Shown: positions 1 through 64,000 of the stretch, piece by piece
How the letters are laid out: each line of letters opens with the position of its first letter
Position numbering within the stretch: position 1 is the stretch's first letter
Virus record (IMG/VR): IMGVR_UViG_3300045918_000131
Location: 30,249-94,248 of that record
DNA length: 64,000 nt
From: a virus
Strand: one strand, 5' to 3'
The notes under the pieces: model-generated
What the model was told of the DNA's origin: nothing
Databases searched by the model: none
Seen by the model: only the letters and a program-made list of their open reading frames with translations
Translations under genes and position numbers: made by a program

Positions 1-1
1 T

Positions 2-355
2 GCCGATCCAAGTAGGACTGTTACTGCTGATATAGTACCTCAAGCACTAATAGATACCGGAGCAATTAATCCAGAATCTGGTCTCGACGAAATGGATAAT
101 TTAGATACACTTGAAGATCCAATACAAAATCTAAATGTTACTTATGTGTCTACTCCAACAATGGCAGAACCCGTAGTAACACCTGTAGTAACACCGCCTA
201 TTGCGTCAACTCCAGTAGATACTATAGCTCAACAACCCAAGAAACACGAACGTCTAGCACGAGGTGCTTTAGCAGGTGCTGTGGCTAAGAGTACAACCGT
301 AACACAAAAAGCAGTATTACCGCCCAATAAAGCTGGCGGAATTAAACGATTCTAA
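2..355 (+). CDS. 3' part of an unidentified gene, cut by the window edge
   Basis: The frame is open from base 2 to the stop at 353-355, so the true start lies before the window; the first internal Met is at 92. The visible 117 residues are rich in Pro, Thr and Val, look disordered, and end in a short basic tail (AGGIKRF). No family is recognised. It ends 14 bases before the co-chaperonin gene and probably shares a transcript with it. Confidence 0.7.
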   Translation, partial: ADPSRTVTADIVPQALIDTGAINPESGLDEMDNLDTLEDPIQNLNVTYVSTPTMAEPVVTPVVTPPIASTPVDTIAQQPKKHERLARGALAGAVAKSTTVTQKAVLPPNKAGGIKRF

Positions 356-369
356 AAGGAGTAATAAAA

Positions 370-759
370 GTGGAGAGTTTTATACAACCAGTACTACTGA
401 AAAAACTAACACCTATCAGAGATAAAGTTATTGTATCTGAAATGAGGTTCAAAGAACGTTATACCAAGAGTGGTATTTTTATTCCTTCAGACGACATGCA
501 GATTCACGGCGTACACCCTAGGTGGGGTAAGGTTTATGCAGTTGGCCCCGAACAAACCGACGTTAAAGTTGGACAGTGGGTATTAGTATCTCATGGAAGA
601 TGGACAAGAGGTGTTGAAGTTACAGATGCCAACGGAGAGCATACAATACGTATGGTTGATAATAACGATATTCTTCTAGTATCAGACGAAGAAATGGTTG
701 ACGAAAATATGGGTATTCCGTTGACACAGGAACAACAAAATGGGGCACCTAGATATTAA
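370..759 (+). CDS. GroES/gp31-like co-chaperonin
   Basis: 129 residues starting at GTG, with AAAAGGAG just upstream. The protein has the Hsp10 pattern: an N-terminal strand with 'LTPIRDKVIV', a mobile-loop stretch (SGIFIPSDD), 'GKVYAVGPE', 'VKVGQWVLVS' and a C-terminal 'ILLVSDEE'. T4 gp31 replaces host GroES so that GroEL can fold the major capsid protein; the same role is inferred here. About 30 residues longer than bacterial GroES, as in phage versions. The family call is firm at motif level; the T4-like specialisation is inferred from context. Confidence 0.8.
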   Translation: MESFIQPVLLKKLTPIRDKVIVSEMRFKERYTKSGIFIPSDDMQIHGVHPRWGKVYAVGPEQTDVKVGQWVLVSHGRWTRGVEVTDANGEHTIRMVDNNDILLVSDEEMVDENMGIPLTQEQQNGAPRY

Positions 760-768
760 CCAAAATAA

Positions 769-798
769 TTGATATAGAGGTCTATAGACAACTATAAT
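769..798 (+). promoter_or_regulatory. Possible sigma-70 promoter before the clamp-loader gene
   Basis: TTGATA (769-774) and TATAAT (793-798) are separated by 18 bases, 29 bases before the clamp-loader ATG. A good RBS (AAGAAAGG) follows. Motif match only. Confidence 0.45.
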
Positions 799-826
799 TA
801 ACTATAATTATTAAGAAAGGTAACAA

Positions 827-1753
827 ATGGCACTACATAATATATGGACAGAGAAGTATCGTCCAAGCACGTTAGATGGTTATGTATTTAAAGATGCGGC
901 TCAAAAACAACAAATTGAATCGTGGATAAAAGATCAGGAGATCCCAAATCTCCTGTTCTCCGGTCAGGCCGGGATTGGTAAGACAACACTTGCTAAAATT
1001 CTCATTAAAGCATTAAACATTGACGAATATGATATTAAAGAGATTAATGCCTCTCGAGAAAATAGTGTTGATCATATGCGCGATGTAATTATTGGGTTTG
1101 TAGGTACAATGCCGTTTGGTAAATTTAAAGTAATATTACTTGATGAATCTGATTACCTAAGTCCAAATGCACAGGCAATATTGCGCGGAGTTATGGAAAC
1201 ATATCACGAGACAGCACGTTTTATTCTAACCTGTAATTATCCTAATAAGATTATACCAGCATTACATAGTAGATGTCAAGGATTTCACTTTGAAAAAATA
1301 GATCATACAGAATTCACAGCACGCATTGCAACCGTATTAGTTACTGAAAATATCGAATTTGATATAGATACGTTAGATGATTTTGTACGAACAACATATC
1401 CAGATCTTCGTAAATGTTTAAATACTTGTCAGATGCATAGTTCAAGTGGCAAACTTATTGCTGTAACAAGTTCGGATGGATCGACGGATTATAAATTAGC
1501 AATGGTCGATTTGTTTAAAAAGGGCAAGATACGAGAAGCACGTCAACTTATTTGTGCTCAAGCAAGACCAGATGAGATGGAAGATTTATTTAGGTTTTGT
1601 TATGATAACCTAGATTTATGGAGTAAAACACCCGAAGGACAAGACGAAGCAATACTAATTATTAGGCAAGGGTTAGTGAATCATGCGCTATGCGCTGATT
1701 CAGAAGTGAATCTTAGTGCCACTATTACAGAATTAGCCGCAATTACTATTTAA
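827..1753 (+). CDS. 44: Sliding-clamp loader large subunit (T4 gp44-like AAA+ ATPase)
   Basis: 308 residues, close to T4 gp44 (319). Opens with the clamp-loader signature 'WTEKYRPSTLDGYVF'; Walker A 'GQAGIGKTT' near residue 46; Walker B 'ILLDESD' near 103; the SRC arginine-finger motif 'SRCQGFHF' near 147; and a C-terminal collar region. It loads the phage sliding clamp with the small subunit gp62. In T4 the next gene is 62; here the next gene (1770-2186) is not recognisable as gp62. Start supported by AGAAAGG. Confidence 0.93.
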   Translation: MALHNIWTEKYRPSTLDGYVFKDAAQKQQIESWIKDQEIPNLLFSGQAGIGKTTLAKILIKALNIDEYDIKEINASRENSVDHMRDVIIGFVGTMPFGKFKVILLDESDYLSPNAQAILRGVMETYHETARFILTCNYPNKIIPALHSRCQGFHFEKIDHTEFTARIATVLVTENIEFDIDTLDDFVRTTYPDLRKCLNTCQMHSSSGKLIAVTSSDGSTDYKLAMVDLFKKGKIREARQLICAQARPDEMEDLFRFCYDNLDLWSKTPEGQDEAILIIRQGLVNHALCADSEVNLSATITELAAITI

Positions 1754-1769
1754 TTAAAGGAGTAACACA

Positions 1770-2186
1770 ATGTCAAAAGATGTATATATTACCGCAAAAT
1801 ATTATGCTAAACCACGTAACCCTAGACAAACATATAAGGTGGGTTATATGAAAGATGATGCAAATATCCAACATGACGAAACCATAGATGTTACACTTGG
1901 GTTAAAGAATAAGGATTTGGAGTCTGCACGTATTATCCTCAATGTATCAAAACAAGTTATTACTAAAAATAGCTTTGGTGGAGATAAAACATTCCATGAT
2001 TTGTTTTCTTACTTTTACCTAAATAATCGAGAAGAAATCGGAGACGCATTGGCAAGAGCTGGTATTACTATTACACAGCCTGAAATGCCCGTAGTAGAGG
2101 TTGATTCTAATATTATTGACGCAGAAGTAGTTTCTGTTACTGAAACTAATCCAGAAGTATCTATTACAGCAGATCCCGTTGTATAA
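1770..2186 (+). CDS. Unidentified protein downstream of the clamp loader
   Basis: 138 residues, RBS AAAGGAG. Sixteen bases after the clamp-loader stop, where T4 has gene 62 (small clamp-loader subunit, 187 residues). No gp62 motif is seen. The N-terminal half is a compact mixed alpha/beta-looking sequence; the C-terminal 35 residues are acidic and probably disordered. It could be a diverged clamp-loader partner on position alone; that is weak. Confidence 0.7.
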   Translation: MSKDVYITAKYYAKPRNPRQTYKVGYMKDDANIQHDETIDVTLGLKNKDLESARIILNVSKQVITKNSFGGDKTFHDLFSYFYLNNREEIGDALARAGITITQPEMPVVEVDSNIIDAEVVSVTETNPEVSITADPVV

Positions 2187-2210
2187 TACGTCAGAAGAGT
2201 AAATACATAT

Positions 2211-2462
2211 ATGACGAATATGTATAAAAAAATGTATGCTAAAAAACCGAAGAAGGTGCCAGATCCGCTGGCACCGCCTAGGCCTACCTTACTTGGTCAA
2301 GTTAAAGATTTAAGGTTAACTAAGGAAGAAAGTGCTGTAACAAAAAACATAGTGCAACAGCAACAACACGAGATTGATTATTTAAAAGAAAAGGTTGGAC
2401 GTTTAACGCAACGTTTAGAACAACTTACGATATTCGTAAAGAGTATGACGAAGCAACAATGA
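2211..2462 (+). CDS. Small coiled-coil protein
   Basis: 83 residues. A basic, Pro-rich N-terminus (KKPKKVPDPLAPPRP) is followed by a heptad-like helix, 'EIDYLKEKVGRLTQRLEQL', typical of a short coiled coil. Last gene of the + strand replication block; it ends 16 bases from the end of the convergent early gene. No family recognised. Confidence 0.65.
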   Translation: MTNMYKKMYAKKPKKVPDPLAPPRPTLLGQVKDLRLTKEESAVTKNIVQQQQHEIDYLKEKVGRLTQRLEQLTIFVKSMTKQQ

Positions 2463-2478
2463 CAAGTCACACAGATTG

Positions 2479-2655
2479 TTAAAGTAACCACTGAAGTGTG
2501 ATAAATCCAGCGATACATGCAGACATAATATATATTTGATAGCTATGTATAGTTTGACCATATGCAATTCTACCTATATTGCCAAATAGGTGCGAAAAAC
2601 CAAAAACCATAAGAATATATTTTGCAATTAGCAATGTACTGTGAGTATCTAGCAT
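2479..2655 (-). CDS. Small membrane protein
   Basis: 58 residues (MLDTHSTLLIAKYILMVFGF...). Two hydrophobic helices around residues 7-22 and 40-56 suggest an inner-membrane protein. Last of four tiny genes transcribed from the strong early promoter at 3209-3236. It begins 3 bases past the end of the preceding gene. No family recognised. Confidence 0.55.
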   Translation of the reverse strand: MLDTHSTLLIAKYILMVFGFSHLFGNIGRIAYGQTIHSYQIYIMSACIAGFITLQWLL

Positions 2656-2657
2656 AT

Positions 2658-2777
2658 CTAAGTTGTCTTTCTATTCTGATTGAAGTATGTTAAACCATAG
2701 TTACCAACTATTTTACCATCTAATTTAACTATTACCCACTTAACTTCAACAGGATAATTTCGTTTTATGATATCCAT
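2658..2777 (-). CDS. Tiny early protein
   Basis: 39 residues (MDIIKRNYPVEVKWVIVKLD...). Kept because it is packed between two other small frames with almost no spacing in one early operon. Looks like a short beta-rich peptide. No family recognised. Confidence 0.5.
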   Translation of the reverse strand: MDIIKRNYPVEVKWVIVKLDGKIVGNYGLTYFNQNRKTT

Positions 2778-2780
2778 AAT

Positions 2781-2960
2781 CTATGGCCTAAATGACATTT
2801 GATGAGAAGCTAAGTGATTGGTGCCTGAATATTCTTCGTCGACGTAAACTGGCTTCCATTGACTGTATAGATTAGTCGACTTAGTATTCAGGTTAACAAA
2901 GTCACCTTTCTCAGTTAACCAGCCGATGTGTTTCATCGATTTCTTATCTTTGATTTCCAT
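2781..2960 (-). CDS. Small early protein
   Basis: 59 residues beginning MEIKDKKSMKHIGW. Lies between the 2980-3168 gene and the 39-residue gene with spacings of 3-19 bases, so probably cotranscribed. Hydrophilic, no membrane segment, no recognised family. Confidence 0.55.
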   Translation of the reverse strand: MEIKDKKSMKHIGWLTEKGDFVNLNTKSTNLYSQWKPVYVDEEYSGTNHLASHQMSFRP

Positions 2961-2979
2961 TATTCGCCTAATATAATTT

Positions 2980-3168
2980 TTAATGACCGCGTGCAGTAAC
3001 TAACTTAGGAGCCGGTGAGGGTTTGCACATAGTAATCTTAACACCGTCGGAATTAACAAACGTGTTCTCTGTCTGTGTTGCAACTTTTGAGGTCACTTTG
3101 GGCAACCCGGTCTTAGTTGAAATTGTAACACCATTCTTTGTACGTTTCACACATTTCATTTGGGCCAT
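2980..3168 (-). CDS. Small basic early protein
   Basis: 62 residues starting at MAQMKCVKR; this start has a strong RBS (AAAGGAG, 7 bases upstream), whereas the longer open frame runs back into the promoter. Rich in Lys, Thr and Val. First gene after the early promoter at 3209-3236, hence expected to be made early and abundantly. No family recognised. Confidence 0.65.
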   Translation of the reverse strand: MAQMKCVKRTKNGVTISTKTGLPKVTSKVATQTENTFVNSDGVKITMCKPSPAPKLVTARGH

Positions 3169-3208
3169 TTTGTTACTCCTTTGTTGTGTTGCGTTATTTA
3201 ATAAAGCT

Positions 3209-3236
3209 ATTATACAGTAATTAGCCAAAAGGTCAA
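3209..3236 (-). promoter_or_regulatory. Early sigma-70 promoter, copy 1 of 5
   Basis: On the minus strand: TTGACC, 16 bases, TATAAT. Surrounding bases (AATAAAGATC before, AGCTTTATTAAATAA after) are shared with the copies at 3841, 4511, 59473 and 60069, far beyond the -35 and -10 boxes. Drives the 2479-3168 operon. Confidence 0.85.
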
Positions 3237-3259
3237 GATCTTTATTCAAAGAGTTATAG

Positions 3260-3622
3260 TTAGAATCCCATATTATTCAAGCGTTTAGCAAAAGACTTTG
3301 AATTTTTGGGTTTACGTGGTGTTCCAGTGCCTGTCTCGTCGTGAGTACAAAAACAATAAAGATATAGGATTGTTGGATTGGCTCCACTTATACGATAAAC
3401 AATGCGCAAATCGCTACGTATTTTGGCATGTCTGCACTTAGTATCTTTTAACGGGCCGTGAACATAACTACTATCGTGTCCTTTAGAATAAGCTCCTAAC
3501 GGGTTAGAAACCTTTTCTTTAACAAAATGTTCTAGTTCTTCTTTTGTTACTTGATATTTTGTAATACTATCAACAAGTGCATTACTTTTTTGTATTAGTA
3601 CATTAACCACGGTGAAATACAT
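3260..3622 (-). CDS. RelE/YafQ-like mRNA-interferase toxin (putative)
   Basis: 120 residues. The central stretch 'KCRHAKIRSDLRIVYRIS' followed by 'ILYLYCFCTHDETGTG' matches the RelE-superfamily core: a strand with conserved Arg/Lys, R-I-V-Y, then a hydrophobic strand and His near the end. Such toxins cleave ribosome-bound mRNA. Overlaps the upstream 68-codon gene by 20 bases, the usual layout for a coupled antitoxin-toxin pair. No clear RBS; GTG codons a few residues in are alternatives. Family inferred from motif only. Confidence 0.6.
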   Translation of the reverse strand: MYFTVVNVLIQKSNALVDSITKYQVTKEELEHFVKEKVSNPLGAYSKGHDSSYVHGPLKDTKCRHAKIRSDLRIVYRISGANPTILYLYCFCTHDETGTGTPRKPKNSKSFAKRLNNMGF

Positions 3623-3809
3623 CTTCCAGACTTGCCATTAATTGTTCTGTTGTTAATGCTTCTCCAAACTGCATATTATTCAAATAGTTAGCGGCGACGG
3701 TAGCATCAGCAGTTGTTACACCGGTTTGTTGTGCAACGTGTTCGCATAAACCAATTACTGCATTGTTATTATCTTCAACAATTTTAATACCTTTTGTAAT
3801 TGCACTCAT
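3603..3809 (-). CDS. Putative antitoxin partner of the RelE-like gene
   Basis: 68 residues, RBS GGGAG (GCAACGGGAGTTATAA). Mostly helical, acidic toward the C-terminus (TTEQLMASLEDVFH). It lies first in the pair and overlaps the toxin-like gene, the common order for type II systems, and sits behind strong early promoter copy 2. No DNA-binding motif is obvious; the antitoxin call rests on position and size. Confidence 0.45.
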   Translation of the reverse strand: MSAITKGIKIVEDNNNAVIGLCEHVAQQTGVTTADATVAANYLNNMQFGEALTTEQLMASLEDVFHRG

Positions 3810-3840
3810 TTATAACTCCCGTTGCTTATTTAATAAAGCT

Positions 3841-3868
3841 ATTATACAGTATTTAGCCAAAAGGTCAA
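3841..3868 (-). promoter_or_regulatory. Early sigma-70 promoter, copy 2 of 5
   Basis: Minus strand TTGACC, 16 bases, TATAAT, in the same extended context as copy 1. Transcribes the antitoxin-toxin-like pair. Confidence 0.85.
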
Positions 3869-3957
3869 GATCTTTATTCAAAGTGTTAATCTAAATTAAA
3901 CAAGAAGTTACAATTTTAACCAAAATAGTAAATATATAATAATTAAGGAGTTATATT

Positions 3958-4488
3958 ATGTCTAAAAACATAGAAGAGATTATAAAAGCTGCTGAAATGG
4001 TCGAAGCAGTAGAGATTATAGAAAAAGGTACAGTACCTATAAAAACTATTAAGCAAGTTGCCGCTGTTATTGGTGCATGTGGTGTTATTATTGGCGCTAT
4101 ACTGACAGTGGATAATAGGTACGCTAAGCCTGCAGATATCGAACATGCCACACTAACATTACAAGAATCTATAGACGAGTTACATAAAGATTTACTTGAA
4201 AATGAACAATTACGTCTAGAACTTGGCAATGATGTAAAGTCAACTAAGATATTACTAGATAAAAATAAGCAAGAATTAATAGATGTAAAACAACGTTTGA
4301 TGGGGCAACGCTTAGAGTTATCGCACCGTACAATGTCAGTTGAAAGTGCGGCTATTAGGGAAGTACGATCAGAAACACCTCCAGAAATATCACCTATATT
4401 TGTGATGCCAGCGGCATCTCCTGTAGAGCCACACGAAGTACAATTAGTCCCTGAGAAAGAGACAGTAGAAACTACGGTTGGCAAATAG
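3958..4488 (+). CDS. Membrane-anchored coiled-coil protein
   Basis: 176 residues with RBS AAGGAG. One hydrophobic segment near residues 35-52 (AAVIGACGVIIGAILT), then a long charged helix (about 60-125) with coiled-coil character and an acidic, Pro-rich tail. The topology resembles small phage membrane scaffolds or spanin-like proteins, but no family is recognised. It stands alone between divergent early promoters. Confidence 0.65.
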   Translation: MSKNIEEIIKAAEMVEAVEIIEKGTVPIKTIKQVAAVIGACGVIIGAILTVDNRYAKPADIEHATLTLQESIDELHKDLLENEQLRLELGNDVKSTKILLDKNKQELIDVKQRLMGQRLELSHRTMSVESAAIREVRSETPPEISPIFVMPAASPVEPHEVQLVPEKETVETTVGK

Positions 4489-4510
4489 ATTAACACTTTG
4501 AATAAAGATC

Positions 4511-4538
4511 TTGACCTTTTGGCTAAATACTGTATAAT
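4511..4538 (+). promoter_or_regulatory. Early sigma-70 promoter, copy 3 of 5
   Basis: The only + strand copy: TTGACC, 16 bases, TATAAT, in the same extended context. Drives 4568-5107 and perhaps the CheY-like gene. Confidence 0.85.
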
Positions 4539-4567
4539 AGCTTTATTAAATAAGCAATGAGGTTACT

Positions 4568-4759
4568 ATGGTTAGAAGTCAATTAGAGCAAGAATACAAA
4601 GAGCTTCGCGAGTTCACAGATAATATGACTCTAGGACAACTTTACTCTAATGAAGGTCAAGAAAATTAGAGCGAGAATATGAAGTATTACAAATTCTAGC
4701 AACATTTGAGGGTATTGATACTTTTGAATACTGTTCGCGTTTCAACAAAGGAGAAATGT
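4568..4759 (+). pseudogene. Small early gene with a one-base frame break
   Basis: ATG at 4568 (RBS ATGAGG) reads 33 codons to a TAG at 4667-4669. One extra A in the AAAA run at about 4663-4666 would join it to a second open stretch ending at 4759, giving a 64-residue protein in which 'LEQEYKELREF' and 'LEREYEVLQIL' look like two copies of one helix. The break may be a real frameshift, programmed slippage or a homopolymer sequencing error. Confidence 0.5.
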
Positions 4760-4761
4760 AA

Positions 4762-4947
4762 ATGTGCTTATGTTATATAGTAGGTGGGCCTTGGGTTGCT
4801 GAAGACCCCGATTGTCCACAACATGGTATTCAAGCACAACGCCAAGAAAGTCGTAGAGATCAGTTACGTCATCGAATTACTCAAGCAACTACTGTTGAAG
4901 AGTTACGTGAACTGTTATTACACGTTCTTGACAGTTTGGAGAATTAG
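4762..4947 (+). CDS. Small Cys-containing early protein
   Basis: 61 residues, RBS AAAGGAG. The N-terminus has Cys2, Cys4, Cys18 and His21 (MCLCYIVGGPW...DCPQHG), a possible metal site; the rest is an amphipathic helix rich in Arg and Glu. Compact early operon with neighbours at 2-14 base spacing. No family recognised. Confidence 0.6.
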   Translation: MCLCYIVGGPWVAEDPDCPQHGIQAQRQESRRDQLRHRITQATTVEELRELLLHVLDSLEN

Positions 4948-4948
4948 T

Positions 4949-5107
4949 ATGAATATCATAGGACGTATATTATTTGTATTGCTTACTTGGCCTGCAGTAG
5001 CGTTTATTGATGTTCCAAATATAGGATGGAGCCTATTTCTAATAGAGATGTTAGATTTCGTTAGATATGGCGACAAAGAGCTTCCGGAAGAATTTCTGGA
5101 TAAATAA
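4949..5107 (+). CDS. Small membrane protein
   Basis: 52 residues starting at ATG 4949, one base after the previous stop. Hydrophobic residues 3-32 form one or two membrane helices, then an acidic tail (DKELPEEFLDK). No family recognised. Confidence 0.55.
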   Translation: MNIIGRILFVLLTWPAVAFIDVPNIGWSLFLIEMLDFVRYGDKELPEEFLDK

Positions 5108-5129
5108 CTATATTAAATGGGTTAAAATT

Positions 5130-5516
5130 ATGCTAAAGGTATTAGTAATCGATGACGACAACGCAATATGCTTAATGGTTAGAACTGCATTTTCAGACGA
5201 AGATAACTATACTGTCATCGAAGCAAACACGGCTGCACAGGGTCTATTAGACATAATTAAATATGTACCAGATGTCATTATACTTGATGTTCATTTACAC
5301 GATTGTATTACAGGCATAGACATTCTTAATGCAATAGAGCAGAACAAGACACTAAATCACATACATATATTCACAGTTACCTCGTCCGAATATGAATTAG
5401 TGTCAAAATCTATTACTTTGGGTGCAGATGATTACTTTATCAAGCCATTTAATATCAAAGATCTAGTGTCTGCTGTAAAACGCAAATTTAATCCTAAGTT
5501 ATTAGATCGAGCATAA
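5130..5516 (+). CDS. CheY-like response-regulator receiver domain protein
   Basis: 128 residues, a single receiver domain with no output domain. Start chosen at MLKVLVIDDD because the fold begins there. Visible residues: acidic pair (DDD, 7-9), phospho-acceptor Asp in 'VIILDVH' near 54, Thr/Ser in 'FTVTSS' near 85, and Lys in 'YFIKPF' near 107. All CheY catalytic positions are present, so it could accept phosphate from a host histidine kinase and divert chemotaxis or another two-component pathway; the target is unknown. Followed 7 bases later by the kinase/GNAT fusion. Confidence 0.85.
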   Translation: MLKVLVIDDDNAICLMVRTAFSDEDNYTVIEANTAAQGLLDIIKYVPDVIILDVHLHDCITGIDILNAIEQNKTLNHIHIFTVTSSEYELVSKSITLGADDYFIKPFNIKDLVSAVKRKFNPKLLDRA

Positions 5517-5519
5517 ATA
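5512..5519 (+). promoter_or_regulatory. Late-promoter-like octamer CATAAATA
   Basis: Matches the T4 late consensus at 7 of 8 bases. It ends only four bases before the ATG at 5524, so a transcript starting from it would have almost no leader. Confidence 0.4.
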
Positions 5520-5523
5520 CTCG

Positions 5524-6639
5524 ATGAACGAAAAAGAACTTCAACCACAATTTCTAATAGTATTAGGTGGTGCTGGTAGTGGTAAGAACCACTTCATAGA
5601 GCACACTTATCCTTACCAAGCATATAAGTTAATTGATGTAGATCAAATTAAAAAAGATGTAGCTTTATCTACGGCCATATCGTCAATTAAACCTATGTTG
5701 GAAAAAGCTTTTAAACAAGGTAAAAATATTGCTCATCCTACTACAGGATCAAATCTTAAAGGATTACAAAATAAGATTCTGCTAGCTAAACAATTTAACT
5801 ATACTATTACAGTAGTATTAATTGATACTGAGCCTCACAATGCTATAAACCAAGTTAGAAACCGTGTTAGATCTGGCGGCCATAATGTAGAAATAGCTAA
5901 TATTATATCTAGTAATAAAAAAGCTCAAGAGAACTTTAATTTAGTTAAAGATACTGTAGACTATACTAAGATTATTAAAAACACGATTAACGAAGCCGCT
6001 CCGGTTGAGGCTCCTAAAGGTCAAATAATTTATCAAATTAATACGCCATTGAACTTCACACACAACGAGTTACTAAGTATTTTAGAACTAATTAAATCAG
6101 AAACACAAGTTTCGTCGGCCGGATTAATGGACAGGATTCATCGTGCTAAGTTAATAGCTGTTGCTAGAGATGCTAATATGGCAGGTAAAATAGTTGCCGT
6201 ATCTATTATAAAGGTTCCAGACGCCAATTATAAAAGTAAACTGTTTAAGAATGCACAAGTGCCAGAATTAGATAAACAGTATCCCTTTGAAATGGGTTAT
6301 AAAGTAGTATTACCTGAATACAGGAATAACAACTTAGGTGCCATTTTATCGCAGAAATTACTACAATTAGTGTCTAAAAATGAGATATTTGCTACTATTC
6401 GTGAATCAAACACAATAGCACTAGTCTCAATATTTAAGCTAGGGTTTACTCCTATAGGTAAACCTTTTATGGGGGCAAGCGGAAATAGAATTTTGTTGTT
6501 AGTTGTTAAAAATTCAACAACTGCTAAGAAAACAACAGTCAACAACAGTACCCTTAATGAAGGTACTCTACTTTACGTGGATAATAAGTTACAAGAAAGG
6601 TACCTTACATCATTAAGAGATATGTTAGATGCTACTTAG
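5524..6639 (+). CDS. P-loop kinase fused to a GNAT acetyltransferase
   Basis: 371 residues. N-terminal P-loop domain: Walker A 'GGAGSGKNHFIE' near 16, then 'LIDVDQIKKD', with an Arg-rich lid (NQVRNRVRSGG) near 120, as in zeta-toxin/polynucleotide-kinase-like enzymes. From about residue 175 a GNAT-like domain follows, with the acetyl-CoA region 'VVLPEYRNNNLGAILSQKL' and 'SNTIALVSIFKLGFTPIGK'. Possibly a small-molecule or protein-modifying enzyme used against the host; substrates unknown. The fold calls are motif-based. Confidence 0.7.
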   Translation: MNEKELQPQFLIVLGGAGSGKNHFIEHTYPYQAYKLIDVDQIKKDVALSTAISSIKPMLEKAFKQGKNIAHPTTGSNLKGLQNKILLAKQFNYTITVVLIDTEPHNAINQVRNRVRSGGHNVEIANIISSNKKAQENFNLVKDTVDYTKIIKNTINEAAPVEAPKGQIIYQINTPLNFTHNELLSILELIKSETQVSSAGLMDRIHRAKLIAVARDANMAGKIVAVSIIKVPDANYKSKLFKNAQVPELDKQYPFEMGYKVVLPEYRNNNLGAILSQKLLQLVSKNEIFATIRESNTIALVSIFKLGFTPIGKPFMGASGNRILLLVVKNSTTAKKTTVNNSTLNEGTLLYVDNKLQERYLTSLRDMLDAT

Positions 6640-6670
6640 TGAACTACCGCAACAGTAAGACTACTTAGTT

Positions 6671-7306
6671 TTAACTGTTAATAATAGTTAAGTAGTAGTT
6701 AATTGCTCGCTGTTTGAATTGTTTTACTATAATATGATCACTACCAAACGCGGCTACATACATTTTATATAGACTTGATTTTCTACAATAATTATATGTT
6801 AATTCTAACGGATTATATTTTAAATGTATCTCTGTAGCTAACGAATATGAATAAGCGTCAATCTCATCCAAACTACCCAAATATTCTTGGTCTAACTTCT
6901 TAGACTGATCTGTTGACATACTCACAAAAACACTATTACACACGTCAAATTTACGTTTTCTATATTGACGTTGATGTACTTTTTCGTGCTCAACACATTC
7001 TATTAATTCAACACATAATCTAGGCCAATCGATAACGGATATTGCAATTTTAATTTGGGATGGATTGAAATTAACATATATAGTTATTGATGAAAAATTT
7101 GATTGATCTTCTCCCGGGTCATAACATCCGCCGATAATAACTTGGTTATCATCTACGTGTATATCTCGATTTGTTTTGATCTTAATATCAGTTGTCCCAA
7201 CAAATCTTCGTAAGATTTTAGTAATTTCTACTGGTGTAAGTTCTCGCTCTTTAATTTTATTGCCATATGCAAGCATACGGTTATATAAATGCAATACTTC
7301 ACTCAT
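6671..7306 (-). CDS. Putative zinc metallopeptidase-like protein
   Basis: 211 residues. A zinc-binding motif HEKVH (HExxH) lies near residue 107 in 'ECVEHEKVHQRQY', and 'LDEIDAYSYS' near 147 could give the third ligand, as in minigluzincin-like phage proteins. No signal peptide. The start overlaps the end of the SleB-like gene by 8 bases, implying cotranscription. The substrate is unknown, and the catalytic call rests on this motif alone. Confidence 0.6.
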   Translation of the reverse strand: MSEVLHLYNRMLAYGNKIKERELTPVEITKILRRFVGTTDIKIKTNRDIHVDDNQVIIGGCYDPGEDQSNFSSITIYVNFNPSQIKIAISVIDWPRLCVELIECVEHEKVHQRQYRKRKFDVCNSVFVSMSTDQSKKLDQEYLGSLDEIDAYSYSLATEIHLKYNPLELTYNYCRKSSLYKMYVAAFGSDHIIVKQFKQRAINYYLTIINS

Positions 7307-7925
7307 ATATCGGACTTGTATGTTTCTTACGATAAAAGAGATGATTATCTATTTGAGTAACAAATTGCAAGCTTTTAGACCAATCAGGGTTTACATAGTC
7401 TGCATGATATGACACTGCACCTTCTGTTATGTCAATCATATCTTTTCTAGTAAGTAATTCTTTTGCAGCCAATAAACTTTGTGACCAGTAAAAACTAGAT
7501 TTATCTATAGCTTTATGTGGTAATACAGTCCATGAAAATTGAGCTACAGTAGTATGTATACTTTGACTACCTTCGTAAATTACTTTACATACCGTATCAG
7601 GAAAACCAGAAGCTTTAGTACGGTTTAACACTACTTGCCCTACAGCTATTTTACCTGCGTAACTTTGTGTTGCGGCTTCATAATAAATGTTTTCGGCCAT
7701 GCACTGCAGGTCATTTTTTAGTATATCTGGTTTAACTAATGGATCGGTTGGGAATACTATATTAATTGTCGCAGATCTAATATCTTGATATGTTGGCAGG
7801 AATGGCACTGTGAATACACGACTAAATGGTTGAAATGCGATATTTGCTATAATAAAACTACTCATCGCTAACCATATGAGCATAATCGTTGAAAACTTGC
7901 TTAGGAAAAGTTTACTTTCCGTCAT
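7299..7925 (-). CDS. SleB-type cell-wall hydrolase with N-terminal membrane anchor
   Basis: 208 residues. Start at MTESKLFLSK, chosen for its RBS (AAGGAGAG). One membrane helix near 15-35, then a hydrolase_2 (SleB/CwlJ) domain: 'NIYYEAATQSYAGKIAVGQV', 'VLNRTKASGFPDTVC', and a C-terminal 'ITEGAVSYHADYV'. The catalytic Glu is the one in 'YYEA'. Such enzymes cleave peptidoglycan glycan strands. The anchor suggests periplasmic exposure during lysis, or possibly incorporation into particles. A late octamer lies at 7969-7976. Confidence 0.85.
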   Translation of the reverse strand: MTESKLFLSKFSTIMLIWLAMSSFIIANIAFQPFSRVFTVPFLPTYQDIRSATINIVFPTDPLVKPDILKNDLQCMAENIYYEAATQSYAGKIAVGQVVLNRTKASGFPDTVCKVIYEGSQSIHTTVAQFSWTVLPHKAIDKSSFYWSQSLLAAKELLTRKDMIDITEGAVSYHADYVNPDWSKSLQFVTQIDNHLFYRKKHTSPIYE

Positions 7926-7968
7926 TGGGTCTCTCCTTTTTGCGTTACAGAACTTTCGGTCTGTTATA

Positions 7969-7976
7969 TATTTATT
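7969..7976 (-). promoter_or_regulatory. Late promoter octamer AATAAATA
   Basis: Minus strand, 43 bases before the SleB-like start. Seven of eight bases match the T4 late consensus TATAAATA. Confidence 0.55.
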
Positions 7977-8042
7977 CTTCAACCTCTAGTAGTAATAATA
8001 ACATACAATTATGCCTATTTCAAGGCTTTTTCTACATCAAAA

Positions 8043-9056
8043 CTAAGCTAATATTTGAGAAAAGTTACTTGCAGTTAATATAGATCCAGTAATACCTCCG
8101 TGAGAATAAGGTTCTCCGCCAGTTAAAGTCCACATTATTCTTGCCTCGCCTTTAGGGCCAGAACCATTATAAGAGATATGTACCCATGCTGAGTTATGTT
8201 TTTCAAATATACATTGAGAAAATCCTAAAGTAGATTGATTTTTTACTATCCATTTGAACATTTCTACTGTTTCTGCATATGATCCTAAAGATATATCAGC
8301 CGCACAACCTATTCCGTGATCTGTCATACCTAAACCACTCTCAACTGTCCTAAACCCGCTGTTAAAGCTAAATTTAAATTGATCATATATAGGATCTAAA
8401 ATATTCTGGCATAACGCTAGCCAATTACATGCTATTTGGCTAGCAGTTAATCCACGTTGATCTTTAATCATACCGCTCGATGCACTATTAGCTAATTTAA
8501 AATATTTACTAACAGGAGTAGACATATCGGACATTGTTATTATCTTAGGAAACTTATTACAATCTATATATGCGTGATTAATTTGATTAGGGGATTGAGG
8601 AGGTGCCGAATCAACACTCTCTGACTTAGATAACCCAGTATCAAAAGAGTCCTCATCTCTACGTGCTGCAGATTGACCGTTATCAGTATTATCATATACC
8701 CTTGCTCCACATATTAAAGTAACGCCTGGCTCAACTACCATCATCATTGAAAATGAGCCACTACCTGCCATTACATTTGGGCTTCCTGCAGCAGATATAT
8801 CTGCTCCTCCGCAACCTCCTACAATCGGGTCTCCAATCCTAAATGCTTTTAAACCGTTAATAATAACTGTAGGAGAACCATCGCCTGCATTACCGTCATG
8901 TGATGATCTTCCACATGTATGTGTTGGATAGTGATCTGTAGTACGCATGGCTGGGCTACCGTTAACTATAACGTTGCTTGATCCAGAATCTGATGGTCTT
9001 GGGCTAAAGCAGTGTCCGGAACTTGCATCTACGCCTTTTCTTGTTAAACCTGGCAT
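8043..9056 (-). CDS. PAAR-domain spike tip fused to an M15-type peptidase
   Basis: 337 residues. Residues 1-110 carry PAAR repeats: 'VIVNGSPAMRTTDHYPTH', 'VIINGLKAFRIGDPIVGG', 'SPNVMAGS'; PAAR proteins (T4 gp5.4, T6SS tips) cap the central spike. A linker follows, then a peptidase domain from about 185: 'FNSGFRTVESG' (substrate Arg), 'DHGIGCAADIS' (SxHxxGxAxD-like zinc site) and 'WVHISYNG' (catalytic His), the M15 endopeptidase pattern. Likely pierces and locally digests peptidoglycan during entry. RBS GGAGC. Confidence 0.82.
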   Translation of the reverse strand: MPGLTRKGVDASSGHCFSPRPSDSGSSNVIVNGSPAMRTTDHYPTHTCGRSSHDGNAGDGSPTVIINGLKAFRIGDPIVGGCGGADISAAGSPNVMAGSGSFSMMMVVEPGVTLICGARVYDNTDNGQSAARRDEDSFDTGLSKSESVDSAPPQSPNQINHAYIDCNKFPKIITMSDMSTPVSKYFKLANSASSGMIKDQRGLTASQIACNWLALCQNILDPIYDQFKFSFNSGFRTVESGLGMTDHGIGCAADISLGSYAETVEMFKWIVKNQSTLGFSQCIFEKHNSAWVHISYNGSGPKGEARIMWTLTGGEPYSHGGITGSILTASNFSQILA

Positions 9057-9057
9057 A

Positions 9058-9528
9058 TTAGAATTTGCTCCGTGTTGATATTATGGATCGTAATGCGTTA
9101 TTTGCCGTAACGAAGTCGTTCCTAACTATTATTTCATACTGTGCCGATGAATGGTCTGACAGCGTAATGTTAACATAGACATTAATAAAAGCTTCCGTTG
9201 GTGCAATATATTGATGTAATGTTGCAAATCCTGTTGGTAACGCCGCAAATGATGTAACTACGTGCTCATTTAAATTATTATCTAAGTATGATATATTACG
9301 TTTAAATGCGGCTAGAAATTTACCACTTACTGTAAACGTTAATCCAGAAAACGATAAAGAAATTCCTGGATCTAATGGAGTAACATTTGCAGAAGTGATA
9401 ACAGGTATAATTACATTCCCTATGTCAGTTACTGATCCTGTATCGGAAATAGGAGGAACATAACTTACAACTAACGAAAATTGTGTTCCTTCATTTACTT
9501 GATAATTTGCAGGACTGAACGTTCCCAT
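9058..9528 (-). CDS. Probable virion or baseplate protein
   Basis: 156 residues, beta-rich, rich in Ser, Thr, Val and Asn, no Cys. One base upstream of the PAAR gene, so probably a structural component near the tail tip. RBS AAAGGTAG. No specific family recognised. Confidence 0.65.
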   Translation of the reverse strand: MGTFSPANYQVNEGTQFSLVVSYVPPISDTGSVTDIGNVIIPVITSANVTPLDPGISLSFSGLTFTVSGKFLAAFKRNISYLDNNLNEHVVTSFAALPTGFATLHQYIAPTEAFINVYVNITLSDHSSAQYEIIVRNDFVTANNALRSIISTRSKF

Positions 9529-9532
9529 AATA

Positions 9533-9847
9533 TTAGATTATAATACTACCTTTTGTTACGGGTTGAATACCTGTAGTCTTTTCTATATAGTGCGACTTTA
9601 ATTCATCTAATGTTGGACCTGTCATCATAATATGATTTTTTGATATTGGAACCTCCTTGCCTGCTTCAACAGTAAATAATGCAGGCACTAGACGTACACC
9701 TGATTGTGTAGGAACAACAGCCGCTGGATTAGTAACAATATATGCATCTTCTGTCTCACTAATTAACTTAGCAACTAATTCGTCTCCATTTGCTAATTTA
9801 ATTGTGAAGATATCATTTGATTCAAATTTACTTTTGGTTTTTAACAT
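9533..9847 (-). CDS. Sm-like-looking structural protein
   Basis: 104 residues. 'FTIKLANGDELVAKLISETEDAYIV' has the look of a small beta-barrel (Sm/LSm-type), and 'HIMMTGPTLDELKSHYIE' ends a helix. Common as a small conserved protein beside phage structural genes; function unknown. Overlaps the preceding 53-codon gene by 20 bases. Confidence 0.65.
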   Translation of the reverse strand: MLKTKSKFESNDIFTIKLANGDELVAKLISETEDAYIVTNPAAVVPTQSGVRLVPALFTVEAGKEVPISKNHIMMTGPTLDELKSHYIEKTTGIQPVTKGSIII

Positions 9848-9989
9848 TTTTTTCCTTTAGAGTTTGATTAAGCTGAGTGATTACATTTTGTTGAAGAGTT
9901 ATTCTTTTATCTTCAATATTTAGATTCAGTTTACCTATTGTTTCTAAATTTACTTCTTTTTTCTTTTTAGAATAATACATGGGGTCCAT
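9828..9989 (-). CDS. Small helical protein
   Basis: 53 residues from ATG 9989 with a strong RBS (TTAGGAGAT). Charged helix (KKKKEVNLETIGKLNLNIED) with coiled-coil character. Its end overlaps the next gene by 20 bases. No family recognised. Confidence 0.5.
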   Translation of the reverse strand: MDPMYYSKKKKEVNLETIGKLNLNIEDKRITLQQNVITQLNQTLKEKNVKNQK

Positions 9990-10027
9990 TTTACTATCTC
10001 CTAAAAGGGTAATTTAATACTGATTCA

Positions 10028-10216
10028 CTATTTAAAATACTTATGTCGATAAGTGGTATCTTGTTTATTTTCTAATCGTTTTAAAATAGCGGTTCTTTGT
10101 TCATCTGTATAACTAGCCCATTCCTTTATCTCGATTATTAATCTACCACAACCTATACATATATCTTGTTCGGATAATGTACATAATCTAATACATGGAT
10201 TATTAATTTTACTCAT
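10028..10216 (-). CDS. DUF1289-like small Cys-rich protein
   Basis: 62 residues from MSKINNPCIRLC, the start lying one base past the previous stop. The pattern P-C-x3-C ... C-I-G-C-G-R-x-x-x-E-I-x-x-W is the DUF1289 signature, found in small bacterial proteins thought to bind Fe-S or zinc. Function unknown. Operon with the zinc-ribbon gene and the glycosyltransferase. Confidence 0.75.
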   Translation of the reverse strand: MSKINNPCIRLCTLSEQDICIGCGRLIIEIKEWASYTDEQRTAILKRLENKQDTTYRHKYFK

Positions 10217-10217
10217 T

Positions 10218-10412
10218 CTAATAGGCGCCTGTATTTTTAAACCACTTTCCCTTGAGCTCAAAAGAGGTATTAGAAGCATCAAAAATTCTATGTTCTATAC
10301 CAGTTAGACATTTATCGCATTTAATAGAAATATGACTCTCTTCTACTTTTCGAATATGTGTATTTTTTGAATTGCAAATATTGCATTGGTAAGTATATAG
10401 AGGAATGATCAT
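10218..10412 (-). CDS. FmdB-type zinc-ribbon protein
   Basis: 64 residues. Starts 'PLYTYQCNIC' and carries CxxC pairs at about 10-13 and 33-36 (CDKC), ending 'FELKGKWFKNTGAY' as in the FmdB/CxxC_CXXC_SSSS family of putative regulatory zinc ribbons. Overlaps the glycosyltransferase stop by 4 bases. Confidence 0.78.
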   Translation of the reverse strand: MIIPLYTYQCNICNSKNTHIRKVEESHISIKCDKCLTGIEHRIFDASNTSFELKGKWFKNTGAY

Positions 10413-11455
10413 TCTCCTTTAAATATGATAAGATTGTTTTTTAATCTATCGTTGTTTGGATTCAACTTTATTGCTTCTTTTACTAATGTAATTGCATCAT
10501 TCTTTAAACCCATATTCCATGCTGCTATAGAAGCATAATCATACGGGACTTCGTTCCAAGAGTCAACTTCTGTTATATAATGAATCTCTTTTTCTGTGAT
10601 AGCTAATGCTTGCATCATAGCATAATATGTACCTACCCAGTTTTGTAAGTTATAATATACTTTACCTAATTTAATCCAAGGTTCGCGGTCTATTTGATGT
10701 TCCGAACATGCTTTTAAAGCCCATACTAATGCAGTGTTGTTATCATTTTTCTTACAATAACATCTAGCAATAAATCTCATTGATGCACAACGCTCAGCAG
10801 TCCACTTAGCTGTTGGTAGAGACAAATGACGTTGGAGCTCTATAATTGCTTTGTCCCAATGCCCATAATACATATATTCCCTACCAAGATAATGCGAGTT
10901 ACGGTCATTATTTTGATCTTCTTGACACGATAACTCAAGCAACGGTAAATATGAACTACGCGATTTAGTATTGTCTGGATAATGGTGTACTGTAAAGTTA
11001 TTACAATAAGTTTGTACCTCTAATCCCTCATATACTAATACTTCGTGAACTGGATTAACCCATTTATACCCCTTACGTAAGTGAATCTTATCGTACCAAA
11101 ATTCTGTACCAGGACCCCATATATACTTATATCTTAACCTAGTAGTTGTATTAAGCCAACTTTTCTCTATTTCTCCCCTCCATCCAGGAGTTATAACTTC
11201 ATCTAAATCAATACATAAACAAACATCAACATCTTCAGGTACATTGTCTAATGAAATATTTCGTGCAATATCAAACCTCCATGGATTAATATTGGTTTCG
11301 TGTACTATTGCACCGTGTTCTTTAAGCAACGAAATAGTATTATCTGTAGAACCTGTATCGGTAACGACTACTACATCGGCTTCTTTTAAATTTTCCATAA
11401 ACCTAGTTACGAATTGTTCTTCATTTTTACATATTGCGTATACTGCTATTTTCAC
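10409..11455 (-). CDS. Family 2 glycosyltransferase with TPR-like C-terminus
   Basis: 348 residues. GT-A fold start 'AVYAICKNEEQFVTRFM', then 'VVVTDTGSTDNTISLLKEHG' and the metal-binding 'CLCIDLDEVITPGW' near 90. From about 190, repeated helix pairs resemble tetratricopeptide repeats. Similar phage enzymes glycosylate virion proteins, DNA or surface sugars; the acceptor is not evident. Cotranscribed with the two small Cys-rich genes. Confidence 0.85.
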   Translation of the reverse strand: MKIAVYAICKNEEQFVTRFMENLKEADVVVVTDTGSTDNTISLLKEHGAIVHETNINPWRFDIARNISLDNVPEDVDVCLCIDLDEVITPGWRGEIEKSWLNTTTRLRYKYIWGPGTEFWYDKIHLRKGYKWVNPVHEVLVYEGLEVQTYCNNFTVHHYPDNTKSRSSYLPLLELSCQEDQNNDRNSHYLGREYMYYGHWDKAIIELQRHLSLPTAKWTAERCASMRFIARCYCKKNDNNTALVWALKACSEHQIDREPWIKLGKVYYNLQNWVGTYYAMMQALAITEKEIHYITEVDSWNEVPYDYASIAAWNMGLKNDAITLVKEAIKLNPNNDRLKNNLIIFKGE

Positions 11456-11543
11456 TTATGTGATCCTTTGTTCTATCAATCTGATAATGTTTGTAAATAC
11501 TGTTCAAACATTGTGTATACAACTTTTCTCTTTAAATCCATTA

Positions 11544-12641
11544 TCAAAAATCAGAATCAAAATCAATATTAGTATCGTCGCGTACTATTGTTCCGACTTT
11601 ATATGCATTGTTATCTTGTTCTTGTGGTGCTGCTTGTGTATTACCGATATTAATCCAATCTTCCATATGAGGCATAGGATTATGCTTAGGGAATTTATAA
11701 TCTCCATCCAAATTTAAAAATTTATGTACTGGCGCTGCATTAAACATAACCCAAGATTTAATAATATTAGCATTAGCTCCTACTAATTCACGTCCCTCAC
11801 TGAATAAGTAATCAGCCCATGCTAATTCAGCATTTACTACTTCGTCGAACAATTTCTGTATTCTTGGTTTTAACCGGTTATATGTTGACTGACCCCTTTC
11901 AGTTTGTAGTTCTATACGTAATACTTCTTTATCAAGCTCTACGTGTATCTCTAACTCGTCTTGTGCGATTTTTTGTACTGCTTTACCCACTGGTTGGAAC
12001 CAATTAATGCTACAGATAGTAAATGTAATAGCAAAACTTGCCATAAACTGTACACGTTCGAGTAATAATAACGCAACTATACCCATAAATAATGAGTCAT
12101 ATGCTTCGTCGGATTTGATCAACCCTAATGCATACTTATGTGATGCTTGATATAAGTCGTCAAATACTTCTTTAATATTAGTTAATCGTATTAAACTTTC
12201 TTTGACTGCTAATATTTCTTTAAGTACATGCTCTGGATTATCAAAGCTCATACGCACAATTTCGGAATATGTTGATGCATGAAGTACTTCGTTATCCGAT
12301 ACACGTTGCCAAGCTGCCCACAGAGAACTATCTGTAATAAAAGGAGCTAATACAGGGGCAATACTACGAGATGCAACACTATCGGCTTCCCATTGCCATG
12401 CTAACGTTCTTATCATCATCTCGTACACCGGCTTGGGGCAATTTTTAAAATCTAGATTACATTGCGAATAATCAAACTCGTCTTCTGACCAGTCTAAAGA
12501 TTTCATCTCTTTATATAATTGCCAGATTCTAGGATAATGTTTATTTACTGTATCGAACAAGCCAGGGTCTTCTCCAAAGAATAACGGGGATTGTATACGA
12601 TACTGTTCTGGTGTTTTTTCTGTATTAAATGTTTTTGTCAT
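11544..12641 (-). CDS. nrdB: Ribonucleotide reductase class Ia small subunit (NrdB)
   Basis: 365 residues from MTKTFNTEK (RBS GAAAG). Ferritin-like di-iron protein: 'WQWEADSVASRSI' holds the first carboxylate ligand, 'NEVLHASTYSEIVR' the ExxH, and 'AQDELEIHVELDKE' the second ExxH-type site. It generates the tyrosyl radical for NrdA. Usual length (E. coli 375). Immediately follows nrdA, as in T4. The C-terminal tail, which docks into NrdA, is present (DDTNIDFDSDF). Confidence 0.93.
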   Translation of the reverse strand: MTKTFNTEKTPEQYRIQSPLFFGEDPGLFDTVNKHYPRIWQLYKEMKSLDWSEDEFDYSQCNLDFKNCPKPVYEMMIRTLAWQWEADSVASRSIAPVLAPFITDSSLWAAWQRVSDNEVLHASTYSEIVRMSFDNPEHVLKEILAVKESLIRLTNIKEVFDDLYQASHKYALGLIKSDEAYDSLFMGIVALLLLERVQFMASFAITFTICSINWFQPVGKAVQKIAQDELEIHVELDKEVLRIELQTERGQSTYNRLKPRIQKLFDEVVNAELAWADYLFSEGRELVGANANIIKSWVMFNAAPVHKFLNLDGDYKFPKHNPMPHMEDWINIGNTQAAPQEQDNNAYKVGTIVRDDTNIDFDSDF

Positions 12642-12661
12642 AATTAACTTTCTATATAAGG

Positions 12662-13789
12662 TTACAGTGAGCAAGCGCCGCTTGAACAGCCTCGGTCATC
12701 TGAGTTATTGTTCTCTATTAGTCCATTTTGACTAATAGTTGCATCTTCGTCTGCTGATAAGTCTACTCCATTACTAGTAAGACTATTTACATAATACCTC
12801 GATTTCATTCCATATTTAACCATTGTTAAATAATCTTGTATCATGTCTGTACTAGATACTTTTTGATCTCCTTGTATCTTTACAAATAAGTCAGCACTAA
12901 TTGCTTGATCGCACCATTTCTGAAAAATAGAATATACTTTAATCATATCATTAGTGCTAATATCCCATGCTAATTGATACTTATTTTTTAACTTAGTACC
13001 GTCCGGCGCGGACCAATGGTTTACTCCGGTATCATTGGTTTTCATTAAATTAAATTCTCTAATAGGATAGGACCCATTGGTAGTTCCGCTTGAAATGGTC
13101 GATGACTCCCCCGGAGCATTTGCCACTATCACTGAATTACGTATGCCGCCATTGGCAATTATCTCTTTACGTAACATATCCCAATCACGCTTACATTCGA
13201 CTGTAACTAATTCATCTACACGTTGTTCATAAGTATCCAATGGTAACCATCCTTCAGGCCATCTAGTTTTATGCATCCAGGGCGCATTGCCAAGTTCTTT
13301 ACCTAAGCGAAGACTTGCATTTAATACATGCCAGTAATGCGTTTCTGCTAATTCGTGTATAAAATTTCGTCCTTCAATAGTATTATATTTTTTATCTTTC
13401 TTTGCCATTAAATGTGCTAAACCTAATATACCAACACCAGCACTTAATCTTGACTTTGCTGTATGCTCTAAGTTAGGAAACACATAATCAGACTTATGTA
13501 TACATTTATCTATCATTTTTAATGCATAATATGCTACTTCTGCATATTGCTCATCTGACTCAATATTACCTACAACTATTCCCGCAAGACTACATAACCC
13601 GATTTCGCCGTCTCCTTCTTCATAATATTGTTTATATAATTCGGCAACGCTAGAATACCCTTTGGAAATTAGGGCTATCTCCTGACAGTTATGCACTAAT
13701 ACATCATTAGCGAAAAACGATTCTGTTTCTGGCACAGTAATATCATATACTGGCGTTGGATCTACTTTAATCTTTCTAATCTTAATCAT
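12662..13789 (-). CDS. nrdA: NrdA C-terminal part preceded by a C-terminal split-intein fragment
   Basis: 375 residues with its own RBS (CCAGGAAG before ATG 13789). Residues 1-34 are a C-intein ending 'FFANDVLVHN', with the terminal Asn needed for splicing. Residue 35, Cys, is both the +1 extein nucleophile and the catalytic thiyl Cys of class I reductase (E. coli C439, 'SNLCLEI'; here C-Q-E-I). The remaining 341 residues complete the barrel ('NAPGESSTISSGTTNGSYP') and end with redox cysteines 'CSSGACSL'. Must join with the 13894-15492 product to be active. Confidence 0.93.
   Translation of the reverse strand: MIKIRKIKVDPTPVYDITVPETESFFANDVLVHNCQEIALISKGYSSVAELYKQYYEEGDGEIGLCSLAGIVVGNIESDEQYAEVAYYALKMIDKCIHKSDYVFPNLEHTAKSRLSAGVGILGLAHLMAKKDKKYNTIEGRNFIHELAETHYWHVLNASLRLGKELGNAPWMHKTRWPEGWLPLDTYEQRVDELVTVECKRDWDMLRKEIIANGGIRNSVIVANAPGESSTISSGTTNGSYPIREFNLMKTNDTGVNHWSAPDGTKLKNKYQLAWDISTNDMIKVYSIFQKWCDQAISADLFVKIQGDQKVSSTDMIQDYLTMVKYGMKSRYYVNSLTSNGVDLSADEDATISQNGLIENNNSDDRGCSSGACSL
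13688..13789 (-). other. C-terminal split-intein segment (34 codons)
   Basis: Starts with its own ATG and ends V-H-N just before Cys. It contains the F and G splicing blocks ('VYDITVPETESFFANDVLVHN' region). No endonuclease domain. Confidence 0.9.
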
Positions 13790-13893
13790 ATGGTTCTTCC
13801 TGGGTAATACCCGTCTGGTGATTGTTGTGATGCTTTAACTTTAATATTTTTTCGTTTGTAAACCATTTATGTGAGTAGCGCAATTTCTTTACA

Positions 13894-15492
13894 TTAAGTT
13901 TCGAGTAATTCGTCACGTTCGGTTAAATCTTTTGCGGGTACAAATCCTCGATTTTTAGTATAAATCATATGGTCGGCGGTGCATCTTATTATCTTACCGT
14001 TAGGACTTTCAATCTCATATAAATCTGTCGAAACCCCTGTTTGCGCTGCGGCTGATACTTTACTCCATACTACCTCTTCGCCGTTAAATGATTTAACATA
14101 AACTTCCGTATAATATCCTAACTCATACTTGGCAATAAAGTCGTCTAATCTGACTATTTCGGCAAAATTTCCGGCGTTGTTAGACGCAATTTCAATGTTA
14201 GTATTGCCAGTCAAACAGAGATTCGACGAATAAATCTTTTCTTTAAAAGGAGTATGTTTATTCATCGTATCAAACTGATGTAAGTAATGTACTCCGGTTT
14301 CGTAACTTTGTGTTAATGCACCTAATAATAATTCACGAGCATTAACTTTAACCTTTACTTTATCTGAATTTGCGTAAAGTGTATATAATTCTTCAAATTT
14401 ATTAGGGTCTTTATTATATTGTGCTTCGTATAACTCCGGCACATCCCCGTACGAAAATAAGTAAATATCTTCATTCTTAGCTACTTTACGTGCAAAAAAT
14501 TTATTACTACCAAAACTATAATGACATCCTCCTATTTTTTTATTAAGCGGAGTCATCGGGTGTCTCAATTTTTGTATCACTTCGACTTCGGGGTCAAATG
14601 CAGTGTAATGTACTGTGCTCGCGCCCCCACGCCCATTTTGTAAATTAGCTTGTATTGCACCTACCATTGCTCTATAGTATGGCAACTTACCTTGATGTTG
14701 AATAATTCCGTTACGAATCGAGTCACCTAGAGATCTAGTCTTAATATGAGTTCCTATACCAGCACTCATACATGTCATCATATATGCAATATGATCTCCG
14801 GCCGCCAAACTGGCAGCTGAATCCTGTGTAGTATAAACACAACATGAAGCATAACCGTTTAACTGTGTACCTAAATTAACAAAATTTGGTGTTGGACAGT
14901 TAATCCTATTGAAACTAAAATGATCATACCATGCTTTTACATGTACTAAACGTTCTGCTGATGGCTCATCTTCTGCTAACGCCATAGCCATACGCATGTA
15001 TACAAATTGAGGAGATTCATACTCTTTACCTGTTACTTTGTTGCGTAATGCATACTTATAACGAATTTGATTTAATTGATAATGAGGATATTTTAAATCT
15101 CGTTTGTGGTCTATAATTTTTTCTATTGCTGTATATTCGTCAGTTGAATAATGCATGTCTACCATTAAACCAGCAGTCTGTAATTCTTCATGTAAACTTT
15201 GTACTGATGGTCTACCATATGGATAAATTACACGTTCAAGTAAGTAAGTATATAACCTACCTGCCATTCTATTATACTCCCAGGTTTTTCTACTTAAACA
15301 AGTACTAATTAAGGTCTCTTGTAATTGTTGACTAGTACAAGTTTCAGGACATTGTACTACTGCATCTATTACTATGATAGACCAATCTACCTGTGATCCT
15401 AATGTTTTTGCAGCCCATGTTCCCCAACCATTTACTTTTGATGGAGAAAAATCTTCAACTCTCCCGTCGCGTTTTACGATCTTTTTTATCAT
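13894..15492 (-). CDS. nrdA: NrdA N-terminal part followed by an N-terminal split-intein fragment
   Basis: 532 residues, RBS AGAAGG. 1-425 are the class Ia large subunit: ATP-cone at the N-terminus ('IKKIVKRDGRVEDFSPSK'), the redox Cys in 'GYASCCVYTT', and a stop of the extein at 'YSSNL'. From residue 426, 'CLTGNTNIEI' opens a Hint N-domain with the block-B motif 'CTADHMIYT' near 505, ending at RDELLET and a stop codon. With the C-part the mature protein would be 766 residues (E. coli 761), all core blocks present. Confidence 0.93.
   Translation of the reverse strand: MIKKIVKRDGRVEDFSPSKVNGWGTWAAKTLGSQVDWSIIVIDAVVQCPETCTSQQLQETLISTCLSRKTWEYNRMAGRLYTYLLERVIYPYGRPSVQSLHEELQTAGLMVDMHYSTDEYTAIEKIIDHKRDLKYPHYQLNQIRYKYALRNKVTGKEYESPQFVYMRMAMALAEDEPSAERLVHVKAWYDHFSFNRINCPTPNFVNLGTQLNGYASCCVYTTQDSAASLAAGDHIAYMMTCMSAGIGTHIKTRSLGDSIRNGIIQHQGKLPYYRAMVGAIQANLQNGRGGASTVHYTAFDPEVEVIQKLRHPMTPLNKKIGGCHYSFGSNKFFARKVAKNEDIYLFSYGDVPELYEAQYNKDPNKFEELYTLYANSDKVKVKVNARELLLGALTQSYETGVHYLHQFDTMNKHTPFKEKIYSSNLCLTGNTNIEIASNNAGNFAEIVRLDDFIAKYELGYYTEVYVKSFNGEEVVWSKVSAAAQTGVSTDLYEIESPNGKIIRCTADHMIYTKNRGFVPAKDLTERDELLET
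13897..14217 (-). other. N-terminal split-intein segment (107 codons)
   Basis: Begins at Cys (TGT, 14217-14215) right after Ser-Ser-Asn-Leu. Hint blocks A (CLTGNTNI) and B (TADH) are visible. Separated by 104 bases from the gene carrying the C-intein; that spacer has stops in the reading frame and no endonuclease gene. Confidence 0.9.
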
Positions 15493-15539
15493 TATTACCT
15501 TCTATTGTGTTGTGTGTTAATATTTACCGAGTCTAAAAA

Positions 15540-15560
15540 GGACACAGAAATTCTGTGTCC
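15540..15560 (-). terminator. Rho-independent terminator after the tail-fibre gene
   Basis: Perfect 10-base inverted repeat (GGACACAGAA / TTCTGTGTCC) followed on the minus strand by TTTTT, 29 bases after the stop of the 15589-17217 gene. Separates late tail-fibre transcription from nrdA. Confidence 0.85.
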
Positions 15561-15588
15561 AAAATTAAATTTTAATATTTAAGTTAAA

Positions 15589-17217
15589 TTACATTAAGGA
15601 CCTGCTAGTGGTGCTGAGTTGAACTACAACATTACTATCTGTATTAATAGATGTATACTGTAATACTATCTGTCCGTTACTTACAGTTGGATATAAAGTA
15701 ACACCAACACCAGTATTTGATTCAATATATTCATCATCGTAAACAATTGATGATCCATTAGTTGATATCTTCAATGCACCAGAACGACGTTCTAACCCAG
15801 CTGTAATAGAATATTCAACTATTGTAGGACTAAGGTTATAACCTACAATTAAGTTGTCGTCTTGATTAGTAACATTATTAGATAAAATAACAGTGTTTCC
15901 ACCAATGCTAAGTTGCCTACCTAACATTACTTGTCCATTAGGTAACGTAGCAAAGCTTCCGCCAGTGTCATTTAATACAATACCCGGTGTAGCACCTTGA
16001 TATGATACATCAAACATATCTCCAATACTATAACAATTTTTTCCTGCTAAAGACACAGCAGGGCCATTTCCTCCTACATTCTTAAACGTATTAAATGAAC
16101 TAACAATGTTGGTAACATCTAAACTTGGAGAATTTATTGCTATGTTTGTTATGTTATCAAAGGTAACACCTGTTACTTTAACACCTGTAATATTAGTGTT
16201 GGGTAATGTTATTCCTGCACTTAGGCAAATACCTTGATATAACGTATCTTGTGTTCCGCCAATAATATTAACATTTGATAGATTTTTATCGCAGAATACA
16301 GAATATGTATTATACCCAAAGTCGCAATTTAAAAAAGTTATATTACTTGATAAAGTTTGACTTCCGGCTACTGTGCCGCCTGTCCCAATCTTAACACATG
16401 CTGAGATATTATTCGATGAAGGTGCTACAGGAATTGCACCTGTTGTATAAGATCCTTTCATTGCCACTCTATTAAAATATACATCGGTTACCGAATCAAG
16501 ATATACTAGCTCGTTAGAAACCTTATTTTGTATAGTTAAATCTTCTATCTCAAAATATCCAGGGGCTGTTACTGAAGAACTCGATGTCGCAATAGTTCCA
16601 GTAATACCAGTTATACCGTTTGAGTCGCAAGAACTTAATGCATAAGGTTGTGTTGGATCTGTTTGAATTATAAACGTTGAATTTTTACCATCGCCCTTAA
16701 GTTTTACATAAGGCAATAGACGAATAAAGTCACCAGATAAATTATACACTCCTGCAGGCAAGTGAATAGTTCTACGTACCATTGGTTGGTTTGTTAAGTT
16801 AATTCCCTGTCTATTAAACAAGTGTTGAATTGCATGATTTAGTGCTGTAACTTCATTTGCAACTCCGTCGCCGATACCGCCAACATCTCTAAAATTAACA
16901 AAATCATCTAATTTATCTTGTAATAATCTAGGGACAGAAATCGGAGAAGTAAGTGTATATAATGCTTCCCCAGCACCCCAAACTAAAGAGGTTTCAGCAC
17001 CACTGAATTGATACATTCCGGCAATTTTAAAAATATCACTGTATTGTGTTAATATTTCGGTATTACCGAGTACGGGTGTACCTTCGGTTAGTGTACCGTT
17101 ACCGATGAATAGTTGTCTAGTATCATTTGCCCAACCTAACTCGGCACTTGAGAGTTGAGGTAAGTCTTCTTGGAGACCACGTCTTACTTGAATGCGACTA
17201 ATTTGAAGTACTGCCAT
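15589..17217 (-). CDS. Tail fibre/spike-like protein with pectate-lyase-type beta-helix
   Basis: 542 residues. The N-terminal region 'ISRIQVRRGLQEDLPQLSSA' and 'ELGWANDTRQLFIGNG' is a repeat module seen at the head of many phage fibre proteins. From about 105, 'FRDVGGIGDGVANEVTAL' is the pectate-lyase_3 (right-handed beta-helix) entry motif, followed by long Asn/Ser/Thr-rich coils to about 420. Likely host-surface binding or sugar cleavage. Late octamer upstream, terminator downstream; its own transcription unit. Confidence 0.8.
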   Translation of the reverse strand: MAVLQISRIQVRRGLQEDLPQLSSAELGWANDTRQLFIGNGTLTEGTPVLGNTEILTQYSDIFKIAGMYQFSGAETSLVWGAGEALYTLTSPISVPRLLQDKLDDFVNFRDVGGIGDGVANEVTALNHAIQHLFNRQGINLTNQPMVRRTIHLPAGVYNLSGDFIRLLPYVKLKGDGKNSTFIIQTDPTQPYALSSCDSNGITGITGTIATSSSSVTAPGYFEIEDLTIQNKVSNELVYLDSVTDVYFNRVAMKGSYTTGAIPVAPSSNNISACVKIGTGGTVAGSQTLSSNITFLNCDFGYNTYSVFCDKNLSNVNIIGGTQDTLYQGICLSAGITLPNTNITGVKVTGVTFDNITNIAINSPSLDVTNIVSSFNTFKNVGGNGPAVSLAGKNCYSIGDMFDVSYQGATPGIVLNDTGGSFATLPNGQVMLGRQLSIGGNTVILSNNVTNQDDNLIVGYNLSPTIVEYSITAGLERRSGALKISTNGSSIVYDDEYIESNTGVGVTLYPTVSNGQIVLQYTSINTDSNVVVQLSTTSRSLM

Positions 17218-17243
17218 ATATTATAATCCTTACATGTATCTTA

Positions 17244-17251
17244 TATTTATG
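17244..17251 (-). promoter_or_regulatory. Late promoter octamer CATAAATA
   Basis: Minus strand, 26 bases before the fibre gene start. 7 of 8 match the T4 late consensus. Confidence 0.6.
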
Positions 17252-17284
17252 CTTTATCCATCTGGATTGATCTTTTATTTGACA

Positions 17285-17986
17285 TCAAACTAACATTTCA
17301 TAATATTTTTCAACACGGCGCCACATAATGTCTACGTACTTTGACCATTCTGCACCTTCTATTACCCATTGTTGGTATTCGCAAGCTCGACTACACATTA
17401 AAATAACACCGGTTTGTATATTAGTACCATATAACTTATTATGTGCTTCGCCGTACATAACTATTTGGATTTTATAATCCTCTACATATTCGTCTTTTTT
17501 GGGTTTATTTGTTTGTTTAAAGTCAAATATAGCTTCTTTACCTTTCCAACTTCCTGCTCCGTCGGTTGACCCAGCATATATTTCCGGATAATATAACGAT
17601 ATTTCATTACCCCAAATCTCATCAAAGTGAGCTAATCCTTCTTTAATAACTGTTTGCGCCATCGGGTGTGCTATTTGTTGTACTTGATTTGTACCAGGAG
17701 GTTTAACTATACCTTGACAGTAATTCTCAAGTATTTTATGCATGGCCGTTCCAACCCCCGCGGCTTCTGTTGTAATCTGTTGTGCTTTAGAATGACCAAC
17801 CCAATCGCGCCATTTCTGCAGTGCAGCTTTAGACTCTTCAGATTTGGTTCTATCGAGTATAGACGTTACACTTGGAAGATTTCCGGTTCCGGTTTGATAA
17901 TGTCTTTTACCGTCAATATTAATCCTTGATAATGGTTGGTAATCGAATTTATCTATTAAGTTAGGTGAATTATTAATTGTTATCAT
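17285..17986 (-). CDS. PD-(D/E)xK nuclease, RecB/Cas4-like
   Basis: 233 residues. 'GVGTAMHKILENYCQG' near 75 is the usual helix with conserved His, 'YAGSTDGAGSWKGKEAIFDFKQ' near 145 supplies the D and D-x-K-like residues (Asp-Phe-Lys), and 'YKIQIVMYGEAHNKLYG' is motif QxxxY. This arrangement matches phage exonucleases of the RecB family. Probably acts in DNA processing or recombination. Start near MITINNSP; a possible sigma-70 promoter (TTGCTT, 18, TATAAT) lies just upstream. Confidence 0.8.
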   Translation of the reverse strand: MITINNSPNLIDKFDYQPLSRINIDGKRHYQTGTGNLPSVTSILDRTKSEESKAALQKWRDWVGHSKAQQITTEAAGVGTAMHKILENYCQGIVKPPGTNQVQQIAHPMAQTVIKEGLAHFDEIWGNEISLYYPEIYAGSTDGAGSWKGKEAIFDFKQTNKPKKDEYVEDYKIQIVMYGEAHNKLYGTNIQTGVILMCSRACEYQQWVIEGAEWSKYVDIMWRRVEKYYEMLV

Positions 17987-18064
17987 GTTATTATTATATC
18001 ATAATGACAGATAATAAAGCAACATTAATATTAACCTTATTGACAAACTGTAATCCAGTCTATA

Positions 18065-18484
18065 TTAATGCTGTCTTTTCTTCAATGCTCTTTTACCCAT
18101 ATTGTTTACAGTCTCTTCTGGGCTCAGGGGTGGGAATTGATTAGTAGCTTGATCTGTAGTTTTACTCTCAACATCACTACTGCCTGCTTTTCCGGGGTCT
18201 GAAGATAATGTCACTTCATCCTCATTATAATTAGCAATCAATTCTTTGACTACCTCATTATTTTCATAAGCTGTACATAGAGTAGAGTAATCAAATGTAT
18301 TATCGCCTGCATTTTGCACCATTTGAATTAAACTTTTAGTATGAATTTTGGGTGTCAACTCTTTTTCTTCGCTTCTCTTTTTAAGAAACATCAACACAGG
18401 TAACAGATTTACACTTAAAGAATTCTCATCTGATAACTGTTCAGAAGCACTAACGTCTTCACTGATAATATCTTTTATTTTCAT
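18065..18484 (-). CDS. Head-core-like protein with N-terminal capsid-targeting motif
   Basis: 139 residues beginning MKIKDIISED, a form of the CTS-like leader with a predicted prohead-protease site after I-S-E. The rest is acidic and helical, ending 'NNMGKRALKKRQH'. Its leader is identical in protein and over 28 bases to that of the upstream paralogue 18481-18954, with which it overlaps by 4 bases. Plausibly an internal or scaffold protein; function inferred. Confidence 0.65.
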   Translation of the reverse strand: MKIKDIISEDVSASEQLSDENSLSVNLLPVLMFLKKRSEEKELTPKIHTKSLIQMVQNAGDNTFDYSTLCTAYENNEVVKELIANYNEDEVTLSSDPGKAGSSDVESKTTDQATNQFPPLSPEETVNNMGKRALKKRQH

Positions 18485-18954
18485 TTTCGGTTATTTAATG
18501 CGTGTTTAGCCATACCACCAACAGTTCTGACTGTATTTTCTTCGGCTTTTTGTTGTTGTTTTTCAGGGTCTTCGTTCTTTGCTGTTAATAACCCATCAGT
18601 CTTAAACTTAACTTTCTTTAAATCTATAGTATCGATATAATGTTGAATTTTAGGCGAAGCATTATTTATCTTAACTAGGTCAATATGTGTGAACGGAATC
18701 TTTAACTTTGATACTACAGAGTTAATAATAACAGGGGTTTCAATTTCGGTAATGGTTTGTGCAATAAGTTTTCTAACGATATTAACGATAGCTTGTTCAA
18801 CCCTAGGATCTACTTTAGTAGCTGTAGCAACTTCGAGGTCTTCATCTTCAAATTCGTTCGTTTCTGGTTCAAGATCTAAAGTATTGGAATCCGGCATTGC
18901 AAGATCAAATTCTCTTCTATGCATGTCTTCACTGATAATATCTTTTATTTTCAT
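18481..18954 (-). CDS. Head-core-like protein, paralogue with same leader
   Basis: 157 residues from the second Met (MKIKDIISED). The start at 18954 is chosen because the leader matches the neighbour; an upstream Met at 18969 exists. Acidic N-terminal region (EPETNEFEDEDLEV), helical middle, and a basic tail 'GGMAKHALNNRK' similar to the downstream gene's 'NMGKRALKKRQ'. The two look like a duplicated pair that diverged in the middle. Confidence 0.65.
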   Translation of the reverse strand: MKIKDIISEDMHRREFDLAMPDSNTLDLEPETNEFEDEDLEVATATKVDPRVEQAIVNIVRKLIAQTITEIETPVIINSVVSKLKIPFTHIDLVKINNASPKIQHYIDTIDLKKVKFKTDGLLTAKNEDPEKQQQKAEENTVRTVGGMAKHALNNRK

Positions 18955-19005
18955 ACTTATTTCCCTCAACTTATTAATTGGTATTTCTATTATTGATGCT
19001 ATAAC

Positions 19006-19716
19006 TTAACGTCTTTCGCGTCCTACTGGAGCACCCATGGATGGATCTTCTGATGTTGCCATATCCGCCGATGGTTCTTCTGCGGTTGCTACATCTCCGT
19101 CGGTTGCTATATCCGCAGTTTGTGCATCTCCTGGCATACCCATTGGAGCAGTCTCTCCTTCGCCCGACAGTGTGCGTGTTGAATTATCTAGTTGATCACG
19201 TGCTTGACTTAATTGTTGCAATAGTGTGCCTAATAACTGTCCCACTGAGATCTTGAATGTGTCGCCCTCAACAGCGCCGATTTGATCTCTGATAGAGTCG
19301 ATTAACGCTGGTAATTGCTCATTTTGCATTTTACCTACTTTTTCTATCATATCCTGAACTGAATCTACCATATCTTTAGCGGCTAACATTACTTCTGCTT
19401 GTCCTAGTTCGCCCTCATATATCTTACGTCTTTGCTCTTGTAATTTACGCGATTCTTGTAATTTGTAAGCGTCAACCCAACGAGATAAACCTTCGTATAC
19501 TATTAACATCTCAAGATACTGTGGATCTTGTTCAGCTGTATGTACAGCACTTGATTTGCGTATTGAATTAACTGTTTCCATAATTTTACCACGCATCGTT
19601 TCTGCTTTGCGTAAAGTAATATTATTGTAATTGATTGAGAACCCAAATCTAGACTCGATAACTTTGTTAAGTTGCTTTGCTGTAGGGGTTTTTGGGATAA
19701 ATTGATCTAGTTTCAT
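19006..19716 (-). CDS. Putative prohead core/scaffold-like protein
   Basis: 236 residues. N-terminus MKLDQFIPKTPT; residues 30-170 are long amphipathic helices with coiled-coil character; the last 60 are Ala/Asp/Glu/Thr-rich and disordered, ending APVGRERR. Composition and location beside CTS-bearing genes suggest a head scaffold, but no gp22 signature is recognised. RBS AAGGAAAG. Confidence 0.55.
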   Translation of the reverse strand: MKLDQFIPKTPTAKQLNKVIESRFGFSINYNNITLRKAETMRGKIMETVNSIRKSSAVHTAEQDPQYLEMLIVYEGLSRWVDAYKLQESRKLQEQRRKIYEGELGQAEVMLAAKDMVDSVQDMIEKVGKMQNEQLPALIDSIRDQIGAVEGDTFKISVGQLLGTLLQQLSQARDQLDNSTRTLSGEGETAPMGMPGDAQTADIATDGDVATAEEPSADMATSEDPSMGAPVGRERR

Positions 19717-19783
19717 GTTCTTCTTTCCTTAAATATGCATATATGTTATTTAGTCAAAGTTAAAAAAATTGTAAATTTCTTAG

Positions 19784-20287
19784 TCACTTGATGATAACAT
19801 ACTTTTTAACAATTTCTAAATAACTTAATAGTTCTCGCCTATATAGTTTCAAACTATCACTACATGTAGAATAACGACTACTATATAGACTTATTTTAAA
19901 CTCGTCGTTGTTTATATGTGCATTGTCTAACCTTGCCCTATATAACAACTTGTCTAAATCTAATTTACTAACTATTCTATCTAATTTAAGTAATGTTTCT
20001 GCTTCGATTATTTTATTTAGATGTAATAACGCACAATAAAATATTGCACTACGTTTTTCTGTAAAGTCATTATTATTAACATACCAACAGTGATCTGATA
20101 TCTTTTCTATTAGATAGGTTGCAACTAAAAAATTACCGTTACTTAAAGCAATACATATTGGATATTGACTATTCTTCTGTAGGTCAGATATTTCTTGCCG
20201 AGTCCAAGATTTTACTCTAGTGAACCCATATGATTCTATTCTATCCATCGTTTTAGATGGTTTACCTAATTTTTTTCGTGTATTCAA
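19784..20287 (-). CDS. Unidentified protein
   Basis: 167 residues, soluble, rich in Leu, Tyr and Ser. 'QKNSQYPICIALSNGNFLVAT' looks like a beta hairpin; the rest is helical. Overlaps the preceding 70-codon gene by 26 bases. No family recognised. Confidence 0.6.
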   Translation of the reverse strand: MNTRKKLGKPSKTMDRIESYGFTRVKSWTRQEISDLQKNSQYPICIALSNGNFLVATYLIEKISDHCWYVNNNDFTEKRSAIFYCALLHLNKIIEAETLLKLDRIVSKLDLDKLLYRARLDNAHINNDEFKISLYSSRYSTCSDSLKLYRRELLSYLEIVKKYVIIK

Positions 20288-20474
20288 TTTTACCCTGCGA
20301 ATTCTTTTTTCTTTTTAACACGGATTTACTTACTAGTTGATTTGCTATAATCTGTTCTCGTTCGTCAAATTTTGATTTCAGTATTACCTGTGTATCATCG
20401 AACTTTTTCAGTAGCTCTGATTCCTCATTATTGATCATTATGTTAATTTTAGTTAATAATTCTACTATTTTCAT
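20262..20474 (-). CDS. Small charged helical protein
   Basis: 70 residues. Starts MKIVELLTKI, faintly similar to the CTS leaders, then a helix 'NEESELLKKFDDTQVILKSK' and a basic tail. Likely structural accessory. No family recognised. Confidence 0.55.
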   Translation of the reverse strand: MKIVELLTKINIMINNEESELLKKFDDTQVILKSKFDEREQIIANQLVSKSVLKRKKNSQGKIEYTKKIR

Positions 20475-20483
20475 TTTTTGTTC

Positions 20484-20915
20484 CTAAATTCTTATAGATT
20501 CAAAGTATGTATTTGTATCTGGGCCTGATACACAAAATGCATGAGTAGGTATAATTACAGACTCGTCTAATCCTAATATTACAGGAACGTTAGTAAAATC
20601 CTCTTCCAATGCTCCAAATAAGCTATTTGAATTAGAATATACCGCAGCTTGTTCAACCCCAAATTTAAAAGTCCATACAGCTTGACTACCTGTAAAATTA
20701 CTGCCAAATCTAGAGTTAGTAATATTTAATTGTAACACTTCAGGTACACTCATTGTTAATAACTGTGTTCGTAATCCTAAACATTGTAATACTGCTTCAA
20801 AATTTCGTTGTTGATTACGCTGTTTTGAATTGCCAGCTACTACATTTGTTTGTGTGATATCTACTAAAGTCCATCCTACAGCTAAGTGCAATAAAATACT
20901 ATCGTCATTATTCAT
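20484..20915 (-). CDS. Probable virion protein
   Basis: 143 residues, beta-rich; contains 'SNSLFGALEEDFTNVPVILG'. Preceded by a late octamer at 20938-20945 and placed between the terminator and head-related genes. Likely a structural protein; no family recognised. Confidence 0.6.
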   Translation of the reverse strand: MNNDDSILLHLAVGWTLVDITQTNVVAGNSKQRNQQRNFEAVLQCLGLRTQLLTMSVPEVLQLNITNSRFGSNFTGSQAVWTFKFGVEQAAVYSNSNSLFGALEEDFTNVPVILGLDESVIIPTHAFCVSGPDTNTYFESIRI

Positions 20916-20937
20916 ATTATGAAAATCCTATTAATAG

Positions 20938-20945
20938 TATTTATT
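20938..20945 (-). promoter_or_regulatory. Late promoter octamer AATAAATA
   Basis: Minus strand, 22 bases before the 20915 start. Confidence 0.55.
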
Positions 20946-20966
20946 GTCAAAAATTTTAGTCAAAAT

Positions 20967-20994
20967 AAAACCCTAATTTTTCAACTAGGGTTTT
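20967..20994 (-). terminator. Rho-independent terminator
   Basis: Inverted repeat AAAACCCTA / TAGGGTTTT with a 10-base loop, followed on the minus strand by ATTTT. Ends the 21020-21358 transcript. Confidence 0.85.
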
Positions 20995-21019
20995 ATAGAT
21001 CTTCTACGTTATGGTGATA

Positions 21020-21358
21020 TTAAGCAAACATCATTCCGCCAGTACTTGTTACTACAGCACCAGTTAAACCAGCAGCAACTACGGCAGCAGTAGCAGCAGC
21101 ATCACTTGCAAAACCATGTGATTCCATCAATACGCTTAATTGATCAGCATCTGCTTGATAAGCAATAACTGTACCACCAATGCATAATGCACGGATTGCT
21201 GTTTCTACTTGACCGTCAACACCTGTGCCAGCACCAATGCCAGTTAATACTACTTTGAAAGCTGTTGGGTGCTTTCCAATACCAGTAGATACAATCTTGC
21301 CTGAATCTACGTTTACTACACCCCTTGAATCGCCATGAACGCGTGATAAAATAGCCAT
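21020..21358 (-). CDS. Abundant Ala/Gly-rich structural protein (putative)
   Basis: 112 residues. Small residues dominate (Ala, Gly, Val, Thr); 'SRVHGDSRGVVNVDSGK' opens, and the tail is 'VVTSTGGMMFA'. It has the only perfect TATAAATA late octamer found ahead of a gene, a strong RBS (TAGGAGA) and a dedicated terminator, the layout of a highly expressed late structural gene. Could be a head-decoration or tail-associated protein; no family is recognised. Confidence 0.65.
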   Translation of the reverse strand: MAILSRVHGDSRGVVNVDSGKIVSTGIGKHPTAFKVVLTGIGAGTGVDGQVETAIRALCIGGTVIAYQADADQLSVLMESHGFASDAAATAAVVAAGLTGAVVTSTGGMMFA

Positions 21359-21400
21359 TTTTTTCTCCTAATTAAATTGTAGTTAAAAACTACATACACT

Positions 21401-21408
21401 TATTTATA
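21401..21408 (-). promoter_or_regulatory. Late promoter, perfect TATAAATA
   Basis: Exact match to the T4 late consensus on the minus strand, 43 bases ahead of the gene ending at 21358. Confidence 0.8.
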
Positions 21409-21454
21409 CCGATTGGCATTTAATTAAGTACTATGTTAATTATTACCAAAATTA

Positions 21455-22129
21455 TTAGCCAATAACCCAAGGGTCAACGATAACGGGAGTATTATTTCTT
21501 AGCATGTAATTACCTTGATGTAAGTCAAAATTCCAACCGTAATCGTATCCTATTCTGTCTATATCAAACACTGTTTGAACTAGTAACTCTAAATGTTTTC
21601 CTGCTATCTTTTTGAGTTGTTTGTAGTATATTACATTATCAAAAGAACTATCAAACATATATTCGTAATAACCTTCATGGATGTTCGATCTAGAGTAGTA
21701 TGCACTATTCTCCGTAATATATTCTGACAGTGATAATAAGGCTTCGCCATACTGTCCGGCTTCTGTTAAACGTTCCATACGTATCTGTAGGTACATACGT
21801 TCGTCAAATATAAACTTCTCAAAACCATCAAACCTTGGCAAAAAAGGATTGTTACTATTTTTACAGTAGTTAGCCCAAAATACAAACATCTCTTGATCGC
21901 TGCTTAATTGTGAACTACTTTCACCAAACGTGTTGGTTTCTTTTGTTCCAAATATTTTAAGTACCTTACCTGTTCCAGGCTCTAAAAAAGCTGTTTGATC
22001 GGCTCCAGCAAAACCAAGTTGTTTATATCCTTTTTGACGTAGTACTTTGTATATATCAGAATGTGTGGAAGACTATTCTTCTAGATTTTCTTCCTCAATT
22101 ATTGATACCTTTAGATCTTGTATTCTCAT
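21455..22129 (-). pseudogene. Aminoglycoside-phosphotransferase-like kinase broken by an in-frame TAG
   Basis: The frame opens at ATG 22129 with a CTS-like leader (MRIQDLKVSIIEEENLEE), hits TAG at 22073-22075, then continues in the same frame to 21455. The continuation resembles the intact gene at 28945: 'GTGKVLKIFGTK', 'SSDQEMFVFWANYC', 'LQIRMERLTEAGQYGEALL', and the catalytic loop 'FDLHQGNYMLRNNTPVIVDPW' (HxD replaced by D-L-H-x-x-N). Either a recent pseudogene or a read-through product. An internal ATG at 21889 could give only the C-lobe. Confidence 0.7.
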
Positions 22130-24339
22130 TTAACTACTCCTTTTGCAACAAACATTGTAAAATCTTCTATAGATAACGGTTTACTAAAAAGATATCCTTG
22201 ATAATACTTACAACCGTAATCAAACAATGTTTGTCTTTGTTCTTCGGTCTCGACACCTTCGGCAATAACTTCTAACCCCAAGCCCTGTGCCATTGCTATA
22301 ATAGTTTTAACTATAGCTTTATCGTTGTTACTGAATTGTAAATCTCTAACAAAAGATTTATCTATTTTGAGCTGATTTAATGGTAATATTTTTAAATATT
22401 GTAAGGAAGAAAATCCGGTTCCAAAGTCATCTAATGAAAAGTGTATACCTAGTTTCCTTAATTGATTAATGACAGATATTGATGTATCTACATTTTCTAA
22501 TAATATACTCTCTGTAGGTTCTAATTTAAGCAATGTTGTGTCGAATTGATATTTATGTATTAATTTATGTACATTAGATACAAAATTAGGATCTAAGAAT
22601 TGTTTTGCACTTACGTTAACAGATATAGTTAATTTTTGCGTAGTAACGTCATCTTTCCATAGCGTTAGTTGCTTACAGGCAGCTTCTAATACCCAATATC
22701 CTATGGGAATAATTAACCCTGTATCTTCTGCTACGGGAATAAAAACTATCGGAGATATTTCTAATTCTTGTTTATTAGAATTCCATCTAAGTAATGCTTC
22801 TGCACCAATTATATTATAATTTTCGTCGACTTGCGCCTGGTAGTGTAATGTAAACTCATTATTGTCAATAGCTGTTCTAAGTTTACTTTCTATATAAACC
22901 CTAGATGTAATATATGCTTGCATTTTTGGATCAAAAAATCGAATTGTGTTTTTACCTGCCTTTTTAGCTTGGTACATGGCAATATCTGCCTGTCTTAATA
23001 TATCATCTACTTCACTAGTTTCTTGATTAAACAATGTGGCACCTATACTTGCAGTTATATTATAACTGCAATTTGGTAATATAATTTCGTCAATTAAAGA
23101 CGTTAAAATTTTATTACTATATAGTTCTACTTGTGCGGCTGCTACTTGTAAGTTAACATCTAAATCGTGTAACATAACTACAAACTCGTCGCCGCCAAAA
23201 CGGGCGACAGTATGTCCTACACGTAAACATTTCTCAATACGCCATGCTACTTGTTGTAACATAGTGTCCCCAATAACATATCCAAGCGACTCGTTCAAAT
23301 ATTTAAAGTTATCTAAATCTATGAATAATACTGCTCCGTACTTATTATTTAACGACGTGTTAGATAAGGCTACCTGTAATCTATCTAATAACAATCTTTT
23401 ATTAGGTAAACGTGTAAGCGTATCATAAAAGGCTAATAATTGTATTTCATCAGCAGCATCTTTATTGATTTTAATATCGGTTACTGTAGCGATGTAATTA
23501 GTTATAGTACCAAAAGAATTTTTAACAGCGGAAATATGTAAATGTTCTGGATATAACTCTCCGTTCTTACGTTTATTCCATATTTCCCCGCTCCAAAATC
23601 CTAGTTTATTAATTTCTGCCCATAGTCTAGTGTAAAATTCTTTCGTGTGTCTACCAGAACTAAAGATTCTAGGGTTCTTACCTAATAGCTCGTGTTCTGA
23701 AAATCCTGTGATATTACAAAAAGATTGATTTACACGTAATATATTAGCTTGAGCATCTGTTACTATCATACCAACTTGCGAATTAAAAATCACAGCGGAT
23801 ATCTTCTCTTCTAAGAATCTTTTATTACGATCCGTAATATCATCTAACATCATGCATAAAGTTGTACCATTTAACGTAGTCTTTAAACGACAGTTAACTT
23901 TACCATGCCTGATTGATTCGTTTAAAATAAAGTCTATATCAATTGAATGTTTTTGTGTATTATTTTTATCTATCATTATACTATCAAAGAAGTGTATCCA
24001 TAGATCTTTATCTGCTATATGTTGTTTAAAACAACACCCAATGGCTGTATTCTTAGTAATTCCCAAAAGTTCGCACCCTGCATTATTGATATCTTGAATT
24101 TCACCACTGATCGACAATGAAAGGTAAGCTATAGGAGCAGTTTCAAACATAGTAACATAATCATCATGCGATTGAATTAATTTTACATGAGATAGCTTTA
24201 ATTCTTCTAGTTGATTTTTTAACTCAAATTGACATTTTTCGCTTTCACGTAAAAGACGCTTGTAATTAACGGTTACTGGGTTAGTATCGTTATCTAAGGG
24301 GTCACATTTGTTTGTATTTGTGTTGTGGATTTTATTCAT
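22126..24339 (-). CDS. PAS-PAS-GGDEF-EAL protein: c-di-GMP synthase/phosphodiesterase
   Basis: 737 residues, no membrane segment. PAS near 60-150 and 170-280 ('FCNITGFSEHELLGKNPRIF'). GGDEF domain 290-460: 'YDTLTRLPNKRLLLDRL', active-site 'ARFGGDEFVVML' intact, but the inhibitory RxxD site is R-V-G-H. EAL domain 475-730: 'GAEALLRW', 'LEPTES', 'SLDDFGTGFSSL', 'LKIDKSFV', 'EGVET', 'QGYLFSKP', all catalytic positions present. It could make or destroy c-di-GMP in the host; which activity dominates cannot be read from sequence. Late octamer upstream. Confidence 0.93.
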   Translation of the reverse strand: MNKIHNTNTNKCDPLDNDTNPVTVNYKRLLRESEKCQFELKNQLEELKLSHVKLIQSHDDYVTMFETAPIAYLSLSISGEIQDINNAGCELLGITKNTAIGCCFKQHIADKDLWIHFFDSIMIDKNNTQKHSIDIDFILNESIRHGKVNCRLKTTLNGTTLCMMLDDITDRNKRFLEEKISAVIFNSQVGMIVTDAQANILRVNQSFCNITGFSEHELLGKNPRIFSSGRHTKEFYTRLWAEINKLGFWSGEIWNKRKNGELYPEHLHISAVKNSFGTITNYIATVTDIKINKDAADEIQLLAFYDTLTRLPNKRLLLDRLQVALSNTSLNNKYGAVLFIDLDNFKYLNESLGYVIGDTMLQQVAWRIEKCLRVGHTVARFGGDEFVVMLHDLDVNLQVAAAQVELYSNKILTSLIDEIILPNCSYNITASIGATLFNQETSEVDDILRQADIAMYQAKKAGKNTIRFFDPKMQAYITSRVYIESKLRTAIDNNEFTLHYQAQVDENYNIIGAEALLRWNSNKQELEISPIVFIPVAEDTGLIIPIGYWVLEAACKQLTLWKDDVTTQKLTISVNVSAKQFLDPNFVSNVHKLIHKYQFDTTLLKLEPTESILLENVDTSISVINQLRKLGIHFSLDDFGTGFSSLQYLKILPLNQLKIDKSFVRDLQFSNNDKAIVKTIIAMAQGLGLEVIAEGVETEEQRQTLFDYGCKYYQGYLFSKPLSIEDFTMFVAKGVVK

Positions 24340-24365
24340 TCTATCTAATCACTCAATATATTAGT

Positions 24366-24373
24366 TATTTATC
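24366..24373 (-). promoter_or_regulatory. Late promoter octamer GATAAATA
   Basis: Minus strand, 26 bases before the GGDEF-EAL start; implies expression late in infection. Confidence 0.6.
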
Positions 24374-24410
24374 CATTGCGATCAGGATAAGATTACTATA
24401 TTTGTTAATA

Positions 24411-25277
24411 TTAATAGTTTGTGGACACAGAATCAAGTGTTTTGAGTTTAATGACATCATCGCCGTCGGTTGTGTCTGATGTCATCAGGTTCAACGTATT
24501 ACGTTTGGAATTCTCAGCTAAGTATTCTAATTCAGGTACACGAGTATGAGTATTATGCGATCCCAATACTACAACGACACGCTTACCAACAGACGTTATT
24601 AGCATTGAAGCAATACAACCACCAGAAGCTCGGATATAACCCGTTTTACTTACAATGAATTTACCAGTACCTACATTGTGATTAGTGTTATTAAATACTA
24701 ACGTTCTAGCATGTATTGACGTCCGATGTCTATGTTTAACATAAATTGCTCTACTAATAGTAATAGAAAAAGAAGAAGTAATAGCAGCTTGTTGAACTTC
24801 TGGATAACTCTGAGCAGCTATTATCGCTAATACTAAGTCGTTAGCTGTTGATACATTCATTATACTCAATCCTGAAGGTTCAACCAATCTAGAATGTATC
24901 ATACCTAAATTCTGTACTTTTGTATTTAACGCCCTAATACATGCTTGTCTACCTCCAGGATAATAATTACATAACATATCAGCTGCTGGATTATTTGAGC
25001 TAACTAACGCCATTTGTATTAATTGACGTCTAGTATAATTTTTAGATACTTTATCGTCTAGATCCTGTTTAGCATCTAATACAATCATAACTGTAATTAA
25101 TTTGCTAATACTTGCTATTGAACGAACTTGATCTGAATTTTCTGATTGAATAACTTTTCCAGAATCATCTGTTACTACCCAGGATTTGGCAGTAATAGGT
25201 ATAGCATAAGCTTGAGCTACTATTGACGACGACAACAACAATAATATAGCACTTGCGGTAAGAATTCTAAACATCAC
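24411..25277 (-). CDS. D-alanyl-D-alanine endopeptidase/carboxypeptidase, S11 family
   Basis: 288 residues. Cleavable signal peptide at 1-24 (ILLLLSSSIVAQAYA). Penicillin-binding motifs in order: SxxK in 'IASISKLITVM' near 57, SxN in 'ALVSSNNPAADML' near 95, and KTG in 'VSKTGYIRASGG' near 205. Resembles PBP7/PbpG, which trims peptidoglycan crosslinks in the periplasm. Its domain is complete. Could loosen the wall for release or alter the wall of the infected cell; unusual in phages. Confidence 0.9.
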   Translation of the reverse strand: MMFRILTASAILLLLSSSIVAQAYAIPITAKSWVVTDDSGKVIQSENSDQVRSIASISKLITVMIVLDAKQDLDDKVSKNYTRRQLIQMALVSSNNPAADMLCNYYPGGRQACIRALNTKVQNLGMIHSRLVEPSGLSIMNVSTANDLVLAIIAAQSYPEVQQAAITSSFSITISRAIYVKHRHRTSIHARTLVFNNTNHNVGTGKFIVSKTGYIRASGGCIASMLITSVGKRVVVVLGSHNTHTRVPELEYLAENSKRNTLNLMTSDTTDGDDVIKLKTLDSVSTNY

Positions 25278-25470
25278 GTTACTTTCTATTTGGGTTATAC
25301 CATAAACCTGTATATGGCATTATTAAACTATTTTCTGGAATCATTGATGAGTATCTATCATTTTTCCAATATCCACATATACCGTGTTCTAAATGTGTCA
25401 TCTTCTGTTGGGAACTCTGGATACACAGTTATATCAGATGACATTGGATTAATTACACGCTCTGTCTCGG

Positions 25471-26409
25471 TTACTGTTCTTCTTTCAATGGAGACCACAA
25501 CATAGATTTACTACCTTTTTTGATAGCATTGAACCCGTTCTTCCGGTAGAATCTGGTCAACGCCGCCTGGCTCACTCTACCTTTATCCCAAGGAAATAAG
25601 GTTAACACAATACTATCATTATGTGCTAATTGCTTTAATATAGTTAATGCTTTTTCACCAACCCCTTGTCTTTGCGGATCAGCCATAATCCATTTAATCT
25701 CAACTGCATCTTTCTTCGTCATACTTGGCTCTAATTCAAATACTGCAAACTGCGATGCTTGTTTTTCATCTTCTGGCCTGATATATTTACCAGTTTCATC
25801 CCATGCCATTACACGTTGGTTATCAGCATATGGCCATTCTTGAAACTGTGCATAGATCTTTTTAATCCACTCTTTAGCTTTATTATTGCCACCAATTTTA
25901 ATACGTATTGGCTCATCAGGTGTATTATCTACATATGGTTCATATTCTTCATCTAATTCCTCATAATCATATTCGCCATTAATTAAATATCCCTTACCAC
26001 CACAACGAAGACATGTTTCTTCATACTCTATGCCAGATCCATAACACATCGGGCATTGTTCTTCATCGGCATCTTCGTCTAATTTGTGACAATATCCCGC
26101 ACCATCTTCATCTAACTCTGTATATTCATCTCGGGCACGGCTTACGTCATTCATCTTACGCATTAACGCTAACCCAAGTTCCTCACTTCCATTTGTGTAT
26201 TCCATAACTGCTTTTGATAAGCGTCTAAACGACATAGTAGCTCTACGTTTTAATTCACCAGTTGTTGGGCATTGACCATTAGCATCCATTGGGGAATTTC
26301 TGGGACGTAGTGCATCGTTTGCAGCACGTTCTTTTTCGTGTAATACCCAGATGTATTCAGGCACAAAACTTGGTGCTATTGTTTCGTTTATTATTTCAGA
26401 TATCTTCAT
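25471..26409 (-). CDS. CTS-leader protein: DnaJ-type zinc finger plus GNAT acetyltransferase
   Basis: 312 residues starting MKISEIINET (ATG 26409). Helical region to about 110; a DnaJ-like zinc finger near 118-140 with two CxxCxGxG motifs (CPMCYGSG, CLRCGGKG); then a GNAT fold near 215-310: 'VEIKWIMADPQRQGVGEKAL' (acetyl-CoA pyrophosphate loop Q-x-x-G-V-G) and 'ALTRFYRKNGFNAI'. Likely packaged in the head and cleaved after I-N-E; would acetylate a host target. The target is unknown. Overlaps the next gene by a few bases. Confidence 0.75.
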   Translation of the reverse strand: MKISEIINETIAPSFVPEYIWVLHEKERAANDALRPRNSPMDANGQCPTTGELKRRATMSFRRLSKAVMEYTNGSEELGLALMRKMNDVSRARDEYTELDEDGAGYCHKLDEDADEEQCPMCYGSGIEYEETCLRCGGKGYLINGEYDYEELDEEYEPYVDNTPDEPIRIKIGGNNKAKEWIKKIYAQFQEWPYADNQRVMAWDETGKYIRPEDEKQASQFAVFELEPSMTKKDAVEIKWIMADPQRQGVGEKALTILKQLAHNDSIVLTLFPWDKGRVSQAALTRFYRKNGFNAIKKGSKSMLWSPLKEEQ

Positions 26410-26411
26410 TC

Positions 26412-27017
26412 TCAATACCCTTCTTTCTTAGCTATTTCTTTCCACTTAGTGGTTAAAGCGGCGGCAATATCTACTGGCATTGCCCATCCATTACGTCTCA
26501 TTATACTTATTAGTTTAACTGCTTGCTCTCTATCACTACTACCTGGCTTACGTGCATTCGCAAAGTCGTTCTTTAAATCATAATCATTGACATTATCGTC
26601 CCATGCACTTACCATGTTTCTACGCAGTCTATCTGCACGGTCTGTTGAATTAGTTTTACTACTCTTATATACTAATTCTAACCATGGTTCAAGGTAACTA
26701 CGTCCAGAGTATGTTTTACCTGTACGTTCTATTCCAGATAAGGTTTCTCTTGGACCTGTAATTGGTACTACTTTGCGGGTATCTTGTAATTGCCAAGCTT
26801 TCTTATCTTCATAAAAGTATGTTTTAATACCATGTGTTTTAGCTACTATTAATAGTTTTCTAACTGCTGCAGGTATTCCTTCACCCCAATTTTTACGTTC
26901 TTTTGCTGTCTCCATAGGCGTAGCATATACATGAATTGCAGTAATACCATTACCTACTGGCATTGATGGTTTTTTACTGAAGATTCTATCCTCAAATATA
27001 AACTCATTTTCTCTCAT
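26412..27017 (-). CDS. CTS-leader protein of unknown function
   Basis: 201 residues starting MRENEFIFED. Its leader shares the bases CTATCCTCAAATAT with the genes at 36828 and 38296. After the leader come 'ITAIHVYATPMETAKERKNW' and a basic helical C-terminal half ending KWKEIAKKEGY. Soluble. No recognised domain. Confidence 0.65.
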   Translation of the reverse strand: MRENEFIFEDRIFSKKPSMPVGNGITAIHVYATPMETAKERKNWGEGIPAAVRKLLIVAKTHGIKTYFYEDKKAWQLQDTRKVVPITGPRETLSGIERTGKTYSGRSYLEPWLELVYKSSKTNSTDRADRLRRNMVSAWDDNVNDYDLKNDFANARKPGSSDREQAVKLISIMRRNGWAMPVDIAAALTTKWKEIAKKEGY

Positions 27018-27529
27018 TAATTTGTCCTAGTAACTATAGATCCATCTGTTTGGATAATTTGAAATTCAATACTCCAATCCTGTTTTGATAACTTTAGCAA
27101 TATTAACGCTAATGCAGCTTGTGATCCTTCTATACTGTCGTAAAATAAAGTGTCACCGAAAGAAAATCCAACATTTAAGTTATTTGGAAATCCTGTCTTC
27201 TTTCCAGTGATAGTAGATAAAGAATAATCATCATCGGAGTTAATGGGTAGATCTTCTAGTTTTAACAATATATCGCTAGTTGTAATTACTACTAGTTTAG
27301 CTGCATTAACAAATACTAAACCTATTGGGGAATAAAATCTTCCAAGGCTTGGTACTACAGTATTATTTTTCTGTAATACAACAAAGTCTTTAGCATTGTT
27401 GGCATATTCTTTGTCGTTCTCAAATAAACACGATAATTGAACCTGTGCTAAAGTTAATACCCCACGACGGATTAAATCTTCATGAATTAGATCTATATGC
27501 CTAATAGTAACAAATTCATGTGCTCTCAT
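27017..27529 (-). CDS. CTS-leader protein, 150-170 residue family
   Basis: 170 residues starting MRAHEFVTIR. The body is a single alpha/beta domain with a closing helix ('ALALILLKLSKQDWSIEFQ'). It resembles the proteins at 31360-31821 and 38949-39446, which end with the same L-L-x-L-x-x-S-x-W pattern. The leader lacks the exact I-x-E cleavage residues, so processing is doubtful. Function unknown. Confidence 0.65.
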   Translation of the reverse strand: MRAHEFVTIRHIDLIHEDLIRRGVLTLAQVQLSCLFENDKEYANNAKDFVVLQKNNTVVPSLGRFYSPIGLVFVNAAKLVVITTSDILLKLEDLPINSDDDYSLSTITGKKTGFPNNLNVGFSFGDTLFYDSIEGSQAALALILLKLSKQDWSIEFQIIQTDGSIVTRTN

Positions 27530-27532
27530 ACC

Positions 27533-28375
27533 TTAATCCCAATCACTTTCGAACGGACTTACGCCGTTTTGATTAATTTTAACTTTTCCTACTAAGGTAA
27601 GGACGGCTGGATTAAAAAACGCAGAACTTTCGACATCCCACCCATAAGTGAATTCATTACCGCGTCCATAATCATAATGATGCACACAGTCGAAATGCAT
27701 TGCTACTTGGTCCCATGGAAAATCTGAAGTCATAGACCTATACGATTCTTCTCGATCATAAAATTTAGTTGCGCCTCTGCCTAACCTATTAAATATGTCG
27801 TAAATTTCTTCTGCGTGCTGATCATTGTCCATTTCTAATACAGTTACATTATGTGATACTTTATATAAGTACCCGGTTTCATTCATCCACGATGATTGAT
27901 TTTGTGATACCCATCTGACCCAGTCTGATGTATAAGTGCCGTTGTCTAAACGTTTTGCTGTACTGGTCCATAATGCAGCATTATACGGTTTATTATTTCC
28001 TGGGGGTACATTATTTCGTGCGGCAATAACTGGCGAACCTTCGGATATATCTTTCTCTAACCCATTAGTTAGATCGTGATCTGGCGATTTATCAGCCCAA
28101 TCTTGATACGATTGCGCAATTTCGTGGTTATATTCGTCGCCGTCTTTTTCGTAACGGTACCGGCTACTAATATTATCTAAATGTTTATCATATCTAGATT
28201 TTGCACCAGGATGTGGTCTAGGCATGAACAACTGATAAGAATTGGCTGGCATTTTACCGTGCCCGTGTTCTTTCCAAAATTGTAATTCTTCATACGCCAA
28301 ATCAACATCCGTCTTAACTATGGCTTGTTCTTTCTTCTTTCTAGAATATTCTGTTATAAATTCGTATGCTCTCAT
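27533..28375 (-). CDS. CTS-leader protein, possibly ADP-ribosyltransferase-like
   Basis: 280 residues from MRAYEFITEY (ATG 28375; an earlier Met lies 5 codons upstream). 'AALWTSTAKRLDN', then 'WVRWVSQNQSSWMNETGYLY' and 'VTVLEMDNDQHAEEIY' recall the small toxin-like folds of phage ARTs, but the three-motif core is not clear. The C-terminal third is aromatic-rich. Late, capsid-targeted role inferred from the leader. Confidence 0.6.
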   Translation of the reverse strand: MRAYEFITEYSRKKKEQAIVKTDVDLAYEELQFWKEHGHGKMPANSYQLFMPRPHPGAKSRYDKHLDNISSRYRYEKDGDEYNHEIAQSYQDWADKSPDHDLTNGLEKDISEGSPVIAARNNVPPGNNKPYNAALWTSTAKRLDNGTYTSDWVRWVSQNQSSWMNETGYLYKVSHNVTVLEMDNDQHAEEIYDIFNRLGRGATKFYDREESYRSMTSDFPWDQVAMHFDCVHHYDYGRGNEFTYGWDVESSAFFNPAVLTLVGKVKINQNGVSPFESDWD

Positions 28376-28379
28376 ATAA

Positions 28380-28943
28380 TTATTCCTCAAATACTAATAT
28401 ATATTTATGTACGTTGTTATCTAAAAAATCAGGATTACTGCTACTTATTGCAAATAACTTTTGATTCTCTAGACTAGTTATAGGACCTTTAGTATGAACA
28501 ACGTTACCGTTACCGTCTTCGATATGACATTTAGAGTAAACCGAAGCTAAACGCATTAACATTTTATGTGCTCCATCTTTAGTATTTGTATTGTCGGATT
28601 CTAGAGATTTTCCGGATTTAAGTAACAGCAATAATACATCGGTCATTTGGAAACTTGCGCCGGGCAATTTTCGTATAATTGATAATGCTAACCTAGAATG
28701 TTGCGTTGGCATTTTATGCTCTATATGCCCGACGGTTTCTTTTGTATTTAGATCAGTTATAAACGTATACCCTGTGATATATGTATACTTACTTAGATAC
28801 AATACAACTCTGTAACTACCTATATTACCTAATTCTTTAGGCTTCATAAAGTCATCGTGGTCAATATCGCTTTCGGTCATTCTTGCAAGAATGACGTTAT
28901 TGTTTGACATCTCATACTCGTTAATGAACTCATGCGCTCTCAT
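28380..28943 (-). CDS. CTS-leader protein of unknown function
   Basis: 187 residues starting MRAHEFINEY, a textbook leader for this set, with a possible cleavage after I-N-E. The body is alpha/beta with 'SYRVVLYLSKYTYITGYTF' followed by a helical segment. It ends 4-5 bases before the next leader-bearing gene. No family recognised. Confidence 0.65.
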   Translation of the reverse strand: MRAHEFINEYEMSNNNVILARMTESDIDHDDFMKPKELGNIGSYRVVLYLSKYTYITGYTFITDLNTKETVGHIEHKMPTQHSRLALSIIRKLPGASFQMTDVLLLLLKSGKSLESDNTNTKDGAHKMLMRLASVYSKCHIEDGNGNVVHTKGPITSLENQKLFAISSSNPDFLDNNVHKYILVFEE

Positions 28944-28944
28944 A

Positions 28945-29595
28945 TTATTTTCCTGAATGCCTAGGTACTACCCAAGGATCTAATATTACAGGAACATTAC
29001 CTCTCATCATAAAATTTTTCTCATGTAAATCAAGATGCCATTTCATCTTTGTTGAAATTTTTAATAATGAATTGATAGTTGTAGCTAATTTTAATAATCT
29101 ATCATTTCCTAATGCTTCGTGTAGTGTGTTATAATCCTTGGGGTATCGTACATTAAAATAATGAACAATTTTAGGAACATCAAACCCCATCGGTTGTCCT
29201 TCTTTAAATTCATCTGCTAATGTCCATGCCGCCCATCCTAATTTGGTTGCTTGTGTTAACCGTTCCATTCTAATTTGTAAATAAGTACTTTGATCAAATA
29301 CAAAACGTTCATATCCAGAGAACTTAGGTAAAAATTCATTGTCTACGTTTTTCATACAGAATTTGGCCCATATTATGAACATTTGTTGATCTCTACTTAA
29401 TTGTTTACCTTCAGAACCCTTTGTATATGATTTAGTACCAAATATCTTTAACACGTCTTTTGAATTAGGCTCAGAATATGCACTTGCGTCAACACCTTTG
29501 CCTATTCCCTTATATCCTTGTTTTGTTAGTTCAACATCGATACTTGGATTAAAATCGCTCCATTCGTCTAAATTAAACATTTCGTTTAATAACAT
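28945..29595 (-). CDS. Aminoglycoside-phosphotransferase-like kinase
   Basis: 216 residues. Leader MLLNEMFNLDE is divergent from the CTS form. Kinase features: Lys in 'DVLKIFGTKSY' (beta3-like), 'SRDQQMFIIWAKFC', 'YLQIRMERLTQATKLGWAAW', and the catalytic loop 'HLDLHEKNFMMRGNVPVILDPW' with H-x-D-L-H-x-x-N and D-P-W. Likely phosphorylates a small molecule or protein. Intact relative of the broken genes at 21455 and 40962. Confidence 0.75.
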   Translation of the reverse strand: MLLNEMFNLDEWSDFNPSIDVELTKQGYKGIGKGVDASAYSEPNSKDVLKIFGTKSYTKGSEGKQLSRDQQMFIIWAKFCMKNVDNEFLPKFSGYERFVFDQSTYLQIRMERLTQATKLGWAAWTLADEFKEGQPMGFDVPKIVHYFNVRYPKDYNTLHEALGNDRLLKLATTINSLLKISTKMKWHLDLHEKNFMMRGNVPVILDPWVVPRHSGK

Positions 29596-29608
29596 AATAA
29601 CTCACTTT

Positions 29609-30016
29609 TTAATATTTACTAATTTCGCCAGCAAATGCCATACACGATATCAACATTATGAATGCAAATATTATCAATAATATATATTTACTTTCTGATA
29701 CATCTAATACTTCTTCAACATTAATATCTACTTGTATATTGCGTTGAATTGCATTACTAATGAATGGTGGTTCTGATATCAAATGAGTATATTCTGAATA
29801 TAATAAGTCATGTTGTTCGATTAAATCTAAAATTATTTTAGCATGTGCTAATGGAAATCCTTGTCTATCTAAACGATTATTAAATCTAGATTCGCTGTTC
29901 TGTAATATACCTAACATGTACTTTCTACAATCAGAAGACCCCCAAGTCTGATGGATAGTAGCTGAAACATGTGGGTAACGTTTATCAAACTCTACAGGTA
30001 TTATTATATTGACCAT
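29609..30016 (-). CDS. Tail-anchored membrane protein, paralogue 1
   Basis: 135 residues. A soluble N-domain with 'RYPHVSATIHQTWGSSDCR' and 'RQGFPLAHAKIILDLIEQHD', then one membrane helix at the C-terminus ('ILLIIFAFIMLISCMAF'). Shares the Y-P-H, W-G-S, G-F-P and Q-H-D landmarks with 31840-32226. Its function is unknown; the anchor suggests insertion into the host inner membrane. Confidence 0.65.
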   Translation of the reverse strand: MVNIIIPVEFDKRYPHVSATIHQTWGSSDCRKYMLGILQNSESRFNNRLDRQGFPLAHAKIILDLIEQHDLLYSEYTHLISEPPFISNAIQRNIQVDINVEEVLDVSESKYILLIIFAFIMLISCMAFAGEISKY

Positions 30017-31363
30017 TTATTTCTTAGGATGTAACTGTTTATATTCTAACGTCGTTAGTACAGACCCGTCTTTATTAATGATTATCTCTTCGCTTACCCA
30101 TCTTGCTAGCCTTTTAATTATGCTATCTTCTCTTCTAGCTTCTTGAGCTACAACGTAAGATATTACTTTATTAATATTACGTATAGTTGGTGTTTCTTCT
30201 TGATCGCTAGCATAGTCAGAACACATGCTCTTTAGATATCTTGCTTTAATATCAACGGCGCTAATTAGATCTTTGTACATAACTTCGGCATCTGTGTTAT
30301 ATGTGAAGTACGACTTACCGTCTTCAGCATAACGTTCCCAATCTGTATCTCCATTTGCACTTATATAACCTTCTGAACGTACCCATTCAGAATAACTGTC
30401 GTCGTATGATTCCCATTCAATAACAATGTCATTGATGTAAAAGTCTAGTGCTTTTTCTGCTACTTTATCTAATATTGATTGTAAAAACTCATCATCTGCA
30501 AAAGCTATATAATCTTTAATAGCTGGTTCTCTTTCTGCGAACCAAGGTACTAAGTTACCGAATCTAGTTGATAATAAAGTAACTTCGTTCACTGGGTCGT
30601 CTCGTTCGTCCATAAATTGTCCAGATTCAAAGTGTAGTTGATACTTTTCTTCGTCGTCGTTGGGTTGTTTGGGAATTAAAATATACATTAATCCTTCTCT
30701 GTTATAATGATCAAACATGTTATTACCACTCATTGTGGCTGTACACCAATCAGGAGCACGTTCTTTTGACCTAACTAATTTACTACCATCCCACACTAAG
30801 CGAGCCGCAGTTCTACTTCCTGCAGTATCTTCTGGTACTACAATGACTACTTCTGTGGTTCTTAGAACCACAGAAAATTTACCAGGATCAGCTAATGCAT
30901 CTATTTCTATTAGTGCATCGACATAATTACTATCTGTTGCTATATTTCCAAGTTGACCCATATTAAATCTATTAATGTCTCGATCCGAAACCGGTAATAT
31001 ATTCTTCATCTTCATATTATGGAAAGTAGTTAACCATTCTTTACCACGTGTGGTAATATCTTCAAATTTGACTTGTATGTTGTCTAGAGGAGTTGTATAT
31101 ACTTTAACTAACCATTGAACATATTGTTTATTTTTTGTAGGGTCTACATTCTCTAATGACATTAGAACATCAGCAATTATTCGTTGTTTAGTACCATCTG
31201 TAATTGGCACTGCGTTAGAATTAACCAATTCCCCACGTGCGGTACCTAACCCGGCAGGTAAGAATCTAGATTTATCAAAACGTAACGAGTTCAACAATTT
31301 TTCGCCAAAATTATGTGCTGTTTTAGTCTGGTTATATTCTAATATAAATTCTTTAGCTCTCAT
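30017..31363 (-). CDS. Large CTS-leader protein of unknown function
   Basis: 448 residues starting MRAKEFILEY. Contains 'APDWCTATMSGNNMFDHYNR', 'GLMYILIPK' and 'YQLHFESGQFMDERDDPV', a block I associate with a phage protein family that lacks an assigned function. The C-terminal third is helical and charged. Good leader with I-L-E. A candidate internal head protein. A near-perfect inverted repeat lies within it at 30851-30875. Confidence 0.7.
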   Translation of the reverse strand: MRAKEFILEYNQTKTAHNFGEKLLNSLRFDKSRFLPAGLGTARGELVNSNAVPITDGTKQRIIADVLMSLENVDPTKNKQYVQWLVKVYTTPLDNIQVKFEDITTRGKEWLTTFHNMKMKNILPVSDRDINRFNMGQLGNIATDSNYVDALIEIDALADPGKFSVVLRTTEVVIVVPEDTAGSRTAARLVWDGSKLVRSKERAPDWCTATMSGNNMFDHYNREGLMYILIPKQPNDDEEKYQLHFESGQFMDERDDPVNEVTLLSTRFGNLVPWFAEREPAIKDYIAFADDEFLQSILDKVAEKALDFYINDIVIEWESYDDSYSEWVRSEGYISANGDTDWERYAEDGKSYFTYNTDAEVMYKDLISAVDIKARYLKSMCSDYASDQEETPTIRNINKVISYVVAQEARREDSIIKRLARWVSEEIIINKDGSVLTTLEYKQLHPKK

Positions 31364-31821
31364 TTAACTTCCTTCATAAGTCTCCAATCAGAGAATCTTA
31401 AATTAAGTAATACTAAGAAATTATTCTTTTCCTGTTCAGTATTAAATAATATAGTTCGCTGAGTATTGTCGGTTACTGGTCCTACTAATTCTGGAAATCT
31501 CCGCAACTGACCAGACACTGTATTTTTAACTATTATTTGTCCATTGGAGTCAACCGATATAAGAATATGATCATCTTTAATGTCTGCTATTGATAAAAAC
31601 TTATGTCCTGTGATTCCGGACCACCCTAAAGTAACATAGAAATATGCATTGCTGATAATAGGATCAAGTTGATAATTAACAATAAAAGTCTGAATTTCAT
31701 CACCTTCAACTGTACTTTCAATTATGAGACTGTTTTCTAATAGATATTGATTAAAACCTCGGTTAAATATTAAATTAAATTCGTTAGTAAAGTCTTCGAT
31801 GATAAATTCGTTAGCTCTCAT
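31360..31821 (-). CDS. CTS-leader protein, 150-170 residue family
   Basis: 153 residues starting MRANEFIIED. Second member of the family with 27017 and 38949 (ends 'NNFLVLLNLRFSDWRLMKEV'). Nineteen bases of its leader coding sequence recur inside the 32228-35863 gene. A late octamer lies 23 bases upstream. Confidence 0.7.
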   Translation of the reverse strand: MRANEFIIEDFTNEFNLIFNRGFNQYLLENSLIIESTVEGDEIQTFIVNYQLDPIISNAYFYVTLGWSGITGHKFLSIADIKDDHILISVDSNGQIIVKNTVSGQLRRFPELVGPVTDNTQRTILFNTEQEKNNFLVLLNLRFSDWRLMKEVK

Positions 31822-31839
31822 GCTTAAATCCTAATAATA

Positions 31840-32226
31840 TTAACTATTTATCCAGTGTAAGCTAATTACTTTAACAATTACTATGGATATAAGTACGGTT
31901 ATAATAGCTGCAATCCAAAATAGTAAATTGTCGTGTTGAACTATTGTACGTTTTGGTCTAATACTTAAAAAATAAGGTTCTTCTGGAAGTATACATGTAG
32001 GGAATAAATCGTCGTGTTGATCTATGAGTTGCATGATGAATTTAGCATCCTTCATCGGAAATCCGCTTCTTGCATTTCTAAAGTCAACATCTCTACCTTT
32101 ATCTTGTAACAAGTCTAATAGGTATTGTCTTCCTTCTATTGAACCCCATAATAATTGAAGTTTTGTACCTATGTGTGGGTATTTTTCAAAAAACTCAGTT
32201 TCTTCTAATGTTGTAATATTATACAT
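31840..32226 (-). CDS. Tail-anchored membrane protein, paralogue 2
   Basis: 128 residues. 'KYPHIGTKLQLLWGSIEGR', 'SGFPMKDAKFIMQLIDQHD' match paralogue 1. C-terminal helix 'LLFWIAAIITVLISIVIVKV' anchors it in a membrane. It sits between two CTS-leader genes but has no leader itself. Confidence 0.65.
   Translation of the reverse strand: MYNITTLEETEFFEKYPHIGTKLQLLWGSIEGRQYLLDLLQDKGRDVDFRNARSGFPMKDAKFIMQLIDQHDDLFPTCILPEEPYFLSIRPKRTIVQHDNLLFWIAAIITVLISIVIVKVISLHWINS
31845..31852 (-). promoter_or_regulatory. Late promoter octamer GATAAATA
   Basis: Minus strand, just inside the end of the 31840-32226 gene and 23 bases ahead of the ATG at 31821. Confidence 0.55.
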
Positions 32227-32227
32227 G

Positions 32228-35200
32228 TTAAATCGTTAATACCCAATAACTTCCATCTTTAAATTTAGTATTCTTAATTTCTGTAAATCCTACTTTTCTC
32301 AACATACTTTTACTACCTATATTATTAGCTTCTACGTATGCTTTAATACTAACGAAGTTATGCTCTTTAACTTGTGCTATAATATAAGTTAATAACTCGG
32401 TCCCAAACCCTTCGGATACAGGAGATACATCTATACGATTCAAATACGCCTCTCCTGTATTTTTATTAAAATCGACCATTGCTCCGCCTCGCAATATATT
32501 ACCTCCGCGAGCTTTATGTACCCAATTCTGATGTTTTTCTTGTAAAGTAGCTTCAAAATATGCTCGTATTACCCAATCTCCAGACATTGTAATATCTAAC
32601 CTATCTGTTTTGTTATCTTCGATGATAAATTCGTCACATGCATCAATCTCATTTAATTTGTGTTCGGCCAATGATAGTTCATTGTCCTCCCTATGCTTTT
32701 TAAATTCTGCAATTTTATCAAATATACCAGAATTTCGTAATACCTTAAACGTCACATTTTCCACAGAAAATTCTCCATTTTCATCTAATCCTGATTGGCG
32801 CATCTTCTTTATCTTCGCACGCAATACATCTAAATCAGTCTCGGCAGATTCTGGGTTCTCTTTAATAATAGTGTCAATCTGATTAACAATATCCTCTACT
32901 TTGCTTAATACTGACGCATCATCAACTGTTATTTTATCGTCAAATTTAGGCCTTTTAATCCACTTATCAGTTACTAACGAGTATATTCCAGTTGCCACTA
33001 ATTGACTATCTTTTTTTGCTACATCCTCAGCGTATAACTCTACAGTGTAACCCTTAATGGTAATGTCATGATTACTATTCCATAACGACTTCTTAGCTAT
33101 TAAAAAAGGCTCAAGTAATGTACAATCAGATTCAAGTCTTGATTCAACAATTACATGTAAATCAACATCGCTTTTATCGGTGTAATTAAATGCACAATTA
33201 GATCCTGTAATAATATAATCAACTATTTTTAATTGTTTAATATCTACAAACTCCGAAAATGCATTAGCAATATCGCCTAGTTTTTCTTTAACATCTGCTT
33301 TTAATTCATACCCATCCCATAATTTTGGGTTTAGTTCTTTATGTAGGGATATATTAGGAAGAAGCGATTCTGTTAACTCATCAGGTACACGTTTTAATAT
33401 AAATTGTACTGCTGGTTCGCCAACAGATGATGTAACCTCGGCTGACCGATCAAACACGAAGCCAGGGAAATATTTGACTGCATCTTTTGCAAATCTTGCA
33501 TATAATTTAATTCGGCTCGGATCCTTAGATTTGCCAGTAAAATTCATTGTTCTAAACGGAATCAATTTTCCTGTATATAAATCAGGAATATTCATAACTC
33601 GTAATACTAAATCACGCACTGTAGCAAATACACGGAAAGCGTCGCCGGTATTTTTAACGTCCGAGCTTACTGCTGTAATTTTACCATTTGTATCTCTTGC
33701 AGTAACTAAACCAAATGAAATATTGGCAGTTTTATTACCCAATTGATCTTCTGATTCGACCTTAATAGTAACAGTATAGTCATTACCCGACTCTGTTTTA
33801 AATGTAAATATTTTCTTGCCGATGGGATTAATCTGATTTTTATTATTTAACATTGTGGCAGTATATGGATTATTAGCTAATTCGTTTAACGGCTCAGATA
33901 AATTATCTAACACTTTCCTAGCAATAGGCAATACCGTATTAATATTTGGTATAGTAGTACCATCATAACCAATACTTAGTACCTCTTGCACTGTCATTTG
34001 TACTTCCCTAGCATCGCCTTCGTTTGGTAATTCTGCCAATATGTCACCAATTGTAGATTCATTACCAGTTGCATCTATTATTGTGCCATCTGGTGCTTTA
34101 ACATAAGCATGTATTAACACATTGCATTCTAGATTATAGTCTTCCTCTACTAGTGCATATATTGGATATCCGGTTAATTTATTTAACGCTACTGCAAATA
34201 TAGGACAATCGCCTTCAAAATATTTATGATTTTGGTGACCAAAATCATAAATCGATTCATTAAGGTCATTGACCCCGATATATGCCTTTATTTGTATGTC
34301 TCCACGTACCTTAGCCGCATTAGCTCTATGATAACCATCAATGATCCAATTATTGTTACCATCTATTACAATTGGTGGATATTCTGTAGTGTTTTTAGCA
34401 TAAGCGTGAACTTTTTCTTGTTTAACACAAGAGTGTTGTAATGATAAATTATTTATATCAATAGTGTTTAACACAAAATAGTCAAACGAGTTAATCCACT
34501 CTAAAGTATTAATCGTATCTTTATCGTTGTCTACCAGACCTAAATTATCGGGGCCGGTATGTAGTTTTTGAATTAATTGTTCAATGAAAGTAGGAGATAC
34601 GCTATTGCTATTCTCAATTAATAAGTTATTAGTAACCGAAAATGAAATAGGATCTTCGGTAATATATCTATTTTTACTTAAATCAGAGCTAACATTCTTA
34701 AATTGTAATACACCGGCAGGATCATATATTATACCCCTACTATCAATGCACCAATAATGAGGAATTAAATGCCAAGATTCTGAATACTTTGATTGTTCTA
34801 TCCAATGTTTTCTATCTTTAGAATCGTTGAAATTTAAACCACTTGATCTAAATTCGGTCTTCATATCAGGAGTAAAATCAGATTTATCATGTACCACTGA
34901 ATCTACTCTAAATTCTCCACGTACACGCTTTAAATTAACTCCTTGTTTAGCGGCATAGCTAATAAAATCTAAGCAACAAGGACCGCAATTATCTCTAATA
35001 GAATAAAATTTAATTTCTTTATCAGTGAGTGACGATAAGAAGTTATCTACTAGTGATATATTGGTTGTTAGATCTTCGGTATTGGTTAAATCTTCAACAA
35101 TGTGACTCTGCTTACGTTCTGTTTGAATTTCAGATCTTAATGATTCAACTTTAGAACGTAGTTGTCTTAGATTTAACCCGGTTTGCTTTTCTTGTTTAAA

Positions 35201-35863
35201 CAGTGTAATCATCTGTTTAACTTTTATAGGATCTGCACCAGATTTAATAAATTTAAGTTCTGCGTCTCGATAATCTTCGTTGATATCTAATTTATCCTTT
35301 AATTTAAAACTTTGTTTAAACCATAAATAGATATCAACAGTAGAACAATGTTTATCAAACAATTGCCTTAATAATTGTATAAATTGCACACGATCTTTAT
35401 GTTGTAGATTATCCCAATTACCTGCATCTCGACGTAATTGACGCAATAAAGGTTTACTATAGATTTTTAAATAATCCTCAAGTTGCCAAAAAAATCTCAC
35501 GTCATCAGAATGACTATTATTTGAACTAAAACCGCGTAGATAACGATTAATTTGAAATAATGGAATATTTACATCACTTTCAACTTTAATATCGTGTTTA
35601 AACACGTCTTGATTATTTAATACAGCTAGTAGGTTAGCAAGATCAGTTCCTGCATAATGCATCGCATCATACGTATTGTATTGCATAGTTTGATCTGCAT
35701 ATTTTTTAGCCCAAGAGTTATTTTGCCATCTAATAATTTCAAGCATCATGAATATGAGATATATAATCTCAGCTATCTCAGATGCTGGTCTATTTTTTAG
35801 ATCTGTAGGTCCGAAAAATAGCCGTGCTTCTACTAACTCTTTAATAAAGGGTAACTTTTTCAT
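32228..35863 (-). CDS. Multidomain (polyvalent-type) protein with internal CTS-like motif
   Basis: 1211 residues. N-terminal helical region 1-285 with leader-like 'LPFIKELVEARLF'. About 290-400: cysteine-protease-like domain ('RDNCGPCCLDFISYAAKQG', later 'HYWCIDSRGIIYDPAG'). About 495-545: ParB-type 'PIVIDGNNNWIIDGYHRAN'. About 550-620: second Cys-protease-like block ('GDCPIFAVALNKLTG', 'LIHAYVKAPDGTIIDATG'). About 870-960: nucleotidyltransferase ('YTDKSDVDLHVIV'). About 1095: 'CDEFIIED', then a GNAT domain ('RIDVSPVSEGFGTELL'). Likely injected and possibly cut into units. Late octamer at 35885. Confidence 0.75.
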   Translation of the reverse strand: MKKLPFIKELVEARLFFGPTDLKNRPASEIAEIIYLIFMMLEIIRWQNNSWAKKYADQTMQYNTYDAMHYAGTDLANLLAVLNNQDVFKHDIKVESDVNIPLFQINRYLRGFSSNNSHSDDVRFFWQLEDYLKIYSKPLLRQLRRDAGNWDNLQHKDRVQFIQLLRQLFDKHCSTVDIYLWFKQSFKLKDKLDINEDYRDAELKFIKSGADPIKVKQMITLFKQEKQTGLNLRQLRSKVESLRSEIQTERKQSHIVEDLTNTEDLTTNISLVDNFLSSLTDKEIKFYSIRDNCGPCCLDFISYAAKQGVNLKRVRGEFRVDSVVHDKSDFTPDMKTEFRSSGLNFNDSKDRKHWIEQSKYSESWHLIPHYWCIDSRGIIYDPAGVLQFKNVSSDLSKNRYITEDPISFSVTNNLLIENSNSVSPTFIEQLIQKLHTGPDNLGLVDNDKDTINTLEWINSFDYFVLNTIDINNLSLQHSCVKQEKVHAYAKNTTEYPPIVIDGNNNWIIDGYHRANAAKVRGDIQIKAYIGVNDLNESIYDFGHQNHKYFEGDCPIFAVALNKLTGYPIYALVEEDYNLECNVLIHAYVKAPDGTIIDATGNESTIGDILAELPNEGDAREVQMTVQEVLSIGYDGTTIPNINTVLPIARKVLDNLSEPLNELANNPYTATMLNNKNQINPIGKKIFTFKTESGNDYTVTIKVESEDQLGNKTANISFGLVTARDTNGKITAVSSDVKNTGDAFRVFATVRDLVLRVMNIPDLYTGKLIPFRTMNFTGKSKDPSRIKLYARFAKDAVKYFPGFVFDRSAEVTSSVGEPAVQFILKRVPDELTESLLPNISLHKELNPKLWDGYELKADVKEKLGDIANAFSEFVDIKQLKIVDYIITGSNCAFNYTDKSDVDLHVIVESRLESDCTLLEPFLIAKKSLWNSNHDITIKGYTVELYAEDVAKKDSQLVATGIYSLVTDKWIKRPKFDDKITVDDASVLSKVEDIVNQIDTIIKENPESAETDLDVLRAKIKKMRQSGLDENGEFSVENVTFKVLRNSGIFDKIAEFKKHREDNELSLAEHKLNEIDACDEFIIEDNKTDRLDITMSGDWVIRAYFEATLQEKHQNWVHKARGGNILRGGAMVDFNKNTGEAYLNRIDVSPVSEGFGTELLTYIIAQVKEHNFVSIKAYVEANNIGSKSMLRKVGFTEIKNTKFKDGSYWVLTI
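34222..34252. repeat. 31-base palindrome inside the polyprotein gene
   Basis: ATTTATGATTTTGG and its exact inverse separated by three bases. It encodes part of the ParB-to-protease junction (YDFGHQNHKYF). No T run and no promoter context; may be fortuitous or an RNA/DNA structure. Confidence 0.6.
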
Positions 35864-35884
35864 TGATCGATCCGCGTAATGTAT

Positions 35885-35892
35885 TATTTATG
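35885..35892 (-). promoter_or_regulatory. Late promoter octamer CATAAATA
   Basis: Minus strand, 21 bases before the 1211-codon gene. The remaining bases 35864-35912 hold nothing else recognised. Confidence 0.55.
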
Positions 35893-35912
35893 CAGATCTT
35901 GAAGACTATCAA

Positions 35913-36202
35913 TTAACTAGGATCTATTCTGTCCGGTTCTATAGTATTAGGTTCTATTGGTTTGGACTTATTATAATATCTTTGATGTCGTTTAACTAAC
36001 TCCTCTTCTCGTTCCGGCGAGAACCTAGTTCCAGGGTCAAAAGATGGACCATCTTTTTAACCCAGTTTAATAATAATTTAGCTTCAAAACCGGCTTTCAT
36101 ATTATTGGCATCCGGTGATTGTGCGAATTTCATTAACGAGATCGGCGTCATGTTTAACTCGGTTATGACTTGTTTATTGAAAATAAATTCATGTGCCCTC
36201 AT
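35913..36202 (-). pseudogene. CTS-leader gene with a one-base frame break
   Basis: ATG 36202 (MRAHEFIFNK) reads in one frame to a stop at 35996. At the A run near 36052-36057 (GTTAAAAAGATGG) one additional A, or a -1 slip, would switch to a frame reading 'DGPSFDPGTRFSPERE' and 'KPIEPNTIEPDRIDPS', ending at 35913. The joined product, 96 residues, has a natural Pro-rich tail, so the longer form is probably ancestral. A homopolymer sequencing error is equally possible. Confidence 0.5.
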
Positions 36203-36521
36203 TTTGTTCAAACCTTTCTAATCTAATAGCTTCCATGGCAGCTAATCCGTCATCAAACATTTTAACTTGTAAATTTGGAGACCCTTTCCACATTAACTTT
36301 GAAAATTCCCAAAGACTTTTAACTAACTCAGGATACTCAAATACTTGTTCTGAACTCCCCATCTCTGATGCATATAGATATATGTGAAAATCGTTATAGT
36401 TTCGAGATTTGGCTTCGCAAATAAATATATCTAATTTTTCTGCACTATTTCTATCTAATTCTTTTATTCGTAGTAACAATACCCATATTTTATTGTCGTC
36501 CTCATGCTTAAACTCTTCCAT
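36189..36521 (-). CDS. Tandem family C, copy 1
   Basis: 110 residues. Shares 'RIKELDRNS-EKLDIFICEAKSRN', a Y-A-S-E-M strand and 'WEFSKLMWKGSPNLQVKMFDD' with the proteins at 37660 and 39446. All alpha/beta, no CTS leader, each one placed next to a CTS gene. Function unknown; it may be a partner or immunity-like protein for the neighbour. Confidence 0.65.
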   Translation of the reverse strand: MEEFKHEDDNKIWVLLLRIKELDRNSAEKLDIFICEAKSRNYNDFHIYLYASEMGSSEQVFEYPELVKSLWEFSKLMWKGSPNLQVKMFDDGLAAMEAIRLERFEQNEGT

Positions 36522-36828
36522 GTTTTTCCTTAATTAACTGCGTATATAATTCGTCGCAATTATTTAACAACTGGTTATATTCAGAAATTAGTTCATGTCT
36601 ATCTTTATCACCATCCGACATAGACTTATACCAATTATCAGTTGAACCATACATACGAGTTACTTTAGTAATATCCATAATTAATAGATGCAAGTCCTCA
36701 AGTTGATCTATGCTAGTAATCTGTTTAAATCTATTAATTAAGTTATCAATATGTAATTACGGATGTTTCAGCGTAATTATTAATAGTAAAGTTTCTCTAT
36801 CCTCAAATATAAATTCGGATGCTCTCAT
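36508..36828 (-). pseudogene. CTS-leader gene broken by an in-frame TAA (family D)
   Basis: ATG 36828 gives MRASEFIFED and, after 23 codons, TAA at 36757-36759; the same frame then continues to 36508. The intact paralogue at 37982-38296 has GAA (Glu) at that position: C-C-G-G-A-A versus C-C-G-T-A-A, one base different. Long stretches are identical between the copies. An internal ATG at 36693 might give a 61-residue remnant. Clear evidence of a recent nonsense mutation. Confidence 0.8.
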
Positions 36829-36830
36829 AA

Positions 36831-37673
36831 TTAAACCTTTGTATATGGCATATTTTTATTAATCCAACGTGTAATGTCATCAGGCCATACCATACCTGCT
36901 TTTTTAGCTTCTGCTTCGCGCTCGGCTTTTTCTCTATAAATTATAGCTCCCGGCTTAGCTAATTCAGGGTCGCGTTTACGTGCTCTATAAATATTGATCA
37001 TTGCATCTTTAACTTGTTGTGCTTGTATTGTTTTACCTTGCCAAATTAATGGAATTTGAGTAGCAATAGCACCGTCTAATATAAACGAACGTTGCTCCAT
37101 ATCAAACGCATGTGTGAAATGTTGTGCCAAATTATAACATGCTTTATTAATATTGCCAATAAATTTATCATTATTTGCGCCGTAATCTTTACTATCGGCA
37201 CATATAACAATACCTGTTACATATGATAAGAAGTTAGGAATCTCATCTACCATCAATCGTTCTTCGGATTCAAACCTACTTGACATACCTGTAGTACCAT
37301 TGGCTAAATCTTTAACATTTTGATCATTAATACGCATACTACTATTACCAGTCTTTTTATAATCAGATATATGTTTATCTATACCCGGATAATCTTTACG
37401 TATTTGATCTAAACTTTTGCTTGGTGTATTTACAGCAGGGGCCAATTTACGTCCAAATTCGTGTACTAATTTTTCTTGATCAACCCTAAATCCAATTGGA
37501 CGAGCTACTATATTAGCTGGTATAAAAGTACGTGTAATATCTCTAGTAAATGAGATACCTGGTCTCCTAGCTTTAAGCGTATTTGTCCTAAGTATTTCAA
37601 CAAAGTGTTTATACAATGTGAAGTGATATATTGGCGCTGATTTTGATTCGGTTATAAACTCATTTGCTCTCAT
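36831..37673 (-). CDS. CTS-leader protein, ADP-ribosyltransferase-like
   Basis: 280 residues starting MRANEFITES (cleavage expected after I-T-E). Just after the leader: 'APIYHFTLYKHFVEILRTN', then 'GISFTRDITRTF', and 'FESEERLMVDEIPNFLSYV' near 150. The H-F-T, S-F-T-R-D and E-x-x-x-x-x-E order is like the H/S-x-T/E cores of DarT or ART-type toxins. A plausible injected ADP-ribosyltransferase like T4 Alt; not proven. Confidence 0.65.
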   Translation of the reverse strand: MRANEFITESKSAPIYHFTLYKHFVEILRTNTLKARRPGISFTRDITRTFIPANIVARPIGFRVDQEKLVHEFGRKLAPAVNTPSKSLDQIRKDYPGIDKHISDYKKTGNSSMRINDQNVKDLANGTTGMSSRFESEERLMVDEIPNFLSYVTGIVICADSKDYGANNDKFIGNINKACYNLAQHFTHAFDMEQRSFILDGAIATQIPLIWQGKTIQAQQVKDAMINIYRARKRDPELAKPGAIIYREKAEREAEAKKAGMVWPDDITRWINKNMPYTKV

Positions 37674-37989
37674 TTTTATTAGTAAACCTTTCTTTTCGAT
37701 ACCACTCCATCTCTGTCATTCTTTCATCAAACATTGCTATTTGTAGATCTAGTGAGCCTTCCCACATTAACTCTGAATATTCCCATATACATCTAACTAA
37801 CTCGAAATATTCAAAGACACGCTCGGCTCCTCCTATCTCAACGGCGTAAAAGTATATAGAGAACTCGTCATAATTGCGAGTTTTAGCTTCCCGTAAGTAT
37901 AAATCTAACTTATCTACACTATTGCGTTCTAGATCTTTAATTTTCAAAAGAATATACCATAAGTCATTTTCTTTATCATAATCAGCCAT
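37660..37989 (-). CDS. Tandem family C, copy 2
   Basis: 109 residues. 'LLKIKDLERNSVDKLDLYLR', 'DEFSIYFYAVEIGGAERVFE', 'ELMWEGSLDLQIAMFDERM' align with copies 1 and 3. The stretch 'RNYD-FSIYFYA' is nearly identical between copies 2 and 3. Function unknown. Confidence 0.65.
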   Translation of the reverse strand: MADYDKENDLWYILLKIKDLERNSVDKLDLYLREAKTRNYDEFSIYFYAVEIGGAERVFEYFELVRCIWEYSELMWEGSLDLQIAMFDERMTEMEWYRKERFTNKNESK

Positions 37990-38296
37990 TTTTATCCTTG
38001 ATCAGCTGTTTATACAATTTGGTACATTCAACTAATAGTTGTCTATATTCTTGAAGTAAAGCAAATTGATCAGGATCTGTAGTCAACATCGTTTTATACC
38101 AATTATCAGTTGAACCATACATACGAGTTACTTTAGTAATATCCATAATTAGTCCATGTAACTCTTCTAATTGATTAGAACTTGTTATTTCTTTAAACCT
38201 ATTAGTTAAGTTATCAATATGTAATTCCGGATGTTTCAGCGTAATTATTAATAGTAAAGTTTCTCTATCCTCAAATATGAACTCGTATGCTCTCAT
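37982..38296 (-). CDS. CTS-leader protein, family D (intact copy)
   Basis: 104 residues starting MRAYEFIFED, followed by 'RETLLLIITLKHPELHIDNL' and 'ITKVTRMYGSTDNWYK'. All-helical, soluble. Intact counterpart of the broken 36508-36828 gene, with very high identity over most of its length, so a recent duplication. Function unknown. Confidence 0.7.
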   Translation of the reverse strand: MRAYEFIFEDRETLLLIITLKHPELHIDNLTNRFKEITSSNQLEELHGLIMDITKVTRMYGSTDNWYKTMLTTDPDQFALLQEYRQLLVECTKLYKQLIKDKNG

Positions 38297-38952
38297 TTGT
38301 ATACATTACCGATGTAATTAACCCAATCCTCGCTAACTATGTATACTTGATTACAATTAACCATTATTTCGTTATTAGAAGCTATTGCTTGCTTTAACCC
38401 AGTATTTTGAACGTACTTATTATTATTCATTAACAAATTTAACTTGCCTTGTGTTAAGTCGCTAGTATCTACATCAGACTCTAGGTAAGAGAATAAATCT
38501 TCAATTTCACTAGACCAACAATAATTAAAATTACCAACCGGAATCATAATGACGGTAGATCCGTTGTCATGATTCCCCCAACCAGTAGCATATTGATTTG
38601 CAGTGAAACGCGATCCTGTACAAAATATTGATTGACTTCGGTAAGCAATACCTGTTTTCCTCACAAACCAATCATTTAACATTTCATGTATATAATGCCT
38701 AGTGTCACGAGGCATACGAGTCAAATCTACATTAATTAATTTAATAGGTTCTTCTTCCTCGTCCCAGTTAAAATCGGCCGCACCACGCCACAATGGGTTA
38801 ATAACTAGAGCTTGTTGTAATCCTCCTATCATATCCAAATACGGAGCACAATCTCGACGTAAGATAGTAACTACCTTTTCTGCAAGTTCTTGTTCTTGTC
38901 GTGCCGGATTAGTGTCAATTTCAACAGCTTCTAATAATTCTTTAATTCTCAT
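38293..38952 (-). CDS. CTS-leader protein, ART-like family A copy 1
   Basis: 219 residues starting MRIKELLEAV. Core pattern shared with 41579 and 42238: 'NPLWRGAADF' (candidate catalytic Arg), a D-T-R-H helix, 'IAYRSQSIFCTGSRFTANQY' (S-T-S-like region, A-x-x-Y) and 'GNFNYCWSSEIEDL'. R-G, S-x-S and an acidic C-terminal strand are the three ART landmarks, but the usual E-x-E is not exact. Function inferred. Confidence 0.6.
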   Translation of the reverse strand: MRIKELLEAVEIDTNPARQEQELAEKVVTILRRDCAPYLDMIGGLQQALVINPLWRGAADFNWDEEEEPIKLINVDLTRMPRDTRHYIHEMLNDWFVRKTGIAYRSQSIFCTGSRFTANQYATGWGNHDNGSTVIMIPVGNFNYCWSSEIEDLFSYLESDVDTSDLTQGKLNLLMNNNKYVQNTGLKQAIASNNEIMVNCNQVYIVSEDWVNYIGNVYK

Positions 38953-39446
38953 ATATCCTCATTTCCTAAACAGTGTTCTTTAAAATTCCAATATCCAGAA
39001 AACTTTAATCTCACTAACAACATAAATGCTTCGAGTTGGTCTACTTCTGTGAAAACTGTGGTTATTTTTAAATAGGGGCCATATTTAGTTTCTATTGAAC
39101 TATCGTCAAATCTAGGAATGCAGTATATGTTTTTTCCTTCCTTAAAGATAAAATCGTCTAATCGAAATCCTAAATAAGTTACTGGCTTATCTAAGTATCG
39201 AGCAAATATTGTTAATTCTGCCGCACTCGCAAAGAATTCAATTGCATAATATTTATGTCCTATATCTAACTCATTAGGATCTATAACCTGTACAGTCATA
39301 AAATTCCTAAATTCGTTAAGTTGTATGTTATTTTTATCTTCGTCTAGAAGTTGTTTATCTTTACATATTGATGCTAAATCTTTAAGGGTTTGAAGATGAC
39401 CATAGTATACATTTGGTTTTGGATCTCTGAATTCGTAAAATCTCAT
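38949..39446 (-). CDS. CTS-like-leader protein, 150-170 residue family
   Basis: 165 residues starting MRFYEFRDPK, a degraded leader without a cleavage residue. 'YGHLQTLKDLASICKDKQLL' and 'TKYGPYLKITTVF', end 'FMLLVRLKFSGYWNFKE'. Third member of the family with 27017 and 31360; the K-Y-G-P-Y-L element also occurs in the + strand protein at 48640. Function unknown. Confidence 0.6.
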   Translation of the reverse strand: MRFYEFRDPKPNVYYGHLQTLKDLASICKDKQLLDEDKNNIQLNEFRNFMTVQVIDPNELDIGHKYYAIEFFASAAELTIFARYLDKPVTYLGFRLDDFIFKEGKNIYCIPRFDDSSIETKYGPYLKITTVFTEVDQLEAFMLLVRLKFSGYWNFKEHCLGNEDI

Positions 39447-39757
39447 TATACAAACCTTTCTTTACGGTACCAATCCATTCCAGTTATCATCTCATCAAAC
39501 ATCTTTAACTGCAACTCGGGAGAACCAACCCATAATAGCTTAGTATATTCCCAATAACAGTTAATTAATTCCGGATATTCAAATATCCGTTCAGCAAATC
39601 CAATATTAAAAGCATAAAAATAAATAGAGAAATTATCATAGTTACGATTTTTGGCTTTCCAAATATACAAGTCTAATTTATCTACGCTATTACGATCCAA
39701 TTCTTTAATTTTTCCGAGAATTAGCCATAAATTGTTTTCTTCATTAAGTTCGATCAT
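39446..39757 (-). CDS. Tandem family C, copy 3
   Basis: 103 residues. 'GKIKELDRNSVDKLDLYIWK', 'RNYDNFSIYFYAFNIGFAER', 'SPELQLKMFDEMITGMDWYR'. Third copy of the family at 36189 and 37660; its closest match is copy 2. Function unknown. Confidence 0.65.
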   Translation of the reverse strand: MIELNEENNLWLILGKIKELDRNSVDKLDLYIWKAKNRNYDNFSIYFYAFNIGFAERIFEYPELINCYWEYTKLLWVGSPELQLKMFDEMITGMDWYRKERFV

Positions 39758-39805
39758 GTTTTACCTTAACCAGGCGTTTATATAGCTCGAGCGAATTAAT
39801 CAACA

Positions 39806-40948
39806 TTAGTGATTAGCAAAATTTGCAGCACTAAAATGTGCCCGATCAACTGACTTAATATACCCAGCTGGATCTGATATTACGTATCCTTCTCCACCTC
39901 TCTCGCCGTTAACGTGGGCATACACAGGTCCGTTATGAGAATCTAATTGATGTATAATATCTAATTTTAATGCTGTTACTGCATCGAATACATTAAATAT
40001 AGCAATTAAGCCGTCCTTATTAGTAGTACAATAATCAATAACCTTTTGTACCATTACCTTACTAAGTTTAGGATTACTTTGTACCCATGGCATAAACTTA
40101 CTGGCTAGATCAGACAAATCTCGTGTGCGTGTTTGTTGATTAACAAATGTATATAGCATATCAGGTAACCCAGACATCTTCATCTCGCGTAATATGCTTT
40201 GATCTAAGAAACTGTCAATCGTCTTAGCATTCTTTTTTACGTAACTAATAGTGTCTTTAATACGAACTGTACTTAATTGTAAATTACCTTCTACTTTAAT
40301 CTCTGGACCTAATATACATAAACGTCCATTAACGTTAAGCCCGGCTGTATTTTTTAATGGTATTGGGTCTTTATCTTCAGTTGTTGAATAATATCCATGA
40401 ACTGCAATACCCGCTTCTCCTTGACCTACTCTACGTCCAAGATCAGATTGTTTATCTATTTCATATGTAGTTGTACCATCACCAAATATAAACCTTTTAG
40501 CATTTTGTTTTAACTCTCCTGGCCACCACATCATATCGCATTTAATAAACCCTCGATAGGAAGTAGGTACAGCAGATTCAATTATAGGCCAAAGTTTAGG
40601 TATATTCCCCCAAAATCCAGCGTTACCACCTTTTGACATTTTTTGTTTAACAAAAGATTTAGCTGACTTATATAATCCGTCATAACCTTTTGCTCCCCAT
40701 CCAGACATATCTGTTAGTATGAACTCACCATGGTCGTTACGACCAAACACCAGTGAGATTCTTCCGTCCCATTTGATAGACAGTACTTCATCTCGTTGCT
40801 TTGGTAAGTTTTTAAAATTGTTTATTACGCGCAATGCACCTGTAGACCCTTCAAAAAATACAATATCTTCGGCATGGTTCATACCTACTTCATTTAATTT
40901 GATTTTAGGTTTTAAGTATGACTCATTTATTAACTCATGTATTTTCAT
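39806..40948 (-). CDS. CTS-leader nucleotidyltransferase/ligase-like protein
   Basis: 380 residues from MKIHELINES (ATG 40948). Ligase motif I near 61, 'EVLSIKWDGRISLVFGR' (K-x-D-G-R), 'RGFIKCDMMWWPG' near 130 (motif III-like), and 'GEGYVISDPAGYIKSVDR' near 360 (motif IV/V-like). Resembles ATP-dependent DNA/RNA ligases or a related phage nucleotidyltransferase; it might be capsid-packaged to act on the ends of the injected DNA or on host RNA. The catalytic residues look intact. Confidence 0.7.
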   Translation of the reverse strand: MKIHELINESYLKPKIKLNEVGMNHAEDIVFFEGSTGALRVINNFKNLPKQRDEVLSIKWDGRISLVFGRNDHGEFILTDMSGWGAKGYDGLYKSAKSFVKQKMSKGGNAGFWGNIPKLWPIIESAVPTSYRGFIKCDMMWWPGELKQNAKRFIFGDGTTTYEIDKQSDLGRRVGQGEAGIAVHGYYSTTEDKDPIPLKNTAGLNVNGRLCILGPEIKVEGNLQLSTVRIKDTISYVKKNAKTIDSFLDQSILREMKMSGLPDMLYTFVNQQTRTRDLSDLASKFMPWVQSNPKLSKVMVQKVIDYCTTNKDGLIAIFNVFDAVTALKLDIIHQLDSHNGPVYAHVNGERGGEGYVISDPAGYIKSVDRAHFSAANFANH

Positions 40949-40961
40949 TTTAATTACCTTA

Positions 40962-41579
40962 TTAAAAGCTACCATATTTATTTTTTGCAATGTTCTGTAG
41001 AGCTTGCACTAACTCTGTAGATACAATAGGGTCAATTAATACTATTGCACCGTTTTTATCTTGCATAAAGTTACGAATTAAAAAGTCTACACTGTATTGT
41101 TTTACCTTATAGTTTTGCAAGAATTCTACTAGTTGTGCAAATAACCCATCTAGATGCTTATCTAAATATTTGTTGAATCTATCAACCCTGCTACGATCAG
41201 TTTTATATCCAATAACGTCAAAATATTGAGTAATAGCCTTCTTGATTACCCGTTTATTATCAGTTGACAGTTGTGATAGTTTTGGCATTTGTATAACATA
41301 TACTGTCATATCGCTTAAAGCTCTACTTTTTTGATGATATGCATCAAAACTATCTATACATTCTCCTATACCTAATCCACAACTATGTACTAACCAGTCT
41401 CTTTTCATGTCATCGCAGGTTAGTACTAGTACGTTGCTGTCACACTTATCTAATACAACAGAAGTAGCACCTTGTCCTATGACAGGGTACTGCTTATATT
41501 TGTCGGGAATAGAACTTTTTCATAGTGCTGTTCCTATTCTATTCCCCTCGTTTACTTTAACAAACTCATATATTCTCAT
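40962..41579 (-). pseudogene. CTS-leader kinase broken by an in-frame TGA
   Basis: ATG 41579 gives MRIYEFVKVN; TGA at 41520-41522 (codon 20) is followed in frame by a kinase-like sequence to 40962: 'YPVIGQGATSVVLDK' (Gly-rich loop), 'VQALQ' end, and 'VDFLIRNFMQDKNGAIVLIDP' (catalytic loop and metal-binding Asp, in a form without HxD). An internal ATG at 41408 lies after the Gly-rich loop. Likely a pseudogene; read-through not excluded. Confidence 0.7.
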
Positions 41580-42241
41580 TATTTTCTCATCATAGTATCT
41601 AACGCATCTAGTATAGAGTTAAGTTTATTCCTATTTCTGGTTTTAAGCAAGTAATATCCGGCTGTTGCATGTACCATAACTTCATTTCCGCTGTCGATAC
41701 CTGCTATTAAGTCGCTAGTTTGATAATTACTAATTGTTATTTGATTCTGTATATACGGCTTCGCACTGATTCTTCTAACTTTTAATTCCTTTAAATATTC
41801 AGCATCAAGTAAGTCAAAAGTTAGATCTTTAACCCGTGGAGACCAGCAGAATTTAAAATTTCCCACTGCAAATAATGCACATGTTGCGCCGTAATCATTA
41901 GCTATTTGCGTATTACCTGACCCAAAGGTTGCGTTAGAGCGGAATCTAATTCCTGTCATTTCTAAAAATATGTCGTCCACTATATTGTGAACGTTAATAT
42001 CAGTATCTCGTGGTTTACGATTAACAGGGCAGCCTTGATGTGAAAAAAACGGTATATTATCTTTGAAATTGACACCGCGATATAACATATTAAACGTATA
42101 TCCTCCTAATTCTCGTAACCAAGGTTGACAATCTTCAAATATAATAGTTGCGATATCGTGTGCAGATTGTTCTGACGTATTTTCTTGATTATCAGACTGG
42201 GGGTCTATTTCAACTGCTTCTAATAATTCTGTAATTCTCAT
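41579..42241 (-). CDS. CTS-leader protein, ART-like family A copy 2
   Basis: 220 residues starting MRITELLEAV, the same leader as 38293. 'FNMLYRGVNFKD', 'FRSNATFGSGNTQIANDYGA', 'VGNFKFCWSPRVKDL' match the family pattern. Overlaps its upstream neighbour (42238) by 4 bases. Function inferred as for copy 1. Confidence 0.6.
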   Translation of the reverse strand: MRITELLEAVEIDPQSDNQENTSEQSAHDIATIIFEDCQPWLRELGGYTFNMLYRGVNFKDNIPFFSHQGCPVNRKPRDTDINVHNIVDDIFLEMTGIRFRSNATFGSGNTQIANDYGATCALFAVGNFKFCWSPRVKDLTFDLLDAEYLKELKVRRISAKPYIQNQITISNYQTSDLIAGIDSGNEVMVHATAGYYLLKTRNRNKLNSILDALDTMMRK

Positions 42242-42936
42242 ATTATCATCCTTAACTTACGGCGTATATTTTGTACAGCTACACACCATGCGTTATCTAC
42301 TATTAACGCAGATTTTGCAACAATCATTATCTCGTGTCGAGAATAAATAGCGTTAGTTAAATCTTTATCTAATAGAAATTCGCTATCTTCTAAGAACTGT
42401 ATAATGTTATCATCTTTTAGATAATGTATAGCTTGTTTACGGTCTCCTATCGTCGGTCCTCCTACAAGGTATGCATATTCGCTTAATGCTTCATACATAT
42501 CTTGAATTTTAGGAGACCAACAGAAATGAAACTCGCCTTCTGGTATTACTCTAACTAACTTCCCATAGGTAGAAGCATTTGGGCTACTACCTGTTACAAA
42601 CAACGAAGAGCTTCTAAAACGATATCCTGTATATTTGTTAAACCAATCGTCGATTAAATGGTGTGCTCTATCTGGAGTATCTAAAGGAGTACGATTAGAG
42701 TTAATAGAAATTGATTTTACTGGTTTATCCATACCCATATCAGACGTAAATTCATTATGATATACTCCACGCCATAACGGATCTTCAAATAGCGCATCAT
42801 CGATGCCTCCTGCAGCAATAATATACGGTAAACAGTTAGTAGTTATGTGAGCTTCTATCTTCTCGTACTGATTTAGTATTCTCTGCTCTTCATACCCTAA
42901 CGACGGGCTTTCGTTAATTATTTCGTGAATCCTCAT
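42238..42936 (-). CDS. CTS-leader protein, ART-like family A copy 3
   Basis: 232 residues starting MRIHEIINES. 'DPLWRGVYHNEF', 'YRFRSSSLFVTGSSPNASTY', 'EGEFHFCWSPKIQDM'. Of the three copies this has the clearest leader (cleavage after I-N-E). First gene after a late octamer at 42960-42967, so it heads a late transcript of CTS genes. Confidence 0.62.
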   Translation of the reverse strand: MRIHEIINESPSLGYEEQRILNQYEKIEAHITTNCLPYIIAAGGIDDALFEDPLWRGVYHNEFTSDMGMDKPVKSISINSNRTPLDTPDRAHHLIDDWFNKYTGYRFRSSSLFVTGSSPNASTYGKLVRVIPEGEFHFCWSPKIQDMYEALSEYAYLVGGPTIGDRKQAIHYLKDDNIIQFLEDSEFLLDKDLTNAIYSRHEIMIVAKSALIVDNAWCVAVQNIRRKLRMII

Positions 42937-42959
42937 GGTACTCCTACGCTATATTATAG

Positions 42960-42967
42960 TATTTATC
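42960..42967 (-). promoter_or_regulatory. Late promoter octamer GATAAATA
   Basis: Minus strand, 23 bases before the ATG at 42936. Confidence 0.6.
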
Positions 42968-42989
42968 CTAATTCAGAGCAGAAGAGTAA

Positions 42990-43784
42990 CTATTTTGAGG
43001 AAACAATGTTGGATAACGTTCTAAACCAAGATGTCGACCCTGGAATATAAGACTCGGGCAATGTTATTATACCTTTCGCAGAATCTTCGCGAGCTTGTGC
43101 TAACTTAGCATCGCGCATTGGATCATTAGATAATGCCTTCATAATAGTTTTTATGCTATTCAAATCGTCAGATGTAGATGTTGGGCTTAATAATATTTTT
43201 GCTACTTCATCTCTAGTGCGAGCAACAATCTCGTTAGTGTCACGCTTCATTAACTTTGCTCCAAATGCATCAAATTTTAGATTTAATGCTTTACCTATGC
43301 TATTCATTAATATAAATATTGACTGTCCTTTAAACTCAGTTTCTTTATTATACATATCTCGTAACCCATGCTGATGCCATGGCGCAACAATAGATGCATC
43401 TTGTATACACATCACGTCAACTTGAGCTACCCTTTCTTGACCGGACGCATGTGTTTTATACTGGATACCTATACTAACATTACGTCCATTTAACACAGCA
43501 TGTATTCCTTTATCTGTAAAATATTTACCTAATAACTGTTTAGCTGTTTTAATAGGATCTTTAGCTGATCCAGTGTTAAATAGTTCAACTACGTCGGATG
43601 CTTCGACCATAAGATCTATATCGCCAGATTGTAATTTATAACCAGCAGATCCAATATCTGTCTGTAAACCCGTAATCAGTGGTTTAGGTAAAGCTTTTTT
43701 AGCTAATGCAACCACTTGAGCAACATCTTCTTTATTTACTGACGATGATTCCTCAATGGCATTACCTCCCTCAAATAGTTTCAT
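42990..43784 (-). CDS. Nucleotidyltransferase (pol-beta type) protein
   Basis: 264 residues starting MKLFEGGNAI. 'ITGLQTDIGSAGYKLQSGDI' with 'GDIDLMVE' near 55 is the G-S ... D-x-D core, and 'RVAQVDVM' near 125 the third Asp. The C-terminal half is helical. Substrate unknown; its leader (MKLFEG) is weakly CTS-like. It overlaps 43784 by one base. Confidence 0.75.
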   Translation of the reverse strand: MKLFEGGNAIEESSSVNKEDVAQVVALAKKALPKPLITGLQTDIGSAGYKLQSGDIDLMVEASDVVELFNTGSAKDPIKTAKQLLGKYFTDKGIHAVLNGRNVSIGIQYKTHASGQERVAQVDVMCIQDASIVAPWHQHGLRDMYNKETEFKGQSIFILMNSIGKALNLKFDAFGAKLMKRDTNEIVARTRDEVAKILLSPTSTSDDLNSIKTIMKALSNDPMRDAKLAQAREDSAKGIITLPESYIPGSTSWFRTLSNIVSSK

Positions 43785-44872
43785 TATTTTGTCCTTTTTA
43801 TTCTATTTAGAGCCATCTTCTTTGTCTCTGTAATAGATTCAAGCTTTGTGATAGAATTATATAATTTAACTGTTTTGTATGCTTGATCTTCAGTTAACTT
43901 AGTCTCACTGAATAATATGTCCTCAAATGCTTCAGCGACAGATGCTTTTCTACCGTATTGTTTAGCAGTCTGTTTAAGTTTATCTCTCATTGTAGGTTTA
44001 GGAGTTGGGGGCGCAGTTGGTTCTGGAATACTACTAGTGGGTGTGGCCGCTGGATTTGGTTGAATAGATTTTGCGTATATCTGATCTAACAATTTAGGAT
44101 ATCCTTCTTTAGCTGGTTGACCTTTTTTATCTACCCATCCTGTATTATTCTTAGTATAATTGATGCCGTCATATTTTACTTGTGGTGTAATTGTGGCTGC
44201 TGTTGACGATGTATTATCCGGTACTACTGCCTGTATCTTCTTTTCAATTTTATTAATTATTGGTTTAATAGCTTGAACTTGCGGAGCTGTAGGAGGTGTA
44301 TTAATAAAATCATTCCATTCTTTATCGGCCTCTTTGGGGTCGGAAAATACATTAACTTTTGGCTCAACGGTGTTTGTTTTTTCTACAGGTACTGATGAGG
44401 GGTGTGTATTTGTTTTGGATTGTTGTTCTGTGTCTACTTCAGCTGAAGATTGTTGTGTATTTGCTGCAATCTCAGCACTTTGGTTATTTGCGTTCTGATT
44501 GTTGACAATAGATTGAGCTGTTTTATTCAACCCCATACCCGCATTGAAGTTTGCTGCTAAATTAGATGATTGTTTTTGATTAGCAACGGGCTGAGATGTA
44601 TTTGCTGCTGTAGTTTGGTTGTCCTGTGCGGTCTGAGGTGTTTGCTGCGTATTTGCTTTTTGTTTTTCTAAGTCGGCAGCGGATTGGTTGAACTTCCTAA
44701 CACGATCTAAATTGGCTTTACCGTTAGCAACTGCTGTAGGGACATTGCCTGCACCTTGTCTAGAATTAGTAGATGCTTCGTCTACTTCTTTAGTGTTGGG
44801 TTGACCACTATATAGCTTATTTGTGTTGATATCCTCAGTAATCACTATTTTAATCTGTTTCGGAGTTACCAT
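43784..44872 (-). CDS. Low-complexity head-core-like protein
   Basis: 362 residues, 'IKIVITEDIN' near the N-terminus (CTS-like). Residues 40-300 are Asn, Gln, Ala, Thr and Pro-rich, disordered, with short repeats (NTQQ, AANT); the C-terminal 60 residues are helical ('AEAFEDILFSETKLTEDQA'). Probably an internal or prohead core protein with sites for the prohead protease. No family recognised. Confidence 0.6.
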   Translation of the reverse strand: MVTPKQIKIVITEDINTNKLYSGQPNTKEVDEASTNSRQGAGNVPTAVANGKANLDRVRKFNQSAADLEKQKANTQQTPQTAQDNQTTAANTSQPVANQKQSSNLAANFNAGMGLNKTAQSIVNNQNANNQSAEIAANTQQSSAEVDTEQQSKTNTHPSSVPVEKTNTVEPKVNVFSDPKEADKEWNDFINTPPTAPQVQAIKPIINKIEKKIQAVVPDNTSSTAATITPQVKYDGINYTKNNTGWVDKKGQPAKEGYPKLLDQIYAKSIQPNPAATPTSSIPEPTAPPTPKPTMRDKLKQTAKQYGRKASVAEAFEDILFSETKLTEDQAYKTVKLYNSITKLESITETKKMALNRIKRTK

Positions 44873-45125
44873 TTTCGTCGATGTCCTTTTTAATATTCCT
44901 TATCCCGCGTGCAAATTTCGAAGGATCTTGACCTTTAATACTATTTATTAAACGACGCTCTAAATCCTCCGCAATTAAAGGGGCATAATTATCACGTAAT
45001 GTATTAATAAGATTTACGGCACTTTGTATTATATGTTGAGCTCTACTTTCGAGCATTTTTTCTCGATCTCTATGAACTATTAATGAATCTAATTCCTCCA
45101 ATACTGATTTAGTTCTTCTTTGCAA
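44850..45125 (-). CDS. Small helical protein
   Basis: 91 residues, all helical and charged ('EELDSLIVHRDREKMLESRA'). Overlaps the 43784 gene by 23 bases. A late octamer lies 34 bases upstream. No recognised family. Confidence 0.6.
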   Translation of the reverse strand: MQRRTKSVLEELDSLIVHRDREKMLESRAQHIIQSAVNLINTLRDNYAPLIAEDLERRLINSIKGQDPSKFARGIRNIKKDIDENGNSETD

Positions 45126-45158
45126 GATGAGTTACTCCAATTTATGTGGGCTTAAAGT

Positions 45159-45166
45159 TATTTATT
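45159..45166 (-). promoter_or_regulatory. Late promoter octamer AATAAATA
   Basis: Minus strand, between the helicase gene and 44850-45125. Confidence 0.55.
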
Positions 45167-45177
45167 GAAATTTTAAA

Positions 45178-46587
45178 TTATTTCTTTACCGTTCTAAGTC
45201 CTGCTAACATAGCTTTTACCTTAATTGCCTCAACTTCTCCTATTGGTGCAATACAACTAGGTGCATCTGATACTATAGACTTGGATTTTAACTTACCCAA
45301 TATACTCTCGGATAACGTTGGATTAGCATGATGTTCAGTTTCTTCTCCTGTACCAGAGTCTGTTATTCTTAAACTATCAATATTATAATCTAATTCTACT
45401 TTCATCCCTACACCTGAACTACTACGTGTCTTAAGTAATTGTAGTTGAAACTTACCTCGTTCTTTCATTGCTCTACTTGTAAATATACCAAATACATTAT
45501 CGGCCGTATTTATCTTGGAAATTCCACCGCTTATGTTCGTATGGTCAAATTCTACCTCGTCAACTCCTCCGCGATTAAATTGACTAGCTGTTACAAATAA
45601 AACATTTAGCTCTTTTGCTAGATTACGTAACTCTTCAGATACGAATTTATCCTTGACAAATAAGTTAGTAGGATCAATCTTAACTCCTGCAGGAGATAAT
45701 AAGTCTAAATAGTCGACGATTAAGAAATCTATCTTAACACCGGTTTGAATTTGATATTCTCGGATAAAGGATCTAATATCATTTACATTACTTTGTGCTG
45801 GTATATATTTAATTTGAAAATTGCCAGATTTCTTTCGTGTCATACCAACTTTTAACTCAACGTCATCTAAATTCTTAAATATATCTTTTGTACCCATATT
45901 TGTTACCATGGCGTCTGCTCTCATTGAACATAGCTCTTCGCTAAGTTCTAAAGAAAGATACATGCCATTAAGTCCAGTAGTAAACCAATTTACACATAAA
46001 TTCATTAAAAATAAAGATTTACCTCCACCCGAGTTAGCACAAAAAATATTTAATTCTCCGCGATTAAAACCGCCGTATAAAGTCTTATCTAAACAAGGCC
46101 ACCCAGTACTACATTGTCCTCTACCTTCTCTAATAGCATTTAAACGTGCCCTGGGATCATGAAAATAATCAGTACCAATATCTTTAACTAAACCTATTTG
46201 CACAGCATCTTTAATAATTTTCTCAACAGGCGCATAGTCGCCTTTTTCTAATAGATCTGCTGCTTTTAATATAGCACGTTCTAACTCTTTTTGTTTGCTA
46301 AAACCTTCGAATTCAGCTAAGAACCAATCGCGATGGCCTTCCTCTAATCCAACAGTCTTTTTAAGTGTAGTACCGAAGGAAGCATTTGTTTGTTCTATTG
46401 TTGGTAAACTTTTGTATATTTCTGCATGTACTTTAAGGAATTCAGCTGGACCGCGTAACGATCTATCAAAGTTCTCTACGTTAAATATATTTTGAACTCT
46501 TACATATGATTCGTGATAATCCAACATTATTTCAAGAAACAATTTTTGTAATTCTGCTGTATATTCTACTGTTTTATTTTCTGCCAT
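45178..46587 (-). CDS. 41: Replicative DNA helicase (T4 gp41/DnaB-like)
   Basis: 469 residues (T4 gp41, 475). RecA-type core: Walker A 'ANSGGGKSLFLMNL' near 192, Walker B 'IDFLIVDYLDLL' near 290, 'VTASQFNRGGVDE' (motif III), and 'TSRAMKERGKFQLQLLKTRS' near 380. Unwinds DNA 5' to 3' at the fork as a hexamer with the primase, encoded by the gene it overlaps by 14 bases. Family placement is firm. Confidence 0.92.
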   Translation of the reverse strand: MAENKTVEYTAELQKLFLEIMLDYHESYVRVQNIFNVENFDRSLRGPAEFLKVHAEIYKSLPTIEQTNASFGTTLKKTVGLEEGHRDWFLAEFEGFSKQKELERAILKAADLLEKGDYAPVEKIIKDAVQIGLVKDIGTDYFHDPRARLNAIREGRGQCSTGWPCLDKTLYGGFNRGELNIFCANSGGGKSLFLMNLCVNWFTTGLNGMYLSLELSEELCSMRADAMVTNMGTKDIFKNLDDVELKVGMTRKKSGNFQIKYIPAQSNVNDIRSFIREYQIQTGVKIDFLIVDYLDLLSPAGVKIDPTNLFVKDKFVSEELRNLAKELNVLFVTASQFNRGGVDEVEFDHTNISGGISKINTADNVFGIFTSRAMKERGKFQLQLLKTRSSSGVGMKVELDYNIDSLRITDSGTGEETEHHANPTLSESILGKLKSKSIVSDAPSCIAPIGEVEAIKVKAMLAGLRTVKK

Positions 46588-47659
46588 ATCTATTCCTCAA
46601 TAATTGTATTTTTAACGTGTTTCTTTCTACACTATCCAAAATAGTTTTTAACACAAAAAGTTTTCCATATTTTTGTATTGCCTGATTAGCATCTTGACAT
46701 GTCTCCGCCCATACAGGGAAAGCTACTGACCATCCATTTTGTATTGCAACATCTATTAAATTTTGTCCTGTTTTATTAAAATCAGGAACTACTATTATTT
46801 CTCTGTCTAAATTCTCGATAATATCTATTTGTTGTTTAGTTACGTCAGCTTTTAATACAGCTACGCCGTCTAAACCTATTGCATCAAACACGCCTTCTAG
46901 AACTAATACAAACTTCCAATCTTTTTCTTGTTTATCTATATTAAACACATAACCAGAGTCAATTCTTTGATAGTATTTTGGAGTAATATCATCTATCATT
47001 GCCCTAGCCGAATATCCCACTATCTCATTTTTCCACGTAAAAGGAATAATAACTCGCTTATTCATCTTATTAGCTTTATTCGGAGTCCAATAGAAGTCAT
47101 ACTTTTGCATATTACTTCTTCTTTTATCTATATAATCCACTGCCGCTACAAATTCGTCTGGATACGGTTTAAAATACGAAGGTGTTGGTAGATTATTTGC
47201 TATACCTGTATTAGCAAGTTCATAGAATGTAACTAAACCCATAAAACTTACTGCTTCTTCCGGTAAAGGTTCTTTTTTAAAGTTGACCTTTAATTCTTCT
47301 TTTTTAACTTCTGGCTTAACTAATCCTAATAGCTCATGACGTTTTTGCTCGCGTAAAGCTTCAATTGATAGACGAGATATAGTTTGGTCGTCTACATTTA
47401 ACCATTTAAGAAATTTTCTAAATTTATATGATAATTGATATCCGGGTGTATATGATACCTTGTAAGAACAGTTGAAACAGGAGTATGATACGCCAGAATC
47501 TGCCGTAACTATTAATCCCCCGCGGCCGCGTTTATCAGCAGATTCCCCGTTATGTACACAGCATATTGCATTACCGGCATACCAGCCGTGAGAATTTCGT
47601 TTAGTTTTGCGCCCGCTCTGCCACGACGATAAAACGGTATCAGCTATAATTGTACTCAT
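46574..47659 (-). CDS. 61: DNA primase (T4 gp61-like)
   Basis: 361 residues from MSTIIADTVL (ATG 47659). N-terminal zinc-binding domain: 'ICCVHNGE' and 'SYSCFNCSYKV', a C-x-x-H ... C-x-x-C set. Central toprim-like region 'KFVLVLEGVFDAIGLDG' and 'REIIVVPDFNKTGQNLID'. Makes RNA primers and couples to the gp41-type helicase encoded just downstream. T4 gp61 is 342 residues. Confidence 0.88.
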   Translation of the reverse strand: MSTIIADTVLSSWQSGRKTKRNSHGWYAGNAICCVHNGESADKRGRGGLIVTADSGVSYSCFNCSYKVSYTPGYQLSYKFRKFLKWLNVDDQTISRLSIEALREQKRHELLGLVKPEVKKEELKVNFKKEPLPEEAVSFMGLVTFYELANTGIANNLPTPSYFKPYPDEFVAAVDYIDKRRSNMQKYDFYWTPNKANKMNKRVIIPFTWKNEIVGYSARAMIDDITPKYYQRIDSGYVFNIDKQEKDWKFVLVLEGVFDAIGLDGVAVLKADVTKQQIDIIENLDREIIVVPDFNKTGQNLIDVAIQNGWSVAFPVWAETCQDANQAIQKYGKLFVLKTILDSVERNTLKIQLLRNRYGRK

Positions 47660-47724
47660 ATTAATAATATAACAGAAGTACAACTACATACGCAACTGTT
47701 TTGATATATAGACTAGGTAATTTT

Positions 47725-48561
47725 TTAACCGCGATAAAGAATCTTTGTAACCGACGTCGAGCTTATTGTTACGTTTTCAGGAATAATATATACGCGACAG
47801 GCTGTATATACACCGTTAAAGTCGCAATAATCGGTAGAGAATTGGTTTATGTAATGTAATGTACTTCCGTTTGAGGATATATTTGCCGAACCCGTAACGA
47901 CTACGTTTGCCCACGATAAAGAAGAACTACCGCCAGTGTCTCCGTTGGGCGGTAAAGAATCAATGGTACCTTGAACAATCAGATTTCCAGAAAAGTTATT
48001 AAAGAAGAACTGTATGGTATGGTGTGCTGATTGTGAGATTGAATTCTGATCGCTTGTTACCCAACTTGAATATACAGTAGAGTTACTATTAGTAGGTATA
48101 GTTACGTTAATAGATTCTCTAAATTCTGGATAAGGTCCTGATAAAAGCTCTATCTCTCCACAAGCTCCAAAGTTACTGTCAACATAAAATACTTGTTCAG
48201 AACCATATTGATCCGTTGCGGTTAAACTATAACTATAAAAGCCATTACGTAGATTTAATAAATCGCGTTCGTTGATCATAACAGTAATAATTCCACCCTG
48301 TGCGTTAATCACTTTTGACTGCTTACGACATAATAATGAAGATTCTGTTTTAGATACAAGATTAAAATTAATTGTCCATCCGGTTACGTTAACAGATTTA
48401 CTATCTGCATTTTTTATTTGAAACTGGATTAAATTATCAACCCCTGCATATATTTTTATTGATCTTTGGAACACTTGACATCTCCTGTTCGTGATCATTG
48501 GGTCAGGATCACACTGCACTGTTATTACGTTAGGATAAAAGTAGTTAAATATCTGTTGCAT
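47725..48561 (-). CDS. Probable virion protein with beta-sandwich domains
   Basis: 278 residues from MQQIFNYFYP. Beta-rich: 'IQFQIKNADSKSVNVTGWTI', 'SYSLTATDQYGSEQVFY' recall immunoglobulin-like modules. A GATAAATA octamer ends six bases before this ATG, so the transcript would be nearly leaderless; the longer frame to 48645 runs into the divergent gene. Likely tail or head decoration. No family recognised. Confidence 0.6.
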   Translation of the reverse strand: MQQIFNYFYPNVITVQCDPDPMITNRRCQVFQRSIKIYAGVDNLIQFQIKNADSKSVNVTGWTINFNLVSKTESSLLCRKQSKVINAQGGIITVMINERDLLNLRNGFYSYSLTATDQYGSEQVFYVDSNFGACGEIELLSGPYPEFRESINVTIPTNSNSTVYSSWVTSDQNSISQSAHHTIQFFFNNFSGNLIVQGTIDSLPPNGDTGGSSSLSWANVVVTGSANISSNGSTLHYINQFSTDYCDFNGVYTACRVYIIPENVTISSTSVTKILYRG

Positions 48562-48566
48562 ACGTT

Positions 48567-48574
48567 TATTTATC
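48567..48574 (-). promoter_or_regulatory. Late promoter octamer GATAAATA
   Basis: Minus strand. Sits back to back with a + strand octamer at 48629-48636, forming a divergent late-promoter pair. Confidence 0.5.
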
Positions 48575-48628
48575 CTTTTCACTATTAGGATACTTATTGC
48601 GATTAATATTTTATGCGAGTTTTTGATG

Positions 48629-48636
48629 AATAAATA
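48629..48636 (+). promoter_or_regulatory. Late promoter octamer AATAAATA
   Basis: Plus strand, three bases before ATG 48640. Confidence 0.45.
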
Positions 48637-48639
48637 CAC

Positions 48640-49044
48640 ATGCACTCTTTATGCGAAACTACTAATACTATGACCGAACAAGAAGCTAAAGAAATACTAA
48701 ATCGTTGTCCATTTATGTCATTACTTACTTATGGGGGGAACGAATACCTCGGAATCATACAAAATATAGACGATGCTATAACTACAATATATGACTTCAG
48801 CAAATTAAAATCAGACGATCAAAAAATCGAGTTTCTAAGCTTAGGTGAAGAATGGTGGAATACATCTAACAGAATGGTACCCATTAACGTTTTTCTTAAA
48901 CATGACTGGGAAATATTCCGTCCTACATTACGTACATTAAACTCTAAAGAAGTAGATATTAAATACGGTCCATATTTAAGTTTAAAGGAAATGGCATTAA
49001 AGAAATCAAAGAGGCGAAGTATTACGCTTATTCGCAGAATGTGA
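48640..49044 (+). CDS. Unidentified protein, only + strand gene in the 6.7-64 kb region
   Basis: 134 residues; ATG 48640 is almost inside the late octamer, so MTEQEAKEIL at 48670 is a likely start (124 residues). 'IKYGPYLSLKEMALKKSKRR' resembles the K-Y-G-P-Y-L segment of 38949. Its end overlaps the convergent 49006-49290 gene by 39 bases. Function unknown. Confidence 0.6.
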   Translation: MHSLCETTNTMTEQEAKEILNRCPFMSLLTYGGNEYLGIIQNIDDAITTIYDFSKLKSDDQKIEFLSLGEEWWNTSNRMVPINVFLKHDWEIFRPTLRTLNSKEVDIKYGPYLSLKEMALKKSKRRSITLIRRM

Positions 49045-49290
49045 ATATTTTAGAAGCAACATAATGTAAGTATTATTGTCAATATCAAGACCTGCGATAC
49101 TATTACTATATCCATCACGTATATACCTTATTCCCCAGACATCAGCTAAATACTTTTCGTAATGATGCTCGTGTTCAGGCGAATCTATATAAAGTAGTGT
49201 CAAAATTTTACCCCAAAATGCAGCATTACCAGTCGTTTGTGCTGTAAGTAGGTCTTTGCTACCATCATCTTTTTTAAAATCTACTATCAT
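49006..49290 (-). CDS. Small protein, tandem family E copy 1
   Basis: 94 residues. Middle helix followed by 'NSIAGLDIDNNTYIMLLLKY'. The same closing strand-helix (x-I-x-L-L-K-Y) ends the next two genes, so the three are probably paralogues. Function unknown. Confidence 0.6.
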   Translation of the reverse strand: MIVDFKKDDGSKDLLTAQTTGNAAFWGKILTLLYIDSPEHEHHYEKYLADVWGIRYIRDGYSNSIAGLDIDNNTYIMLLLKYSHSANKRNTSPL

Positions 49291-49538
49291 TGATACTTTA
49301 ACAATGCTATTAAGTAATCATGTTCTGATATTTCAATCGAAGTTATTAGTGTGCCAGAATAACTTAGGTCAGAATATACTTTACATCTCAACATTTCTTC
49401 AAGACGATTAATATAGTCTAATGTTGTTAAACTTGACATCTGTTGTCGTAACTTGTGCATGATATTACCGATTATGTTAGCTTCTTCAGACCCATAATCG
49501 TCTGTCATATTAAATTTAAAATATATTTTCTTTGTCAT
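49287..49538 (-). CDS. Small protein, tandem family E copy 2
   Basis: 83 residues. 'YINRLEEMLRCKVYSDLSYS' and 'SIEISEHDYLIALLKYQ' align with copies 1 and 3. Overlaps copy 1 by 4 bases and copy 3 by 23. Function unknown. Confidence 0.6.
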   Translation of the reverse strand: MTKKIYFKFNMTDDYGSEEANIIGNIMHKLRQQMSSLTTLDYINRLEEMLRCKVYSDLSYSGTLITSIEISEHDYLIALLKYQ

Positions 49539-49788
49539 GTTTGTCGTATTTTAGGAGGAATAGTATGAAGTCTTTCTCATCAAATAATATGGATTCGATA
49601 TATTGTACAGAATGCTCGGAATTAACGTTAACTGTGCAAGGTATTGTTTCTGTAAGCCAAGTTATATAATCTGTATATCTCATATTGTCGACACTGCATT
49701 GAATCCTATCTAAGATAGTAGCATAAGTAGATGCATTTGCATCTATATAGCGTCTAGAATATAAGTCTACTTCAAAACTAACTACCAT
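49516..49788 (-). CDS. Small protein, tandem family E copy 3
   Basis: 90 residues. 'YITWLTETIPCTVNVNSEHS' and 'ESILFDEKDFILFLLKYD'. Same architecture as copies 1 and 2. Function unknown. Confidence 0.6.
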   Translation of the reverse strand: MVVSFEVDLYSRRYIDANASTYATILDRIQCSVDNMRYTDYITWLTETIPCTVNVNSEHSVQYIESILFDEKDFILFLLKYDKHDKENIF

Positions 49789-49789
49789 A

Positions 49790-50386
49790 TTACGTACTTT
49801 CCTGTTCTACAAGTAGATTCATATGGACAACTACTAAATGACTGTACGCTACACTGTGCGAACGTTTAAATGAAAACCCGTCGTCTGTCTTATCCCATAT
49901 TGTTTCTGACACTTCTTTCCATGGCTTACCCATTAGATGTTTTTTTCCGGGGCGTATTGCAGCAATAAACATTGCTAGACGAGGAATCGAATTTATAGGT
50001 TCAGGTAAAGTAATTATAGTTGTCCAGTAATCCGAGATATGTATAAGTTTCTCGCAAAACTCTTTTTTGAGCAACCTATCCCATGGTGGTTCTGTTGTCA
50101 TTAACTTAACTAAATGTTCCTCTGATTTAACATCTTTATATACAGATACATTAAGTAAATCTACTTTGAAATAATTTCTATCTTCTGCTATTTTATAATC
50201 TATAGAAGCATGTCCATTTTCGTCGTGCGGTATATCAGTAAAGTATACTCCCGAAGCATGAACATTAATCTTGTTGTCATTAGTAATTCGACTTGCTTTA
50301 ATATGCTTTAGATGAGCTAGTGCCTGCAGCCTATCTGCCATGTCAATATCAATATCTCCAGTTTTTAAGTTAGTTGTCATGTTCAT
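49790..50386 (-). CDS. Miniature DnaE/PolC-palm-like protein
   Basis: About 198 residues, starting near MNMTTNLKTG. Order of motifs is that of bacterial DNA polymerase III alpha: 'TGDIDIDMADR' (palm D-x-D-x-D like 'PDFDVDFC'), 'INVHASGVYFTDIP' (like HAGGV), 'NYFKVDLLNVSVY' (like KFDFLGL), 'PPWDRL', and 'FSFKRSHSVAYSHLVVVHM' (like the YxxxxYxxxYLKxHYP helix). Far too short for a polymerase (about 1160 residues), with loss of the PHP and OB parts. Role unknown; may bind primer-template or nucleotides. Confidence 0.6.
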   Translation of the reverse strand: MNMTTNLKTGDIDIDMADRLQALAHLKHIKASRITNDNKINVHASGVYFTDIPHDENGHASIDYKIAEDRNYFKVDLLNVSVYKDVKSEEHLVKLMTTEPPWDRLLKKEFCEKLIHISDYWTTIITLPEPINSIPRLAMFIAAIRPGKKHLMGKPWKEVSETIWDKTDDGFSFKRSHSVAYSHLVVVHMNLLVEQEST

Positions 50387-50589
50387 CTTATACATGTTAG
50401 TGAGAATATTATAGCATCTTCAGGAGAACTAAACCATATCCCTGTCATTCCTATACCATATTGATGTTTGCTATCATAAGAACGACACCAGTCTAATATA
50501 TTAAGATTTAGCGGACTACTTACATACGATATTTGTGTCCAAGAGGCTATATCGTCCATACTAAGTATATCTTTCTGAATCATATACAT
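50383..50589 (-). CDS. Small unidentified protein
   Basis: 68 residues. 'QKDILSMDDIASWTQISYVS' then 'YGIGMTGIWFSSPEDAIIFS' (alpha/beta). Overlaps both neighbours by 4-10 bases, so part of the same operon. No family recognised. Confidence 0.6.
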   Translation of the reverse strand: MYMIQKDILSMDDIASWTQISYVSSPLNLNILDWCRSYDSKHQYGIGMTGIWFSSPEDAIIFSLTCIR

Positions 50590-51302
50590 GCCTGTTCTAG
50601 AATATCTTTAATCCAAAGTGTATCTGACACGAAATCTTTAAATTTCTTATCCCAGAAAGCTGGATCTATCCATTTAAAAACTAACATAATTTGTTCTGAA
50701 TTTAACTCGGATAAAAATTGAACACCACTAGGACAGTTATATATAATCCACGGACTAATACGGCCATTAGTGATCATCTGACATATTTTATTAGGAGAAC
50801 CTTCTCGAAAAATGTCATTAAATCTTTTACCGGGATTATCATCTGCCCAACGTTGCATCTCAGCAAAAGATCGTTCTAATGCATCATTTGGATGTTCTTT
50901 ACGTAGATACTCATATAAATACTCGTCATAATAAACATCTTTTGTCCAAGCATCGAGTTTTCTATTATTGTCAAGTAACTGTTTTGTAAATAATGGAATA
51001 TTAATCGCACGAAGTTGAACTAAATATTGTCCGTACTTAACAAAGGCCGAGTAGAAATCAGAATTTGAAAAATCTTCATAGGTTTTATTCTTTGCACTAC
51101 CCTGTAACGCAGTATAAAATTGTAAATATGCTTGAAAACCAAGTCGTACTCCTGTATCGTTTTCTTGTTTTGCGCGGCGCATCTTTTCGCATAAATGTAC
51201 ACTTAAAGTTGTTAATTTGCGGAAAGATTTACCACAATACTTACATATAACCGGATCATATTTAGAAATTATAGGCCGTATGGTGTGTTCAATATTCTCC
51301 AT
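50580..51302 (-). CDS. Conserved zinc-finger protein of T4-like phages
   Basis: 240 residues. N-terminal finger 'VICKYCGKSFRKLTTLSVHL' with C-x-x-C and H-x-x-C spacing, then a long helical domain containing 'NDTGVRLGFQAYLQFY', 'GSPNKICQMITNGRISPWII' and 'WIDPAFWDKKFKDFVSD'. I recognise this arrangement from marine T4-like phages, where it is conserved without an assigned role; possibly transcription or replication linked. Ends immediately before a 68-codon gene. Confidence 0.72.
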   Translation of the reverse strand: MENIEHTIRPIISKYDPVICKYCGKSFRKLTTLSVHLCEKMRRAKQENDTGVRLGFQAYLQFYTALQGSAKNKTYEDFSNSDFYSAFVKYGQYLVQLRAINIPLFTKQLLDNNRKLDAWTKDVYYDEYLYEYLRKEHPNDALERSFAEMQRWADDNPGKRFNDIFREGSPNKICQMITNGRISPWIIYNCPSGVQFLSELNSEQIMLVFKWIDPAFWDKKFKDFVSDTLWIKDILEQACI

Positions 51303-51454
51303 TTGCGTTGTTCTTCCGTTTCTGTTAGTCTTACTGTTGAAATATATGATATTTCTTCTACTGTCGATTTAAGTGCATGATACATAGTAGCTTGATCTAA
51401 TAAGTCCTTCATACCAGGATCAGTTTCTGCTAACTCGAACATTTTCTCAAACAA
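51269..51454 (-). CDS. Small helical protein
   Basis: 61 residues, 'DPGMKDLLDQATMYHALKST'. The L-L-D-x-A-x-M-Y element recurs in the 41-residue gene at 52211 and, loosely, in 52377; possibly a small family. Function unknown. Confidence 0.55.
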   Translation of the reverse strand: MFEKMFELAETDPGMKDLLDQATMYHALKSTVEEISYISTVRLTETEEQRKWRILNTPYGL

Positions 51455-51515
51455 CTAAAACTTATCATGTCGTGGGTTCGGTTCTGAGAAACCCTAATAA
51501 AATAACGCCATTGTT

Positions 51516-51734
51516 TTACAATCCAAATGTTGAATCACATACTGCACAACCTGCAATATCGCAAGAATGTGTTCTTCCAGGATCTCGTTTAAATTCCATA
51601 TTTGGGGAAATATCGTTATCGAAAATTTGCGACATTGTGTTCCATAAAGATTTTTGTTTATCGTCGTCTAATAAACCATAATCATGCCTATAAGTATAGC
51701 ACATGGACGTAATTACTTCATTTCTTGTTTTCAT
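51516..51734 (-). CDS. Small Cys-containing protein
   Basis: 72 residues, with 'HSCDIAGCAVCDST' near the C-terminus, a possible Cys cluster for metal binding. 'YRHDYGLLDDDKQKSLWNTM' is a helix. Overlaps the upstream gene by 4 bases. The bases 51455-51515 between genes show nothing notable. No family recognised. Confidence 0.6.
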   Translation of the reverse strand: MKTRNEVITSMCYTYRHDYGLLDDDKQKSLWNTMSQIFDNDISPNMEFKRDPGRTHSCDIAGCAVCDSTFGL

Positions 51735-52210
51735 GCAATATCCTTTTTAATCTGCTCGGGTGTCATACCCATATCTTTCGCTAAAGCTTTAATATCAGCT
51801 GTTGAATTTAACTCTGCCAACAATTCTATATCTTCAGTTTTCATACTAGGATAAAGACTAGATAGGAATTTTGTTATCTTGTTATTAGCAGACTTTTTCT
51901 TTGGTGCCGCTAACCAAGTATGATTCATTTTGCCCATTCCCGGACTTATTGTAGTTACTGCTAGCCAGTTAAGTTTATCATGCTGTTTCTTTATATCAAA
52001 GTAATGTTTGTTTAACCGTTGATTAGTTGCCTGTAGATAATACGCTTGCAACATTGCATCGCCAGTTACTGTGGCACCGTATCGAATCATAAGAAACGTA
52101 CTAAATTTCTTTTTTTCATCATCAGATAACGAATCGTAAAACTCGCGATCTTTGTTATCTAGCGCCAACATTTCTGACGCTATGCTCAATTTTCCATTAT
52201 CAAATGCCAT
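51731..52210 (-). CDS. Unidentified helical protein
   Basis: 159 residues. 'DEKKKFSTFLMIRYGATVTG' and 'KHYFDIKKQHDKLNWLAVTT'; the last third (KALAKDMGMTPEQIKKD) is helical, perhaps DNA- or protein-binding. ATG at 52210 immediately follows the 52211 stop (TAAATG). Function unknown. Confidence 0.62.
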   Translation of the reverse strand: MAFDNGKLSIASEMLALDNKDREFYDSLSDDEKKKFSTFLMIRYGATVTGDAMLQAYYLQATNQRLNKHYFDIKKQHDKLNWLAVTTISPGMGKMNHTWLAAPKKKSANNKITKFLSSLYPSMKTEDIELLAELNSTADIKALAKDMGMTPEQIKKDIA

Positions 52211-52336
52211 TTACTTCACCTTTAATAGTTGATAATACATTATAGCTTTATCTAGTAGATCACGCAAGCCTTCATTTGTCTTTGCTGTTCTTCTAATATT
52301 ACCCCACAACTCTGCTTCTTTGATTTCTTCATGCAT
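52211..52336 (-). CDS. 41-residue helical protein
   Basis: Starts at ATG 52336 and runs directly into the next gene (TAAATG junction). 'NEGLRDLLDKAIMYYQLLKV' matches the L-L-D-x-A-x-M-Y element of 51269. A late octamer (52369-52376) lies upstream. Function unknown. Confidence 0.5.
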   Translation of the reverse strand: MHEEIKEAELWGNIRRTAKTNEGLRDLLDKAIMYYQLLKVK

Positions 52337-52368
52337 ATTGCCGGTACGCTCTTTTGTCAATTTTGACT

Positions 52369-52376
52369 TATTTATC
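52369..52376 (-). promoter_or_regulatory. Late promoter octamer GATAAATA
   Basis: Minus strand, overlapping the 3' edge of the 52377 gene; suggests late read of the 52211 and 51731 genes. Confidence 0.5.
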
Positions 52377-52625
52377 TCACCCATGATCTTTGCGTAATAA
52401 GTTATACAGTAATACAGTATGATCTATTAGTTCTTGCATTCCGGGATGTTCTAGACCCAAAAGTTGCATATCTACCCACATTCCCTTTGGGTACATGACT
52501 GGTTGACCACGTTGCATATATAGCGTTTCTTCTCCGTTATCATCGATTCTCCAAATTTCTGTCTCGTCGGAACTATATGTAGAATTGTCTATTTTTATTT
52601 TAAATTCAGGTAACATGTTGATCAC
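52377..52625 (-). CDS. Small unidentified protein
   Basis: 82 residues, 'DDNGEETLYMQRGQPVMYPK' (beta) and 'LEHPGMQELIDHTVLLYNLL' (helix). Overlaps its neighbour by 20 bases. The last helix resembles those of 51269 and 52211. Function unknown. Confidence 0.58.
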   Translation of the reverse strand: MINMLPEFKIKIDNSTYSSDETEIWRIDDNGEETLYMQRGQPVMYPKGMWVDMQLLGLEHPGMQELIDHTVLLYNLLRKDHG

Positions 52626-52932
52626 CTATTGCGACGTTGTATTTCCCAGTAGTAGTTGACAATGATGCATGGTAGCCAACAGCAACATTATAATTTGGCG
52701 TTTTAATTTCTTCTGTTTGATACTCTGTTTTTAATACATCAAATAGTGTGCCATATTCATATCGAAGACGCGGAGAACCTATCAATATACGTCTTCGATA
52801 TACCTTCGTCAACCAGTATGTTTGACTATTTATCTTCACAGGTCTCCAAGCAAACCATTCACACCATTGATTTCTTGGACTATCATCAAAAGCTGCTTCG
52901 TTAATTACCATTATTGTCTTTTCTAAAAACAT
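52606..52932 (-). CDS. Small unidentified protein
   Basis: 108 residues. 'WFAWRPVKINSQTYWLTKVY' and 'RRRILIGSPRLRYEYGTLFD' beta-rich; aromatic. Overlaps both neighbours. Function unknown. Confidence 0.6.
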   Translation of the reverse strand: MFLEKTIMVINEAAFDDSPRNQWCEWFAWRPVKINSQTYWLTKVYRRRILIGSPRLRYEYGTLFDVLKTEYQTEEIKTPNYNVAVGYHASLSTTTGKYNVAIGDQHVT

Positions 52933-53426
52933 TTGCTGTAATCAACAAGCTCCGAAGCACGAGAAATATCTTTTACGAAGAATGCACACATAGGTTTATC
53001 TACATTTTCGGTTAAGGGAACAGCTAACATTTGTCCTGGCTTCATTTTAGGGAAATACCATTTAACATCTTGGTATATGTCCACAACCTCAACCGGTTCA
53101 AATTTAGGACTATAACTTGATATCGGATTAAAAGTAAATACATTAAATCCACGGTCATTTATACTAGTCAATGGTACTACTTCTAGATCACCGAGATCAG
53201 GTTCGCCAATTAATATCTGCCAATCTACTGGCATACGAATAACATTTTCGCCAATCTTTAATACTAACGCTGGACTATTAAAACTTTCTAAGAAAATCAA
53301 CGGAATAAAGAAATAATCTGGATCTTTAGGGTTACTATTATCAAACACGCAGAAGCGAAGATCTGCAACCTCATCTGGTATCTGACTCATATCATGTGCA
53401 ACGTTGTCTAATGTTAAAATTCTCAT
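52923..53426 (-). CDS. Unidentified protein
   Basis: 167 residues, beta-rich. 'MPVDWQILIGEPDLGDLEVV', 'DRGFNVFTFNPISSYSPKFE'. No domain recognised. Starts with an AAGGAATT RBS. Confidence 0.62.
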   Translation of the reverse strand: MRILTLDNVAHDMSQIPDEVADLRFCVFDNSNPKDPDYFFIPLIFLESFNSPALVLKIGENVIRMPVDWQILIGEPDLGDLEVVPLTSINDRGFNVFTFNPISSYSPKFEPVEVVDIYQDVKWYFPKMKPGQMLAVPLTENVDKPMCAFFVKDISRASELVDYSKCF

Positions 53427-53470
53427 GTAATTCCTTTTAATTTGTCTAGATTTAAATCTAGCCTTCTATC

Positions 53471-53674
53471 TTAAAAATCCTTAGTAAACCTAGGCATTTG
53501 ACCTTCATTCCCATCATAAACAAAACAAGATAAACAAGGAAGTAAATCTTCCATATGTATAGTTGGATGACGCTCTATTACTTTACAATTATTGTCAATA
53601 AGCATGAAGTATAATTTCTCCTCTCCTGCTTTAAATTGATCTTTAAAAATAAACTGTAGATCTTCTAGTAACAT
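53471..53674 (-). CDS. Small unidentified protein
   Basis: 67 residues, RBS AAGGAAAT. 'QFKAGEEKLYFMLIDNNCKV', 'IHMEDLLPCLSCFVYDGNEG'. Sits 21 bases past the UvsW stop. No family recognised. Confidence 0.6.
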   Translation of the reverse strand: MLLEDLQFIFKDQFKAGEEKLYFMLIDNNCKVIERHPTIHMEDLLPCLSCFVYDGNEGQMPRFTKDF

Positions 53675-53695
53675 CTGTATTTCCTTTAAGTGAAA

Positions 53696-55156
53696 TTATT
53701 TTTGCCAATCAACTTTTTCTATAGAAAAAGGATAATTAGCTTCCGTATAAAATTTCTTTCGTTCAGTTAAATGACGCTTACTAAATTTACAAGTAGAAGT
53801 AATATCATATATTTCAACAAAGTCTTTATCTTCTGTTTTACGTAACCCTCTACCAATAGACTGTATTACACGCACAAACGACTTGCCTGCTTCTATAAAC
53901 ACGAGATTAAAAATTCTAGGAATATTAATCCCAGTTGAAGCAATTCCATAAGTACACACAAGCGTTATGTTATTATTCGTAGCTATACTATCGTAGTTTT
54001 CTTTTCTTACGTCTGACTTAGTAGATCCACTAAGAAAAATGGCACCTGGAATAGCTGATGCTAACTCTTTACCTGGATCTACACGTCCAATTAACACTAA
54101 TGTATTTCCAGTTTTACTTATTTCGGTAATAACTGACGCAATATAAGCTAACCTATTTTTAGAGTCAAGTAAGTATTTTAGCTCATCTTGATATGCCTTA
54201 TAATCTCCATAATCAATAAGTTGTTTTACATGAACGTGACAGTTAGATAATACGCCAAGCTCTTGTAAATCACTTGCTTTTACTGTACTTACTACTTCTC
54301 CGAGAGATACTTTTAACGATAATCTATCTACCATTTCTTTTGGAATTGTCCCAGTGACACCCCACCTAATTGGTATTTTAGACATAACACCAGTTAACAT
54401 TTCTAACAAAATTGATGCCTTAGCGATATGACACTCGTCTGCTATTACACATATAACACCTTCTAAGAAGTCAGTTATAGATATTAGAGCTTCTCCTTCT
54501 TTAGATTTCTTAATTAATGAATTTAAACTTTGCCATGTACAAATTGTATGTGTTTTAGTGAAATCTTTTTTAGCACCATGGAATACGCCCACATCTAATC
54601 CCATGTTAATATAATCAGCCTCGGTTTGTTTAACTAAGTCAGTGCTAGGTACAATTATTATAGACCTACCATAAGTTTCAACTTTATGACTCAATACCCC
54701 AGTAATGATTGTTTTTCCGGAAGATGTACTTAGACACCCAAGAGATTGCACATTAAGTAAGAAATCATTTATTGCAGCAACTTGATAATCACGTAACATG
54801 ATAGGCTGTCCTTCTCTATCATGCCCCTTAGGCCATACCTTATGTGCATAACTAGATTCGGTTACTGCCTCAAACTCAAATGTAGTATTATAATCTCGCA
54901 GATCGTGTAGTTCGATATCGTATCCGTCATACTCAATAATAGGTAGAATCTCAGCTAATAGATTCACATACGTTTGCCCAGAAAGTGTGAAAAAATTCTT
55001 TTTTCCGTCCCATCTTCCTAAACGTACTGCTGGTATGAACCTAGCACCTGGAATATCATAAGAAAATTTTGTAACTAACTTTCTTCTGGTTGGTAAATCT
55101 AATCCGGTTATTTGACAAGTACACTCGTCCTTAATTACTATTTTACATGATGCCAT
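53696..55156 (-). CDS. uvsW: UvsW-type DNA/RNA helicase (superfamily 2)
   Basis: 486 residues (T4 UvsW 503). Walker A 'CLSTSSGKTIITGVL' near 140, DEAH-type box 'VIADECHIAKA' near 237, motif III 'WGVTGTIPKE' near 262, motifs V and VI 'TYGIASTGINIPR' and 'VIQSIGRGLRKTED' near 400-440. N-terminal double-stranded DNA-contact domain present. In T4 it unwinds R-loops and branched DNA, shutting off early origins. A sigma-70-type promoter (55353-55382) lies upstream. Confidence 0.92.
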   Translation of the reverse strand: MASCKIVIKDECTCQITGLDLPTRRKLVTKFSYDIPGARFIPAVRLGRWDGKKNFFTLSGQTYVNLLAEILPIIEYDGYDIELHDLRDYNTTFEFEAVTESSYAHKVWPKGHDREGQPIMLRDYQVAAINDFLLNVQSLGCLSTSSGKTIITGVLSHKVETYGRSIIIVPSTDLVKQTEADYINMGLDVGVFHGAKKDFTKTHTICTWQSLNSLIKKSKEGEALISITDFLEGVICVIADECHIAKASILLEMLTGVMSKIPIRWGVTGTIPKEMVDRLSLKVSLGEVVSTVKASDLQELGVLSNCHVHVKQLIDYGDYKAYQDELKYLLDSKNRLAYIASVITEISKTGNTLVLIGRVDPGKELASAIPGAIFLSGSTKSDVRKENYDSIATNNNITLVCTYGIASTGINIPRIFNLVFIEAGKSFVRVIQSIGRGLRKTEDKDFVEIYDITSTCKFSKRHLTERKKFYTEANYPFSIEKVDWQK

Positions 55157-55399
55157 TTACTCTCCTGTGCCAGAATTTGTTACTTAATAACGGTATATAC
55201 GGGCAATATATTATTTGATTAACTTCTTCGTGTTCTTGTAGCTTCTTACTCTTTAGAATATCTCAAACCAGTTTTCGAGTGGAATTACAGGAGAATAACC
55301 TGTTAATGCCAATCTTACATTTCTTTCTATAGGTAGTATGCATGTAACTTATATTATAAGTTCAGTTTCACACATAAGTCAACTCATTAGGTTAAGATA
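55157..55399. other. Intergenic region of 243 bases
   Basis: Contains the minus-strand promoter at 55353-55382 (next entry). Only short open frames with no start or RBS are visible on either strand. No repeat or hairpin is evident. Confidence 0.6.
55353..55382 (-). promoter_or_regulatory. Sigma-70-like promoter before uvsW
   Basis: TTGACT, 18 bases, TATAAT on the minus strand, about 200 bases upstream of the uvsW ATG. Lacks the extended context of the five repeated promoters. Confidence 0.6.
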
Positions 55400-56536
55400 C
55401 TATTTTCTAGGTAAGGGTGGACACCAAAAGATAATCTTTTCTGCTTGATTAAGCCATTGTTTTTTAGCTTTGCCGTGCATAAGATTAGCAAAAGACACAA
55501 GTAATGGTAATCTGACAGAGTAAGGAGAAATAACTCTATTAGTATATACTAATTTTATATTAGGATCTAAAGTAAAATCATCAATGGAATCTTTTAAAGA
55601 AACAACTCTAATTTCTTCGGGAGCAAAAAATGCGGAGAATTGATCTATTGGACCAGGCGTTGAGACAAAATTCGGGTTGTAAATAACCATAGGTAAACGG
55701 TTTACTTCCTTAGCCCATGCAATAACTTCTTTAAATGTAGTATCTCCTGGATTAAAGTCAATCGATTTATTTAAACACAGTTTAATAAACGTATCTCCAT
55801 GTTGTTCGGTGAGAATTTGAACTATTTCTTCATTTACCGTATAACTTAATACTCCAGAATTATCTACTAAAGAATACAAATCGTCAAATCCTAAATGTTC
55901 GGTGATATACTCAAACATTGAATCTGGTATATTCTCAATCTCGCATTTACCTTGTTCATTTATTTTCAATTCGATACTATAAGGTGTTTGTTCAACTTCA
56001 AGTAACTGTTTAAATAATTCAGTTACTTGACTAGATACTGTTATACTATTGGAAGTAGCATAAGTAACAACCCAATTTAGATTATACTCTGTTATAGCAA
56101 ATTCCCAAGCCTTTGACTCCTTATTCCAAAGTACCGAGCCTTGAGAAGATTTTGCAAATTCTTTTATGTCTAAAATTATCTTATCATTAAATGGAAACTT
56201 AAAATTTAATTTATTATTTTCTATACTTAATAACTTATCTCGATTTACTGTACGTAGACTGTGTCTATAGTTTTGATGGTTAGGTTGTTCTATACCATGT
56301 TTCGATAATTGACGCTCATATTTTGCTATTAGTCTCTCGGCTAATACAGCTTGTCTATCAGACATAGCAATACCGGTAATAGTCTGTTCTGATACGCTTG
56401 TAATAAAGTTAATATCATATGATGCTAATGATATCAATGATATCATAGGTTCTGGCCAATATCTAGTATTTTTACCAGTAGCGTCACGCATACCTGCCAT
56501 AAATTCTATATAAGTTTCAATTTCCTGGAATATCAT
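55400..56536 (-). CDS. Unidentified protein beside uvsW
   Basis: 378 residues. 'FKFPFNDKIILDIKEFAKSS', then 'WNKESKAWEFAITEYNLNWV' resembles the HARP-type DNA-binding fold found next to SNF2/helicase domains; C-terminal region alpha/beta with 'QAEKIIFWCPPLPRK'. Its place just before uvsW suggests a recombination partner. HARP resemblance is by eye only. Confidence 0.6.
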   Translation of the reverse strand: MIFQEIETYIEFMAGMRDATGKNTRYWPEPMISLISLASYDINFITSVSEQTITGIAMSDRQAVLAERLIAKYERQLSKHGIEQPNHQNYRHSLRTVNRDKLLSIENNKLNFKFPFNDKIILDIKEFAKSSQGSVLWNKESKAWEFAITEYNLNWVVTYATSNSITVSSQVTELFKQLLEVEQTPYSIELKINEQGKCEIENIPDSMFEYITEHLGFDDLYSLVDNSGVLSYTVNEEIVQILTEQHGDTFIKLCLNKSIDFNPGDTTFKEVIAWAKEVNRLPMVIYNPNFVSTPGPIDQFSAFFAPEEIRVVSLKDSIDDFTLDPNIKLVYTNRVISPYSVRLPLLVSFANLMHGKAKKQWLNQAEKIIFWCPPLPRK

Positions 56537-56552
56537 TATTATACCTTTTAAC

Positions 56553-56756
56553 TCACACTTTAAAAGATCGTTGACTCTTATTAAGAGTTTCTGTGCTCTT
56601 AATACTAGATTGCAATGTCAGTAATGCTTCTATTGCTATCTTATGGCAATCTAAAAATGCAGCTAACCCTTCTTGTTCGTTATGGATTTTCTCGTAACTT
56701 GCAATTTTCTTTATCGCTGTTAAAAGTATTTGCTGGTAATGTAAGTTTGCTTTCAT
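56553..56756 (-). CDS. Small helical protein
   Basis: 67 residues of helices ('ILLTAIKKIASYEKIHNEQE'). It overlaps the 56680 gene by 77 bases in another frame; no RBS is seen. Weakly supported relative to its neighbour. Confidence 0.45.
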   Translation of the reverse strand: MKANLHYQQILLTAIKKIASYEKIHNEQEGLAAFLDCHKIAIEALLTLQSSIKSTETLNKSQRSFKV

Positions 56757-56901
56757 TGGGATATGTATATTCTTCTATATGTGAGAGGTAATGTTGTTTC
56801 ATTTTTTCGTTTCTTACTTCTTGATTTAACTCTGCAACTCGTCGCCTATCAAGTTCAAGTTCAAGTTTTGGATTAAACTTACCATGTTGTGGATATTTCA
56901 T
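56680..56901 (-). CDS. Small basic helical protein
   Basis: 73 residues from MKYPQHGKFN with RBS TTGGAAGA. 'LELELDRRRVAELNQEVRNE' is a long charged helix. Overlaps 56553-56756. No family recognised. Confidence 0.5.
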   Translation of the reverse strand: MKYPQHGKFNPKLELELDRRRVAELNQEVRNEKMKQHYLSHIEEYTYPNESKLTLPANTFNSDKENCKLRENP

Positions 56902-56959
56902 TCTGTCTTCCAAGTAAAATAATAGTTTAACGAATTATACTAACTTTGTCAACAGTTCA

Positions 56960-57418
56960 TTACCAATCTTTATACGGTGTTTTGGATAGACGCGAATTAA
57001 AATACTTCTTATCATCGGATACTTCTGTACCAACCCAATCTGGTTTGTTGATTACCTCACTTTCGCTCAATAATTCAACTTCTACAACCACGAGTCCTTT
57101 ATTATCTCCATCGAATATATCAAGTTCCCATGTTAAGTTTTCGTGTAGAATCTTATACCGTGTCTTTTCTATAATAGATCCTTGACATAGATTAAGCATT
57201 GCCTTTGCTTCGGAGATAGGAATTTCATACTCGTACTCTATACGAGAAATACCAGTTGATTCCCCTTTTATCGTTAAATACCCTTGATTTCCTACTACTC
57301 GTACTCGTACAGTGCAATTCTTATCAAGTGACAAATATCCTTGTATAATTGTTCTACCGAAACCCAAAAATTTAGGAAATCGTTTCACCAAAAACTTACG
57401 CTCTATTTCAATAGACAT
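56960..57418 (-). CDS. CYTH-domain triphosphatase/cyclase-like protein
   Basis: 152 residues. N-terminal signature 'MSIEIERKFLVKRFP' (ExExK), then 'IIQGYLSLDKNCTVRVRVV' (R-x-R-x), 'TIKGESTGISRIEYEYEI', 'IIEKTRYKI' and 'WELDIFDGDNKGLVVVEVEL'. All metal and triphosphate-binding residues of the CYTH tunnel are in place. Families hydrolyse thiamine triphosphate or inorganic triphosphate, or make cAMP; which applies is open. Confidence 0.9.
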   Translation of the reverse strand: MSIEIERKFLVKRFPKFLGFGRTIIQGYLSLDKNCTVRVRVVGNQGYLTIKGESTGISRIEYEYEIPISEAKAMLNLCQGSIIEKTRYKILHENLTWELDIFDGDNKGLVVVEVELLSESEVINKPDWVGTEVSDDKKYFNSRLSKTPYKDW

Positions 57419-57434
57419 AGTGTTCCTTATGTAA

Positions 57435-57812
57435 TTACGGTATATAATTCATATATTTTGTGTCAAAAGCAACAACCCCGCATTCAGCAGCAAAAGCAAC
57501 TATTTCAGCTTCAGTTGGAGAATCTTTAAAATTAGCTTCTAGCACATAGATTAACTTGTTAGCAAAATCCTGATTATTACGCCAGAATGCCTTTGCTGAT
57601 GCCTTTGCTGTATCAACTTTCTGCTTCCCACCTTTGAACTTGTAAGACGCGGCTTTATGAGCAGATTGTGCTGTCTTATAACCATATCCTTGAGCATTGT
57701 CTATGACTTCTCCATTCACGTCGCAAATATCAAACCGTGTCTGCGTATCAAAAATCCCAAACTCTTCGTCAATTATAACACGTACTGTTCTTGCTTTGAC
57801 TTGATATTCCAT
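57435..57812 (-). CDS. Unidentified protein
   Basis: 125 residues. 'MEYQVKARTVRVIIDEEFGI' (beta), 'AQGYGYKTAQSAHKAASYKF' and a basic helical middle. Lies between the CYTH and 57815 genes. No family recognised. Confidence 0.62.
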   Translation of the reverse strand: MEYQVKARTVRVIIDEEFGIFDTQTRFDICDVNGEVIDNAQGYGYKTAQSAHKAASYKFKGGKQKVDTAKASAKAFWRNNQDFANKLIYVLEANFKDSPTEAEIVAFAAECGVVAFDTKYMNYIP

Positions 57813-57814
57813 AA

Positions 57815-58096
57815 TTAATTGACATCCAAATTTAGTTTCATCAGGTAAATCAAAATATCCGGGCCGTCAAGTAATACTGATTCGCTAGGATAACGTAGCG
57901 AACCATTGGGTATCATTTTACCTTTCCAATTTTCCACTTTGGCAGGTTGTTTATATTCTGCAACTCGAATCTTCTTTTCTCCCATTGACGTAATACGTCC
58001 AATTAGAAGTTCTGTTTTCCTAATAGGTATGGCAATAGGGTCACCTATCTTTAATGGACGTCCGATTGCATCTACGTGATTATATTCTTTCGCCAT
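57815..58096 (-). CDS. Small beta-barrel-like protein
   Basis: 93 residues from MAKEYNHVDA, RBS AGGAGGAT. 'KIGDPIAIPIRKTELLIGRI' has an SH3/Sm-like look, with strands to 'SESVLLDGPDILIYL'. Recurrent small protein in T4-like genomes; function unknown. Start overlaps the end of the next frame upstream. Confidence 0.62.
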   Translation of the reverse strand: MAKEYNHVDAIGRPLKIGDPIAIPIRKTELLIGRITSMGEKKIRVAEYKQPAKVENWKGKMIPNGSLRYPSESVLLDGPDILIYLMKLNLDVN

Positions 58097-58364
58097 CAAA
58101 ATTATCCTCCTGTAAATATTGTTGAAAAACTTTTAACAAACAGCGTTCCATTTTACGCTTTCGCTCCTCATTTAATGAGTACTCGTATGGCTTCATACCG
58201 TCTGGGTACTTTAATCTGGCATATTCGCTATTACGAATATCTGCCTAATGTTCAGAGGCTTTTGCGGCAGTTTTGCAAATTTTACTTCTCGATACGCCAA
58301 CACACTTTGGCATAATCTTTAATACTGGAACTACTTTAACAATACCAGAACGATTCTTAGACAT
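58080..58364 (-). pseudogene. Small gene interrupted by an in-frame TAG
   Basis: ATG 58364 reads 39 codons (MSKNRSGIVKVVPVLK...) to TAG at 58245-58247. The same frame then stays open to 58080: 'NSEYARLKYPDGMKPYEYSL', helical end 'CLLKVFQQYLQEDNF'. Either one gene with a nonsense codon or two adjacent genes; the second has ATG 58193 without a good RBS. Confidence 0.45.
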
Positions 58365-58386
58365 AATCAGTTGACTTTCCTATTTG

Positions 58387-59436
58387 TTATACATTTCTCA
58401 TAACCAAAGCATCTGAATACTCTTTCCATTTGTGCGGAAAGCTCTTATACAAGTCTGCTACTTTAATTGCAGTTCTCAATGATGTTTCGCGAAGTTTAGG
58501 TTGATTGGCAAATAAGAAATCAATGATTTCATCTTGCTGACTTTGATCAAAGTTATAATCTGTAAATAACTCTCCGGAATTTGCAATTTGACGAATACGC
58601 AATAGTTTTTCACGTGTAGTGTCAAGTGTCAAATCTAAATAGTGGCAACGCGATTCAAGTGCAGTTAAATGATCTTTTAATGTTTTGGAACGAATATTCT
58701 CAAACTTGATGTTAGTAATAAAGATAATACTGCCTTTAAAATTAAAAGTTTCTGGAATACCGTCGCGCCGCAATGCGCTAGATTCACTGTTCCAACAAAT
58801 CTTTCGTGTCTTACTCGTATCCAATGCTGCCTTCAACAAGTTTAACGACAAGTCATCATAAAAAAGACCATCGGCGTCATCAAAAACCAGAACATTATCC
58901 TTATCACTGAATTGGTACAGTTTTTGATACAGGCCGATAGGTGTCATTGCACCTTTAATTACTTCAGAACGTATGCGGCGTCCGGCGATTTTATCAAATA
59001 ACGAAGCACGTTCTAACTCTTTCTCAACGCCGTATGATTTGCCTATTCCGGCCGCGCCCGTTACGATCATTGCACGTATTGACCCTTCACATGTTGCTCG
59101 TGTCATTTCATGTAATATGTCAAAACGATTTCCAATACGTTCCATAATTTGTTCATCGGTTTCTGTTGCAACTTTACTTGTCTCTGTTGTATCGTCGCTA
59201 GGAATAACACCTTGTGCTATAAAAGCCTCAACATCCGAAAATTCATAATCTGTGATATTATTTAACTTTACGCGGATGCTCGTCTTCTCGTCACCAAACA
59301 TATGAGCACCATTAACAGTAATGAACGCATCCTTGTCGCCATATTTAGAATACTGTTTTATTAAAGGGAATACTATATTTTTAATAGATTGCCCACGATA
59401 AACGCCGTTCTTAATATTAACATAAGTAGAACTCAT
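58387..59436 (-). CDS. AAA+ ATPase
   Basis: 349 residues. Walker A 'VTGAAGIGKSYGVEKEL' near 125, Walker B 'VLVFDDADGLFYDD' near 183, sensor 'GSIIFITNIKFENI' near 232, and 'ALESRCHYLDL' (SRC-like) near 262. N-terminal 90 residues are beta-rich. Role unclear; phage AAA+ proteins of this type may remodel nucleoprotein. Transcribed from early promoter copy 4. Confidence 0.82.
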   Translation of the reverse strand: MSSTYVNIKNGVYRGQSIKNIVFPLIKQYSKYGDKDAFITVNGAHMFGDEKTSIRVKLNNITDYEFSDVEAFIAQGVIPSDDTTETSKVATETDEQIMERIGNRFDILHEMTRATCEGSIRAMIVTGAAGIGKSYGVEKELERASLFDKIAGRRIRSEVIKGAMTPIGLYQKLYQFSDKDNVLVFDDADGLFYDDLSLNLLKAALDTSKTRKICWNSESSALRRDGIPETFNFKGSIIFITNIKFENIRSKTLKDHLTALESRCHYLDLTLDTTREKLLRIRQIANSGELFTDYNFDQSQQDEIIDFLFANQPKLRETSLRTAIKVADLYKSFPHKWKEYSDALVMRNV

Positions 59437-59472
59437 TTGTTACTCTCCCGTGTTATCTAATTTAATAAAGCT

Positions 59473-59500
59473 ATTATACACTATATAACCAAAAAGTCAA
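59473..59500 (-). promoter_or_regulatory. Early sigma-70 promoter, copy 4 of 5
   Basis: Minus strand TTGACT, 16 bases, TATAAT, 37 bases before the AAA+ ATG. Extended context partly diverged. Confidence 0.82.
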
Positions 59501-59532
59501 GAGCTATTTACCTAGATTTCAACCTCGTTTGC

Positions 59533-60039
59533 TCAAGATTGATCAAAACACTTATAGTGCGAATAATGTTTTACGGCAAATTCAATCCCTTGCGATTCTG
59601 CGTCTTTAAGAAAACACCGTTTAATATCTGCAATTTGGAACGCTTTAAATGCAGAAATAAAATCATCTACATTATCAAGGAACGTAATCTCATATTCCGA
59701 ACCGTAATTTCGTTCCATTTGTTGTTCTGTTTTTGACAATACATACTTCTTAATATTATCTTCATGTTTCCAAACAAAGCAAATACGTGGCTCGCCGTTT
59801 ACTACCGGAAAACAGATATCTCCATCATCTACAAGAGCATGATAAATTTGATGTAATAAGCTAGCAAAATTCTCTGCAGACCCCATGTATCCCCCATTGT
59901 CTGGAAAAATAGCATATGGGTTAGCATCAGTTTCGAGCAAAAAGTTTGTTATTGTTGTCATACTTTCGTCAGACCTGAAATGTTCAATTGAAGCTAACGA
60001 TTCGTTGAATATATTATGAAACTGCGTAATTCTTGTCAT
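59533..60039 (-). CDS. Unidentified early protein
   Basis: 168 residues, RBS AGAGAGG. 'HNIFNESLASIEHFRSDESM' helix, then 'DICFPVVNGEPRICFVWKHE' beta strands and a helical C-terminus. Directly behind early promoter copy 5. No domain recognised. Confidence 0.65.
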   Translation of the reverse strand: MTRITQFHNIFNESLASIEHFRSDESMTTITNFLLETDANPYAIFPDNGGYMGSAENFASLLHQIYHALVDDGDICFPVVNGEPRICFVWKHEDNIKKYVLSKTEQQMERNYGSEYEITFLDNVDDFISAFKAFQIADIKRCFLKDAESQGIEFAVKHYSHYKCFDQS

Positions 60040-60068
60040 CTTCTACACCTCTCTTATTTAATAAAGCT

Positions 60069-60097
60069 ATTATACGTAGTAATAACCAAAAGGTCAA
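60069..60097 (-). promoter_or_regulatory. Early sigma-70 promoter, copy 5 of 5
   Basis: Minus strand TTGACC, 17 bases, TATAAT with the shared flanks. The bases 60100-60253 downstream hold no obvious gene. Confidence 0.82.
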
Positions 60098-60253
60098 GAT
60101 CTTTATCCAAACGAATCAGAGCAAAGTTATAGTAGTTGTTACATAAACCTAAACGAAGAGCGTTCGTAGAACGTCATTATAACCATTAGATGTATAATCA
60201 ATAACTTACAATTTTAATTAACTACTTGATAATATTAGAGACTTGAATATATG

Positions 60254-60484
60254 TTAGTTTGAAGGATTATCTGCAGGCAATACTTCCCCCGGAAGTCGGT
60301 CAACATAATAATCTTTATCCTCGACTGCCACAATAGAGACCTGCTTCATTGTTTGCGGAAATTTCGCATGATCGCAATCACACTTGATTAATGTACATGC
60401 TGTTTCTTCTCCATTGGCTTTTCTATCTAACTTTGAGAGAAGCGAAAGCAAATTTCTACGACTTAGATATACTTTATTCATCAT
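60254..60484 (-). CDS. Small protein
   Basis: 76 residues. 'YLSRRNLLSLLSKLDRKANG' helix, 'ACTLIKCDCDHAKFPQ' Cys-His cluster, 'EDKDYYVDRLPGEVLP'. Start overlaps the stop of the 37-residue gene (TAATG). Similar small 'ASLL'-type proteins occur in many phages; no role known. Confidence 0.6.
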   Translation of the reverse strand: MMNKVYLSRRNLLSLLSKLDRKANGEETACTLIKCDCDHAKFPQTMKQVSIVAVEDKDYYVDRLPGEVLPADNPSN

Positions 60485-60597
60485 TAACAGTTCCTGTTAG
60501 TCATTGTCCGGCCCAATACAAAGCCCACTACTATGCTAAAAGATGAAAAAGTAAACATTGTATATAATAAGACCAAATCATTCATCATTTTTTCCAT
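60484..60597 (-). CDS. 37-residue membrane protein
   Basis: Starts MEKMMNDLVLLYTMFTF, one helix near 7-30, basic tail. Preceded by a short AAGGATGG RBS. Operon with the neighbours. No family recognised. Confidence 0.45.
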   Translation of the reverse strand: MEKMMNDLVLLYTMFTFSSFSIVVGFVLGRTMTNRNC

Positions 60598-60600
60598 CCT

Positions 60601-60771
60601 TTAAGAAAAATATGGAATATCCACATACTGACATTTAGGACAACACATAACTGCAATGCGACCTACATAGATTTCAATATCACAATTAGAAGCGTAGTTA
60701 TCTTTACCTCCAATAGTGAATTCTTCCATCTCATCGCATAAGTTTCCTTCGTCTGCGTTTGGACATTTCAC
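60601..60771 (-). CDS. Small Cys-rich protein
   Basis: 56 residues from GTG 60771, overlapping the previous stop (GTGA). 'KCPNADEGNLCDEM' and 'AVMCCPKCQYVDIPYFS' give several Cys that could bind zinc. The last 14 residues recur almost exactly at 62929-62985. Function unknown. Confidence 0.5.
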   Translation of the reverse strand: MKCPNADEGNLCDEMEEFTIGGKDNYASNCDIEIYVGRIAVMCCPKCQYVDIPYFS

Positions 60772-60887
60772 TGTTTTTCATCCTTTCTTAATTCTTTTAC
60801 CATGCTAAATGCGTGTCGAATACAATCATCTACTGTAAGATTTTGCTTTGTTTGGTCTAGGCTAGACACACTGTCTTTCATTTTCAT
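60768..60887 (-). CDS. Small protein, start uncertain
   Basis: 39 residues from MKMKDSVSSL; the frame is open further upstream ('RDENIAALIEFATEWLP') to the end of the 60934 gene but lacks a standard start there. A frame break between the two could have split a longer gene. Function unknown. Confidence 0.4.
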   Translation of the reverse strand: MKMKDSVSSLDQTKQNLTVDDCIRHAFSMVKELRKDEKQ

Positions 60888-60933
60888 ATGCGGTAGCCAC
60901 TCAGTCGCAAACTCAATTAAAGCCGCGATGTTT

Positions 60934-61236
60934 TCATCTCGACCCTTTCAGTGCTTCTTCGCACATTCTACGAATGGTAGATTTACTTTCATAGTCACAG
61001 TCAGACATAAAGTATATGCGTTCCAAGTGTTCTCGCAATCGGGCATTCTCTGCTTTTAATTCATCACTTTCCTGCATCAAGACTAAATTCTCAGAATCCA
61101 GTTTATTCATTTTAAAGGCGTACATTTCTTGCAGCGTATGGGCGAAGGCTCTTATCTCCTCTACAAATGTCTGAGTACTGTTTGTTTCGCACCGAATATC
61201 TATCCAAACTTTGTCTATCTCTTGGTCGTTCATCAT
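60934..61236 (-). CDS. Coiled-coil protein
   Basis: 100 residues; 'MYAFKMNKLDSENLVLMQES' and 'ELKAENARLREHLERIYFMS' form a leucine-zipper-like coil. RBS AAAGGGTG. No family recognised. Confidence 0.62.
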   Translation of the reverse strand: MMNDQEIDKVWIDIRCETNSTQTFVEEIRAFAHTLQEMYAFKMNKLDSENLVLMQESDELKAENARLREHLERIYFMSDCDYESKSTIRRMCEEALKGSR

Positions 61237-61376
61237 TCACCCTTTCATTCGCCGTATTCATATCCACTCATAATCATTTCTCCTTTAGTTAAATTATTTC
61301 GCTGCTAAACGGATTTGCTTCCGAAGCGTCTAGTGTTTTCTGATCGATCATTTATACGCGCCCGCTCAACTCTACG
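61237..61376. other. Spacer with small frames and an attC-like half-site
   Basis: 140 bases. Minus strand has an eight-codon frame after AAAGGAG and a 20-codon frame; both are too short to support. The right edge holds the half-site described at 61364. Confidence 0.5.
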
Positions 61377-61382
61377 TTAGAC
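61364..61382 (-). repeat. attC-like half-site 7
   Basis: Minus strand GTCTAACGTAGAGTTGAGC directly after the 61377 stop; shares the core and adjoining bases with half-sites 3, 4 and site 6. No clear matching right arm. Confidence 0.55.
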
Positions 61383-61619
61383 CACATTGGTTGCCATGCA
61401 CGCAAGCTCTTTCAGTTCTTCGTTGATTGTTTCCCTGTACAGAGGCCTCCGCGAGGCTATGCAGCATGTGTCCCTAAATTGCAAGTCAGCTATATGAATA
61501 ATCACCGATGCAACAAATCGCATCAATTCTGCGTTGTTAAACTGATAGCATTCCTCCCCATCTGCATCCTTGAAATATCCACATTCTTTTTTCGCGTTTT
61601 TGATTATGTGATCTTGCAT
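61377..61619 (-). CDS. Small protein in attC-like cassette
   Basis: 80 residues. 'AKKECGYFKDADGEECYQFN', 'FVASVIIHIADLQFRDTCCI'. Stop codon TAG lies inside the attC-like core, as in integron cassettes where the gene ends at the recombination site. Function unknown. Confidence 0.6.
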   Translation of the reverse strand: MQDHIIKNAKKECGYFKDADGEECYQFNNAELMRFVASVIIHIADLQFRDTCCIASRRPLYRETINEELKELACMATNVV

Positions 61620-61644
61620 GATCTTTACTCCGTAGTTAAGATTG

Positions 61645-61767
61645 GTCTAACCCGCCGTTCGAGTCGGACAGCCCGACATTTGCTTCTTTAACGCTTTCTG
61701 GTTTTTCCATGTTCATCGCTCCGTTTATAGTTCAGTGTTCGGGCTGCCGCTCAACTCGACGTTAGGC
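61645..61767 (-). repeat. attC-like site 6, complete
   Basis: Minus strand: GCCTAAC (left core) at 61761-61767, GTTAGAC (right core) at 61645-61651, with inner arms TCGAGT...AGCCCGA pairing over about 17 bases, and a 60-70 base loop. Cores and arm layout fit RYYYAAC/GTTRRRY. Directly follows the 61770 gene. Confidence 0.7.
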
Positions 61768-61769
61768 AA

Positions 61770-62024
61770 CTATGCCGTAGTTCCATAAAAATCAGCGAGC
61801 AATTTTGCTGTTTCATGGTTCCATACTGAGGCTATGTGTTTAACGTGGTCTCCGCCATGTCTGCCAATATGCAAAATGATGGTATGATCATTTGTGTAAT
61901 TTTTAACGAGCATGATGCAATCCTCAATTCCTTCTGGGTTGCGTACTTGTCCATACAGCATAGCTGGGTTGTCTTGATCTGGTATTTCATTGAAAGTTTT
62001 CGGGTAAAAGTTTACTATTTCCAT
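61770..62024 (-). CDS. Small protein in attC-like cassette
   Basis: 84 residues from MEIVNFYPKT (RBS GGAGAA). 'CIMLVKNYTNDHTIILHIGR' and 'ETAKLLADFYGTTA'. A compact alpha/beta peptide. Between sites 5 and 6. No family recognised. Confidence 0.58.
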   Translation of the reverse strand: MEIVNFYPKTFNEIPDQDNPAMLYGQVRNPEGIEDCIMLVKNYTNDHTIILHIGRHGGDHVKHIASVWNHETAKLLADFYGTTA

Positions 62025-62048
62025 GATGATTCTCCGTTGTAAAAAGTT

Positions 62049-62116
62049 GCCCAACCTAACAGTGAATAGGGACGGGCGAGAAGCCGCCCGCCCCTTACCT
62101 CTAAGATACGTTCGAC
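62049..62116 (-). repeat. attC-like site 5
   Basis: Minus strand: GTCGAAC, hairpin GGGCGGGCG/CGCCCGTCCC, then GTTAGGT and GTTGGGC. Left core deviates from the consensus at one position. Confidence 0.6.
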
Positions 62117-62391
62117 ACCTCAATTAGCACATCACCATGACATGCTTTGGGCGAGCAGAAGCAAATCAAATCTTTCCCGGCAAGTTCACGTTTGGCTTCT
62201 TCTATCAAGAGCGGCTGCGAAAGTAACCATTCCTTGTATTTCGCAATCACAAGTTCACGAGTACCATACTCGCTCATAGTAAATGGATTGCCCCACTTGC
62301 TTGGCCTGCCAATGTAAACTGCGCCTTTCGGCATCCCATCTCGATATTTATTTAGTACCTTTGGCATCAGGCATTTCTCAAAAGTGCTCAT
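62101..62391 (-). CDS. DUF4326-like protein
   Basis: 96 residues, RBS AGGAG. 'VYIGRPSKWGNPFTMSEYGT' and 'LAGKDLICFCSPKACHGDVL' are the DUF4326 signature (small proteins found in phages and mobile elements, with a C-x-C ... C-H site). Function unknown. The 3' end lies within site 5. Confidence 0.78.
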   Translation of the reverse strand: MSTFEKCLMPKVLNKYRDGMPKGAVYIGRPSKWGNPFTMSEYGTRELVIAKYKEWLLSQPLLIEEAKRELAGKDLICFCSPKACHGDVLIEVSNVS

Positions 62392-62425
62392 AAGTTCTCC
62401 TGTTTAATTAAAGTTCGTTCAGCTC

Positions 62426-62443
62426 CTCAACTCTACGTTAGCC
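62426..62443 (-). repeat. attC-like half-site 4
   Basis: Minus strand GGCTAACGTAGAGTTGAG after the 62445 stop. No matching right arm seen. Confidence 0.5.
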
Positions 62444-62444
62444 G

Positions 62445-62639
62445 TCACAGTGGCATCCCTGTTTCGTCGTCCACCAAATACCCAGAGCATTTTCTGTCGT
62501 GGTATCGTGGGTTTGTTGTTCCGCACTGATGGCAAGGTGGACGTTCTGTTGGCTGGTTCCACCCGCACGGGCAATCGTGATTCTCTCCGTCGCCGCCCTC
62601 TAAATAGTTTCCGCATTCTGGGCAATATAGTTTTTTCAT
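62445..62639 (-). CDS. Small zinc-ribbon protein in attC-like cassette
   Basis: 64 residues from MKKLYCPECG. Pairs 'CPECG', 'CPCGW', 'CHQCG' and a final Cys suggest two zinc ribbons. RBS weak. Lies between half-sites 3 and 4. Function unknown. Confidence 0.62.
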   Translation of the reverse strand: MKKLYCPECGNYLEGGDGENHDCPCGWNQPTERPPCHQCGTTNPRYHDRKCSGYLVDDETGMPL

Positions 62640-62649
62640 GTCTCGATCC

Positions 62650-62720
62650 GTAGTTAAAAGTCTGCTACCCGTCATTGCACGCGGACTGCCTACGGCAGCC
62701 GAGTTAACTCTACGTTAGGC
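62650..62720 (-). repeat. attC-like site 3
   Basis: Minus strand GCCTAACGTAGAGTTAACTC with a distant pairing arm (GACTTTTAACTAC) near 62651-62663. Gene stop TAA is inside the left core. The right core is not recognisable. Confidence 0.5.
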
Positions 62721-62915
62721 TTCAACATAGTTATATGACTCAGCATCAATTACACCTGCCGCATTCAATACTTTGTATTCCACCTTATCCATTTGCATTG
62801 TGTAAGGACGTGAAGATATCCCCCATGCTATTGCACACTTCGCTATATCAGCAAATGTAATTCCTCCACCATTTTCGTTTGATTCCCACCTAGCCTTAAA
62901 TTCTTGCTTATTCAT
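62715..62915 (-). CDS. Small protein in attC-like cassette
   Basis: 66 residues, RBS AAAGGGTG. 'QEFKARWESNENGGGITFAD' and 'DKVEYKVLNAAGVIDAESYN'. Resembles short phage proteins of unknown role. Stop codon lies inside the site-3 core. Confidence 0.58.
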   Translation of the reverse strand: MNKQEFKARWESNENGGGITFADIAKCAIAWGISSRPYTMQMDKVEYKVLNAAGVIDAESYNYVEA

Positions 62916-62928
62916 AATTCACCCTTTC

Positions 62929-62985
62929 TTAAACAAAATACGGAATATCTACATATTGGCATTTAGGGCAGCACATAACCCCCAT
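62929..62985 (-). pseudogene. Truncated copy of the Cys-rich gene end
   Basis: An 18-codon remnant 'MCCPKCQYVDIPYFV' matching the C-terminus of the 60601-60771 gene. Adjacent to attC-like site 2, so the junction may mark an insertion. Confidence 0.6.
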
Positions 62986-62990
62986 AGCGA

Positions 62991-63047
62991 TTTAGACGAC
63001 AGGTGCGATAAACGACAAACACACCTGACCTCTAAGATACGTTCGAC
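62991..63047 (-). repeat. attC-like site 2, degenerate
   Basis: Minus strand GTCGAAC...GTCTAAA, with an AGGTG/CACCT stem. Left-core and neighbouring bases are the same as in site 5 (ACGTATCTTAGAGGT). Confidence 0.45.
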
Positions 63048-63051
63048 CACA

Positions 63052-63228
63052 TCACAATTTGAAGTTTTTCGCCTTGTCGCGCTCTATGTTTTCGAGCAAT
63101 AGCCCACGTGCAACACGACGTGCAATATCCATTGATGTGCATGTCGCGATTTCTTTTCCGCGAGACTTGACCACGTATTTAATGCCTCCGGTTGTTTTGC
63201 AAAGGTATGTTGCCGCTTGATACTGCAT
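63052..63228 (-). CDS. Small basic protein
   Basis: 58 residues from MQYQAATYLCK with RBS CGGAGAT. 'GGIKYVVKSRGKEIATCTSM' beta hairpin then a basic helix. Chosen over the overlapping longer frame, which has no RBS. Function unknown. Confidence 0.55.
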   Translation of the reverse strand: MQYQAATYLCKTTGGIKYVVKSRGKEIATCTSMDIARRVARGLLLENIERDKAKNFKL

Positions 63229-63251
63229 TTCAATCTCCGATTAAAGTAGGG

Positions 63252-63315
63252 GTCGAACCAATCATTCAAGAGGGACGCTGTAAAAGCGCAGCGCCCCTTA
63301 ATTCAGACGTTAGGC
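63252..63315 (-). repeat. attC-like site 1, complete
   Basis: Minus strand GCCTAAC, inner arm TGAATTAAG, hairpin GGGCGCTGCGC/CAGCGTCCC, inner arm CTTGAATGATT, then GTTCGAC. Size (64 bases) and arms match classic integron attC sites closely. Confidence 0.72.
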
Positions 63316-63546
63316 ATCAGCCAAGTTGTAGTCACAAGGATCATCATAGTTATTTTTCGGTGCAATATTAATTTCTACGACGAGCTGGCGCACATTGCCC
63401 CAGCAAACACCCTCGACTCCTTCTGCCCATCCTTTGGCTGCATTATCCCGATATAGGTCAATCGCATTTTGTGCGCGTGTTTTCGCTTCGTCTTCCGTTG
63501 CGTGTAATTGGAAGCCATCATCTGGGTCGTAACTAAAAAATTTCAT
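63310..63546 (-). CDS. Small protein in attC-like cassette
   Basis: 78 residues from MKFFSYDPDD. 'FQLHATEDEAKTRAQNAIDL' and 'GNVRQLVVEINIAPKNNYDD' look like a small alpha/beta protein of a family common in phages. RBS GGAGGTG. Stop inside site 1. Confidence 0.62.
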   Translation of the reverse strand: MKFFSYDPDDGFQLHATEDEAKTRAQNAIDLYRDNAAKGWAEGVEGVCWGNVRQLVVEINIAPKNNYDDPCDYNLADA

Positions 63547-63910
63547 CATTCACCTCCTTCGGTTGTGTAGCAGCTAAAATAGATAATGCATTATTGGTAT
63601 GGTCGTTTATGTCACTCACCATCTCTGGTGAGAACTTATCACCCCAAACTGTATTCAGTACGACTAATATTTCTGAATTTTTTACCAAAGCCTCACGTAA
63701 CATCGCCACTTGTTCCTGTGACTCTGCAAGCTGGGTGCGGAGGGATTCGACCAGTCCGCATTCTTCTGGTGTATAAGCTGACGGAGCTTCCAACCTCTCA
63801 ATCATGATAGCCTGCTCGTAAACTATTCCTCCGAGTCGACGGACTTCTGCCGACATGTTCTCGTGTAGTTCCTTGACGTACTTATTAGACGGTTGTCTTA
63901 TCGGCTGCAT
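63533..63910 (-). CDS. Coiled-coil protein
   Basis: 125 residues. 'EVRRLGGIVYEQAIMIERLE' and 'LRTQLAESQEQVAMLREALV' form a heptad coil. RBS AGGAGAAT. Overlaps the next start by 14 bases. No further gene to the window end. Confidence 0.65.
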   Translation of the reverse strand: MQPIRQPSNKYVKELHENMSAEVRRLGGIVYEQAIMIERLEAPSAYTPEECGLVESLRTQLAESQEQVAMLREALVKNSEILVVLNTVWGDKFSPEMVSDINDHTNNALSILAATQPKEVNDEIF

Positions 63911-64000
63911 ATAATTCTCCTCGTAACCCTATCCTGCATCATTATATCTTACCTGACTATTAACACTACTTCACTTGTTTCCAGCAAGCCTTTGCATATA

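What the first reader, a model, noticed from the sequence alone, without database searches (positions are those of the whole stretch)
12662..15492. NrdA split by a trans-splicing intein at the catalytic cysteine
N-extein ends S-S-N-L, the C-extein begins C-Q-E-I; the joining Cys is the class I reductase thiyl radical residue, so no unspliced form can be active. The two halves are separate genes with their own RBS, 104 bases apart, and there is no endonuclease. Similar split NrdA inteins are known from metagenomes.
Basis: partly seen in the sequence, partly recalled or inferred. Interest (0 to 1): 0.78.

Follow-up and report, generated by a model that had tools for sequence, protein, structure and literature searches.

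The report
Split NrdA intein that lost endonuclease
A phage makes its DNA-building-block enzyme (ribonucleotide reductase) as two separate proteins that very probably weld themselves together exactly at the enzyme's key cysteine; many environmental phages do the same, and this copy shows the decayed remains of the selfish DNA-cutting gene that used to sit between the halves.

Summary
On the minus strand, nrdA of this IMG/VR phage contig is two genes: N-extein 425 aa + 107-aa N-intein, and 34-aa C-intein + C-extein 341 aa. Removing the intein gives a 766-aa NrdA that aligns through the junction with intein-free relatives (60-78% identical). The +1 residue is the thiyl-radical cysteine (E. coli C439); N437 lies in one half, C439, E441 and C462 in the other. 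It is not a simple frameshift. It is a new member of a known kind: dozens of environmental phages and the isolate Yersinia phage TG1 carry split inteins at exactly this site, most with a homing endonuclease (HEN) gene between the halves.

The 104-base spacer looks like the relic of a deleted HEN cassette: a copy of the C-extein start (CKEIALLT) after the N-intein stop, then a frameshifted HEN tail whose GGAAGA codons make the C-half's ribosome site. Relatives L103 and L105 show the same deletion before and after. Across 24 lineages the HEN leader often repeats the C-extein start and carries a T4-type late promoter, resembling I-TevI's autorepression operator. The intein arrived laterally. Splicing itself is untested.

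The parts
14218..15492 (-). NrdA N-extein, 425 aa, ending Y-S-S-N-L (ATP cone, alpha domain, first part of the barrel; holds the C225 and N437 equivalents)
13897..14217 (-). N-intein, 107 aa (C1; block B TADH; block N4 DLTERDELLE), stop at 13896-13894
   Evidence: TIGR01445 38.4 bits against a cut-off of 24.5; PF14890; alignment A1
13870..13893 (-). Copy of the C-extein start directly after the N-intein stop: C-K-E-I-A-L-L-T (C-extein C-Q-E-I-A-L-I-S)
   Evidence: p about 0.001 against shuffles; the same kind of copy in 12 of 24 lineages
13848..13874 (-). Relic of homing-endonuclease tail, first part, one frame: S-H-K-W-F-T-N-E-K
   Evidence: HMM of HEN tails, model positions 12-20, 8.5 bits, 6 of 3000 shuffles reach it
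13786..13851 (-). Relic of homing-endonuclease tail, second part, other frame: K-N-I-K-V-K-A-S-Q-Q-S-P-D-G-Y-Y-P-G-R-T-I-stop; its TGA overlaps the ATG of the C-half (ATGA)
   Evidence: HMM model positions 21-43, following on from the first part; both frames together reached by 1 of 3000 shuffles; same stop/start overlap in L111 and L116
13796..13801 (-). Shine-Dalgarno-like AGGAAG of the C-half gene, made by the Gly-Arg codons of the HEN tail relic
13688..13789 (-). C-intein, 34 aa (blocks F and G, VYDITVPETESFFANDVLVHN)
   Evidence: TIGR01443 33.6 bits against a cut-off of 15.6
12665..13687 (-). NrdA C-extein, 341 aa, starting with the thiyl-radical Cys (codon 13687-13685); holds the E441, C462, Y730/Y731 and C754/C759 equivalents
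15498..15503 (-). Shine-Dalgarno-like AGAAGG of the N-half gene
11544..12641 (-). nrdB, intact small subunit downstream

Best explanation
nrdA is a fractured gene. The two half-proteins are translated separately, the N- and C-intein pieces associate, and protein trans-splicing joins N-extein Leu425 to the catalytic Cys, giving a 766-aa class Ia large subunit that works with the adjacent NrdB. The intein site is the radical cysteine itself, so the enzyme cannot tolerate loss of splicing, which would protect the intein. The locus descends from the common form in which a free-standing homing endonuclease gene lies between the halves and spreads the intein. Here the endonuclease core was deleted; its 5' leader scar and its 3' tail remain, the tail probably because it carries the ribosome-binding site of the C-half. 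Shown by sequence: gene structure, exact junction, intact splicing motifs, recurrence at the same residue, HEN-deletion pair in relatives. Inferred: splicing activity, essentiality, and HEN loss in this particular copy.
For: Curated intein models above cut-off on both halves. Product aligned through the junction with four intein-free NrdAs. Key NrdA residues aligned to E. coli. C-half frame closed by three stops in the spacer. Same-site split inteins in many viral contigs: 102 junction pairs scanned (near-duplicates included), of which 74 have more than 900 bases between the junctions, 16 are split with a short spacer and 12 are continuous. Isolate TG1 has the same residue with an HNH-annotated endonuclease between the halves. 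L103 keeps the HEN while its relative L105 has the leader joined to the HEN tail. HEN-tail profile matches the window spacer in two frames at consecutive model positions, 1 of 3000 shuffles. The HEN tail supplies the Shine-Dalgarno site, and an AGGA/GGAA motif lies just before the C-half start in most HEN-less loci.
Against: No splicing assay exists for this intein. The direct searches of the spacer against phage records found nothing convincing, so the HEN relic rests on profile and shuffle statistics over about 35 codons. No relative with the same intein and nearly identical NrdA was found, so purifying selection on the intein could not be measured. Read coverage of the spacer is not available.
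Confidence: 0.88

Rival explanations
1. The split is a sequencing or assembly error; in life this is one continuous mini-intein.
For: Continuous mini-inteins at this site do exist in related phages, e.g. L107, L121, L128.
Against: Two separate frame changes would be needed. The N-half stops at the position where true split relatives stop, the C-half has its own AGGAAG and ATG, and the spacer resembles HEN-deleted relatives rather than a continuous linker.
Confidence: 0.03
2. Genes in pieces: the two halves assemble non-covalently into an active reductase without splicing, as reported for the HEN-split nrdA of Aeromonas phage Aeh1.
For: Phage Aeh1 split nrdA is fully functional without splicing (PMC2988022).
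Against: Here the break is at the radical cysteine, with intein residues on both broken ends and all splicing residues kept; N437 would be on one chain and C439/E441 on the other. Conserved splicing blocks would be unexplained.
Confidence: 0.04
3. The locus is dying: nrdA is a pseudogene of a phage that no longer needs it.
For: The HEN is probably gone; the contig is uncultured with no expression data.
Against: Both exteins are full length with all catalytic residues, and NrdB is intact.
Confidence: 0.03
4. The 104-base spacer is ordinary intergenic sequence; the HEN tail and the CKEIALLT copy are chance.
For: Nothing convincing in direct searches; the leader does not align significantly by DNA with relatives.
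Against: Separate tests give 1 of 3000 (tail) and about 0.001 (leader); their order, positions and the stop/start overlap with the C-half match intact HEN loci.
Confidence: 0.2

Closest known systems
nrdA of Yersinia phage vB_YenM_TG1 (KP202158, isolate)
   Same: Split at the same residue (QSNL|C...HN|CAEI), both halves with intein pieces, C-extein starts with the catalytic Cys.
   Different: Has an HNH-annotated endonuclease gene between the halves, with a leader hairpin and an exact TATAAATA; N-intein only about 34-37% identical.
Fractured-gene split inteins from metagenomes (Dassa et al. 2009), including NrdA-2
   Same: Split nrdA inteins from uncultured phages (cited in PMC3653736 and PMC7090010); HEN genes between split intein genes are part of that description (own knowledge; the MIJ3 paper gives another case).
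   Different: The original paper and its sequences were not readable here, so insertion point and identity to NrdA-2 were not tested.
NrdJ-1 split intein (PDB 8ubs)
   Same: Best solved-structure match of the N-intein (E 5e-11).
   Different: Host protein is a class II reductase by its name; the insertion point was not compared here.
Environmental phage contigs L108, L111, L020, L023 and others (IMG/VR)
   Same: Same site and nearest inteins in the intein tree; N-intein plus C-intein 67% identical to L108.
   Different: Most keep the HEN; their NrdA exteins lie in a distant part of the extein tree.
Aeromonas phage Aeh1 split nrdA (mobE)
   Same: nrdA broken in two around a HEN gene (PMC2988022, PMC3653736).
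   Different: Works without splicing; described as a HEN insertion without a self-splicing element.

Membership tests
Split intein (class 1, Cys type) | N-terminal splicing region with Cys1 and block B TxxH | tested here: met
   TIGR01445 over cut-off; C1 and TADH
Split intein (class 1, Cys type) | C-terminal splicing region ending His-Asn with a Cys/Ser/Thr at +1 | tested here: met
   TIGR01443 over cut-off; VHN|C
Split intein (class 1, Cys type) | Two halves encoded by separate genes, each with an extein | tested here: met
Split intein (class 1, Cys type) | Trans-splicing activity | not testable with these tools
   needs expression of both halves
NrdA catalytic-cysteine split inteins of phages | Insertion immediately before the radical Cys, which serves as +1 nucleophile | tested here: met
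   same register as TG1 and many contigs; C439 equivalent
NrdA catalytic-cysteine split inteins of phages | Homologous intein sequence | tested here: met
Fractured-gene arrangement (split intein with HEN between the halves) | Intact HEN gene between the halves | tested here: not met
   only 104 bases; probable HEN relic
NrdA-2 (metagenomic split intein) | Same insertion point and close sequence identity | not testable with these tools
   sequence held only in supplements or papers not available
Aeh1-type genes in pieces | Halves without splicing elements at the break | tested here: not met
   intein blocks on both sides

The most novel reading that the evidence does not exclude
In fractured nrdA inteins the leader of the homing-endonuclease gene carries a mimic of the endonuclease's own target (the start of the C-extein, LCxEIxL) close to a T4-type late promoter and a hairpin. 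It would act as an autorepression operator like that of I-TevI, giving split-intein HENs the same late, self-limiting expression as T4 intron HENs. The window would be a locus that lost the HEN but keeps this operator as a scar.
Probability: 0.4. Interest if true: 0.58.

Novelty: new member of a known kind. Interest (0 to 1): 0.42.

Why it matters
The site is about as protected as an intein site can be: the splice junction is the radical-bearing cysteine of an enzyme that phages use to make DNA. The collection assembled here (split with HEN, split with decaying HEN, split with only a HEN tail, continuous) lays out steps in the gain and loss of a homing endonuclease around a split intein, with a before-and-after pair (L103, L105) and a reason for what is left behind (the HEN tail carries the ribosome site of the next gene). 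The leader copy of the target site near late promoters, if it is an operator, would extend T4 HEN autorepression to intein-linked endonucleases. Fast natural split inteins are also laboratory tools, and this gives many new candidates.

Tried and rejected
Direct tblastn and blastn of the spacer against phages: no convincing hit. Single frameshift joining the halves: rejected by three stops in the C-half frame. DNA similarity of the window leader to relatives' leaders: not significant, so the late-promoter-like CATAAATG in the window is not claimed. At the second NrdA intein site in L006 no extein copy was found in the leader (p 0.48), and in S16 uvsW the HEN overlaps the N-half, so the leader mimic is not general to all fractured genes. 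Bacterial and archaeal genomes: weak C-intein matches only, not followed up. Dassa 2009 could not be read. A fold of the joined intein was not attempted because joined sequences are not accepted by the structure tool.

Full report
What was checked. The minus-strand ORFs 15492-13894 and 13789-12662 carry the two halves of a class Ia NrdA. Cutting at SSNL|CLTG and VHN|CQEI gives N-extein 425, N-intein 107, C-intein 34, C-extein 341 and a 766-aa product. That product aligns with intein-free NrdAs of three viral contigs (L001 78.3%, L002 71.4%, L003 69.7%) and of Variovorax phage V45v66 (59.8%) with no gap at the junction. Both intein ends exceed NCBIfam cut-offs. E. coli alignments place the junction between L438 and C439 and put C462, Y730/731 and C754/759 in the C-half. 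NrdB follows intact. The contig is a 94-kb virus record and the window is part of it.

Split or error. In the frame of the C-half the spacer has three stops, and joining the halves would need two frame changes. The N-half ends just after block N4, where true split relatives end, and the C-half has AGGAAG before its ATG.

How common. Profile searches of IMG/VR with the N- and C-intein, followed by a junction scan, found intein junctions at the catalytic cysteine in about 100 loci before removing near-duplicates: 74 with more than 900 bases between the junctions, 16 split with a short spacer (the window among them), 12 continuous of which four are class II NrdJ. Two registers occur: before the cysteine, as here, and just after it (SNLC|C-EI, e.g. 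L011, L116). Among isolates, Yersinia phage TG1 has the same register with an HNH-annotated endonuclease between the halves, and Klebsiella phage KP13-7 and Campylobacter phages have the after-Cys register. Literature held here already reports intein-split nrdA from metagenomes (PMC3653736; NrdA-2 in PMC7090010). So this is a new member of a known kind. Because the loci were found with patterns from three sequences, the counts are a sample, not a census.

The spacer. HEN genes in relatives end in tails such as WVTNGETNLRIFKSEEIPNGFKKGRIL (L111) and HRWYNNG...VQGKIKL (L171). A profile of 16 such tails matches the window spacer in frame 1 (SHKWFTNEK, model 12-20, 8.5 bits) and then frame 0 (KNIKVKASQQSPDGYYPGRT, model 21-43, 3.5 bits); 6 of 3000 shuffles reach the best frame and 1 of 3000 the two together. 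The relic's TGA overlaps the C-half ATG, as in L111 and L116, and its Gly-Arg codons GGAAGA make the Shine-Dalgarno site. L103 has the whole HEN; in its relative L105 the leader is joined to the same tail; L114, L124 and L137 show other stages. This explains what is left after HEN loss: the tail is needed to translate the next gene. That last step is inference.

The leader. Directly after the N-intein stop the window reads CKEIALLT, against CQEIALIS at the C-extein start (p about 0.001). In 24 lineages (N-intein under 60% identical) the leader resembles the lineage's own C-extein start at p<0.05 in 12, combined p 2e-12, while two control regions give 0 of 47. Exact TATAAATA, the T4 late promoter, occurs in 11 of 24 leaders (1.1 expected, 0 of 47 controls), and several leaders fold into hairpins with z between -4 and -6. 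In T4, I-TevI is repressed through an operator that resembles its homing site and overlaps its late promoter, and hairpins block early translation of such HENs (PMC2988022). The same reading fits here. The rival is a scar of illegitimate repair at the cut site: some copies lie inside the last N-intein codons (L098, L102, L116), which fits a scar as well. The lineages are related to some degree, so the combined p overstates independence. The copy is not seen at a second NrdA intein site (L006), and in S16 uvsW there is no leader.

Where it came from. In the extein tree the window pairs with intein-free L001 (99) inside a group with L002, L003 and V45v66. In the intein tree it falls in a supported set (98) with L108, L110, L111, L018, L020, L022, L023, L126 and L128, whose exteins lie across the root of the extein tree. 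Holding the window's intein with those of its extein neighbours (L047, L098, L100, L107) is rejected (AU p 0.0002), though the window with L098 alone is not (p 0.35). The intein was therefore probably acquired laterally, and the site has been invaded repeatedly.

Limits. No splicing data; no close relative to measure selection; the founding paper on fractured genes was not readable here; novelty of the leader pattern rests on the held literature only.

Noticed in passing
L012 3806-3860 and leaders of L143, L168, L108, L011, L025: Between the N-intein stop and the HEN start these loci have strong hairpins (z -4 to -6), often with TATAAATA in or near the loop, like T4 HEN leaders where early transcripts hide the ribosome site.
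   Followed up: partly
L006 6858-8000: A second split intein in another NrdA, at a different site (MPSES|C ... HN|SSISGATTNG), with a HEN-like ORF between the halves.
   Followed up: partly
L004 2869-9099: One phage contig with three inteins in its reductase genes: two in NrdA (one at the catalytic Cys, continuous) and one in NrdB.
   Followed up: no
L009 4903-7693: A class II NrdJ with a continuous mini-intein at its catalytic Cys, related to the window's intein, and a second, split intein further on with only a short spacer.
   Followed up: partly
L011 2029-7559: Klebsiella phage KP13-7 nrdA lies in at least four pieces: two split inteins plus inserted endonuclease-like ORFs, the first piece separated from the next by a further ORF.
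   Followed up: no
window 10409-11455: A glycosyltransferase-like ORF (CKNEEQFVTRFMENL...DTGSTD) directly downstream of nrdB; named from its sequence only.
   Followed up: no

Follow-up and report, generated by a model that had tools for sequence, protein, structure and literature searches.

A PAS-PAS-GGDEF-EAL protein with intact catalytic residues encoded behind a late-promoter-like octamer in a probable jumbo phage

A probable jumbo phage (IMG/VR record IMGVR_UViG_3300045918_000131) encodes a complete PAS-PAS-GGDEF-EAL protein of 737 amino acids, in which the checked catalytic residues are all present and whose gene lies behind a late-promoter-like octamer. The window, i.e., the whole stretch of DNA that was analysed, comprises 64,000 nucleotides of this record (positions 30,249 to 94,248). 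In bacteria, the choice between swimming, adhering and producing matrix is governed by c-di-GMP. This molecule can furthermore control phage receptors, for which phage N4 is a precedent (accessible part of PMC8669472). We tentatively propose, at slightly less than an even chance, that the product is a late-acting soluble c-di-GMP phosphodiesterase, possibly gated by a flavin-binding PAS domain and equipped with a cyclase domain that is regulatory or conditional. The gene is accessory in the phage, and its product would lower host c-di-GMP. The gene, its domains and its surroundings are located as follows.

20916-32227, minus strand: accessory island with the enzyme gene, delimited by synteny with the relative G006.
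21455-22129, minus strand: kinase-like frame downstream of the enzyme, with an ATG overlapping the enzyme stop (ATGA, 22126-22129) and an in-frame TAG after 18 codons.
22126-24339, minus strand: PAS-PAS-GGDEF-EAL gene, 737 amino acids, ATG to TGA with zero internal stops (open reading frame, Pfam, AlphaFold, solved-structure relatives DosP, PA0861, MorA and PA0575).
22177-22884, minus strand: EAL domain, residues 486-721, checked catalytic residues all there (PF00563, 1.4e-69).
22948-23433, minus strand: GGDEF domain, residues 303-464, with R373-V-G-H376 replacing the RxxD I-site (PF00990, 1.6e-39).
23473-23802, minus strand: PAS 2, residues 180-289, NifL/MmoS-like with W240 and N255 (PAS_9, PF13426, matching residues 189-289, 1.2e-20; solved relatives).
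23830-24159, minus strand: PAS 1, about residues 61-170 (Pfam PAS stretches; PAS-like strand and helix order in the model).
24139-24279, minus strand: N-terminal helix, residues 21-67 (AlphaFold model).
24366-24373, minus strand: late-promoter-like octamer GATAAATA (position 5' of the start codon; record-wide enrichment).
24411-25277, minus strand: upstream neighbour, S11 D-Ala-D-Ala carboxypeptidase-like (PF00768, 1.4e-31), with a signal-peptide-like N-terminus.

The preliminary description had reported a complete protein with intact motifs, and Pfam, the AlphaFold model (mean pLDDT 92.0) and the residue check agree on this, with the order N-terminal helix, PAS, PAS, GGDEF, EAL. The EAL domain scores 234.5 bits compared to a curated cut-off of 31.3. 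The Pfam PAS model recognises two stretches, and the predicted structure clearly shows the first PAS (strands 71-75, 80-84, 133-142, 146-157 and 160-167). The helix preceding it in the model is likely a coiled coil, and no membrane segment was seen in the N-terminal region by inspection. A capsid-targeting-like N-terminus as in T4-type internal proteins is absent from the enzyme, which starts with MNKIHNTNTN and is not among the 12 of 114 open reading frames of the record carrying such a motif; capsid packaging was therefore rejected.

The catalytic positions checked (EAL: E, N, E-x-x-E, DD, K, E, Q; GGDEF: metal and substrate positions) are those which we take to be decisive. In the EAL domain, E514, N575, E607, E610, D637, D638, K658, E694, E697 and Q714 are present, and the GGDEF domain retains the motif itself (382-386), D341, D343, N349, D358 and K459. 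The RxxD inhibitory site, which is common in GGDEF cyclases and not defining for them, is altered to R373-V-G-H376, as had been described before; the last position is Asp in 72 of 80 bacterial homologues. In these 80 homologues 59 columns are at least 95% conserved, and the phage protein keeps 56 of them. The three changes, R314K, D350E and H354Y (the last at a position with His in 77/80), all fall into the GGDEF domain (3/27 columns, EAL 0/32), a number of changed GGDEF columns reached by only two of the 80 homologues.

The closest solved relatives are MorA, PA0575, PA0861 and DosP by sequence and DosP, PA0861, MorA and PA0575 by fold. Presumably all four act mainly as phosphodiesterases. Since the losses all lie in the GGDEF and none in the EAL domain, these relatives together with the conservation pattern point to a net phosphodiesterase. 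E. coli DosP (PdeO) shares the PAS-PAS-GGDEF-EAL order and gives the best fold match over the full length (9cmf, E 4.6e-57); however, its identity to the phage enzyme is 23%, it is not phage-borne, and its sensing PAS binds haem, whereas PAS 2 of the phage enzyme resembles FAD sensors. Pseudomonas aeruginosa MorA and PA0575 (40-41% identity over GGDEF-EAL) and PA0861 (28-29% over PAS-GGDEF-EAL) share the domain arrangement but are cellular proteins, mostly with membrane parts.

A net diguanylate cyclase is possible judging from the intact GGDEF motif, metal residues and most substrate residues, although we regard it as unlikely. Such an enzyme would have escaped product inhibition through replacement of the I-site Asp by His and would raise c-di-GMP late, so that cells become sessile or matrix-bound and the progeny meet clustered hosts, and GGDEF genes without EAL do occur in jumbo phages. 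However, the EAL domain is intact and strictly conserved, the GGDEF domain is the one with three unusual changes including H354Y, and binding at the I-site has little effect when c-di-GMP is removed by the EAL domain. The I-site loss would thus matter mainly if cyclase activity dominates. The altered site emphasised in the preliminary description stands, but the weight given there to lost product inhibition presumes a net cyclase.

PAS 2 has as best solved relatives 3ewk (MmoS) and 2gj3/9qq6 (NifL), both FAD redox sensors. For the FAD-binding PAS domains of the NifL/MmoS/Aer group, the accessible part of PMC10468136 names a Trp in helix F as the main FAD determinant, accompanied by Asn and/or His. 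W240 and N255 are present in PAS 2 (found in 46/80 and 38/80 homologues, respectively) and the His position is P223; the positions of the His and Arg of MmoS are occupied by P and V. From these residues PAS 2 is possibly flavin-binding. A switchable bifunctional enzyme, in which a PAS ligand or redox state decides between synthesis and hydrolysis and host c-di-GMP is tuned to the energy state of the cell, would make use of the complete GGDEF and EAL domains, of the two retained PAS domains in a high-confidence model and of the similarity of PAS 2 to FAD redox sensors. It seems improbable to us nonetheless, the PAS ligand being putative and the changes being confined to the GGDEF domain. In the preferred phosphodiesterase reading, PAS 2 would gate the net EAL activity of a soluble cytoplasmic enzyme, and the GGDEF domain, with its three unusual changes and no I-site, would bind GTP and serve in regulation or as a weak, conditional cyclase.

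The octamer GATAAATA lies at 24366-24373 on the minus strand with its first base 34 nt before the ATG, confirming the late-promoter-like octamer noted previously. In the 148 upstream stretches of 60 nt of the record, NATAAATA occurs 21 times, compared to 6.2 (sd 2.3) in dinucleotide shuffles (maximum 13 in 300) and a single occurrence on the opposite strand of these stretches, and GGATAAATA has eight occurrences there and ten in the complete record. The window contains T4's exact TATAAATA less often than expected (5 vs. 18), and GATAAATA alone shows no excess over the whole window (9 found, 8.9 expected). The signal resides in position and strand, not in the total count, and in this phage NATAAATA is an oriented motif located upstream of genes. 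The enzyme gene thus has the ATAAATA octamer closely upstream that marks T4-type late genes. The record also contains a clamp loader gene, and sigma-70-like sites are without excess in the promoter scan (21 found vs. 21.5 in shuffles). Including the enzyme gene, six of nine phage c-di-GMP genes have the octamer at most 70 nt upstream (P about 9e-4, from per-record backgrounds); in the record G045, which carries L095, it is only weakly enriched (40 open reading frames; shuffles 26, opposite strand 22).

The preferred reading proposes that a bacterial PAS-PAS-GGDEF-EAL gene was captured by a jumbo phage that has a T4-type late-promoter motif and probably infects a beta- or gammaproteobacterium, and that the phage kept it as an accessory late gene, whose product would lower c-di-GMP late in infection. 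Matrix, adhesins and c-di-GMP-dependent surface glycans should then shut down, and the progeny might escape, disperse and avoid re-adsorbing. An action on biofilm or motility, as suggested earlier, would be plausible. If giant phages commonly seize the c-di-GMP switch late, infection would be linked to biofilm state, dispersal and superinfection exclusion, and a short octamer, an enzyme and a measurable product would form a ready set of test cases.

Such proteins had been called rare in phages. This holds for catalogued phages, since none of 136 matching INPHARED records matches 80% of the query at a single place, but not for uncultivated jumbo phages: a single motif scan found GGDEF-EAL proteins on at least eight other large, distinct IMG/VR phage contigs, and as it used EAL motifs, the intact EAL sites there are partly due to ascertainment. 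Among 80 matching IMG/VR loci, the open reading frame lists of 13 were examined; L095, L117, L134, L146, L150, L153, L159 and L164 were counted as jumbo phages. L088, L089, L094, L101 and L144 resemble host sequence or the edges of prophages and were left out, as was L097, seemingly a second contig of the L095 phage (identical open reading frame numbers). Moreover, the near relative G005 encodes an EAL-only enzyme with a membrane-helix-like N-terminus, and in related jumbo phages there are GGDEF proteins that lack EAL and whose motifs are intact (two in G080, three in G088, one in G075), so that phages are not uniformly carriers of phosphodiesterases. Some phages have several c-di-GMP genes, either a hybrid and a GGDEF protein without EAL or, as in L134, a GGDEF-EAL protein paired with an HD-GYP-type gene. 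No PilZ effector was found in 12 phage records, and any target would therefore be host effectors. A tree of P0001, the eight jumbo phage proteins, 21 other IMG/VR loci and 79 of the 80 bacterial sequences (one was too short) implies several independent captures by large phages. It is conceivable, on balance doubtful, that jumbo phages with T4-type late motifs acquired bacterial c-di-GMP enzymes on several independent occasions and placed them under late promoters, as a convergent "late c-di-GMP reset" steering host effectors. If so, GGDEF-EAL genes on viral contigs could not all be dismissed as host contamination.

Eight of the INPHARED records were examined (H1, H3, H6, H110, H22, H31, H51 and H10), and the others were judged from the best 60 and a spread of 60 rows. 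H1, H3 and H6 were rejected as bacterial contigs filed as phage, with the match beside metF/rsmE/maeB, ilvIHC and fis/acrE-type genes, and H31 and H10 are unannotated faecal scaffolds that are unverified. Of the 136 records, 66 go by the name "Bacteriophage", and the matches include numerous faecal "Bacteriophage sp." scaffolds that are likewise unverified; PHROG 11823, which matches the enzyme (4e-156), may derive from mislabelled records. An isolated jumbo phage with a c-di-GMP synthesis domain is Bacillus phage G; its gp350 (H110), a GGDEF diguanylate cyclase by annotation, has 254 amino acids and GGDEF only, without EAL or PAS match. The cyanophage AS-1 record DQ115821 (H22) is an unannotated contig of 1,670 bases with a cut GGDEF-EAL frame, too short to be placed in a genome. 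Citrobacter phage Chris1 (H51) has an EAL protein in a complete phage genome; it consists of CSS-motif and EAL, without GGDEF despite its annotation, and adjoins an integrase. The 50 viral structure matches listed include no evident GGDEF-EAL hybrid. We take mucR to be a GGDEF-EAL type gene. Viral hybrids may therefore already be reported, as mucR and yhjH of Sargassum viruses (PMC11295528), like genes of a Mu-like virus of the Cariaco Basin (PMC7785012), were described as c-di-GMP turnover genes with a proposed biofilm effect. The accessible parts of these two papers describe no late promoter, jumbo phage or PAS-PAS-GGDEF-EAL protein. New here are the GGDEF-EAL proteins of eight other large phages, the EAL-only near relative and the additional GGDEF-only and HD-GYP genes.

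A counter-defence function, in which the EAL domain degrades c-di-GMP or a related cyclic dinucleotide signal of a host abortive-infection system, is very unlikely. The accessible part of PMC7824862 predicts counter-nucleotide phosphodiesterases, including HD-GYP enzymes, across jumbo phages, and L134 pairs its hybrid with such a gene type; yet an antagonist would be expected early whereas the octamer is of late type, GGDEF and PAS domains would be superfluous, and the presumed hosts, with 23 to 58 matches to the enzyme per genome (four genomes), use c-di-GMP so massively that it would be a poor alarm signal.

The gene had been described as phage-encoded, with a host fragment placed by assembly error as the caveat. 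Host contamination or assembly error was rejected on the basis of composition, neighbours, octamer and divergence: the GC3 is 22.6% (64 genes of the record: 24.5, sd 3.2; six of the closest bacterial homologues: 30-65%), both flanks are phage genes, and the nearest bacterial copy among the matches listed has about 55% identity. The closest bacterial sequences among these matches are PAS-GGDEF-EAL proteins of Methylotenera/Gallionella (L210, L211, L215 and L217; 52-55% identity), which form a common seven-row clade with the phage protein (SH-aLRT 96) but have longer open frames (806-1163 amino acids) and higher GC. An exact-peptide scan found no close relative. G006, a 155-kb fragment and the relative with the strongest synteny, has homologues of the island flanks (a partial one on the right) at a distance of 1.1 kb and lacks both EAL and GGDEF, so that the enzyme gene is accessory or dispensable. 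A recent passenger or assembly artefact without phage function, for which absence from G006, the variable island and the in-frame stop of the next gene speak, is largely refuted and highly improbable, considering that the protein keeps 56 of 59 conserved columns, with no bacterial copy among the matches listed exceeding about 55% identity to it, and considering the phage base composition, the gene's own octamer, the overlap with the next phage gene and the recurrent captures in other large phages.

The enzyme and its overlapping kinase-like partner as a two-gene system were left as a lead, the partner frame having the in-frame stop. The C-terminal part of this frame has 36% identity to an intact paralogue at 28945-29595, and in the L153 phage a kinase-like gene weakly similar to it follows 2.1 kb after the enzyme gene.

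Translation of the gene that the preliminary description had read as a phage-encoded PAS-PAS-GGDEF-EAL protein bears this reading out, since the frame is intact, PAS, GGDEF (residues 303-464) and EAL (residues 486-721) are all far over the Pfam cut-off, and two PAS folds are present in the AlphaFold model. The genes of the window needed here and further below are the following.

Features of the window
12662-15492, minus: ribonucleotide reductase large subunit in two ORFs, an intein-splicing match ending the first and an intein-C-like start opening the second
18065-42936, minus: ORFs with the N-terminus M-[RK]-x-x-E-F/I-I-x-E (MRANEFIIE, MRAYEFITE, MKIKDIISE)
21455-22129 and 28945-29595, minus: two kinase-like paralogues, 36% identity
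22126-24339, minus: the enzyme, an uninterrupted ORF of 737 residues
24411-25277, minus: S11 DD-peptidase with a signal-like N-terminus

The model was built from 70 sequences, i.e., the protein and its relatives from fetched loci, and places a long N-terminal helix (residues 21-67) before the PAS folds, the GGDEF and the EAL domain. Its mean pLDDT is 92.0, falling below 50 for residues 1-22, and the pTM of 0.68 makes the relative domain placement less sure. No membrane helix was seen on inspection of the sequence. The solved relatives by sequence are MorA, PA0575, PA0861 and DosP; by fold DosP comes first, followed by PA0861, MorA and PA0575. The enzyme is an ordinary type of bacterial protein that stands out through its location in a phage and its wiring.

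The source record is a 94,248-base IMG/VR virus contig that encodes ribonucleotide reductase, exonuclease, UvsW-type helicase, primase, DnaB-type helicase and clamp loader as well as endolysins, tail-fibre and baseplate-type proteins. Among the best 20 of 3,025 records, the named relatives of its helicase include Phosso (469 kb), PA5oct and 121Q, so that the record is probably a jumbo-phage fragment. The GC3 of the enzyme gene (22.6%) lies close to the value for 64 of the record's genes (24.5, sd 3.2), and its GC, 31.6%, falls towards the lower end of their range (mean 35.1, sd 2.7; lower in five of the 64). In six of the closest homologues from bacteria the GC3 is 30-65%. A tree of 109 GGDEF-EAL cores, calculated by a quick method that left 53 of 106 inner branches open, places the enzyme in a seven-row clade (SH-aLRT 96) with Methylotenera, Methylophilaceae, Gallionella, an uncultured gammaproteobacterium and Vibrio salinus, suggesting that the donor was probably, and the host is perhaps, a beta- or gammaproteobacterium.

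The gene is accessory. The related phage contig G006 (155 kb; helicase 67% identical) is syntenic across much of the record; its homologues of the genes at 20484-20915 and 32228-35863, the latter partial (263 of 1211 residues), lie 1.1 kb apart, compared to 11.3 kb or more in the window, and neither EAL nor GGDEF was found in G006, itself a fragment. A second relative, G005 (57 kb), encodes an EAL-only protein whose N-terminus is hydrophobic and whose motif reads ECL instead of EAL; both match the window at nearly equal percentages in the overlap, and G005 may represent the opposite end of largely the same phage. Within 40 helicase-related records, taken from 80 loci kept and including many short fragments, EAL was present in one and GGDEF in none, the sole GGDEF match among 41 searched being the window's own record.

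For the catalytic residues, the enzyme was aligned with phage homologues and with 80 bacterial ones, the latter taken from a single genome scan by motif patterns (at least 599 stretches), on which this reference set is conditional; the nearest relative among the matches listed shares about 55% identity. All ten EAL catalytic positions checked are present, as are the GGDEF motif and the residues for metal and substrate, in agreement with the catalytic motifs having been described as intact. The altered product-inhibition site was likewise read correctly: it is R373-V-G-H376, compared to Asp at the last position in 72 of the 80 homologues. Across the 59 columns that are at least 95% conserved in this set the enzyme keeps 56, and its three changes (R314K, D350E, H354Y) all fall in GGDEF (3/27 columns) and none in EAL (0/32); three or more such GGDEF changes occur in only two of the 80. 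Because of this distribution, three substitutions in all, a constrained phosphodiesterase is favoured over a constrained cyclase. The best reading of the enzyme is that of a putative late accessory phosphodiesterase with a regulated GGDEF domain.

Its input might be a redox signal. The solved structures closest to PAS 2 are the FAD redox sensors MmoS (3ewk) and NifL (2gj3, 9qq6). In the available text of one study, a helix F Trp is the main FAD determinant of this PAS group, Asn and His are secondary, and each FAD-PAS cluster keeps at least two of the three (PMC10468136); the MmoS contacts used for comparison come from the accessible part of PMC9668731. In the alignment the enzyme has W240 and N255, with P223 in place of the His; the Trp occurs in 46 and the Asn in 38 of the 80 bacterial homologues. 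The two residues kept, together with the likeness to MmoS and NifL, therefore make flavin redox input plausible.

Regarding expression, the claim of a late-promoter octamer before the gene is well founded. GATAAATA begins 34 nt 5' of the ATG; the 60 nt preceding ORFs (148 stretches) contain NATAAATA 21 times versus a shuffle mean of 6.2, and once on the opposite strand, and GGATAAATA has counts of ten in the whole record and eight in these stretches. The octamer also precedes tail-fibre, baseplate and tape-measure genes, the last assigned by a weak match. T4 late promoters are the model for such an octamer, and by this analogy it would be a late promoter. The enzyme stop shares bases with the start codon of a kinase-like frame (ATGA), which may allow co-translation of the pair; this frame has an in-frame TAG 18 codons in, and TAG serves the record as a normal stop (14/114 ORFs). 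Its paralogue at 28945-29595 weakly matches the T7-type protein kinase family.

In IMG/VR, a single motif scan confirmed 187 relatives, and the best 80 of them were retained. ORF lists were examined for 13 of these 80 loci, and five of the 13 were rejected as phage-borne, as they resemble prophage edges or host sequence. Contigs of at least 89 kb account for nine of the 80 loci and represent eight phages, in which neighbours were recognised by eye where no family search was made.

c-di-GMP genes of the eight large phages
L095, 184 kb: PAS-PAS-GGDEF-EAL by a split RNA-ligase-like gene and a DHFR-like gene
L117, 90 kb: several PAS domains, among tail-type genes
L134, 170 kb: GGDEF-EAL, then an HD-GYP-type gene
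L146, 543 kb: GGDEF-EAL
L150, 115 kb: GGDEF-EAL
L153, 250 kb: GGDEF-EAL, then an HDOD gene
L159, 137 kb: GGDEF-EAL near an nrdA-like gene
L164, 224 kb: GGDEF-EAL, weak dCache match

Their phage status rests on IMG/VR, on neighbours and, in some, on helicase or terminase family matches. In the eight records searched, phrog_16 matches strongly in G045 (L095), G088 (L164) and G083 and very weakly in G075 (L146; 2.1e-5), phrog_2 matches in G075, G083 and weakly G045, and neither matches in G070, G080, G066 or G077. Across 12 phage records searched, inspection revealed GGDEF frames without EAL in G080 (L153; two), G088 (three) and G075 (one), an HD-GYP type was found in one and PilZ in none. The eight proteins need five changes in the tree, of which starred branches force three or more, and the enzyme is placed elsewhere; the long branches of L164, L159 and L153 make exact capture numbers unsure. 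A single origin of the phage GGDEF-EAL genes is unlikely. On the 115-kb viral contig, a PrkA-like kinase gene and, after it, a YeaH-like gene lie near the GGDEF-EAL gene (L150 3400-6639).

The octamer NATAAATA lies at most 70 nt upstream of six of nine phage c-di-GMP genes (the enzyme, L095, L117, L134, L153, L164) and is absent there before L146, L159 and L087; L150 was excluded as its frame begins at the contig edge. The chance of 6/9 from per-record backgrounds is about 9e-4, in a post hoc test on sequences already seen, with backgrounds in five records of 13-17 ORFs including the gene itself and a floor of 0.01 for L159. Four of the nine are at -29 to -34, and the spacing is odd in L153 (-13) and L117 (-64). 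For L095, from an AT-rich record, shuffling just this stretch already yields 0.295, and enrichment over the entire record is only weak (40 versus 26; opposite strand 22).

Regarding earlier records, mucR is a GGDEF-EAL gene. The available text of published surveys describes diguanylate cyclase or phosphodiesterase genes carried by viruses in viromes (PMC7785012, PMC11295528), including mucR in two viruses (PMC11295528), and counter-nucleotide phosphodiesterases were predicted in jumbo phages (PMC7824862, accessible part). Among the matches listed from the mainly freely accessible literature, no description came up of jumbo-phage GGDEF-EAL proteins or of late promoters preceding such genes. An isolated jumbo phage, phage G, has a protein annotated as GGDEF (gp350), and the matches listed from a viral structure library include GGDEF proteins of phage G, phage SP-15, phage CN1 and uncultured phages, with no GGDEF-EAL hybrid evident among the 50 listed. 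An unannotated 1,670-base contig of cyanophage AS-1 (L300, DQ115821), phage or host DNA, carries a cut frame at 3-1076 with the end of GGDEF and the whole EAL; if truly of AS-1, it represents an earlier case already in the catalogues. Checking AS-1 and Chris1 leaves the odds as they were, because newness of c-di-GMP genes to phages was never claimed. Several of the strongest GGDEF-EAL "phage" matches in INPHARED come from CAKLQH02/CAKLQF02 and AGRM01/AFYI01, which were rejected, with three opened, as bacterial chromosome contigs filed among phage records, and such misfiling is a trap for surveys of phage gene content.

Finally, the N-terminus M-[RK]-x-x-E-F/I-I-x-E, a pattern written post hoc after inspecting the sequences, occurs in 12 of 114 ORFs of the record (shuffled N-termini 0.04; cellular loci 0/402). 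It resembles the T4 capsid-targeting propeptides, and this analogy suggests a cluster of packaged, injected proteins; the role of these propeptides in T4 is treated in the available part of PMC9026906. The pattern recurs in G006/G005 (8/281), G080 (6/300, four near the GGDEF-EAL gene), G045 (3/212) and L117 (1/14), and none was found in L134, L146, L150, L159 and L164. The ribonucleotide reductase looks like a split intein with trans-splicing, and the RNA-ligase-like gene of L095 seems similarly split (3116-3934 and 4093-4800). In the DD-peptidase the motifs SxxK, SxN and KTG are apparently complete. At 60000-64000 the GC climbs from about 0.36 to 0.45 at the record end, and the ORF scan of the window gave none above 125 aa beyond 60.1 kb. 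Outside the window, L002 of the same record encodes at 7830-9752 a 640-aa protein that matches PHROG 22485 (function unknown), begins with MSKIIGIDLGTVNSCVAVME after the first ATG and, by this signature, looks like a DnaK/Hsp70 chaperone.

Follow-up and report, generated by a model that had tools for sequence, protein, structure and literature searches.

A leader-rich gene block in a T4-related phage

The window (the whole 64-kb stretch of DNA analyzed here) comes from a viral contig of 94 kb in IMG/VR. The virus is a large T4-related phage, and the nearest relatives of its DnaB/gp41-type helicase were found in the Pseudomonas jumbo phage PA5oct and related phages (48% identity over 93%). All features described below are on the minus strand. 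An open reading frame at 32228-35863 encodes a multidomain protein of 1211 residues and 138 kDa, with coordinates and length exactly as given in the original prediction. Shortly downstream of this gene, and near one another, are two small paralogs, each with a hydrophobic C-terminal segment (29609-30016 and 31840-32226). Elsewhere, the large subunit of ribonucleotide reductase is seemingly split between two open reading frames (12662-13789 and 13894-15492) with intein-like ends, CLTGNT... at the end of one and ...VHN|C near the start of the other.

Genes located between 18065 and 45125 frequently begin with short leaders of the forms M[KR]..EF[IL]xE, M[KR]I.E[IL][IL].E and similar. Under a strict definition, leaders were present in 12 of 39 genes of this block and in none of the 106 genes elsewhere on the contig (p = 3.5e-8); the number expected in the block by shuffling was 0.06. 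The block matches in position a PA5oct block with many proteins annotated as detected by ESI-MS/MS. The T4 protease gp21 cleaves after L/I-X-E, and IPIII needs no more than its first ten residues to be packaged (PMC9026906). Because their pattern matches this T4 capsid-targeting sequence (CTS), we read the leaders of the 18-45 kb block as T4-type capsid-targeting sequences. The 1211-residue protein carries a leader of its own that ends in [L/I]-x-E (MKKLPFIKELVE|A, residues 1-12, 35828-35863). This predicted targeting and cleavage sequence is conserved in relatives of the adjoining N domain, where its consensus is M..FI.EL[TV]EAR[LM]F.

Other genes of the block were also inspected. The gene at 28945-29595 gave a weak match to a T7 gp0.7-type protein kinase (phrog_15752, E = 7e-4), and a related family is standalone in L047 and fused in L042 and L049, with junctions IDE|Y and VDE|S. 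A leader protein encoded at 25471-26415 combines a CxxC zinc ribbon (DnaJ-like, weak) with a C-terminal GNAT domain (weak); with L-D-E sites on both sides of the ribbon, it is possibly a second small polyprotein. Paralogs with MRI.E[LI][LI].E leaders (38293-38952, 41579-42241 and 42238-42936) are putatively ADP-ribosyltransferase-like by eye, and the two that were tested both match phrog_11975. By reading, the gene at 22126-24339 encodes a PAS-GGDEF-EAL-type protein of 737 residues, which is unusual for a phage, and a D-Ala-D-Ala carboxypeptidase-like gene (24411-25277) comes after it.

Domain composition of the 1211-residue protein

The leader is followed by an N domain of unassigned fold (residues 13-196, 35276-35827) that ends in INE|D, has relatives in 33 viral contigs and occurs as a standalone protein in other phages. 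A short basic stretch recognized by sequence reading comes next (residues 197-257, 35093-35275, pI 9.7, ending IVE|D); no homolog of it was found. Two Cys-protease-like blocks flank a ParB-like block. Block 1 (residues 258-417, 34613-35092) bears the motif NCGPC...H.W..D..G.I.DP and ends in ITE|D and LIE|N. Block 2 (residues 537-661, 33881-34255), also identified by motif reading, has two weaker sites after it, LSE|P and LNE|L. The motifs of both blocks are readable, as had been predicted, but they are backed by neither a Pfam or PHROG family match nor a fold: an AlphaFold model of residues 190-833, computed without an alignment and covering both blocks and the ParB-like region, gave a pLDDT of 35 and no usable fold. 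The ParB-like block (residues 418-536, 34256-34612, ending LNE|S) matched phrog_1033 (E = 0.29) and gave one tblastn match, to phage Tunturi_5 (E = 4e-4), that stops close to residue 532. These matches agree weakly with the predicted ParB-type motif, and strong family support was not found. The X domain (residues 662-832, 33368-33880, ending LTE|S) has PA5oct gp135 as its only homolog in a search of 41 records, and gp135 is annotated as detected by ESI-MS/MS.

The two C-terminal domains were identified with greater certainty. The Pol-beta-type nucleotidyltransferase (NT; residues 833-1082 including a disordered tail, 32618-33367) matches phrog_36119 over residues 832-1065 (E = 1e-54), was modeled by AlphaFold and has a Pol-beta signature, G-S...S-D-x-D, that is largely invariant across 37 homologs. 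Its relatives in viruses comprise 579 confirmed stretches, of which the best 80 were retained. Several of the standalone NT proteins (L121-L190) begin with a minimal M-[LI]-x-E (such as MLTEY and MIQEY), a leader of 4 residues. The GNAT acetyltransferase (residues 1083-1211, 32231-32617) matches PF00583 above the Pfam gathering score (residues 1102-1193, E = 7e-5), and its model resembles RimI-type acetyltransferases by PDB comparison; NCBIfam yielded weak RimI matches only, and PADLOC found nothing. Both domain assignments of the original prediction are thus borne out, NT by profile and signature and GNAT by profile and fold. Scans of viral contigs and tblastn against phages returned no homologs of block 1, the X domain or the GNAT domain. 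Overall, one chain holds at least two supported effector-type domains, NT and GNAT, with a weaker ParB-like candidate.

Candidate cleavage sites at or close to domain boundaries

We found [IL]xE sites at residues 12, 196, 257, 403/417, 536, 657/661, 832 and 1072/1082. The first marks the start of the protein, and every domain boundary has a site at or close to it. The motif also occurs inside domains, including folded parts (907, 1002 and 1028). Some borders can be set without reference to the motif: the end of the N domain, where standalone homologs stop near residue 187, the end of the ParB-like block (532), the X domain (from gp135), the start and end of NT, and, from AlphaFold, the start of GNAT. 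In each case a site lies no more than about 20 residues away. Borders between the protease-like and ParB-like blocks were not set independently of the motif, since AlphaFold gave no usable fold for this region. In 74 unique strict leaders, the P1' position is usually occupied by S, G, D, A, N or Y, and this preference is shared by sites at fusion junctions (p = 0.0013) and, more weakly, by the boundary sites of the 1211-residue protein (p = 0.035, with boundaries assigned by the analyst).

The internal leader EFIIE|D (residues 1078-1083, 32615-32632) is a predicted cleavage site directly at the start of the GNAT domain. The original prediction held that the sequence before this domain, CDEFIIED, is identical to the leader of the gene at 31360-31821. 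That leader reads MRANEFIIED; the identity therefore stands for the six residues EFIIED and does not extend to the full CDEFIIED. At the DNA level, 19 nt of the internal site (32616-32634) are copied exactly in the leader (31793-31811). Only 0.05 matches were expected even with 3 mismatches, and synonymous reshuffling reached a 19-nt identity in 1 of 200 trials; because of this, the sharing of EFIIED exceeds chance. In the predicted proteins of the contig, EFI.E occurs nine times: in seven N-terminal leaders, at the present site and in one other gene. We also asked whether the motif is buried in a fold, an outcome that the original prediction had named as refuting it. In an AlphaFold model of residues 833-1211, EFIIED falls in a linker with pLDDT below 50 (residues 1069-1094), which comes after the last helix of NT and before the first strand of GNAT, outside any folded domain. 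Judging from the DNA identity, the internal copy is probably recent in origin, perhaps too much so for selection to be visible. For this reason it is the weakest single site from which to argue selection, yet it is the most striking.

Leader motifs persist at the junctions of fused proteins

We then considered relatives in which the same domains occur alone or in other combinations. The N domain is standalone with a leader in L017, L022, L041 and L047, is joined directly to NT in L002, L003, L009, L050 and L046, and lies at the C-terminus of another protein in L019 and L026, where the leader is retained inside the chain (...FLQELVEARMF). Compared with these relatives, the window gene has additional middle domains and the C-terminal GNAT. 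A similar pattern is seen in the GGN family, whose standalone members start with MILTEGGN or MILSEGGN and whose fused members carry ILTEGGN or MITEGGN internally.

A curated test covered 31 distinct fused junctions from 7 families. We used leader-bearing queries in place of an all-against-all junction list, which was noisy from shadow ORFs. Bearing in mind that these junctions were picked from families already known to have leaders and are partly interrelated, and that the motif is short, [IL].E was present at 23 of 31 junctions compared to 21% of same-length control windows from the same proteins (p = 3.6e-10), and [ILV].E at 29 of 31 (94%) compared to 28% (p = 2.8e-14). In 400 trials with shuffled junction residues, the frequency of [ILV].E had a mean of 49% and a maximum of 71%. 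Most decoy motifs were not enriched; the reversed motif was, but less so. At 20 of the 31 junctions, the glutamate lies no more than two residues from the end of the leader in the standalone relative. When the test was repeated without curation, on filtered genes and with a leaderless control, [IL].E was found at 25 of 43 junctions with a leader-bearing standalone relative and at 2 of 16 without a leader (p = 0.0017); fusions of leaderless proteins had [ILV]xE in 5 of 16 cases, which is the background level.

Some exceptions were observed. L046 ends in a GNAT-like domain of its own, and the junction leading into it has no [IL]xE; the motif is absent at the junction in the L160/L174 group and in L106. 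We ruled out that exceptions are due to phages lacking gp21, since G046, one of the exceptions, encodes it. Taken together, the idea of cleavage is supported beyond the single GNAT site. For the predicted cleavable internal leader, this support is comparative, consisting of sites at or near every boundary that are kept in fused relatives, and is not direct evidence of cleavage.

Protease and virion evidence in related phages

Neither gp21 (PF03420) nor gp23 was found on the 94-kb fragment. The closest relatives (G001, G002 and G004), whose records are or may be fragments, contain no gp21 and no credible gp23; in G001 only a 30-residue gp23-like fragment was found. The open reading frame concerned (L197 10159-10473; G001 C1:68363-68452, minus strand) encodes 104 residues, with the 30-residue match to the gp23 family at E = 1.7e-8. 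It lies away from recognized head genes and is possibly a fragment or mimic of a capsid protein. PA5oct has an annotated gp21 (gp331), and PF03420 was detected in five records with fused or leader-bearing relatives (G003, G006, G018, G034 and G046). Of those carrying fusions, G003, G006, G034 and G046 encode both gp21 and gp23. By reading, FLVE|NAS in PA5oct and YLAE|SAT in G006 are located near the expected gp23 maturation site.

The PA5oct block adjoining the gp41-type helicase corresponds to the leader block, and its products are largely annotated as detected by ESI-MS/MS. By analogy, this annotation and that of gp135 support a virion location, although the annotated set also includes non-structural enzymes. 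Across PA5oct, having a leader is not associated with detection by MS (17/93 vs 31/123).

A proposed capsid-targeted polyprotein and its alternatives

From these sequence features we infer packaging, cleavage, injection and an effector or enzymatic function. We consider it moderately probable that the 1211-residue protein is a polyprotein that consists of putative effectors, is targeted to the capsid and is processed in trans by the prohead protease. The N-terminal leader MKKLPFIKELVE|A would carry the entire chain into the prohead core, like the capsid-targeting sequences of T4. During head maturation, a gp21-type prohead protease would remove the leader and cut the linkers after [I/L]-x-E, at residues 12, 196, 257, 403/417, 536, possibly 661, 832 and 1082. 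This would release the N domain, the two Cys-protease-like domains, the ParB-like domain, the X domain, the nucleotidyltransferase and the RimI-like GNAT, and the freed, folded domains would stay in the head, enter the cell with the DNA and modify host targets. The fragments would have calculated masses of 22.1, 7.2, 18.5, 13.4, 32.7, 28.5 and 14.6 kDa and would begin at A13, D197, D258, N418, S537, S833 and D1083. The gene may have grown by fusion of leader-bearing genes, with leaders turned into internal cut sites, and repeated leader DNA may itself promote such shuffling. Whether, in T4-like and jumbo phages at large, capsid leaders serve as modular joints, so that fused effector genes yield polyproteins sorted once and diced in the head, is a conjecture that could go either way.

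The leader might instead target a polyvalent protein that is packaged uncut, its internal sites being unprocessed relics of fusion. T4-type targeting requires just the first leader (PMC9026906), N4 packages its virion RNA polymerase without processing it according to Iyer et al. (PMC5512222), and the leader before GNAT looks recent. Relics, however, should decay, whereas the sites persist at junctions in proteins that are mostly 30-60% identical, far above the shuffled and leaderless controls, with the P1' preference retained; we regard uncut packaging as rather unlikely. Chance and composition, in the form of glutamate-rich linkers and a three-residue motif in a protein that may act early and never enter the head, are favored by the high [ILV].E frequency in shuffled junction windows and by the PA5oct leaders not being associated with virion detection. 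This we find improbable: the observed frequency exceeds all 400 shuffles, glutamate sits where the leader would place it, at -1/-2, in 20 of 31 junctions, leaderless fusions stay at background, and leaders are confined to a single gene block, the PA5oct counterpart of which is for the most part ESI-MS/MS-annotated.

Very improbable, in our estimate, is self-processing, in which the chain would be cleaved in cis by its own Cys-protease-like domains. The C...H...D-like motifs of these domains, read from the translation, and the processing proposed for the metallopeptidase (MPTase) domains of other polyvalent proteins (PMC5512222) speak for it. Against it, neither family nor structure supports protease activity, the same kind of linker sites occur in L002, L009 and L050 without these blocks, and the site fits the gp21 consensus and the P1' profile of leaders. 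A prohead protease acting in trans is the likelier cutter.

If the polyprotein reading is true, the prohead protease, beyond maturing the capsid, also frees injected enzymes, and one targeting signal suffices for equimolar delivery. The rule [IL]xE|[SGDANY] between domains could then find injected phage effectors missed by all family models, and the polyprotein logic proposed earlier of polyvalent proteins would become testable by proteomics in cultured phages.

Comparison with known systems

The T4 internal proteins and Alt, whose CTS is cut by gp21, share a short leader at the N-terminus, with [L/I]-x-E as its last residues (PMC9026906, PMC3012670), and the leader pattern seen here, MRANEFIIE, is very similar to the 10-residue CTS of IPIII. 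The T4 internal proteins are putative effectors carried in the head, as is proposed here (PMC9026906, PMC3012670), but they lose a terminal leader, whereas the present protein has predicted cut sites between several domains, as in a polyprotein. The gp21-like protease of phiKZ and SPN3US extensively cuts packaged and ejected head proteins at x-x-E (PMC9026906, PMC10052503). The phiKZ motif differs, however (S/A/G-x-E, PMC13282480), and the sites found in SPN3US remove N-terminal propeptides, or the C-terminal one of the protease itself, and do not separate enzymatic domains.

Polyvalent proteins such as P1 DdrB likewise combine numerous effector-type domains within a single phage polypeptide, among them GNAT, Pol-beta NTase and ParB-like domains (PMC5512222), and the analogy with polyproteins was already drawn for them by Iyer et al. 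in 2017 (PMC5512222). The term polyvalent, which the original prediction applied to this protein, describes its logic well. Processing of polyvalent proteins is ascribed to an embedded metallopeptidase, frequent but not universal; no such domain was found here, and the sites fit a trans-acting prohead protease. The literature searched, which largely leaves subscription journals uncovered, contained no account of prohead-protease sites located between effector domains. The proposed polyprotein would combine the logic of T4 internal proteins with that of polyvalent proteins.
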